Origin: a virus
Length of the DNA: 30,605 bases
Direction: 5' to 3' (one strand)
IMG/VR virus record: IMGVR_UViG_3300024351_000062
Span: 1-30,605 of that record
Under the pieces are notes generated by a model. It saw only the letters and a program-made list of their open reading frames with translations. It was not told the DNA's origin and searched no databases. Position numbers and translations under genes: made by a program. Positions 1-30,605 of this stretch are shown piece by piece. Position 1 is the first letter of the stretch. Each line of letters starts with the position of its first letter.

Positions 1-1715
1 ACAGTCAGCGCATTATACATATCCTGCTTACCTAACACTAATCTTCCACGAAGATCCGGCAATCTAAAAGTATTTCCTTTTGGCGATCCTAGCAGCGGAG
101 TAGTACCGTTGTATATGGTTCCTACTACAGCAGCTAAATCTCTATATCTATATTCTTCTACTTCTGATCCGTCGCAGAACAAATAACCTGTTGGACAAAC
201 TGGTCCAGCAAATGCTAATATTGTTCCAATAGGCACGTTAGCATCTCCTAAGAATGTGTCTCTAGTGATTTTTCTTAGACCTTGACCTGCTCTATAAATC
301 AACATTTCGTCGTTGACTTGATAATTTCCTACAGATGCCTTATTAGAAATAATGTCAGATGTTAGTGTAGTTGTAAAGACTTTATTAAGGTTACCTGTAC
401 CGTTAAATGCCACAACGTTACTAGACACGTCACCTTCCAATTTAAAATTAGTAGCCGATCTTAAGCTGGTAGCTGAATTTGAGTTTCCATCGATATTACC
501 ACTAACTGTACCTGTAATTGTATCAGCTACTACATTTCTAGCATAAATGGTAGCATATCTATTAGTCGCTTCACCTATTGTTTCTGATGCTGTACGTGGT
601 TTGATGGATTTTGTTCTAAGTGTACCGTTTTGTATTTCAACATCACCACCTACCCAAATGTTTTTCTTAACTGCCATACCACCCAGTGTCTGTATAGATC
701 CACTGTCAAGATTAGTAGCATCTATTTCAGAACCGTTAGTGATAGTGCCTACTAGATTAAAATCTCCTACAAGATCTAATTGCTTTGTAGGATTAAGATT
801 ATTAATACCTACTCTATTTTCTACCACACGTACAATAGGTGTTCCAACACCAAAAGATCCTGTTCTACTAGGCTGTATGTCTATGCTGGCACCGGGTGTA
901 GCATTATAGATTACAGCATTAGCCGATGTTACACTGATGTTTAAATTACCATTAGCACCAACGTATATACCCGCATCATCTCTAACGTTAAACTGTGCTT
1001 GTACAGTTTGAATAGTATCTGTTCTAACAAAACTTGTAGCCGGAACTATAGTGGTTCCGTATAAAAGACTATCGGCGCTAGTAGCTGTACCAACGAATCT
1101 AGGAGACACAGTAGTACTAGATATATCAGTTCTAGTTGTTAGATTGACACCAGTTTGTATACTGGTAAAGCCCTGTATGGTAACTTTAGGTGTAAAGGTA
1201 TCTTTACTGATGATAGCAACAGGAATATCGTCTGTATACATGACCACAACTGATCTAGGATTGTTGTCAATATCAAATAAACTTTCAACTTGCGGTCCAG
1301 TTTTAGTTCCTGAACTGTATTGAGGTCCCACCAAAACCCAGGATGTACCTGCCCACAGATATAATTGTTGTGTACTGGCGTTTACCCATAGATCACCAAT
1401 AGTAGCACCGGATGGTTCATTGACTGCTGTCTGGATGTTACTAGTTGATTTCCAGCTAATACCATCAAATACAAATAATTTATTGTTACCGGAATCATAC
1501 CAAAGCTGTCCTGTAACAGCTTTAGCTACATCTGGAGCACTATCGCTAGCAAAATTTTCTAATAAGTGTAATAGGTCTTCTGAAATAATCTTGGCGTACC
1601 CGACTTGGTTCCTACCAGGAAAAGACAAGCTAGTATCTTGATTAGTAGTATTATCTTGTACTACCAATGGCTCAGGATGTAGCGTGGAATTTGTGAAATT
1701 TACGTTATATGACAT
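1..1715 (-). CDS. Tail fibre protein with C-terminal phage collar domain (partial, runs off left edge)
   Basis: An open minus-strand frame starts at the ATG complementary to 1713-1715 and stays open to base 1, giving 571 codons without a stop; the 3' end lies outside the window. A GGAG sits 8 nt before the ATG. Residues about 68-90 and 106-126 hold two related blocks (LWYDSGNNKLFVFDG, W72; LWVNASTQQLYLWAG, W110) of a kind common in phage fibres. Residues about 286-314 contain VGINNLNPTKQLDLVGDF, another fibre signature. From about residue 493 the sequence matches the phage tail collar domain: VPIGTILAFAG, then a YLFCDGSE block, then TFRLPDLRGRLVLG, as in T4 gp12 and gp10-type proteins. It is the last gene seen of the baseplate operon, 3 nt after the 215-residue gene, in the position of T4 genes 9-12. 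Probable role: host-contacting fibre attached to the baseplate. Which T4 fibre it replaces is unclear. Confidence 0.9.
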   Translation of the reverse strand, partial: MSYNVNFTNSTLHPEPLVVQDNTTNQDTSLSFPGRNQVGYAKIISEDLLHLLENFASDSAPDVAKAVTGQLWYDSGNNKLFVFDGISWKSTSNIQTAVNEPSGATIGDLWVNASTQQLYLWAGTSWVLVGPQYSSGTKTGPQVESLFDIDNNPRSVVVMYTDDIPVAIISKDTFTPKVTIQGFTSIQTGVNLTTRTDISSTTVSPRFVGTATSADSLLYGTTIVPATSFVRTDTIQTVQAQFNVRDDAGIYVGANGNLNISVTSANAVIYNATPGASIDIQPSRTGSFGVGTPIVRVVENRVGINNLNPTKQLDLVGDFNLVGTITNGSEIDATNLDSGSIQTLGGMAVKKNIWVGGDVEIQNGTLRTKSIKPRTASETIGEATNRYATIYARNVVADTITGTVSGNIDGNSNSATSLRSATNFKLEGDVSSNVVAFNGTGNLNKVFTTTLTSDIISNKASVGNYQVNDEMLIYRAGQGLRKITRDTFLGDANVPIGTILAFAGPVCPTGYLFCDGSEVEEYRYRDLAAVVGTIYNGTTPLLGSPKGNTFRLPDLRGRLVLGKQDMYNALT

Positions 1716-1718
1716 TTA

Positions 1719-2366
1719 TCAAACTCCAGTAAACCCAGTCAAGCTCTGTATCCTTATCGTGTAATCGATCTGGATCAATCTGTTTAAAGATTTCTGAACA
1801 GGATGGAAGACCACGTGTGTTAACAGTTTTCCGGTAGAAGATTTTAATCCTAGTTCATCAAAGACATAATCACCGTTCATGTCTACAGAATTGTCAAATG
1901 CTTCTTGTCCACTAGGCTCTCCGTAATCTAGCAAACATTTGATAACAATATCTGTATATGTTGCTCCACTGACATGGTTAATTTCCATATAATTTCTTGC
2001 TGTATCAGTGTTCAAAGGAGAATTTTGATCTACTACTTTGTTGTATGTCTGATAATACAAGCTGGAATTGATACCATTTGTGTTTGGTGTTAGATAAGTT
2101 ATCAGCCCTGTGCTGTCAACTACTGTGCCACCGTTACCAAAAACCATTTCGGAAATCCAGCCTTGACCCTGATTTGATAGACTGTTAGCAAGAGCAACAC
2201 TCATATTTTCGTAATGGATAGCGTTTGGCTTATCCCTGAACACTTCTCCAGTGCTAGGATCCCAAATTTTTATATGTCCTCTGATGTCAAAACCGCAAAT
2301 TTCGTTGGGTTTTTTATGATTTTGATCTGTTTTATTTTCAGGCATTTTTTCCGATTCCGTGTTCAT
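1719..2366 (-). CDS. Conserved phage structural protein, gp8 position
   Basis: A 215-residue protein without signal peptide or membrane segment. After a polar N-terminus it has the block HIKIWDPSTGEVF followed by NAIHYENMSVALANSLSN (residues about 31-66), and near the C-terminus LLTHVVFHPVQKSLNRLIQI. I recognise both blocks from virion proteins of T4-like phages of aquatic bacteria, but I cannot name a specific T4 orthologue. T4 gp8 is larger (334 residues). It lies between the giant protein and the collar-domain fibre, which suggests a small baseplate-wedge or fibre-connector subunit. The first ATG lies only 4 nt downstream of an AATAAATA promoter-like octamer, so a transcript from it would begin at about this codon. 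Met8 (codon 2343-2345, preceded by GGAAAAA) is a plausible real start. Function is inferred from position only. Confidence 0.75.
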   Translation of the reverse strand: MNTESEKMPENKTDQNHKKPNEICGFDIRGHIKIWDPSTGEVFRDKPNAIHYENMSVALANSLSNQGQGWISEMVFGNGGTVVDSTGLITYLTPNTNGINSSLYYQTYNKVVDQNSPLNTDTARNYMEINHVSGATYTDIVIKCLLDYGEPSGQEAFDNSVDMNGDYVFDELGLKSSTGKLLTHVVFHPVQKSLNRLIQIDYTIRIQSLTGFTGV

Positions 2367-2370
2367 ATGT

Positions 2371-2378
2371 TATTTATT
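2371..2378 (-). promoter_or_regulatory. Putative gp55-type late promoter AATAAATA before the 215-residue gene
   Basis: On the minus strand the octamer AATAAATA overlaps the TAA stop of the giant gene (2377-2379). T4 late promoters need only a TATAAATA-like -10 box, and cyanophage late promoters are described as NATAAATA. The same octamer stands before gp6 and before the gp48-like gene. Transcription would start near 2365, which favours Met8 as the start of the downstream protein. Confidence 0.5.
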
Positions 2379-5300
2379 ATGGCAAATTTGTAGTCTTCTG
2401 CTGTAGGAACGTCACTATCGAAGTTTTGCTATTGCTTAATCCTTCTCCGGTAGTAGCTGAACTGTTACCAACATCATACCATAGCTTGCCGGTTCTCTTA
2501 ACCACTGTGATCCTAGTTGCTGCTTCTACAGCCGAAGTTAATCTTATATATGGCGTTGATCCATCTACAGAAAATTCAGCTTCTACTAGCACATCGCCCG
2601 CAGGGCTATGTGAACCTACAGTTTGATCGTATACGTAGACAGGATCTTTGTTCAATCTGCGTCCAGCCACAAATACTTCGATAGTATCGCATGGTCCGTA
2701 CTCTTCAGGTATACTGTCTACCGGCCATTCTTTCCTGTATCCTGTTCCATCTACAGCAGATTTAGCAGGAATAAAAGTTAATGGCCCAATAAGCAAAGAA
2801 GTTCCGTCTGATACAAAATCTTCTTTTTCTTGAGAATCCTTGTAAGGAATAGCTTCTGTATAACCTGTGATTACTACTTCAGTTCCCGCACTAAACAATG
2901 GCGTTACAGAAGTACCAAACATACCTCTTCTTAATCCCGTTAGACGATTACCATCTATAGCTAGATATTGTATTTTTTCTCCGCCTATAGTCACTATACC
3001 CGGCTGATCAAATTTGGGTACAGGAAGTGCTGTAGCATCTGTCAGTGTCATAGATTCGTCATAGTAATTTAAATTTTCTACCAATTTGATGTTAGACAAT
3101 GAGTATCTGCTGTAATAATTTTTGTTCAACACATCTTTAAATATTTCAAACGATACCGGTTCACGATAAATCATATCAGATCCGCTGATTATTTCCACTA
3201 CATCAGTAGAGGTTGTAATAAATGAAGGATTGAATATAATTTCGTTTCTATTTCTTGATAGATAGTAATCTATATCCTGTGTAGCTCTTTCACCATTTAC
3301 ATATACCCATACATAAGAAACTCCTAAAACAGGTTTTTCTAGAGAATAAGCTAATTCGCCACCTTTAAAGATGTCTCTGGTTAGATCCATCGTAGTATAC
3401 TGTTCAAACCACTTGACGTTTAAAACATCACCTAATTGTAGATTTAAATCTGTCCTAAAAACAATATTGTTATTTTTGATTTCATAGTTGCTATTAGAAT
3501 AATCTTCTATCCTAATAATATCTCCTATGTCATATTTTCCAAACAGAGTCACTGTGTTGTCTTCAGCTGTGAACCCATAATCGATACCAAATATCAATAA
3601 ATTGTCATTTACAAAAACTTTAACTTGGCTATCGATAATATCTCCTGGGTTTCTAAAAGGATCTAAACCTATCTTTATAGAATCGTTACCTGAATAGATT
3701 TCTATAACAGTATCAACAGTGGTTAGTAAGTTACCGTTTCTTTCTACAAGAACGTTACTTGTAGGTGATCCTCCTAGATTGATAAATGATTCTAAAGGAT
3801 ATATTCTTTGTACGATATCAGTTACTGTTATAGTTTGATCATTGACTTTGATCAAAGGAGAATATGATCCCGATTCAGCAGATAGAACAACGATAGAAAT
3901 CTTTCTGTTAACTTCCGGAGGATTACCAAACTCTACTAGAGTTTGATCTAGATCATTTACCTGTCCTTTGCTGTTAACGAATCCGGCATCAACGATCTGT
4001 CCATCAACAGTAGCATAGATAGATCCAGTTTCAAAATATGATGCTCCTGTTAGATAATATCTTGTTAGTCCGTCTGCTATAAATTCTTTATAGTCAAGAA
4101 TTTCTGTACCACCTAACGCCATGGATACAACTTCTATTGTAGAACCAGCAGGTGGTAAAACTCCGACGAATCTAACTTGATTAGTTTCAAAAGATATTGT
4201 ATAATCTAGGCCGTTATCTTTTTTGACTTTATCGACATAAACTGTAACAGATTTTCTCTCAGTTACTTTCTGACCTATTTCATAGAGATCTGTCTGACCG
4301 TCTCCAAAATAAATTCTAGTTAATAGCGCAGGAGCTCCTGCTCTATCAGTATGGAACACTTTGATACTAAGTGTATCTAAAACCTGTCCCGGAACATTTT
4401 CCTCTGGAGCAGGTACTTGTTCTGGACTGATAAATTTTTGTCCGTCTAATACTATCTCAGAAGCAGTTTTACCTGTCGCTGTAGAGTATGCTCCACCTAT
4501 ATTTGTTAGATCCCCGCCAGATATAGCCGTATCGATATTTCTACCTACTAGTGCTACAGTACCATCACTTTCGATCGGTCTGAATATCAGTGTATCATCT
4601 TTATCGATTTGTACTCCCGGAGGAATCGTTACAGCTATAGTAGATCCATCACCAACAAATGTCTGCATCACAGCATGTTCGGGAGCTTCTTTCAAGCCGT
4701 TTATCTGTATCGTGCTTCCATCATAATAGTCAAAGAAAGGATCGTCTAATCTGACAGAATTGTATTCTAATTTCTTTCTTAGATAGATTGTTATTTCTTT
4801 ACCTAGAGGTGGCGGTTCAGGTAGATAGAATGTTCTATTAACACCATCAGCTGCTACATAAAAATCAGTGTTCATGTCGCCGGAGCTGTCCCATCCTTCT
4901 AATCCCCATGGCACAGCATCCCAACCAGCACCTACATCAAACATTGATCCTTGTACTATAACTCCGCCAAAGTCTATGCCGGTGACTAGCTGTGAATAAT
5001 CGCTGATTATTTCGCCATCTATTGTGTTCTTTTCTACACCTAACATACCAGATGTTGGTTGATAATACTTGTCTATCCTATTAAGAGCATCAAGTATTTC
5101 GTCATTCTTTTCGTAATGAACTGTAACTGTAGCACCCTGTGGCGGAGCTGCGTTCAATAATAATTGACCAGTAAGAACTTCCGTTCCAGAAATATTTGTC
5201 TTGAAAATCTTGATCAAATATTGGCTGTTTAACAACTTGGCACCGTCTGTGCCTGCTGCTGTATTAGGATGTTTTAAAAATACAGCAATCTTAGATTTGT

Positions 5301-8300
5301 CTGTAGTGGGTGGATACTTTAGTGTGAAAGTATTTTTAGTACCAGGACATACAAATGATTCTGTTTCTAAGAAATTGTTTCCTAGATTTTTAAACTTCGG
5401 AGTCTTTGAATATCTATCAAACTTGATAGACATATCAAATGTACGAGCTTTAGATTGTCCTATGATGGCTACAGCTTTAGCAGAATTTTCTATCACTGTA
5501 CCAACACCGCCAACTAATGTTACTGTAGGAGCAGAAGTATATCCTGATCCATGCTTGATCATTCTTATATGTGTTACTACGCCGCTAGAAACAAATGCTT
5601 GTGCTTCTGCTCCATTACCACCACCGCCTTCGATGACTACCTTAGGTACGCTGGTATAGTTCTTTCCGCTGTATGTCAATACGATGTCTTTGACTACAAA
5701 AGCATGATTGTCTTTCCAGAATTTCCAAGGGTACTGATCGATTTCCAATCTTGTAGAATCAACAGGAACTATGCTTTGTGAATTAATATCAAAGACTGGA
5801 GGTAAATCAAAATCACTAATCGGTGAAGATGCTAGCTCTTGCCCTAAGTACCTACTGGTATATTTTCTAATTTTGGTTCTATAAGGTTTAACTTCTTCGA
5901 TATATTTCTGATAGCTAGAAAGATTATCGCTCTTATAGTTGATCCTATTGCTAAAATAACCAACGTTGTGTGTTGCGTTCAAGAAACTGGTCTTGAATGC
6001 CCAATCGACATAAAGTTGTTCGCTGAATATGTAATGTATAGAAACAAAGAACAACTTGTTCCATTCGTTACTAAGTTCATCGATGAATATATTTTCTTTT
6101 ACCGCTTTTAGAATATTTCTAAACTCGATAGAGAACGAAGTATCATATTTGTTACTATCATAGCTTTGAGTTAAATCGTATCCTGTAGATTCCGCAGCAG
6201 TATTGTAGAACTTATTAACTATCTGGATAGTTCCATTTTTACGACCAACTAAACGATATTTGTTTTGTAAATCAGTAGCTATCGGATCGACTGTTTCAAA
6301 AACTGCCCAACCGCCAGAACCATATTCATCCACTCTTACTAGATCTCCTATCTCTACAGTCAGACCTGATTCTCTATAAAGTCCAGGAATAGTATATTTG
6401 ATTCTAGAAGTATTGCTAAATCCCGACTTCCAATAGTCGACAGGAATCCAGAATTTAGTGGTATCATATGCTTGTGTTGCTGTCTTATAAAATGTTTCTG
6501 TTTTATCATCCCAACTATAGATAGCCCAATAGCCGTTTGAGTTCACATCGCTTTCGATCAATACAGAAAACGGTCTAACATTTAGTCTAGCATTGATATA
6601 CTTGGTGCCGCTATTTTCAATGATGACACCAGTCACCACGCCTAATTTATTAATAACTGTTTTAATCTTTGCGCCGGTGCCTGACCCATCTATTTCGACA
6701 TAAGGTGGTACTCTATATCCTCGACCACCATCTATAACATCAACAGAAGTTATTTTTCCGTTAGCTATATTAGCTGACAACAAAGCCGGTTTTATTTTAG
6801 CAGTAGCTATAGTAGATAATTCTTTATAGCTGGCAAAAGATTGATCATACAGATTTAAATTAGATTTAGGTAATGGTGCTGTTAAATTTAAATATTCATA
6901 AGAAATAGAATCTGCCAATGGATAACGAGAAAGTATATTGTTAATATAATCTACTGTTATCTGTACCGCTTTATTTCTGTTAATAAACATAGACTGTCTA
7001 GGTCTATTGGCTATTCCGTATTTTGATTTTTCTGGAAGATCTTTATCAGGAACTGATCTACCTAGAATATCTTCACCAACAAGACTGTCGATCCACTTTC
7101 TTTCTATATCTTCAACAGGATATTCATCAGAACCTTCTGTCAACAGAGTATATTCGTTGTGGACTAGATTTATGTTTTTATCAGTTTTATAGAATTGTAT
7201 ATTCAATAAAAATTCATCAGTATTGATAGAACCTTGTAAGTTATACAAAGAAATTTTATCAACATCAGTTATAGCAGCAAACGGAATTCCTGCTGTCGTT
7301 GGATTAGCAATGTAATTTGCTATAACTCCTGCGCTATTTGTTTTAGTAGAATTATTAGGCAGAGTATTTTTGCTTCTTACCCAATAATAGTAAACATTAT
7401 ATAATACTTCGCCGGTTATTGAGTCTAGTTTTTGCTTGTAAGAATAGTTTGAATCATCAGGATACAATGGTGTCCCGCTGATACCTTCTTCAAAACCAGC
7501 AGTAGTGCCAGTCATAGCTGCCCACTCGCTAGGCCTATAAATGGTTTCTACCCATTCGTAAACATCGATGCTAGCACCATATGCTAGTGAACCCCAATTA
7601 GCTGTCTTATAAACAAAATCATTTTGTTCATAATCAAGATACTTTGCGGTAGATGTTCTCCACCATATCTTACCAACATTATCATCCATCCATGCTTGGC
7701 CGGCGTCGATAGCATTATCAACAGTACCAGTAGAATAAACAGCAGGATCATAAGATGTTTTATAATCTATATCTTGATCAGCTATAGAAAGTATCTTTCC
7801 TTTAAATGGATCTATTATATCAAGGTCAGCAATCTTGCGATTATTAACAGCATCGTATATGGCTAGATTTTTTAATTTGTCTATATCTATGCCGTTTGTT
7901 TGCTGCCTAATCACTGTCCAAGGTTTTACTCCTGCTTTCTTAGTAAATTTTTGTATCCTACCAATCCTAGTAGTAGCAAAAGCAGGATCTAATGATAGAT
8001 ATTTTGGTGATCCAACAATGATCGAATCATTGGATGCTGAAAGAGACTTACCAAAGTCTTCATTGGTGTTAAGGCCTTCATCAAATATTTCTGAAAGAAC
8101 AAACTTACCTACATACTTGTCAAACACATAGACTTTACCAGTTTTTCCTTGTGAATCTTTGAAGTTGGTAACAAAACGATCAAATCTAGTATCATTAGCA
8201 TCAAATGTTGTAGTTTTATAACTTTCAGCACCTTCAGCTGAAATAGCTATAGTTTGATTATCAGGAGTGATACAGATATTTGAACCGAATCTTTCGTTAG

Positions 8301-11300
8301 GATCTAGTTGACCGCTATCTAGTTTTTGTATCAGTTTATATGTTCCGTTTTTGTTTTCAAATACGAATGTAGCTCCCTGGTCTACTCCTTTGAAGTTAGA
8401 AGCAGGAGCAGTAACAAACATATTTGTGGATTCAGAACTTAATAGAATCTTGTAACCAAATTGATCGCCTGCGGAGATTTCTGTACTGTCAGTAAGATAA
8501 GAATTAACATTAACAGAATCTATATGTTGAGAAAGTTTATATGTGTTATTGCTATCTCTATCATAGATAAACACCGCACCAGTCCTTGGCTGCTCTTCAG
8601 GATATTCTATAGACCAAATCGAAGGATTACCTTCCGGTATAGTTCCTTTATCAGAATCTGCTGCCAATGTATAGTAGCTGTCGTTTCTCCTAACAGTATC
8701 TCCTTTGAGATATATTTGATAGGATTTCCAGACACCTTTATACGAATCAAATGTCAGGCTATCTGCGTTAGGTGCTCCAATTATTAACTTGCTGCCATCG
8801 GCATTAAAACTTAATGAATATCCATACGATGAACCTATTTTAATATTTTCTACATCATCAGTCGGTTTGATACCAGTTTGTATAGTAGATCCGTCATCTG
8901 GGGTAGCTGCTGTTACTGGCAGCATACCTGTATTCAATGAATCAATAGCTTCCCAATAGACTGTAGAATCACCAGTAATAACTCCGGGAGTTTCTGTGTT
9001 AGGTGATATATCTGATAGAGCTTTGTAATAATTGTTTGTGTGCCAAACAACTGTACCTGCCGGATAGAATTTGGTGCTGTCAAATATTCCAACAAAACCT
9101 TCATCTTGGAAATGCGTCCATTCGATTCCGTTAAATTTATAAAGATATACTCTACCAGTATCGTCTAGAGATCCCGGAGCACCAACTGCCATATAATAAG
9201 TTTCAGGAACAGCACCAATCGAAGTTCCTAAAATCCTAATTTGATCTCCTACATTATAGCGTAAACCTTTAACACCAACGGTAGCTGAATATGAACCTTC
9301 TGCCCTCGTCAATGTAAAGATAGCACCATTACCCGGCTCGCTGATATCTTCACCAACAACATCGTTATATTGTGCTTCGCCGGAAGATGCTATGCCACTC
9401 CAAGAAATTCCTGGTACCGCTGTACCAAAGAAACTAAAATCAGATATAGAAGTATCTGTAGCTGATGTTACAGCATCGACTCTTATAGTTAAATCATTAG
9501 CTGGTGAATATCCGCCTAGTTCAGTTCCGGGAATAGTTATTATTGTACCTGGAGTATAAGTAACTCGCAACCCTGTAGTAATTGCTCTATCTCTCCAAGG
9601 CAGAGCATTTGAAGCAAAATTAGATCCAGTAACTGGTTCCCAGAAATCAGTATCTGTAGGTAAGATAGGATTATGTGTTTCGTAATACTGTTCATCAGGT
9701 GGTGCTATCCCAGTAACTATAGCAGTCACTTTAAAATAGCCTACAGGTAGTACTGGATTATATTGATAATAAACTATATCACCTGGATAATATGTAGTGT
9801 TGATATCCCAGGCACCTCGTTCAATTCTAGTATCTCTAATACAGGCATAGTATCTACCGTTATAACTAACAATGCTTCTTGCTGTATATCCCTGACCACT
9901 GTTTGTCAAATTAACATCAACATACAAATCCCTAAGTTTTGAAATTTGAAATACCGCTTGTTCAGATACGAGATTTGATTCTATACCGGTCACATTATTA
10001 TATGTTTCCGATCCTAAAATTTCACCTAAAGAATTTACTGCGTTGACTGTTACAATAAGATCATTTGTAGGTGTTACTCCACCAAGGCGACTACCAACTA
10101 TCTTGATCCTGTCACCGACCGCGTATCTTGTGCCACCGTTTCTAACTGTTACAACATATCTATTCAATGCTCTGTTGATGTCAAACGAAGCATTAGAACC
10201 GGGTTCGCTGACATCTATACCACTGATGTTTTCAAATATAGCATTATTAAGACCACTGACTCCCGATGCTGTTACTCCGAGGATTCCTCCTTCGGCATCT
10301 ACAGTTGTGACCGTCAATGTAACATCACCACTAGTTCCTTCAATTCCAGCTACTTTAGCTATAGATATACCAGAAGCAAAGTATTCACCGTGTCCCGGGC
10401 GAGGACTTATAATGGTATCTCGTAAAACATATTGTCCTTCGGAATATTCAAAGATATCGATAGCACCTTGATTTCTATAACCTTGATTTATATCATAGAT
10501 AGATTTGCCTAATGGGTTGGCTTTATGAATTACAGCTGGTTCCCAATCTTGAGAATTAAGATTTATCGTACTACCATCACCGTAAATAGATCTAACCGCT
10601 CTCCATAGTTTGCCAGCATAAAGAACAGTGTCGTCTTGCTGATAGGTAGCATTTGGATCAAATGTTTCTCTATAATTACTAGGCACATAAGAAACGTTAG
10701 GTGAGCCTATCATCAACCAGCGACCATCTTCGCTAGTTGTCATTACTGTAGCATAAGAACCCAGATATGTGCTTTGAAGACCAGAATTAGGTACTAATAC
10801 CTGTAACGGTATCAAGCCACCCTGGCCCTGAGAATATACTATAACTGCCGACTCTCTAGTAACATCACCAGAAGTAACAACTGCGCCAGGGTTACCAACA
10901 ATAGTGTTTCCTCTGCTGGCTAGATAGATCACACTGGCTCCTGTACCTGTCGGGAAAGCGATACCGTATTCGGATATCTGTGTAGGATTATATTGTTTCT
11001 GTCTATTCAATACTTGCCAATATCCATCTCCACTATCATCTAACCATATCTTAGATCCTACCGGTAATAAAGCAATTTTCTTAGATGTAAGATAAGATTG
11101 ATCATCAATCCTTACTGTTTCAAATGTAGAGATATAACAGAAACTACTTTGATCTATAACAGGTTCTTTAGTAGTACCTGCTACAGCTATGATAATCGTC
11201 TTAGGATTAACTCCGGCTACCTGATAAAAACCTGTTAGGTTTTCTATGTTAGTCAATCCAATAATATCGCCTACTTTAAAATTGTGTACAATATTAGTGA

Positions 11301-14300
11301 TTAACGAAACAAATCCTGTTTCGACTGCTACTGCTTTACCTACTAAGATTGATGTTATAGTATATCTATATACATCCCAGCCTGTTGGTAGGGAGGTCAA
11401 CCATACTAACGAACCTTCTTTAAATATTGTTATATCAAGACTGTATAATTCGTCAAGTGTAGTAACTGTAAAATCGACGTCGGCAGGATTTACATACCCC
11501 GCAGACATATTGTTTATAGGATAGTATTTTGTAGGAAATTTAAATTTCCTAGATCCTATCTTATAATCAGAGTCTTTTACCAATACAGATGTTTGATACT
11601 GCTTAATATCTATTCCTGTTGTATCTAATAACACAGGTTGCGGATTGATATTGATATTTTCTTTTTTGATCGAAACTTCTATTTCATTAGACTGATCAAT
11701 ACCACCTAGTCTACCTACAAGAAATGCCCATTCTTCATCAAGAACGACAGCATCTGCTTCGATAGCACTCACCTTGTCAAATATCTTAGTGATAGAATTT
11801 GCTGTACCTTTTTCTCTTATGAAGCCTTGGTATAATCTAAATTGAGTTACTTCATCTTCTGCTATATCCTGTAGGTATTCTCTTTGTTGATACCCAATAG
11901 AGTGTTGTGCTAACTTTTTCTGTTCGTTATCGATACCGATATAGTCTAGTTCGAAATAATCTTCTATTTGATTGATTTTATAATCAAAATTAGATACTAG
12001 ACCTTTCTGAGGAAGATTATCTAATCTTTCCCAATTATTAGAATTAAATTCAACGGAACCTTTTTGAAACTTCAAGCTGGTATAGTAAAACTGTTTGTAT
12101 TGTACTATATCTCCTAATCTATAATCAGTAAACGGTTTCCAAGTTTCTATATTAACATCGTCATAGATGAATCCCGGACTTGTGTAGTCACCATCCCAGT
12201 CGGTGGTACGGAAACCTGCGACTTTGATTCTTTCTTGTCGATATCCTGGTGCCTTATCAAATATAACATCACCAAACACAGTTCTATCATTGAATACAAC
12301 TACGTGTTCTTTGGTCACATAATTGATTTTAGCAAAATAAATTCCGTCTGTGCTATCAAGAGGTGTTAGTATAAACTTGTTAAATGTCCTATAAACCTGT
12401 ATGTCCTTAGGTTGTATTTTTGTCCCGTCACTTCTTTGTATATTATAATCATAAAAATTATCAAGTAGATTATCAGCGACTCGACCAACTTTTTCTATAG
12501 TGATCGCAGACGCAGACGGGCTTAGTGAAATGATAGAACCATTGGCCCAATTATGAGTAGTCCAGAACATGAATTCTTTGCAACTAGTTTCCCAATCATT
12601 GGGTACTTGTAAATCTGTATTAAAAGATTCAAATACCATTCCCTGGTCTTTGAGATATTCTCCATAACCAAGAAGGAAATCTACTACAGACTGTAAATCA
12701 GCGAATACAGTATTATATGGCAGCACAGCCGGCTGATACTTAGAAAATTTACTTCTGTTAATAGCTGTAATCGATCCAACTATGGGAACCGACAGTATAG
12801 ATACCCAAAGAGAACTTTCAAAATTTTCTGAGCTAGTATGAGCCTGTCTAGATCTGTAAAATTTACTTTGATATCTAATCAATGTTCCTGATGGATAGTA
12901 TTGATTAGCAGTCCACTCTACAAAAGTTTCGCTAACACCGCCTACAGAAAATACAGGATCACTAGCTGTAGTCAATGGATGATAATATGTAAAAGCAGAA
13001 ACTAATGTGTCATAGCCTGTGAGTTTCCAACCCGAAGATGTTTTTTCGATAATTACAGCCGAATAAGAAACAGTTTCTACTGGTGTGCTAACATTAAAAA
13101 ATATCTCATAATCTTCAGAAGGAACAAAAATTCCTGAAGTTTTAGATTGAGGACTCTTGCTATCTAACAAATACTTCTGTTGATTTTTATCTACGAACCC
13201 ACCTATCTTGTTAGATAATTTTACTTTAAAATTATCAGAATTAAATTTTGAAGCTAATTCTACAGATGCTACAGAATTAGATTTTAGATAATCAACGACA
13301 TAATTTACGAGACCTTTTGGTTTTGTAACATCTAGTGTTGATTGATAAACTTCATCTAAACTAAGGAATTTTCCTGTAGACGTAGACACCATTTGATCCA
13401 TATCATTTTTAGTCAACAGCGTTCTGTCAAAATTCAATGATACAGTCTGTAATGGTCGTAATAAAATAATTGCTTGTAATAGAGCGAAAGGATATCTGCC
13501 ACTTTTTCTCCAAGCAGATTCAGCCGGACCTATGTCGCCAAATACAAATGCTTCGGCAGGCTGTATGATAGCATAATTTATAATCGATCCAGATGACACA
13601 GGATCTAATAATCTACCCTCATCGTCAACTGGAAGATAAGAAAGCAAGTTTGGTCTCTTGAATCTAATATGAGTACCTGCTCTATTACCTTGTCTAATTA
13701 CACCGTCTCTTATATCTTCCCACAACAATAAGTTTCCACTAGTGTACGGTGCTGGACCATACTCTTCTTCCCACCATGTTGGTTTTTCACTAAAACCTAG
13801 CATTTCCCATGGTCGAGTATGAGGAGCATCAGTATCATATAGATAGATATAAATGCCTCGCCAGTATGCTGGCATTTTTTCAGTTCGAGTTATATCTGTG
13901 GCTTTAGAAAAGCTATAGGTGTACTGATTTTCGCTTTCAAAATAGTTATTAGCATAAGGATCTATTCCTAATGGATTAGCCCATCTTAAAAATTCTTGAT
14001 TTAATACACTGTCTAATTGTGCTTTAGTGAATTCACCAGTCTTTCCATAACCGCCCAAAAGATTATCAAGATCTAAGAAATCAGGATTGTATTGAATCTT
14101 GATATTGTTATAAATTCTTTTTTCTAATTCTAAAAGTAGTTCATCTCTGAAATCATCATAAGCTACTATAATACTACCGTCATGCCCTCTTATCACTCTA
14201 GTAGGTTCTAGATATGTGTCGTCGAGATAAATCTCAGGTGTAAATTTTTTATATAATCCTAATTTAGTAGGAGTCATCGGCATAAAATTAAATGCCGTTG

Positions 14301-17202
14301 TATAATATTCTTTTATCTGTATCTGATCATTTTCTACTAAGTCTATCAGTAAACGAACAAACCCAAATGTAGAATCAAATTCATAATCTCTACCAACTAA
14401 AAGCTGTACGTTGTTGCGATAAACATAAACAGCTTTTAATGATTCAGTAGATAAGTCAAATTTCTGAGAAAGAGCAAAAACTTTTATACCTTCGTCTTCT
14501 ACAGTATAATCGATAGAATTATACGCACCGCTACCAATCATGTCTGAATTAGCAAAAGGCGAATTACTATTTTTTGATTTGCTAATATGATCGATGATCT
14601 GATCAACAAATTTTACTGTATCTAGTTCAAACGGTAATTCTACAGCTAAATTTAAAAATTCTGATTTATATTTGTCATATTCTAAAGCAGCATAAGAAAT
14701 AGCCTTGATTACATTAATCTGTCTATCACAGACCAAAGGTAATGATATAGAAGGTACTCCAGAATGTTTTATAAATCTTCTACCGTAATAGAGGTAATCA
14801 TCTATATCTCTAAGATTGCTTATACCAGGAAATTGTCCAGAAAAATCTCTAGATAATTCTACCATAGATCTTAGATGATCATTAACCTGGCCTAAAGTGA
14901 ATTGTGCTACATCTTCATTAAGTGGATTTCTTTCTAATGGCAACGGAAATTCATAAAAACCTAAATTAGGTTCAGCATCAGAATAAACTTTAATCATCAG
15001 TACATCATTTACAGCAAACTCTCTGATAAATGTAAAAGTTCTTTTATCGTTGATGACAGTATCTGTGTACGAATCTTTGATTAAATCTCCGTTGAGATAG
15101 AAGAGAATTTTTTCTCTAGTAACTTGATCCCAAAAAACAGCATCAAACTCCACTGTGTTTGTAACTTCAGTAAAGGTATGAGTCTGTATTACTGCCTGAC
15201 AATAATCTTCATCAAACAATGACCAAGAATTCTTATGTACCCAACTGCCTAGCTCTTTTAACAGTCTGTAATAACCAAAATTTATATTTCTTGTTACGAC
15301 TGTTGGTCCGGACTGATAGGTAAAGTTCTGTGTTTCAAAATCAAAATCAAAAAGTATATCGCCAGTATTATTGATATTAAGGTAACTGACTGCGAATCCT
15401 AATTCTTTGTCCACTACTCCCGCAGGATCAACTTTGTAACTTATCAATCTAGTTCCTTGGAAACTAGATGTTACATATTTTTGTGTATCTGAAAGGCTGA
15501 CATTATCGCTATCAAATATATCGAATAATGGTGCTTGGTTGACTGCTAGTTTTTCCTGGCTCTTCTTCCATACTGTTCCATCAAAATGATACATCTTGCC
15601 GGCATTTGTTTTGCCTTTAGTAACGATAAGACATTCTCCAGCTAGTGTTTCACTGTCATCTGCTTCTACTAGATTTATTTGTTTTCTGTTAACTGTGTTA
15701 GTGCTAGTCTGGATCGTGACAAATTTAACAACATAGATCTTGTTATTGACCATATTGTCGTTGTCTGCTGTAAACAGAACTCTAGCTCCTTCAAACAACG
15801 GCACATTGTCGATATTATATCCAGCAGTGCCTTCTATAGTAGAAAACACATCAGTGGTAAAATCATCGATTAGATCTACGCTGTTCTTGGCTTTAGAACC
15901 ATGGTTGAAAAGCTGTAGATTAGTTTGGAATTCTATGATAGGACGTTTAGCTCTGCTGTCTTCAGCTAATCCCGCCGTGGTGCCATTTAATTGGGCAGAA
16001 TATTCTATGACACTTCTATGGAACCAACGATTGTAACGACTCCATGGATTCTTATCCAAGCTGGCACGATTGATGGTTATATAATCTTTTTTAGACGGAT
16101 AGGTAGAAGCATCATCGAATGGTTCTGTGTCAAAAGGCTGATCGTCAAACACCAATGCTCCGTAAGGATTTGGTATGGGAGGTAACTCTAAATCTGACAA
16201 ATTAATCAGTTTGATACCTGTGCCTACTCCTTCTACTATCCAATAACCTTTTCTGTAGATTTCCGGAGAAGTTTTGCCTACAAATTCTACTCGTAGTCCA
16301 TTGGTAAATTTTACACCGTTGCTGCTTTGATAATTGAGCTTACCGATAATATCTTTTTCTACATCGAGATATGTATTATCTAATACGTTAGCTATCCTAA
16401 AAGAACCTATACGGTTGATATTAGTTCCACTTTGATAGTAGAGCATGTCTGGTGCATCATTAGGAACTTTAAATGTGATTTTGCCAACTTCAATGCCGTT
16501 ATTAGTAACACCCTTGTTGTAATCTGATGGTGTTCCTAGCAGTGTTGTAAGATAATCGATCGTGTCTGAAGTTCTAATATGGAAACCGTCGCCTGGACAA
16601 TTAACATTAAATTCATATGTCTGCCCTCGATACAAAGTTATCGCAGGATTTCTTTTTAATCCGTCAGGAAAAAATAACCATTCATTCTGTCCTTCGGTTA
16701 CTACTTTGTATGAAGATACTACTGATTGTTCTTGTCCTAATACCTGTACAGGATCTGGTCCGGCAGGAAGCCAATAGTATTCTCTATAATTAACAAACTT
16801 GTCTAGGTCGAGAGGTGGAGTCCATGTATAGTGCTGCTGACCTGTAGTTAGATCATCTCTTTCATTTTTGTTATTAAAAAATTTTAATTGATTTTTTAGA
16901 TCTACATAATCAAAAAGATTTTTAGGTTTTTTATTTTCATCGTAGATCACTACGCCGGGTTCAAATTGATAAGCGTGTCTTAGGCTTTGAGCGACATCTA
17001 AGTAAACGTCACTAGTATTATATGTGCGACCATAATTGCGCCCAATGTAACCGTTTAATCTATCTAAGGTACCTGGCTGTATTAAAGGATCTAAAGTAGC
17101 TGACAAAAATTTGTCATTAGACGAAGACCTAAAAATTTCAGGTAATAGTTCTACGGTCCTCCTTAGAGGTAAACCACTTTGTTTAAAAACTTTTTTATCC
17201 AT
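2377..17202 (-). CDS. Giant multidomain baseplate/tail protein (4941 residues), gp7 position
   Basis: One uninterrupted frame starts 2 nt after gp6. T4 gp7, the wedge protein at this position, has about 1030 residues. Residues 1 to about 1050 are an N-terminal region of a type I recall from T4-like aquatic phages (LDKFVNYREYYWLPAGPDP near 135-155; RGHDGSIIVAYDDFRDELLL near 1003). A stretch near 1790-1812 (FIREKGTANSITKIF) loosely recalls the KGT-S-F stretch of T4 gp7. Residues about 2090-3105 read as an FG-GAP-like beta-propeller interrupted by aromatic glycan-binding-like modules and another repeat family. Conserved blocks follow near 3200-3420 and 3760-3780 (YIEEVKPYRTKIRKYTS). Two GYTSxP-type repeat regions lie near 3480-3520 and 3838-3895, and about six beta-sandwich-like repeats fill 3960-4675. 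No transmembrane segment or signal peptide was noticed. Likely role: wedge-associated structural protein with added host-surface binding. The assignment to gp7 rests on gene order; the domain calls are by eye. Confidence 0.85.
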   Translation of the reverse strand: MDKKVFKQSGLPLRRTVELLPEIFRSSSNDKFLSATLDPLIQPGTLDRLNGYIGRNYGRTYNTSDVYLDVAQSLRHAYQFEPGVVIYDENKKPKNLFDYVDLKNQLKFFNNKNERDDLTTGQQHYTWTPPLDLDKFVNYREYYWLPAGPDPVQVLGQEQSVVSSYKVVTEGQNEWLFFPDGLKRNPAITLYRGQTYEFNVNCPGDGFHIRTSDTIDYLTTLLGTPSDYNKGVTNNGIEVGKITFKVPNDAPDMLYYQSGTNINRIGSFRIANVLDNTYLDVEKDIIGKLNYQSSNGVKFTNGLRVEFVGKTSPEIYRKGYWIVEGVGTGIKLINLSDLELPPIPNPYGALVFDDQPFDTEPFDDASTYPSKKDYITINRASLDKNPWSRYNRWFHRSVIEYSAQLNGTTAGLAEDSRAKRPIIEFQTNLQLFNHGSKAKNSVDLIDDFTTDVFSTIEGTAGYNIDNVPLFEGARVLFTADNDNMVNNKIYVVKFVTIQTSTNTVNRKQINLVEADDSETLAGECLIVTKGKTNAGKMYHFDGTVWKKSQEKLAVNQAPLFDIFDSDNVSLSDTQKYVTSSFQGTRLISYKVDPAGVVDKELGFAVSYLNINNTGDILFDFDFETQNFTYQSGPTVVTRNINFGYYRLLKELGSWVHKNSWSLFDEDYCQAVIQTHTFTEVTNTVEFDAVFWDQVTREKILFYLNGDLIKDSYTDTVINDKRTFTFIREFAVNDVLMIKVYSDAEPNLGFYEFPLPLERNPLNEDVAQFTLGQVNDHLRSMVELSRDFSGQFPGISNLRDIDDYLYYGRRFIKHSGVPSISLPLVCDRQINVIKAISYAALEYDKYKSEFLNLAVELPFELDTVKFVDQIIDHISKSKNSNSPFANSDMIGSGAYNSIDYTVEDEGIKVFALSQKFDLSTESLKAVYVYRNNVQLLVGRDYEFDSTFGFVRLLIDLVENDQIQIKEYYTTAFNFMPMTPTKLGLYKKFTPEIYLDDTYLEPTRVIRGHDGSIIVAYDDFRDELLLELEKRIYNNIKIQYNPDFLDLDNLLGGYGKTGEFTKAQLDSVLNQEFLRWANPLGIDPYANNYFESENQYTYSFSKATDITRTEKMPAYWRGIYIYLYDTDAPHTRPWEMLGFSEKPTWWEEEYGPAPYTSGNLLLWEDIRDGVIRQGNRAGTHIRFKRPNLLSYLPVDDEGRLLDPVSSGSIINYAIIQPAEAFVFGDIGPAESAWRKSGRYPFALLQAIILLRPLQTVSLNFDRTLLTKNDMDQMVSTSTGKFLSLDEVYQSTLDVTKPKGLVNYVVDYLKSNSVASVELASKFNSDNFKVKLSNKIGGFVDKNQQKYLLDSKSPQSKTSGIFVPSEDYEIFFNVSTPVETVSYSAVIIEKTSSGWKLTGYDTLVSAFTYYHPLTTASDPVFSVGGVSETFVEWTANQYYPSGTLIRYQSKFYRSRQAHTSSENFESSLWVSILSVPIVGSITAINRSKFSKYQPAVLPYNTVFADLQSVVDFLLGYGEYLKDQGMVFESFNTDLQVPNDWETSCKEFMFWTTHNWANGSIISLSPSASAITIEKVGRVADNLLDNFYDYNIQRSDGTKIQPKDIQVYRTFNKFILTPLDSTDGIYFAKINYVTKEHVVVFNDRTVFGDVIFDKAPGYRQERIKVAGFRTTDWDGDYTSPGFIYDDVNIETWKPFTDYRLGDIVQYKQFYYTSLKFQKGSVEFNSNNWERLDNLPQKGLVSNFDYKINQIEDYFELDYIGIDNEQKKLAQHSIGYQQREYLQDIAEDEVTQFRLYQGFIREKGTANSITKIFDKVSAIEADAVVLDEEWAFLVGRLGGIDQSNEIEVSIKKENININPQPVLLDTTGIDIKQYQTSVLVKDSDYKIGSRKFKFPTKYYPINNMSAGYVNPADVDFTVTTLDELYSLDITIFKEGSLVWLTSLPTGWDVYRYTITSILVGKAVAVETGFVSLITNIVHNFKVGDIIGLTNIENLTGFYQVAGVNPKTIIIAVAGTTKEPVIDQSSFCYISTFETVRIDDQSYLTSKKIALLPVGSKIWLDDSGDGYWQVLNRQKQYNPTQISEYGIAFPTGTGASVIYLASRGNTIVGNPGAVVTSGDVTRESAVIVYSQGQGGLIPLQVLVPNSGLQSTYLGSYATVMTTSEDGRWLMIGSPNVSYVPSNYRETFDPNATYQQDDTVLYAGKLWRAVRSIYGDGSTINLNSQDWEPAVIHKANPLGKSIYDINQGYRNQGAIDIFEYSEGQYVLRDTIISPRPGHGEYFASGISIAKVAGIEGTSGDVTLTVTTVDAEGGILGVTASGVSGLNNAIFENISGIDVSEPGSNASFDINRALNRYVVTVRNGGTRYAVGDRIKIVGSRLGGVTPTNDLIVTVNAVNSLGEILGSETYNNVTGIESNLVSEQAVFQISKLRDLYVDVNLTNSGQGYTARSIVSYNGRYYACIRDTRIERGAWDINTTYYPGDIVYYQYNPVLPVGYFKVTAIVTGIAPPDEQYYETHNPILPTDTDFWEPVTGSNFASNALPWRDRAITTGLRVTYTPGTIITIPGTELGGYSPANDLTIRVDAVTSATDTSISDFSFFGTAVPGISWSGIASSGEAQYNDVVGEDISEPGNGAIFTLTRAEGSYSATVGVKGLRYNVGDQIRILGTSIGAVPETYYMAVGAPGSLDDTGRVYLYKFNGIEWTHFQDEGFVGIFDSTKFYPAGTVVWHTNNYYKALSDISPNTETPGVITGDSTVYWEAIDSLNTGMLPVTAATPDDGSTIQTGIKPTDDVENIKIGSSYGYSLSFNADGSKLIIGAPNADSLTFDSYKGVWKSYQIYLKGDTVRRNDSYYTLAADSDKGTIPEGNPSIWSIEYPEEQPRTGAVFIYDRDSNNTYKLSQHIDSVNVNSYLTDSTEISAGDQFGYKILLSSESTNMFVTAPASNFKGVDQGATFVFENKNGTYKLIQKLDSGQLDPNERFGSNICITPDNQTIAISAEGAESYKTTTFDANDTRFDRFVTNFKDSQGKTGKVYVFDKYVGKFVLSEIFDEGLNTNEDFGKSLSASNDSIIVGSPKYLSLDPAFATTRIGRIQKFTKKAGVKPWTVIRQQTNGIDIDKLKNLAIYDAVNNRKIADLDIIDPFKGKILSIADQDIDYKTSYDPAVYSTGTVDNAIDAGQAWMDDNVGKIWWRTSTAKYLDYEQNDFVYKTANWGSLAYGASIDVYEWVETIYRPSEWAAMTGTTAGFEEGISGTPLYPDDSNYSYKQKLDSITGEVLYNVYYYWVRSKNTLPNNSTKTNSAGVIANYIANPTTAGIPFAAITDVDKISLYNLQGSINTDEFLLNIQFYKTDKNINLVHNEYTLLTEGSDEYPVEDIERKWIDSLVGEDILGRSVPDKDLPEKSKYGIANRPRQSMFINRNKAVQITVDYINNILSRYPLADSISYEYLNLTAPLPKSNLNLYDQSFASYKELSTIATAKIKPALLSANIANGKITSVDVIDGGRGYRVPPYVEIDGSGTGAKIKTVINKLGVVTGVIIENSGTKYINARLNVRPFSVLIESDVNSNGYWAIYSWDDKTETFYKTATQAYDTTKFWIPVDYWKSGFSNTSRIKYTIPGLYRESGLTVEIGDLVRVDEYGSGGWAVFETVDPIATDLQNKYRLVGRKNGTIQIVNKFYNTAAESTGYDLTQSYDSNKYDTSFSIEFRNILKAVKENIFIDELSNEWNKLFFVSIHYIFSEQLYVDWAFKTSFLNATHNVGYFSNRINYKSDNLSSYQKYIEEVKPYRTKIRKYTSRYLGQELASSPISDFDLPPVFDINSQSIVPVDSTRLEIDQYPWKFWKDNHAFVVKDIVLTYSGKNYTSVPKVVIEGGGGNGAEAQAFVSSGVVTHIRMIKHGSGYTSAPTVTLVGGVGTVIENSAKAVAIIGQSKARTFDMSIKFDRYSKTPKFKNLGNNFLETESFVCPGTKNTFTLKYPPTTDKSKIAVFLKHPNTAAGTDGAKLLNSQYLIKIFKTNISGTEVLTGQLLLNAAPPQGATVTVHYEKNDEILDALNRIDKYYQPTSGMLGVEKNTIDGEIISDYSQLVTGIDFGGVIVQGSMFDVGAGWDAVPWGLEGWDSSGDMNTDFYVAADGVNRTFYLPEPPPLGKEITIYLRKKLEYNSVRLDDPFFDYYDGSTIQINGLKEAPEHAVMQTFVGDGSTIAVTIPPGVQIDKDDTLIFRPIESDGTVALVGRNIDTAISGGDLTNIGGAYSTATGKTASEIVLDGQKFISPEQVPAPEENVPGQVLDTLSIKVFHTDRAGAPALLTRIYFGDGQTDLYEIGQKVTERKSVTVYVDKVKKDNGLDYTISFETNQVRFVGVLPPAGSTIEVVSMALGGTEILDYKEFIADGLTRYYLTGASYFETGSIYATVDGQIVDAGFVNSKGQVNDLDQTLVEFGNPPEVNRKISIVVLSAESGSYSPLIKVNDQTITVTDIVQRIYPLESFINLGGSPTSNVLVERNGNLLTTVDTVIEIYSGNDSIKIGLDPFRNPGDIIDSQVKVFVNDNLLIFGIDYGFTAEDNTVTLFGKYDIGDIIRIEDYSNSNYEIKNNNIVFRTDLNLQLGDVLNVKWFEQYTTMDLTRDIFKGGELAYSLEKPVLGVSYVWVYVNGERATQDIDYYLSRNRNEIIFNPSFITTSTDVVEIISGSDMIYREPVSFEIFKDVLNKNYYSRYSLSNIKLVENLNYYDESMTLTDATALPVPKFDQPGIVTIGGEKIQYLAIDGNRLTGLRRGMFGTSVTPLFSAGTEVVITGYTEAIPYKDSQEKEDFVSDGTSLLIGPLTFIPAKSAVDGTGYRKEWPVDSIPEEYGPCDTIEVFVAGRRLNKDPVYVYDQTVGSHSPAGDVLVEAEFSVDGSTPYIRLTSAVEAATRITVVKRTGKLWYDVGNSSATTGEGLSNSKTSIVTFLQQKTTNLP
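3180..5300 (-). repeat. C-terminal run of about six beta-sandwich-like repeats in the giant protein
   Basis: Residues about 3960-4675 repeat the pattern DG-T-x-Y-x-L, then V-x-V-(D/N)-G, then G-x-DY-x-I, then V-x-F-x-x-x-P-P-x-G-x-x-I-x-V at roughly 60-110 residue spacing. Clear examples are SVTVYVDKVKKDNGLDYTI with FVGVLPPAGSTIEVV (about 4315-4360), KVFVNDNLLIFGIDYGF with KYDIGDIIRIEDY, and WVYVNGERATQDIDYYL (about 4633). The copies are diverged at the DNA level, so this is an old protein repeat and not a recent tandem duplication. Confidence 0.6.
7900..10935 (-). other. FG-GAP-like beta-propeller region of the giant protein, with inserted modules
   Basis: Successive blades carry an inner motif of the type YGYSLSFNADGSKLIIGAP and an outer strand of the type GAVFIYD...YKLSQHI. 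Outer strands are visible at residues about 2117-2135 (VIVYSQGQGGLIPLQVL), 2245-2262 (AIDIFEYSEGQYVL), 2680-2695 (RVYLYKFNGIEWTHF), 2873-2895, 2942-2960 (ATFVFENKNGTYKLIQKL), 3020-3040 (KVYVFDKYVGKFVLSEIF) and 3080-3100 (RIQKFTKKAGVKPW). That is seven, the number in integrin-type propellers. In three blades the loop between the GAP/GSP motif or its preceding strand and the next strand is replaced by another module of about 50 to 385 residues. Confidence 0.6.
9215..10350 (-). repeat. Repeat family GG-x-RY-x-VGD-x-I in the giant protein
   Basis: Residues about 2285-2663 contain full and partial copies of one unit: V-x-x-G-(T/L)RY-x-VGD-(R/Q)I-(K/R)I-x-G, then LGG-x-(T/S)P-x-NDL-x-(V/I)-x-V-x-AV, then a linker ending GI or GED with (D/V)SEPG and F-x-(I/L)-x-R. 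The best copies are GTRYAVGDRIKIVGSRLGGV (about 2354) and GLRYNVGDQIRILGTSIGAV (about 2644), with ELGGYSPANDLTIRVDAV (about 2560) as a third. An aromatic module (W near 2465 and 2522) interrupts one copy. The whole block sits inside propeller blade 2. Confidence 0.6.
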
Positions 17203-17204
17203 TA

Positions 17205-20200
17205 TTAAATGCTCGTGCTAGTTACGATCGACGACGTTGTAAGTTTAAGATCTGAAGCTGTTATATTAGTTAGTATATCAATGGTATCCACAGTTACAGC
17301 ACTGACTAACAGTTCATCGGGTTTACTTTGTATTTCTAAAAGACTGCCAAATGCCTGCGTTGTTTGTACAGGAACTATTACCATGTTGCTGATGTCTGGT
17401 GAATTTTCTTTAACCACATATGTGATTAACTCACTTGCGTGGAATCTATCACCAAAATCAAAATTCTGTACATCAAAGAAATCAGAAATAGCATTGACAA
17501 TTCTAACTTTAAGATCATTATCGTTGATACTTCTGTTAGGATTTTTTACAACCTTAATCCTTGCTTGGAATTCTGCTCTTGCCTTAGATCCAAATAACGG
17601 AAAATAGCTCACAGGATGATATACTATTTCGTCACTGATAGCCTTGATAGGAGCTAGATTATTACCAAATTCTACTCTTAAAGCTTCTGCGGTCGGTGCT
17701 TGTGGCTCTGTAGCGATAGCACCTTTCAACCAAAGTCTATAGTTGTTGTCGTAATTTCTTGTCAATAGATAAACATCAATGATATTGGTCACAGAAGGAT
17801 CTATTCTTCTTCCTTCACCAGAAGTGTGAATATACTGGAACTTTAAATCGCTGCGTCCTACATATCCCACATACGAAGGTTCTAAAATAAAGGTATTGGT
17901 TACCAAATCTACTCGCTTGACAAAATTTTCTAACTGATCATAAAAATATATCAATTGATTGTGAGCATAATCATTTACTGCTGTATTAGCTTCTTTGTCT
18001 CGTACCAATATGTAATCGTTCTTGTTTGGCACAAACACGTAAGTTTTAGCACCAAATTCATCAACATCCTCTTTAAAGAATACATATTTGGTAGTATTAT
18101 TGGTTCCCACTATTTCATCAAAAGCATCAGGATTATCTATGACTCCGTCATCGTTAGAATCAATAAAACTGATCTTGATCGAGTCATTGGCTTGATATCC
18201 ATCATCATAGCGCACACTATCCGAAACAGTAAATGAAACGTCTTCTTTGATAGTCTGTTTAGAATCAACTATAGATAATACATCAGCAAGAGTAAACTGA
18301 GGTTTATTAGTCTTTAAAGCTAGGATAGCATTAGCCACTTCTAATGATCCTACATTCAATGCCACCGGTGCTGTGTTTACTGATAATACCTTGACAGCAT
18401 CTTTGATAACTGTTCTTGTTTTGCTATCATAGATTTTTTGATTCTTATCAAAATAAAATCTATTTTGTTCAACACTGGTGAAAACATAATCTGTTCCTCT
18501 CAGTCTTACTTTGTAAGTTTCACCATCAAAAATAAATGCTATCAACCAAGAAGCATCTAGGCTCTTGTTGGTAGAATCGCCTGCTTGACCTAGATTAAAA
18601 TTACTAGTTTGATCTATGTTACTAGCTGTTACTATCGCCCAAGAATTGGTTGTTCTTACATATCTTATACCAAAAGTTTGATTTAGGAAACAGAGGTTGA
18701 TTATTTCTGATTCTATATCGCTGGTAAATTTATTATCAAATTTAGGAACTACCTGCGATGGTACAGCACCTGTAGGAATAACCGAGCTGACTGTAATCGG
18801 GCCTCTGCCTGTTGATAAATTACCTTTACCTGCGTTTGTGCCATCACCTACAACCTGTACAACTTTGGCCCAGATATATGTCTTATGATCAGTATTCATG
18901 GGATCATAATCAACGACTTTGCCTTTGTAAAATGCTTTCGTGCTGCTAGGTGGTACAAATTTAATTAGAGCATTTACTGTTAGATATTTTAAGTTACTGG
19001 TAGTATAAGATCCTACACGTATAGGAAAACTGTCAAATGCGTTGCCAAAATAACCCGTACTTGATCCAGTATCTGCTGTGCTCTGTAACCATTTAACGTT
19101 AACGTCTGAAAGGAAAATTTTATCAAAGTTAGTAAGATAAAAATTATAAGTTTGAAAATCAGCTACTGCTGGTTCTATGACATCCTTGATATAATTCAAC
19201 AAAATAGTTTTATTAGAAAGTGTAAAACTAAAAGTTCTTTCGTTGTCATATCGATAGATGATTCCGTCGTCGGCAAATACATTTACACCACTGTACTTTC
19301 CGCTAGCATCAATGATATCAAAATTCCTGCTTATACCGCTGCTACTTCTGTTGATCGATTTTACCTTGAGAATATCTTGGCTGCTAGATAGCGGAGCTAG
19401 ATTATAATCTTCTCCTGTGATCATTCTATTCTGTGTATAATAGACAGCAGGAGCATTAGCACGGATAGTGTCCATGTCTTCAGATGCGGCGCTGTTATCC
19501 ACGCTGTAATAGAGGCTACAGGTCACTGTCAAGGTTTCAGCAGTACCTCTAGAACTAGTATAAGGAATTGATAAAGTTACTCCTCGTAATTCGTTAGGAG
19601 AAATAATATATCTTAAACCATTGCTGACTCTATAATAAATCTTAAAAGAACCTCTAGGCAAATTGCCATACACACCGTCAGCAAATAAAAGATCTACCTG
19701 ATCATTATTTTTTGTAATAGCAGAATAGATATTCTTGACGCCGTTGCTAACACTATTATAAACAATATTGTTGCCTGTCAAAGAAGAAACCTGTGTCCAT
19801 TTTTCTCCTTGATTTCCTGCGGCATCGACAGCATATAGCCAAAGGTCATCATTGTTAATACCATTGGTAGTGATATTGATTATTTCGTTAACTGTCGGCT
19901 GTGTGATCGTAAAATCAGCCGTAGTCATGCTACCTTGCTTGAACAGTAAGAAAAATCCAGTATTGCTGCTAGCATTACCTTTTCCGTCTTGTCTGTAGAC
20001 AAAACCTAACTTATTGCCCGGAATAGGATCTTCTTCATAGATATAATCTTTTCCGATTATGCTAGTACTAACCAATTCAAAATTCATAGAACGGCCGCCT
20101 GCTACCTTACTAAAAGTATAGATAGGAACCCCGGTATTTGAAGCATTAAATCTGTACTGATCGGTAGTGATACCGTCGATAGAAGCAGTGCCTTGACTCT

Positions 20201-20714
20201 TGCCAAATTCAGTAGTAGACGGCATAGCAGCATTTAAAACAGCGATAAACTGTTGATACCAATTGGTATTTGTAGGATCATTCCATATCACGGTCTGTTT
20301 AGCAAGATTGATACCGTTGGCATCTGTAAGTGTTTCTGTAGTAGAAACCGTGTCAAATTTTAGTAGCCCCTGGGCAGCTTTATTTCTCTTGGCATTATAA
20401 GATAACATACGTGCCAACCTTAACACGCTGTCTTTTCTGCTGGCTAATTCTATGAAATTTTCTCTAGATGCTAAATCAATACGGAACGCAAGATTTTGTC
20501 CCAAGAAGGCGATAAGATCAATTAAGGCGACATATTCGCTAGACTCAATATAATCGTTAAAATCTTCAGCATAGTTTTCTCTCAGATAAGCGGTCATTAC
20601 CCTTCTGAGATTTTCAAAATCGTAACTGGTAAAATCAGCATTTTTGAAAGTTTGGTAAATCCTCTTCCAATCTTCTGCCAATATTAAATTATTTTGTCTA
20701 GCTGTGGTTGTCAT
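17205..20714 (-). CDS. 6: Baseplate wedge protein gp6
   Basis: A 1169-residue gp6 homologue, much longer than T4 gp6 (660 residues). In T4, gp6 dimers link neighbouring wedges into the inner baseplate ring. Recognisable gp6 blocks are the N-terminal helices with ALIDLIAFLGQNLAFRIDLA and SRKDSVLRLARMLSYNAKRN (residues about 64-112), a central region with MITGEDYNLAPLSSSQDILK, and a C-terminal part with AISDFFDVQNFDFGDRFHAS and VPVQTTQAFGSLLEIQS. These are closest, from memory, to gp6 of cyanophage-type T4-like phages. Residues 852-863 (DSNDDGVIDNPD) form an EF-hand or dockerin-like calcium loop. The ATG follows an AATAAATA late-promoter motif by 19 nt, with AGGA about 10 nt upstream as ribosome site. 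It is 2 nt upstream of the giant gene, so the two are probably cotranscribed. Confidence 0.95.
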   Translation of the reverse strand: MTTTARQNNLILAEDWKRIYQTFKNADFTSYDFENLRRVMTAYLRENYAEDFNDYIESSEYVALIDLIAFLGQNLAFRIDLASRENFIELASRKDSVLRLARMLSYNAKRNKAAQGLLKFDTVSTTETLTDANGINLAKQTVIWNDPTNTNWYQQFIAVLNAAMPSTTEFGKSQGTASIDGITTDQYRFNASNTGVPIYTFSKVAGGRSMNFELVSTSIIGKDYIYEEDPIPGNKLGFVYRQDGKGNASSNTGFFLLFKQGSMTTADFTITQPTVNEIINITTNGINNDDLWLYAVDAAGNQGEKWTQVSSLTGNNIVYNSVSNGVKNIYSAITKNNDQVDLLFADGVYGNLPRGSFKIYYRVSNGLRYIISPNELRGVTLSIPYTSSRGTAETLTVTCSLYYSVDNSAASEDMDTIRANAPAVYYTQNRMITGEDYNLAPLSSSQDILKVKSINRSSSGISRNFDIIDASGKYSGVNVFADDGIIYRYDNERTFSFTLSNKTILLNYIKDVIEPAVADFQTYNFYLTNFDKIFLSDVNVKWLQSTADTGSSTGYFGNAFDSFPIRVGSYTTSNLKYLTVNALIKFVPPSSTKAFYKGKVVDYDPMNTDHKTYIWAKVVQVVGDGTNAGKGNLSTGRGPITVSSVIPTGAVPSQVVPKFDNKFTSDIESEIINLCFLNQTFGIRYVRTTNSWAIVTASNIDQTSNFNLGQAGDSTNKSLDASWLIAFIFDGETYKVRLRGTDYVFTSVEQNRFYFDKNQKIYDSKTRTVIKDAVKVLSVNTAPVALNVGSLEVANAILALKTNKPQFTLADVLSIVDSKQTIKEDVSFTVSDSVRYDDGYQANDSIKISFIDSNDDGVIDNPDAFDEIVGTNNTTKYVFFKEDVDEFGAKTYVFVPNKNDYILVRDKEANTAVNDYAHNQLIYFYDQLENFVKRVDLVTNTFILEPSYVGYVGRSDLKFQYIHTSGEGRRIDPSVTNIIDVYLLTRNYDNNYRLWLKGAIATEPQAPTAEALRVEFGNNLAPIKAISDEIVYHPVSYFPLFGSKARAEFQARIKVVKNPNRSINDNDLKVRIVNAISDFFDVQNFDFGDRFHASELITYVVKENSPDISNMVIVPVQTTQAFGSLLEIQSKPDELLVSAVTVDTIDILTNITASDLKLTTSSIVTSTSI

Positions 20715-20733
20715 GAATTAGCATCCTATCTTA

Positions 20734-20741
20734 TATTTATT
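20734..20741 (-). promoter_or_regulatory. Putative gp55-type late promoter AATAAATA before gp6
   Basis: This lies in the 51-bp gap between gp25 and gp6. The minus strand reads CAAATAAATATAAG, giving AATAAATA with its 3' end 19 nt before the gp6 ATG, a spacing close to that of the copy before the gp48-like gene. T4-type late promoters need no -35 box, and none is apparent. Confidence 0.65.
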
Positions 20742-20765
20742 TGGTTTTAAAAACTGCGCATATTA

Positions 20766-21215
20766 TCATTGAGCAGTAGTTTTACTTTCTTTCCTATTAT
20801 CAAAATCAATAGCTATTTTTTCCGATAGGTTAAATTCAACATAAAAGAGATCAACCATGACTCGTATACCATATTGTGTAGTATCTACAGTCACATTCTG
20901 TACATTAACTCTGGGATCTCTGTTGACTATCTCTGTCACATCGTCGCTGATAGCTTGTATATTCACACCTGTCAAAGGTTCGTAGATCATGTTCCAGATA
21001 ATAGTTCCAAAATCCGGATTCATCAGTTTTTCGCCTTTCCTAATATTGAAATGATTGAGCAGATCCTGTTTAACCAAGTCCATATCGTGCTGTTTCCAGC
21101 CAGTGGCTACACTATACGAATTAAAGCCCTTGTAGGCAAAAATATCTTGATCTAGATTGCCAGCCTGTGCCTGAGCAGTGGCTACCTGTGTTACGTTGTA
21201 TATTCTGACTGTCAT
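20766..21215 (-). CDS. 25: Baseplate wedge protein gp25
   Basis: A 149-residue protein of the gp25/TssE family, close to T4 gp25 in size (132 residues). gp25 sits at the core of the wedge beside gp6 and gp53 and helps start sheath polymerisation. The family pattern is clear: DLLNHFNIRKGEKLMNPDFG (residues 51-70), then a helix with VNIQAISDDVTEIVNRDPR, then an alternating beta C-terminus. The family's conserved Glu-Pro-Arg core motif appears as Asp-Pro-Arg (D100, P101, R102). The ATG overlaps the stop of the upstream needle gene as ATGA, so translation is probably coupled. A 51-bp gap with a late-promoter motif follows before gp6. Confidence 0.95.
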   Translation of the reverse strand: MTVRIYNVTQVATAQAQAGNLDQDIFAYKGFNSYSVATGWKQHDMDLVKQDLLNHFNIRKGEKLMNPDFGTIIWNMIYEPLTGVNIQAISDDVTEIVNRDPRVNVQNVTVDTTQYGIRVMVDLFYVEFNLSEKIAIDFDNRKESKTTAQ

Positions 21216-22429
21216 GCTGTTTGAGTTCCTGTATCTTTTTGTTCTCTATCGGTCTTTTCCGGTGTTGCTTTAGTAGGATCGACGTTTTCGTGGCCGCCCC
21301 AGGGTTCATGCATCGGTATCCTGCGCATGATACTTTTCTTCGGCTCTACGTTTTGATATTGTGTAGCTTTAAAATCCTGCCTTGGGTTAGTAGAAGGATT
21401 ATCAAAAGTAGGCAATGTTTCGGGCTTCGATTCTATAGAGCCTGCCGGTGTAGCAGGAATAGCAGGAATAGAATTCATGTAGATCTTGTCAGCTGTTTCA
21501 ATATGATTGCCTGTGGTCAATAGGTTGAGATTACCTCCGCTAGTGGTCAAAAACATATTATCGCTACTGGTCATATTGACACCCTTGGCATTCAGTTTCA
21601 TAGCACCAGATGCGTTTATTTCATAATCTTTATATCCAAATTTACTAGCACCGTCTACTGTAGTTTCACTATTTCCTTTGATATAGATCTTGTTGTCTGT
21701 GCCCACTATTAATGTGTTTTCTTTACCTGTTTCTGTTTGCATTTTTTCGGCAGCTTTGATATTGATATTGCGTCCTGCTTCAATATTGATATCTCTATCC
21801 GCACAGAAATTAAAATCGTTTTCAGAATGAATGCTGACACTATCTCCGGCATAGATATCTATCTTACCATTGCTGCTCATTTCTATCCACGATGTGCCCG
21901 ATCCGTGACCAATGTAGATCAAGTCTTCGGAATTGTGTAACAGTATCTGGTGTCCTGTCCTAGTACGCACACGGAAGTATTCGCTGATAGGAATCCTAAC
22001 ATCTCCGCCTTCATTAGCAGGAACATACTCCGGCGGGCCTTCGCCTGCTGGTTTCTTTCTAACATATCGTTCGTCGCCGTCATCCATGACGAACTGAAAT
22101 CCTCCAACTCTACTCACATATGTTGGCTGAGAAATATCTTCGCTTTCACCTATTCTAGCTTTTTTAGCTCCAGATCTTTTATCTAAAGGACCCGGTGTAG
22201 ATATCCCATAAACATTAGATGGCGCACTTCTACGCATAGTAGATGTAGTAGGACCGCGGAAATAATCTTTGATTAAACCTTGGTTTAGAAAAACACCTGC
22301 CATCGGATGTACTGGTTTAGCTACTTTATCTACATCTGTGCTAGTTCTATCTTTGTTTGTCGATCTGTTCATTTCGCCTGTAGGCAACGCTAGTCCAGAA
22401 CCATATTTGGCTTTATCTTCAGGACTCAT
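21212..22429 (-). CDS. 5: gp5-type needle (beta-helix) protein lacking lysozyme
   Basis: A 405-residue protein. Residues 1 to about 100 are polar linker. Residues about 104-185 form a conserved block (VSRVGGFQFVMDDGDERYV; YFRVRTRTGHQILLHNSEDL). Residues about 178-318 are short alternating repeats such as KIDIYAGDSVSIHSENDFNF and RDINIEAGRNINIKAAEKM, typical of the triple-stranded beta-helix of T4 gp5 and VgrG needles. A Pro-rich tail carries HEPWGGHE (374-381). In T4 one gp5 chain joins OB fold, lysozyme and beta-helix; here the OB fold is the preceding gene (ATGA overlap) and no lysozyme-like segment is seen in either. Role: trimeric membrane-puncturing needle under the hub. The symbol is by homology to the gp5 C-terminal half. 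Confidence 0.85.
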   Translation of the reverse strand: MSPEDKAKYGSGLALPTGEMNRSTNKDRTSTDVDKVAKPVHPMAGVFLNQGLIKDYFRGPTTSTMRRSAPSNVYGISTPGPLDKRSGAKKARIGESEDISQPTYVSRVGGFQFVMDDGDERYVRKKPAGEGPPEYVPANEGGDVRIPISEYFRVRTRTGHQILLHNSEDLIYIGHGSGTSWIEMSSNGKIDIYAGDSVSIHSENDFNFCADRDINIEAGRNINIKAAEKMQTETGKENTLIVGTDNKIYIKGNSETTVDGASKFGYKDYEINASGAMKLNAKGVNMTSSDNMFLTTSGGNLNLLTTGNHIETADKIYMNSIPAIPATPAGSIESKPETLPTFDNPSTNPRQDFKATQYQNVEPKKSIMRRIPMHEPWGGHENVDPTKATPEKTDREQKDTGTQTA

Positions 22430-22845
22430 ATAGTTGCCGAAGAAGCTGCGATACCCGGGACCATATGATTGACATATGTATCAGGTACACATCCTAACCA
22501 ATAACCTTCTCCTGTTTCTTCAACAAATATACAGAGAACAGTGACTCCAACATCTGGCGGGACAAAGCTCATTCCATAACTTTTTTGTGTATCTTGGAAA
22601 GCTGCTGCGTTTCCAGAATTACTGCCAGTGAAGCCCACATTAGTTGCGCCAAAGAAAGGTGGACAATATTTTACGATAATATTTTGCCCAGTCTTACCAT
22701 AACTAGAACTGTTTTGTCCTATGAGGCTGACTAGTAGTCCTCCCATAAATGTAGTATCAGCATGACCTACTACTTTTGCTAACCTAGGGCCAGAAAGTTT
22801 GCCTGCTGTGGCTACGTTAGGATTGGTCTGATAGACTCTTGGCAT
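22426..22845 (-). CDS. gp5-type OB-fold baseplate hub protein
   Basis: A 139-residue protein resembling the N-terminal OB-fold domain of gp5/gpV/VgrG hubs. It has a beta-rich core with IIVKYCPPFFG, a central SYGMSFVPPDVGVTVLCIFV and EGYWLGCVPDTYVNHMVPG. The pattern of a valve-like strand, PPDVG turn, V-L-C-x-F, a short acidic loop and Y-x-L-G-x-V is what gp5 OB domains show (in T4, 'GISPGLVEGTWVVGIF...ILG'). It lies 2 nt after the hub gene and overlaps the needle gene by ATGA. The likely assembly is a trimer linking the gp27-like hub to the needle. Splitting of the OB fold from the needle is discussed as a finding. Confidence 0.75.
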   Translation of the reverse strand: MPRVYQTNPNVATAGKLSGPRLAKVVGHADTTFMGGLLVSLIGQNSSSYGKTGQNIIVKYCPPFFGATNVGFTGSNSGNAAAFQDTQKSYGMSFVPPDVGVTVLCIFVEETGEGYWLGCVPDTYVNHMVPGIAASSATI

Positions 22846-22847
22846 TA

Positions 22848-24974
22848 TTAATTGCCTCCACTTGCTGTTGGACCTTCTGGTACTGTATCACCTTGCGGAT
22901 CTTCTCCCTGTTTCTTAGGTAGACCGGCACCCGGTGCTAAAGAAGCATCTGTTCTTGTAGCATTAATAGCATCGCTAACTTGGCCTTTATCTCTCATTAA
23001 TCTTAATTTGTTTGTATACATACCGTCTTTGAAAATAGCATAACTCTTTGTTATTCTAAAAAATCCGCTGAAAGGACTATCCGATGCTCCGCTGTTGGGG
23101 AAAGGATAAGTCGCTTGTCCTCTACGAGGAGCATCGTTTGGTGTTTTAAATCTTATATAAATCCTAACTTCTTGAGAATTATAAGCTGCTGCTCCATCTG
23201 AATTGATGCCGTCTCCTTGTTTCGCAGGAAAATAACCACCGTATCCTTCATCACTAGAATAATACGGATCTCCATATATTTCGAGATCAGCAGTCAGTTG
23301 ATCATAAGTGTCTATTAAATTTTTCTGCATCTGTCTTGCTACTAATACTTCAGGACTATCGGCTGCTGCGCCTGAATTTGGTGCCGGCACTGCCGAAGGA
23401 TCTAAATTTGCTGGTGCTGAGCTAGTAGCACTTGTTGTCACTGCTCCACTGACTCCTGAACTATCTTGTCTTATAACAGTAACAGGTGTAGATGCGTTAG
23501 CTGCGGATGGGTTTGATCCAGAAGCATATTCTGGAACCCCTGTGAATATAGTTTGGTAATAGGTGTTATCTAGAGTTATATTCCAACTGATGATATCATC
23601 GTTTTGTCCTGTATAGAGAAAATCGTATTTCTTTCTTACTAGAGTCGGATCTAATCCTTCGGCTGGTACAGCAGGATTTTTTACCATAGCAGCATTTACT
23701 CTATAAGGCATGACATAATAATAAAAGGTCTTACCTAATTGTCCGCCACGTTTAGCATCCGGACCTAATTCAGGTTTTGGTTTCACAACAGCTCTAATAG
23801 TGAACCAATTGATGAAACCATTTTCTACTTTTTCAAAGGCTTTAGCACAAAACTCGCTGTTTAATACTATCTCTCTCACACAGGCTGTGATGGTTCTTAA
23901 ACCTGAGCTTTCATCAGCAGTACCTACTGTAAATGTAAAACTTTTTTGTTTCTTGTCTCCAGAATTTACTGCGTCTCTAGAACTAGCAGCATCTCTATCT
24001 TGTTGACTTACTCTCGTTGCGTCACTGGCAAATGGTCTGCTGCCTGTATTTTCTGAAAAAGCAAAAGCAGAATCGGCCATCGCAGCCCAACGCGGAAGAC
24101 TTTCATGATTTCCATCATTAAATTCACCATCTACACATTTTATAACAAAATTATCTGTCTGGCCTATAACTCCTTTTTCTTTTAATTCTATAAAAATGTC
24201 ATCTAGTAATTTTGAAAGAGAACCTTCGATAGGATCCTCACCCCCTAATGCTTCTTCTACAGTTTTACCAAAAGGTGCTACTGTATTTTTTAATGAATTG
24301 TTTACATTATTAAAAGCTTCTTGGCCGGCCGGCATTCCTTTGACTTTATAGATTGTACCGCTATCTGTATATGTAAAACTTATTTCCGTAAAACTAAACG
24401 GCAAATATCTAGTAGCTGCTGGTATCTTAGCACTGTTTCCTTCCGCTGTCCAGCCAACATATTCTAGTTTTAAAACATATCTAGCATCTGTAGTATAATT
24501 TCCCCATCCTGCTTTTAACGATGCTACCTGTAAAGTTTGTAAAAACAAACCCATACTATAAGGTTCATAAATGTCAAATTTAAAATTAGCTACAGGTTCG
24601 ATACCGCTAGAATTTGTTATCTGCATAAATTCAACATTGTTAATGAAGAATTCTGTTTTGCCATAATAGTTTCCTACTCTCTTGTTGTTGTCTCTACCAC
24701 CTTCTGACAACATGATATAAGTTAACGATCCGCCCTCTTTTCTATAACTTGTAGGATCGTTTAATTGAGCAGGAGTTAAACAAGCTATGCTGAACAGATA
24801 TGTATAACTGGCATATTTTTTTAAAGGATTAGGTATTAGATTAGGAAACAGACTATCGGGGTTTGTAGAACTGCTAGGCGTGACAGCAACTGTCGCTGCG
24901 TTAGACGTCGCTGTAACTCGTACTACATTAGAAGACGAAACAAATGTCTGAGGTAGAGTTGAGCCTTCTGCCAT
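22848..24974 (-). CDS. Baseplate hub protein (gp27 position)
   Basis: A 708-residue protein, almost twice T4 gp27 (391 residues). The first 45 residues are Ser/Thr/Val-rich. Conserved blocks follow: YASYTYLFSIACLTPAQLND (54-73), YYGKTEFFINNVEF (103-116), FDIYEPYSMGLFLQTLQVAS (133-152), YDFLYTGQNDDIISWNITLD (about 451-470), and GDPYYSSDEGYGGYF (about 567) with FSGFFRITKSYAIFKDGMYT (about 635-655). I recall such blocks from hub proteins of T4-like aquatic phages. Ala/Ser/Pro-rich linkers at about 480-545 and the polar tail from about 670 are low complexity. It lies between gp53 and the OB-fold/needle pair, as expected for the trimeric hub that continues the tail tube. The gp27 equivalence rests on position and general pattern. 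Confidence 0.8.
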   Translation of the reverse strand: MAEGSTLPQTFVSSSNVVRVTATSNAATVAVTPSSSTNPDSLFPNLIPNPLKKYASYTYLFSIACLTPAQLNDPTSYRKEGGSLTYIMLSEGGRDNNKRVGNYYGKTEFFINNVEFMQITNSSGIEPVANFKFDIYEPYSMGLFLQTLQVASLKAGWGNYTTDARYVLKLEYVGWTAEGNSAKIPAATRYLPFSFTEISFTYTDSGTIYKVKGMPAGQEAFNNVNNSLKNTVAPFGKTVEEALGGEDPIEGSLSKLLDDIFIELKEKGVIGQTDNFVIKCVDGEFNDGNHESLPRWAAMADSAFAFSENTGSRPFASDATRVSQQDRDAASSRDAVNSGDKKQKSFTFTVGTADESSGLRTITACVREIVLNSEFCAKAFEKVENGFINWFTIRAVVKPKPELGPDAKRGGQLGKTFYYYVMPYRVNAAMVKNPAVPAEGLDPTLVRKKYDFLYTGQNDDIISWNITLDNTYYQTIFTGVPEYASGSNPSAANASTPVTVIRQDSSGVSGAVTTSATSSAPANLDPSAVPAPNSGAAADSPEVLVARQMQKNLIDTYDQLTADLEIYGDPYYSSDEGYGGYFPAKQGDGINSDGAAAYNSQEVRIYIRFKTPNDAPRRGQATYPFPNSGASDSPFSGFFRITKSYAIFKDGMYTNKLRLMRDKGQVSDAINATRTDASLAPGAGLPKKQGEDPQGDTVPEGPTASGGN

Positions 24975-24975
24975 A

Positions 24976-25278
24976 TTATAATCCTAAATATCTTAACAGG
25001 TCAGTTTTTTTTGGTATAGAAATCACTGTTCCAGTTTCAAAATCGTAAACAGGATCTTTTAGGACATCCATATTTCTCTGAGCAAACACCCACCATAAAG
25101 CAGCGTCACCATATAGATCATAAGCTAGTAGATCCGGTCTATGATCATATTGACTACCGATAGAATACTTAACATCCGAATCAGCTGCCGGTATCTGCCT
25201 GATAGTCAATGTATCAAGATAATTGTTTACTATCTTGGTCGTATACCAAGGTGAAGTTCTAGTGTAGGTAGCAGTCAT
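24976..25278 (-). CDS. 53: Baseplate wedge protein gp53
   Basis: A 100-residue gp53 homologue, shorter than T4 gp53 (196 residues). The family signature is plain: YDHRPDLLAYDLYGDAALWW (residues about 44-63), VFAQRNMDVLKDPVYDFETG, and the closing VISIPKK. In T4, gp53 clamps neighbouring wedges around the hub. The start codon overlaps the stop of the gp48-like gene as TAATG, and the hub gene begins one base after its own stop, so the three are translated from one message. Confidence 0.92.
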   Translation of the reverse strand: MTATYTRTSPWYTTKIVNNYLDTLTIRQIPAADSDVKYSIGSQYDHRPDLLAYDLYGDAALWWVFAQRNMDVLKDPVYDFETGTVISIPKKTDLLRYLGL

Positions 25279-26336
25279 TATAGAATTCCTTGAGCGGTTC
25301 CGCTAACATAATCTGCTATAGAAAATTCTCGCAGTTGAGCTCTGTTATAAACAGGCGATACTATAACAGTAATCGAATTAGTCATTGGTACCCAATGTGG
25401 GGTTCCTCCCACGACAATCTTTTTATAGTTGGCATCTTTAGGCATTTCTGTACTAAAACTTTTAATCACTACAGGAACATTGTTAAAGAAATATGTACCG
25501 TATCCGGATAAAGTACAAACAATAGGTGGATTTCCAGCTGGTGTACTTTTTCCATAAAACATCTTAGTAGCACCTCTTAAAAATGCTACCACTGCTACAA
25601 AATATTTGGCATCGTCATCATTTTGTACTGCGAAATCTCCAGTGATTGTTATATCTTCTACGTTGCTGTTTTTATAAGATTGTACAGCAAAGTTATTATG
25701 CATCGGCTCTGTCGTGTTATAGTTTGCTTTATGTGTGACCATAACAGACGGTGTAAAAGGAAAAATCATACCATTGGTTTTTTTCAACGGCTCTAATATG
25801 TCAGGTGTGGCACCATTGCCTAATAAGGCAAAATTAGTATTCAATCTCACACGCCAATCGTTAGGATTGGCAGGACTTGCTATCGTAGAAAATGCTGTAG
25901 TAGCCCCATCGAATATGTTAGAAAAATCTGGCAAGCTGAATCTTATATTTCTGATAGATTCTACCAAATCAAAACCTGCTTTGGCAATACCTGCTGCGGT
26001 CTGTGCTAGACCTGTTACCGCGTTACCGATAGCTTGAGGTAGCTGCATCAATGCTGCCGCAGCTCCTAGTACTCCGAGAGCTTTGTCTAGACCAGTTAGA
26101 TTCAGACTAGGCAATCTTAGTCCGCCGCCACCGCCGCTGCCGCTGCCACCACCATTAAGTGAACTGCCAGCCAGGCCACCTAGCTGATTAGCATAGTTTA
26201 TATTGCTAGAGTACAAATACTCCTTAGGAGCACTGTAACCAGTCAAGAAGCCAGTATAACCTTTATCTGTAGCCGCATAGATCGTCGGTTTAGTTGTGGT
26301 TCCTGCTGTCGATTGCGTTGTTGTAGGTAAAGCCAT
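25278..26336 (-). CDS. Tail-tube initiator of baseplate (gp48/gp54-like)
   Basis: A 352-residue protein, about the size of T4 gp48 (364) and gp54 (320), which cap the hub and start tube and sheath assembly. Residues 61-72 are a Gly/Ser run (NGGGSGSGGGGG). Residues about 83-125 are an Ala/Leu-rich amphipathic stretch. Residues about 160-352 form a conserved tube-like domain ending with PMTNSITVIVSPVYNRAQLR, which corresponds to the C-terminal 'FTLEITMREIITLNRA' region of T4 gp48. It is the first gene of the minus-strand operon. A late-promoter octamer lies 21 nt upstream of its ATG and AAGGA about 11 nt upstream. gp48 and gp54 cannot be told apart by eye, and only one such gene is in the window. 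Confidence 0.8.
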   Translation of the reverse strand: MALPTTTQSTAGTTTKPTIYAATDKGYTGFLTGYSAPKEYLYSSNINYANQLGGLAGSSLNGGGSGSGGGGGLRLPSLNLTGLDKALGVLGAAAALMQLPQAIGNAVTGLAQTAAGIAKAGFDLVESIRNIRFSLPDFSNIFDGATTAFSTIASPANPNDWRVRLNTNFALLGNGATPDILEPLKKTNGMIFPFTPSVMVTHKANYNTTEPMHNNFAVQSYKNSNVEDITITGDFAVQNDDDAKYFVAVVAFLRGATKMFYGKSTPAGNPPIVCTLSGYGTYFFNNVPVVIKSFSTEMPKDANYKKIVVGGTPHWVPMTNSITVIVSPVYNRAQLREFSIADYVSGTAQGIL

Positions 26337-26357
26337 GTCTTTTGGTATCCTTTACTC

Positions 26358-26365
26358 TATTTATT
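26358..26365 (-). promoter_or_regulatory. Putative gp55-type late promoter AATAAATA for the baseplate operon
   Basis: This is in the 74-bp divergent gap between the gp48-like gene and gp55. The minus strand reads GGAAATAAATAGAG, with AATAAATA ending 21 nt before the ATG. It fits the NATAAATA late core described for cyanophages. It would make gp55 the activator of the operon that leads away from its own gene. Confidence 0.65.
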
Positions 26366-26410
26366 TCCTTAAAAATGTGCTATTATATAAGTAATTCTGA
26401 GGACCATTGA

Positions 26411-27274
26411 ATGACCACAACTAAAATAAAATACTTAACTAACAAGGACCTACTCAAAGAAATACACCGAAGCAAAAATACATACTGTTCATATGTAGCA
26501 CCTGAATTTTCGGACTATGATTTAATACTGCCCAGCTTGGAAAAAATCAATATTCGTACTATTGCCGAAGCTAAACGAGTAAGGGCAGCACGTCTATCCA
26601 AACAAGCATATGAAAAAGCAGCTCTAACAGATAAAAAAGCTTCTGCTAAAAACTTTGAAATCGATTATAAAAAGATACTAAAGACCGATGTTGTTTTTAG
26701 GATCGTGTCGTGGGAACATATTCCATTGGCACCTGGTCGGAAAAAGACTGTTAAAAATACCGCAGACAGTCACGAAAAAATCAACTTTCCTCCATTCCAA
26801 CATTGGAAGTTTGATGACAATGATAACCTAATCTGCGTAGGCAAAAGCCACTGGATCGGTGGTATGGAAAACGGACACTTTAGCAAAGAACACGGACGCA
26901 TGACTGATAATCTTGCTAGGATGTTTATCAAACTCTGCGAGCGTTACGCTACCAGAGGTAATGTCAGAGGATATACCTACAACGATGAAATGCGAGGACA
27001 AGCGATCTTACAGCTTACTCAAATTGGCCTTCAGTTCGATGAAAGCAAGTCTAATAACCCTTTCGCTTACTATACTGCTGCCGTTACTAACAGTTTTGTA
27101 CGGATCATTAACATTGAAAAGCGTAATCAAAATATTAGAGATGACATCCTTGAAATGAATGGTATGAATCCCAGTTGGACCAGACAGAACAGCGGTAAAT
27201 CAACTAGCGCAGGGCCTGTTAGTCCTGTAGTGAGCGACGCAAATTTTAACATGGATTGGGGCAGCGACGATTGA
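26411..27274 (+). CDS. 55: Late-transcription sigma factor gp55
   Basis: A 287-residue homologue of T4 gp55 (185 residues), the sigma70-region-2-like factor that directs host RNA polymerase to late promoters. N-terminal KIKYLTNKDLLKEIHRSK (5-22) matches the start of T4 gp55. Residues about 167-243 match its core: YTYNDEMRGQAILQLTQIGL then FDESKSNNPFAYYTAAVTNS and FVRIINIEKRNQ, against YTQSWKQEM, FDETKYKNPHAYITQA and FVQRIKKERK in T4. Residues about 27-160 are an insertion absent from T4 gp55, including GKSHWIGGMENGHF. The C-terminus is ANFNMDWGSDD, an acidic-hydrophobic tail that could serve as the sliding-clamp contact, as SLDFLYE does in T4. A GAGGA lies about 9 nt before the ATG. It is divergent from the baseplate operon it should control. 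Confidence 0.93.
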   Translation: MTTTKIKYLTNKDLLKEIHRSKNTYCSYVAPEFSDYDLILPSLEKINIRTIAEAKRVRAARLSKQAYEKAALTDKKASAKNFEIDYKKILKTDVVFRIVSWEHIPLAPGRKKTVKNTADSHEKINFPPFQHWKFDDNDNLICVGKSHWIGGMENGHFSKEHGRMTDNLARMFIKLCERYATRGNVRGYTYNDEMRGQAILQLTQIGLQFDESKSNNPFAYYTAAVTNSFVRIINIEKRNQNIRDDILEMNGMNPSWTRQNSGKSTSAGPVSPVVSDANFNMDWGSDD

Positions 27275-27299
27275 CTTTGTCAACGTTGCCGTCTACAAT
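27271..27299 (+). promoter_or_regulatory. Near-consensus sigma70 promoter before gp47
   Basis: TTGACT (27271-27276) and TACAAT (27294-27299) are separated by 17 bp, each one base from the bacterial consensus. Transcription would start near 27306, just where AGGAG (27306-27310) precedes the gp47 ATG by 8 nt, so the leader would be short. The -35 box overlaps the gp55 stop codon. This suggests early, host-polymerase expression of the 47-46 genes independent of gp55. Confidence 0.65.
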
Positions 27300-27318
27300 T
27301 TAATTAGGAGTTTCGTCG

Positions 27319-28332
27319 ATGGGATTATTCAACAAAGTCGCTTGTTTCACAGATATCCATTTTGGCCTTAAATCAGGTAGCAGGATCCACAACATAGATT
27401 GTGAAGATTTTGTCATATGGTTCTGTGAAGAAGCTAAAAAAGCAGGAGCTGAAACTTGTATCTTCTTAGGTGACTGGCATCATAACAGGTCAACTACTGA
27501 TGTCAGCACCATGAACTATACAGTTAGCAACATCGAAAGACTGAATGCTAACTTTGAAAAAGTCTATTTCATTTTAGGCAATCACGATCTATTCTACAAA
27601 GACAAGCGAGAAATTAATTCTATTGAATTCATGCGCCTGTTTCCAAACGTTGTGCCTATCAAGGATCCGCTAACATTAGACGGTGTGACTTTTTTACCAT
27701 GGTTAGTAGGCGATGAATGGCGTACTGTGCCAGATATCAAAAGTCGTTACATTTTTGGACACTTTGAATTGCCATTATTCTATATGAACGCTATGGTACA
27801 GATGCCTGATCACGGTCAATTACAAAGCAACCATTTCGTTAACCAAGAATATGTGTTTAGCGGACATTTTCACAAACGTCAAACACAAGGCAATATTACT
27901 TATATTGGTAATGCTTTTCCACACAACTACGCAGATGCCGGCGATGATGATCGAGGTATGATGTTGTTAGAGTGGGGAGGTGCGCCGGAATATCGAACTT
28001 GGCAACAACAGCCTGTTTACAGACACTACAAACTCAGCCGCATCATAGATTCTCCAGATACACTGTTAAAGTCTAAGATGCACTGTCGTGTTACCATAGA
28101 CGTTCCTATCACTTTCGAAGAAGCTAACTTTATCAAAGAAACTTTTATAAAGCAATATGATCTTCGAGAGCTGATGTTGATACCGGAAAAAACAGAAATC
28201 GAATCTAGTAATGCTGTTCCTGTGGATCTACAGTTTGAAAGTGTAGACACTATCGTGATGAATCAGATAACCAGTATAGATTCCGAAACATATGACAAGA
28301 AGCTGCTGTTGGAGATCTACAATAACCTATGA
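27319..28332 (+). CDS. 47: Recombination nuclease subunit gp47 (Mre11/SbcD-like)
   Basis: A 337-residue protein, nearly the length of T4 gp47 (339). All metallophosphoesterase motifs of the Mre11/SbcD family are present in order: TDIHFG (D12, H14), GDWHH (D52, H55), GNHD (N88, H89), GH at 147-148 and GHFH (H183, H185). gp47 binds gp46 to form the complex that resects DNA ends for recombination-dependent replication. The ATG follows AGGAG by 8 nt and a good sigma70-type promoter. The stop overlaps the gp46 start as ATGA, so the two subunits are translationally coupled. Confidence 0.97.
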   Translation: MGLFNKVACFTDIHFGLKSGSRIHNIDCEDFVIWFCEEAKKAGAETCIFLGDWHHNRSTTDVSTMNYTVSNIERLNANFEKVYFILGNHDLFYKDKREINSIEFMRLFPNVVPIKDPLTLDGVTFLPWLVGDEWRTVPDIKSRYIFGHFELPLFYMNAMVQMPDHGQLQSNHFVNQEYVFSGHFHKRQTQGNITYIGNAFPHNYADAGDDDRGMMLLEWGGAPEYRTWQQQPVYRHYKLSRIIDSPDTLLKSKMHCRVTIDVPITFEEANFIKETFIKQYDLRELMLIPEKTEIESSNAVPVDLQFESVDTIVMNQITSIDSETYDKKLLLEIYNNL

Positions 28333-30107
28333 TAAAGATCAAGAATTTAACTGTTAAAAACTTTATGAGTGTGGGTAATCAAACCCAAGCTGTGGATTTT
28401 GACAAGGGTCTGCTAACTTTGGTGCTAGGTGAAAATCTAGATCTCGGCGGCGATGATATAGGAGCCCGCAACGGCACAGGTAAAACTACTATCATCAATG
28501 GTTTAAGTTATGCTATCTATGGACAAGCACTGACAAATATCAAACGTGATAATCTTATCAACAAGATCAATAGCAAAAACATGCTAGTTACTATCACGTT
28601 TGACAAGGATGGGCAAGAATATCATATTGAGCGCGGACGTAAACCCAATCTACTGAAGTTTAGCATTAACGGTCAAGAACAAAACCCAGACGATAAAGAC
28701 GAAAGTCAAGGCGATTCTAGAGAAACACAGAAAGAAATCGAAAAAGTAATAGGTATGAGCCACGACATGTTCAAACACATCGTGGCTTTGAATACCTATA
28801 CCGAGCCTTTCCTTAGCATGAAACCCAACGACCAACGTGCTATTATCGAACAGTTGTTAGGAATCACTATCTTGAGCGAAAAAGCCGAACTGTTAAAAGA
28901 AGGCATACGCATTTCTAAAGACATGATCGCTGCCGAAAATACCAAGATAGAAACTATCAAGGTATCTAATGAGCGCATACAGCAAAGTATCGAAGCATTA
29001 GAAAGAAAACTCAAACTATGGCAAACTAACAAAGATAATTCTATCAATGATCTAGAAAAAGCTATCAAGAAACTTGGTTTGATAGACATCGATCAAGAGA
29101 TTGAAAATCAAAAAGCACTGGCAGAATGGAGCAAGAACAAAAAAGATCTAGACAGTCTCAATTCGCAGATGTCTAGACAGTCTGCGACCAAAGATAGAGA
29201 ACAGAAAAATCTAGATAAACTAGAAAGCGAACTGCTGACTTTAGCTGAACACAAATGTCATAGCTGTGGACAAGACATTCATGACGAGAAACACATGGTT
29301 ATGGTCGAGAAAAAAGCACAGCAAGTAGAAGAAAGCCAAGCTGCCGTTGCTGAATCAGAAAAACAAATAGCAGAACTACTAGACGCTATCGCAGAAATAG
29401 GCGAGCTAGGAGCAGCACCTCTGGTTAATTACGACAATATCGACGATGCTTATAATCACAAGACTACTCTTAGCGGTCTAGAAAAAGATCTAGCAGCCAA
29501 ACAAGCTGAACAAGATCCGTATCAAGAACAAATCGATGAACTTAGAAACACAGCGGTACAGGAAATAGACTGGAGCAAGGTCAATGATCTAACCAAAGTC
29601 AAAGATCATCAGGAGTTTTTGTACAAATTACTGACTAACAAAGATAGTTTTGTACGTAAAAAAATCATTGATCAGAATTTAAACTATCTAAACACACGTC
29701 TAACTTATTATCTGGATAAGATAGGATTGCCACATACTGTGGAATTCCAAAGCGATCTTACTGTGCTTATCACACAACTAGGACAAGATCTAGATTTTGA
29801 CAATCTAAGCCGAGGAGAACGCAATAGATTGATCTTGAGCTTGAGCTGGGCGTTCCGTGATGTGTGGGAAAACCTATATCAAAGCATCAATTTACTGTTT
29901 ATCGACGAAATGATCGATTCAGGCATGGATGCTAGTGGTGTAGAATCCAGCATAGCTATCCTAAAGAAGATGACACGTGAACGCGAGAAGAATGTGTTTT
30001 TGATCAGCCATAGAGACGATCTAACCAGCAGGGTTAATCAGGTGCTCAAGGTCATCAAGGAAAACGGTTTCACTTCATATTCTAACGATGTAGAAATACT
30101 ACAATGA
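28329..30107 (+). CDS. 46: Recombination nuclease ATPase subunit gp46 (Rad50/SbcC-like)
   Basis: A 592-residue SMC-like ATPase (T4 gp46 has 560). It has Walker A GARNGTGKTT (45-54), two coiled-coil arms (about 175-305 and 320-410) joined by a zinc hook CHSC (C310, C313), the ABC signature LSRGER (493-498), Walker B LLFIDE (522-527) and the H-loop histidine in LISHRD (H561). With gp47 it forms the ATP-dependent nuclease that processes ends for strand invasion and degrades host DNA. It overlaps gp47 upstream and the 76-residue gene downstream, both by ATGA. No motif is missing. Confidence 0.97.
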   Translation: MIKIKNLTVKNFMSVGNQTQAVDFDKGLLTLVLGENLDLGGDDIGARNGTGKTTIINGLSYAIYGQALTNIKRDNLINKINSKNMLVTITFDKDGQEYHIERGRKPNLLKFSINGQEQNPDDKDESQGDSRETQKEIEKVIGMSHDMFKHIVALNTYTEPFLSMKPNDQRAIIEQLLGITILSEKAELLKEGIRISKDMIAAENTKIETIKVSNERIQQSIEALERKLKLWQTNKDNSINDLEKAIKKLGLIDIDQEIENQKALAEWSKNKKDLDSLNSQMSRQSATKDREQKNLDKLESELLTLAEHKCHSCGQDIHDEKHMVMVEKKAQQVEESQAAVAESEKQIAELLDAIAEIGELGAAPLVNYDNIDDAYNHKTTLSGLEKDLAAKQAEQDPYQEQIDELRNTAVQEIDWSKVNDLTKVKDHQEFLYKLLTNKDSFVRKKIIDQNLNYLNTRLTYYLDKIGLPHTVEFQSDLTVLITQLGQDLDFDNLSRGERNRLILSLSWAFRDVWENLYQSINLLFIDEMIDSGMDASGVESSIAILKKMTREREKNVFLISHRDDLTSRVNQVLKVIKENGFTSYSNDVEILQ

Positions 30108-30334
30108 GCACAGATACGCATGATCGCTTGATCAAAGCCTTCCAGGAATATTTTAAATGGCAGGACAAGTTTGAGTACGGCACAAGCGATGCTGCTGGTA
30201 TAAAGGCACGATATTGGTTATCAGAAATACGCAATGAGGCAAGTGTAAGGCGAGTAGAAATACAAAACAAAAGGCAAAACCGTAAGGAATCCAGAAAAGG
30301 CAAGCTAGGAAGGCCACCGAAAATAACTAAGTGA
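30104..30334 (+). CDS. Small basic protein with AT-hook-like C-terminus
   Basis: A 76-residue protein. Residues about 3-45 look helical and mixed in charge (DRLIKAFQEYFKWQDKFEYG); residues about 49-76 are strongly basic (RRVEIQNKRQNRKESRKGK) and end in KLGRPPKITK, close to the GRP core of an AT-hook. I recall similar small proteins next to gp46 in T4-like aquatic phages but know no function. The start overlaps the gp46 stop as ATGA and its stop abuts the next GTG, so it is translated with the recombination genes. DNA binding is an inference from the basic tail. Confidence 0.7.
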   Translation: MSTDTHDRLIKAFQEYFKWQDKFEYGTSDAAGIKARYWLSEIRNEASVRRVEIQNKRQNRKESRKGKLGRPPKITK

Positions 30335-30605
30335 GTGCTTTGGACATATCAAAATCAAATCGTAGAAGAAATACCCGAAGGCTATATTGGCTTTGTTTAT
30401 CTCATCACGAATCTTACTACCGGCCAGAAGTACATAGGCAAGAAACTAGCACAATTTAAACGTACTAAACCTCCTCTCAAAGGCAAAAAACTCAAGCGCA
30501 GAAGCACAGTAGAAAGCGATTGGCGCGATTACTGGGGTTCTAGCGACAGGTTAAACGCAGACGTCCAAGCATTAGGTCCGGAAAACTTCACCAGAGAAAT
30601 ACTTT
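30335..30605 (+). CDS. GIY-YIG nuclease-like protein (partial, GTG start, cut by right edge)
   Basis: A frame opening with GTG immediately after the TGA of the 76-residue gene and still open at the window end (90 codons). Residues 19-35 read GFVYLITNLTTGQKYIG: GFVY stands for the GIY element and KYIG for the YIG element at the usual spacing. Then WRDYWGSSDRL (63-73) and LGPENFTREIL (80-90) follow, resembling the Y-x-GS and NF-x-x-EIL helix of GIY-YIG nucleases such as the T4 Seg family. A Lys/Arg-rich loop (about 37-57) separates them. No in-frame ATG lies between the previous stop and the GIY motif, so the GTG is the only candidate start. The catalytic glutamate and anything C-terminal are out of view, so a homing endonuclease and a resident phage nuclease cannot be separated. 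Confidence 0.75.
   Translation, partial: MLWTYQNQIVEEIPEGYIGFVYLITNLTTGQKYIGKKLAQFKRTKPPLKGKKLKRRSTVESDWRDYWGSSDRLNADVQALGPENFTREIL

What the first reader, a model, noticed from the sequence alone, without database searches (positions are those of the whole stretch)
7900..10935. Interrupted beta-propeller with other modules set into its blades inside a 4941-residue baseplate protein
Seven outer-strand motifs and six FG-GAP-like inner motifs can be followed over about 1000 residues. In blade 1 the aromatic module lies between IGSPNV and QGAIDIFEY. In blade 3 another lies between IGAPNAD and GAVFIYD, the same loop. In blade 2 about 385 residues lie between FASGISIAKV and YMAVGAPG. Reuse of the same loop suggests the propeller is a scaffold presenting binding modules around its rim. 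I know of no described phage baseplate protein with this layout.
Basis: partly seen in the sequence, partly recalled or inferred. Interest (0 to 1): 0.8.

Follow-up and report, generated by a model that had tools for sequence, protein, structure and literature searches.

The report
Integrin-like propeller in phage baseplate protein
A giant protein of a T4-like virus of bacteria, probably part of its landing platform, carries a seven-bladed propeller of the kind that forms the head of animal integrins, with smaller modules set into a few of its loops; relatives show the propeller both bare and increasingly decorated, so one can see how it was built up.

Summary
A natural relative without large inserts (L130) folds confidently (pTM 0.85) and matches integrin-alpha heads (Z 39.9); the window's own model, inserts in place, also does (Z 26.4; WD40 propellers 24.8), so the ring closes either way. 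In 37 non-redundant propellers, inserts of 25 aa or more lie in B2-C2 (31), C3-A4 (31), B4-C4 (29) and A3-B3 (7). The propeller fills a variable slot of giant T4-like jumbo-phage structural proteins; on a tree it maps to one change, CBM5/12-type inserts to one nested clade, the 386-aa insert to a smaller one. 'Scaffold presenting binding modules' is only partly supported: inserts are not hypervariable, lack the aromatic pair usual in chitin-binding CBMs (recalled), and their solved relatives include baseplate-attachment proteins as well as chitinases. I favour a docking platform. Interrupted phage propellers are known; I found this integrin-type, CBM-loaded form in none of ten literature searches.

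The parts
2377..17202 (-). giant structural protein, 4941 aa, directly downstream of the gp6-like gene (the place of gp7 in T4)
   Evidence: phrog_10938 virion structural protein E 0
11395..17202 (-). conserved N-terminal core, residues 1-1936, shared with Atu_ph07, PA5oct, SCTP-2, Vibrio 2.275.O, RaK2, PBECO4; holds CBM5/12-like segments at 1429-1460 and 1687-1708
7900..10935 (-). slot filled by the seven-bladed FG-GAP propeller with inserts, residues 2090-3101
10789..10935 (-). blade 1 (A1-D1, 2090-2138)
   Evidence: strand map
10702..10746 (-). blade 2, strands A2-B2 (2153-2167)
10468..10701 (-). insert 1, B2-C2 loop, residues 2168-2245, CBM5/12-like
   Evidence: Pfam CBM_5_12 E 1e-4, 22.7 bits, under the 26.2 cut-off on its own; family profile hits chitinase 2rts E 2e-5
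10408..10467 (-). blade 2, strands C2-D2 (2246-2265)
10360..10368 (-). blade 3, strand A3 core (2279-2281)
9202..10359 (-). insert 2, A3-B3 loop, residues 2282-2667 (386 aa): GGxRYxVGDxIxIxG modules around a CBM5/12-like segment
9112..9201 (-). blade 3, strands B3-C3-D3 (2668-2697)
   Evidence: no Pfam match on its own
8773..8817 (-). blade 4, strands A4-B4 (2796-2810)
8581..8772 (-). insert 4, B4-C4 loop, residues 2811-2874, CBM5/12-like
   Evidence: Pfam E 0.006, 17.0 bits, under the cut-off; family profile hits All3316/Cis13 E 5.5e-7
8518..8580 (-). blade 4, strands C4-D4 (2875-2895)
8317..8451 (-). blade 5 (2918-2962)
8083..8292 (-). blade 6 (2971-3040) with a short B6-C6 extension that L130 also has
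7900..8046 (-). blade 7 (3053-3101)
6868..7899 (-). conserved domain C2 (3102-3445; aligned from 3095) directly after the propeller, basis of the family searches and the tree
17205..20714 (-). gp6-like baseplate wedge protein, 1169 aa
   Evidence: phrog_10646 E 2.1e-277 and phrog_219 E 2.8e-25, both 'baseplate wedge subunit'; called gp6 by place and size
20766..21215 (-). gp25-like baseplate wedge protein
   Evidence: PF04965 GPW_gp25 E 1.6e-9; phrog_43

Best explanation
The protein is a giant baseplate-wedge protein of T4-like jumbo phages (place shown by gene order, role inferred). A variable slot between two conserved parts of it was filled by one seven-bladed FG-GAP propeller of the integrin-alpha type (fold shown by prediction and homology). 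In one clade of phages the propeller carries CBM5/12-like modules in the B2-C2 and B4-C4 loops and, in most of its measured members, between blades 3 and 4; in a smaller nested clade, which includes this window's virus, a block of about 380-470 aa also fills the A3-B3 loop (shown by alignment and tree; order of gains inferred from nesting). I think it works as a rigid disc on the outside of the baseplate that serves as an attachment platform: the CBM-like modules on one face bind stable partners, most likely other tail parts (tail-fibre bases, neighbouring wedges), while the opposite face carries the large block as an arm. Direct contact with host glycan is possible but unproven (inferred).
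For: Fold: L130 model pLDDT 82.5, pTM 0.85, 28 strands assignable to seven blades; integrin alpha-M Z 39.9, rmsd 3.0 over 357 residues, Foldseek integrin E 8.4e-15. Window model, inserts in place, pTM 0.64, integrin alpha-L Z 26.4, rmsd 3.2 over 364 residues, model residues 10-1033. Sequence: FG-GAP_2, integrin alpha-4 by profile 3.7e-11. Slot: the main matches stop at residues 1859-2041 and resume at 3082-3127 in the 6 reference phages, with 17 to 1518 aa between; 63 of 76 distinct slots score as propeller, 13 do not. One change on the tree for the propeller, SH-aLRT 98; 26-row clade 99 and 9-row clade 98 (insert lengths). Baseplate: gp25-like and wedge-subunit neighbours, like order in PA5oct, whose homologue gp355 is recorded as ESI-MS/MS-detected. 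Docking: best solved relative of the B4-C4 insert family is All3316/Cis13, a tail-fibre-like baseplate-bound protein; the B2-C2 family also meets Milano gp124 at residues 31-56, marginally (E 0.011), inside its tail-binding module. Inserts are not hypervariable.
Against: The best PDB hit of the B2-C2 insert family is a chitinase (2rts, E 2e-5), and chitin deacetylases follow All3316 in that list, which favours glycan binding. Several inserts are moderately less conserved than the blades. T4 gp7 shows no detectable similarity to the core (hhalign probability under 1%), so the gp7 place rests on gene order alone. For the window model WD40 propellers score almost as well (5yzv Z 24.8, rmsd 2.3 over 286 residues) as integrins; the integrin type rests on L130 and on sequence. 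The passages read do not say whether Cis13 residues 38-88 are its baseplate-binding or its intermediary domain. No fibre partner was identified. The tree is the quick one; the careful search did not finish. The profile used to count propellers was built from members of the family.
Confidence: 0.48

Rival explanations
1. One reading: the propeller is a display scaffold whose CBM5/12 modules bind host-surface glycans (GlcNAc-containing polysaccharide) as a primary or reversible receptor-binding device.
For: CBM5/12 is a chitin-binding family (recalled); the B2-C2 insert family hits chitinase 2rts E 2e-5 and chitin deacetylases; several modules per chain could give avidity; some inserts are less conserved than the blades (clade 1 D3-A4 0.46 and B4-C4 0.47 against 0.58; clade 2 B2-C2 0.44 and D3-A4 0.47 against 0.51); phi11 Gp45 shows a phage propeller proposed to hold GlcNAc.
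Against: The inserts are not hypervariable: clade 1 B2-C2 0.56 and A3-B3 0.56 against 0.58 in blades, clade 2 B4-C4 0.56 against 0.51. 21 of 22 aligned inserts have no aromatic residue at the three positions after the Y/W-x-A strand, where chitin-binding CBM5/12 usually carry a Trp pair (recalled); the other one (L040, B2-C2) has a single Phe there. CBM5/12-like segments also sit in the conserved cores of phages of unrelated hosts (1429-1460 here, 1272-1300 in Atu_ph07, 1595-1618 in PA5oct). In phage A-1(L) a carbohydrate-binding module of the neck fibre did not bind the host.
Confidence: 0.32
2. The propeller and its inserts are neutral bulk: an accreting spacer that enlarges the baseplate and does nothing specific.
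For: The slot can be nearly empty (about 120 aa or less in RaK2 and PBECO4), so the propeller is dispensable for the basic design.
Against: No loss is seen among the 41 rows of its clade, inserts are not much less conserved than blades, and inserts sit in the same few loops.
Confidence: 0.12
3. There is no real propeller; the motifs are coincidental beta-rich repeats.
For: The whole-protein Pfam score is just under the cut-off and the window model as a whole is only moderately confident (pTM 0.64; Foldseek TM-score 0.16 by query length).
Against: Confident natural insert-poor model, Z 39.9 to integrins, profile E 3.7e-11 to integrin alpha-4, FG-GAP_2 up to 1.2e-25 in relatives.
Confidence: 0.02

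Closest known systems
Integrin alpha-subunit head propeller (FG-GAP; e.g. alpha-M 9t3y, alpha-L 5e6u, alpha-4 3v4p)
   Same: seven blades of four strands, FG-GAP repeats, profile and fold match; in some integrins a domain is set into the propeller (alpha-I, between blades 2 and 3, recalled)
   Different: no DxDxDG-type calcium motif found in the window propeller; inserts are CBM5/12-like and phage modules; set in the middle of a 4941-aa phage protein; no beta-subunit sought
PhiKZ gp131C (PDB 4GBF), as cited in PMC4901313 (passages)
   Same: seven-bladed propeller at the periphery of a jumbo-phage baseplate
   Different: described there as a C-terminal domain of its protein; no mention of inserted modules in the passage seen; relation to the FG-GAP type not tested here
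Podophage nozzle protein, SU10 (PMC9509320, passages)
   Same: seven-bladed propeller as core of a tail protein, with domains inserted between blades 2 and 3 and a fibre-dock loop in blade 1
   Different: hexameric nozzle lining the tail channel of a short-tailed phage; Ig-like inserts instead of CBM5/12; no sequence relation tested
Staphylococcus phage phi11 Gp45 (PMC4901313, passages)
   Same: propeller in a baseplate-attached receptor-binding protein with a proposed sugar pocket
   Different: five blades, trimeric, propeller not described as interrupted in the passages seen
Giant structural proteins of Atu_ph07 (AUZ94962.1, 4449 aa), PA5oct (gp355, 3857 aa), SCTP-2 (3807), Vibrio 2.275.O (3771), RaK2 (3326), PBECO4 (3333)
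   Same: homologous cores on both sides of the slot; gene directly after an annotated wedge-subunit gene in PA5oct, RaK2 and PBECO4
   Different: no propeller-profile match in the slot in any of the 6; neighbours unnamed in Atu_ph07 and SCTP-2, and the preceding gene named CBM5/12 protein in Vibrio 2.275.O
S-MbCM6 YP_007001806.1 (7022 aa, cultured cyanophage; 'gp8 baseplate wedge protein' in JN371768.1)
   Same: giant protein directly after a wedge-subunit gene, shares GY-type modules, has an FG-GAP-like tblastn match (E 1e-5)
   Different: no match to the C1/C2 core profiles and none to my propeller profile
Anabaena Cis13 (All3316) and Milano gp124 attachment modules
   Same: CBM5/12-like sequence matching the inserts (E 5.5e-7 and 0.002 for All3316, 0.011 for gp124), in baseplate-attached proteins
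   Different: part of separate fibre-like proteins, not set into a propeller

Membership tests
FG-GAP_2 (PF14312) propeller | repeat profile above the curated cut-off of 23 bits | tested here: met
   34.9 bits on the region; 22.3 over the whole protein; relatives up to 89.9
FG-GAP_2 (PF14312) propeller | seven blades of four strands closing one ring | tested here: met
   by prediction: 28 strands assigned, whole-ring match to integrin heads for L130 and for the window; coordinates not inspected
Integrin alpha subunit | fold of the head propeller | tested here: met
   Z 39.9 for L130 and 26.4 for the window, where WD40 propellers reach 24.8
Integrin alpha subunit | DxDxDG-type calcium sites in A-B loops | tested here: not met
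   0 matches of D.[DN].[DNG]G in window residues 2060-3130; matches in 9 of 42 relatives, 5 of them D-x-D-x-N-G near slot position 495
Integrin alpha subunit | thigh/calf domains, membrane anchor, beta partner | not tested
   not searched; so it is not filed as an integrin
CBM5/12 (PF02839) | profile above the curated cut-off of 26.2 bits | tested here: inconclusive
   45.7 bits whole protein, 35.9 on the region, but each propeller insert alone is below (22.7, 20.5, none, 17.0)
CBM5/12 (PF02839) | aromatic chitin-binding residues after the Y-x-A strand (recalled) | tested here: inconclusive
   no aromatic pair in 22 of 22 aligned inserts and no aromatic at the three following positions in 21 of 22, by eye; the canonical position differs between subfamilies
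CBM5/12 (PF02839) | binds chitin or related glycan | not testable with these tools
   needs a binding assay
T4 gp7 wedge protein | gene directly after gp6 in the baseplate operon | tested here: met
   wedge-subunit gene 17205-20714 then 2377-17202; T4 order 6-7-8
T4 gp7 wedge protein | sequence similarity to T4 gp7 | tested here: not met
   hhalign probability 0.1-0.2% for three core profiles; so it is 'in the place of gp7', not filed as gp7
Podophage nozzle / PhiKZ gp131C propellers | specific structural relation | tested here: inconclusive
   not among the rows shown, which are filled by integrins and other propellers

The most novel reading that the evidence does not exclude
T4-like jumbo phages carry an integrin-type adhesion head in the baseplate: a propeller captured once, then built up by successive nested insertion of carbohydrate-binding-type modules at integrin ligand-face loops, working as a multivalent glycan-adhesive disc, convergent with the insertion of the I domain into integrins.
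Probability: 0.25. Interest if true: 0.78.

Novelty: new variant of a known kind. Interest (0 to 1): 0.6.

Why it matters
It gives a clear fold to a 1000-residue stretch of a giant phage protein that databases call 'virion structural protein', and shows a natural series (no propeller, bare propeller, propeller with CBM-like modules, propeller with a further block of about 380-470 aa) from which the stepwise growth of a giant protein can be read. The same slot varies between phages of different hosts, so it marks where these phages can change the outside of the baseplate. It also cautions against reading every CBM5/12 hit in phage tails as sugar binding.

Tried and rejected
PF01839 FG-GAP over the window's record: no match; the related FG-GAP_2 model does match. 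Search of the region in cultured phages: 8 records, all short module hits (S-CAM1 and AG-345-P14, 13% coverage at most). T4 gp7 homology: none. PDB relatives of the core profiles and of the gp6-like protein: none beyond a CBM (E 0.029) and a chance-level hit (E 0.22). LamG-like domain in the SCTP-2 slot, suspected by eye: Pfam gave nothing, dropped. Loop-length table by hmmalign: large inserts broke the alignment, replaced by a MAFFT alignment; there 5 distant rows (L145, L149, L167, L168, L176) were left out of the count, 37 of 42 used; two further rows with unread residues (L036, L038) had been dropped before. Hypervariable inserts: not seen, though some are less conserved than the blades. 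PHROGs on the propeller: nothing informative. PhiKZ gp131C and the nozzle were not seen in the fold-search rows shown, which excludes nothing.

Literature: 10 searches; passages only of PMC4901313, PMC9509320, PMC10811340, PMC10966104, PMC8894136; everything else seen as listings. None of what I saw describes this propeller. Subscription papers and bioRxiv are not held.
Full report
What is there. The window is an IMG/VR virus record of 30605 bases. On the minus strand lies a T4-like baseplate operon: a small wedge protein (place of gp53), hub genes, a gp25-like protein, a gp6-like wedge protein, then the 4941-aa giant protein, a 215-aa protein and a collar-domain tail fibre; a late sigma factor (gp55) and an SbcD/SbcC-like pair (gp47/gp46) lie on the plus strand. 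PA5oct, RaK2 and PBECO4 are annotated with the same neighbours (late sigma factor, wedge subunit, hub/lysozyme, wedge subunit) before a 3326-3857-aa giant protein; Vibrio 2.275.O has gp53 and a lysozyme-type gene but the gene before its giant is named CBM5/12 protein; in Atu_ph07 and SCTP-2 the neighbours are unnamed. The PA5oct homologue (gp355) carries the record note ESI-MS/MS, so it is reported in the virion.

The slot. Blastp of the giant protein against the six references gives main alignments that end at window residues 1859-2041 and resume at 3082-3127; between these points the references hold from 17 (PBECO4) to 1518 (Atu_ph07) residues; in Atu_ph07 the slot has short repeat-module matches to the window's C-terminal part. 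A profile search with the domain just after the slot (A1) found 464 relatives in IMG/VR, of which the best 80 were kept; with PA5oct first, 463, again 80 kept. Some contigs occur in both lists. Of the 76 distinct slots with both flanks recognised, 63 score 25 bits or more with a propeller profile and 13 score nothing; loci without a recognised left flank or with slots over 2000 aa were dropped, and only exactly identical slots were merged. These are the best-ranked relatives, not a random sample, and the profile was built from family members. None of the six reference phages has a propeller-profile match in the slot.

The propeller. Pfam finds FG-GAP_2 in the region (E 1.7e-8) and more strongly in most of the relatives scanned, up to 1.2e-25 (8 scanned; L131 weakest, 0.0049). 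L130, folded with an alignment of 15 sequences, gives pLDDT 82.5 and pTM 0.85 with 28 strands that I assign to seven blades. The 50 PDB matches that Foldseek listed are all integrins (best E 8.4e-15); VIA-align gives Z 39.9, rmsd 3.0 over 357 residues to an integrin alpha-M headpiece, spanning model residues 46-474. The window's own 1071-residue region, inserts in place, gives pLDDT 72.5, pTM 0.64, low confidence mainly in the inserts, and still aligns with an integrin alpha-L propeller at Z 26.4, rmsd 3.2 over 364 residues, model residues 10-1033; there WD40 propellers come close (Z 24.8 over 286 residues), so this model shows a seven-bladed ring more than an integrin in particular, and by plain Foldseek the match is weaker (E 1.5e-8, TM-score 0.16 by query length). 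I saw secondary structure and alignment ranges, not coordinates.

The inserts. Mapping L130's strands on a 42-row alignment puts the window's inserts in B2-C2 (71 residues more than L130), A3-B3 (381), between C3 and A4 (76; by the window's own model after D3) and B4-C4 (58). In 37 rows (five distant ones set aside) inserts of at least 25 residues occur in B2-C2 31, C3-A4 31, B4-C4 29, A3-B3 7, B6-C6 2, D4-A5 1 and B7-C7 1; the other 19 of 26 intervals have none. Two of the 31 B2-C2 inserts are short (27 aa, L143 and L151). These rows are related, so they are not 37 independent events. B2-C2, B4-C4 and the D3-A4 insert are CBM5/12-like; single copies fall below Pfam's cut-off, the D3-A4 one matches by pattern only. 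L040, L078 and L089 have a much shorter C3-A4 stretch without that pattern, and L116, L138 and L142 have a different module there. The A3-B3 insert starts with the second half of a GGxRYxVGDxIxIxG module and ends with a first half, with further halves and a CBM-like segment between; I infer that the two end halves pair, which would bring both ends of the insert together at the loop.

History. A tree of the C2 domain (59 rows after 85% clustering of 82; quick IQ-TREE, the careful run did not finish) needs one change for the propeller, on a branch with SH-aLRT 98 (41 rows with, 18 without). Within it stands a 26-row clade (99): the 19 of its rows measured all have inserts of 57 aa or more in both B2-C2 and B4-C4, and no measured row outside it has the B4-C4 insert. 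Inside that a 9-row clade (98), including this window's virus (L019), has the long A3-B3 insert: 6 rows measured (381-473 aa), the other 3 (L029, L036, L038) judged by slot lengths of 1183-1187. The root is not fixed, so 'gained once' is the simplest reading, not proof.

Function. Two readings compete: glycan adhesion or protein docking. For adhesion: the family name and a chitinase as best PDB hit of the B2-C2 profile (2rts, E 2e-5), with All3316 second and chitin deacetylases after it. For docking: the best PDB hit of the B4-C4 profile is All3316/Cis13 (E 5.5e-7; chitinase A1 follows at 0.011), a tail-fibre-like protein whose N-terminal domains bind the baseplate of a cyanobacterial contractile injection system (PMC8894136, passages; whether the matched residues 38-88 are that domain or the intermediary one is not said there), and the B2-C2 profile meets Milano gp124 at residues 31-56 (marginal, E 0.011), inside its tail-binding module 1-175 (PMC10811340, passages). 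Mean pairwise identities are: clade 1 blades 0.58, inserts 0.56, 0.56, 0.46, 0.47; clade 2 blades 0.51, inserts 0.44, 0.47, 0.56: equal to moderately lower than the blades, not the hypervariability I would expect of a changing receptor-binding surface. The aromatic pair usual in chitin-binding CBM5/12 (recalled) is missing in 22 of 22 aligned inserts; one (L040, B2-C2) has a single Phe there. In phage A-1(L) a carbohydrate-binding module of the neck fibre showed no host binding (PMC10966104, passage). I put docking first, adhesion second; on rechecking, which shows some inserts less conserved than I had first written, I moved 0.02 of probability from docking to adhesion.

What is known. Propellers in phage tails are known: phi11 Gp45 (five blades), PRD1 P2 and PhiKZ gp131C (seven blades, baseplate periphery), all from PMC4901313 passages, and the SU10 nozzle, seven blades with inserted domains (PMC9509320 passages). 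FG-GAP propellers occur in the viral structure library, including an Atu_ph07 'Hemagglutinin' and an 'FG-GAP repeat' protein of an uncultured phage, and other giant phage proteins carry FG-GAP-like matches: S-MbCM6 (7022 aa) and Phosso gene 108. What I did not find in the ten searches of the held library is an integrin-type propeller within a wedge-operon giant protein, loaded with CBM5/12 modules. Hence a new variant of a known kind.

Noticed in passing
window 21212-22429 and 22426-22845: Two overlapping genes both match the same hub/lysozyme family (phrog_13211, positions 247-408 and 21-131): the gp5-like hub seems split in two, and Pfam at E 0.01 finds no lysozyme domain in either.
   Followed up: partly
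same virus as L004 (G004:C1:191695-192726 and 177510-177737): The modules of the blade-3 insert recur (30-43% identical) in other open frames of 2173 and 2560 aa of near-identical viruses, so the virus reuses them in several large proteins.
   Followed up: no
L185 7780-28848 (S-MbCM6, NC_019444.1 50779-71847): A cultured cyanophage has a 7022-aa protein directly after a wedge-subunit gene, with an FG-GAP-like match and GY-type modules but no match to the C1/C2 core profiles.
   Followed up: partly
L183 4616-15590 (Sinorhizobium phage Phosso gene 108): A protein of over 3650 residues in another jumbo phage has 19 matching stretches to the propeller profile, some of them weak; apparently several propellers in a row.
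   Followed up: no
window 12763-12945 and 11983-12156: CBM5/12-like segments also lie in the conserved N-terminal core (residues 1429-1460 and 1687-1708); Atu_ph07 (1272-1300) and PA5oct (1595-1618) each have one CBM5/12-like segment in their cores too, below the Pfam cut-off.
   Followed up: partly
window residues 3836-3897 (about 5512-5697): The PHROG hit 'head closure Hc2' on the giant protein covers only a GYxxxP-type repeat and probably says nothing about function; similar repeats occur in S-MbCM6 and Atu_ph07.
   Followed up: no
L116, L142, L138 slots: In these relatives a GG-type module like those of the blade-3 insert stands in the C3-A4 region instead, so the same module type has entered different loops.
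   Followed up: partly
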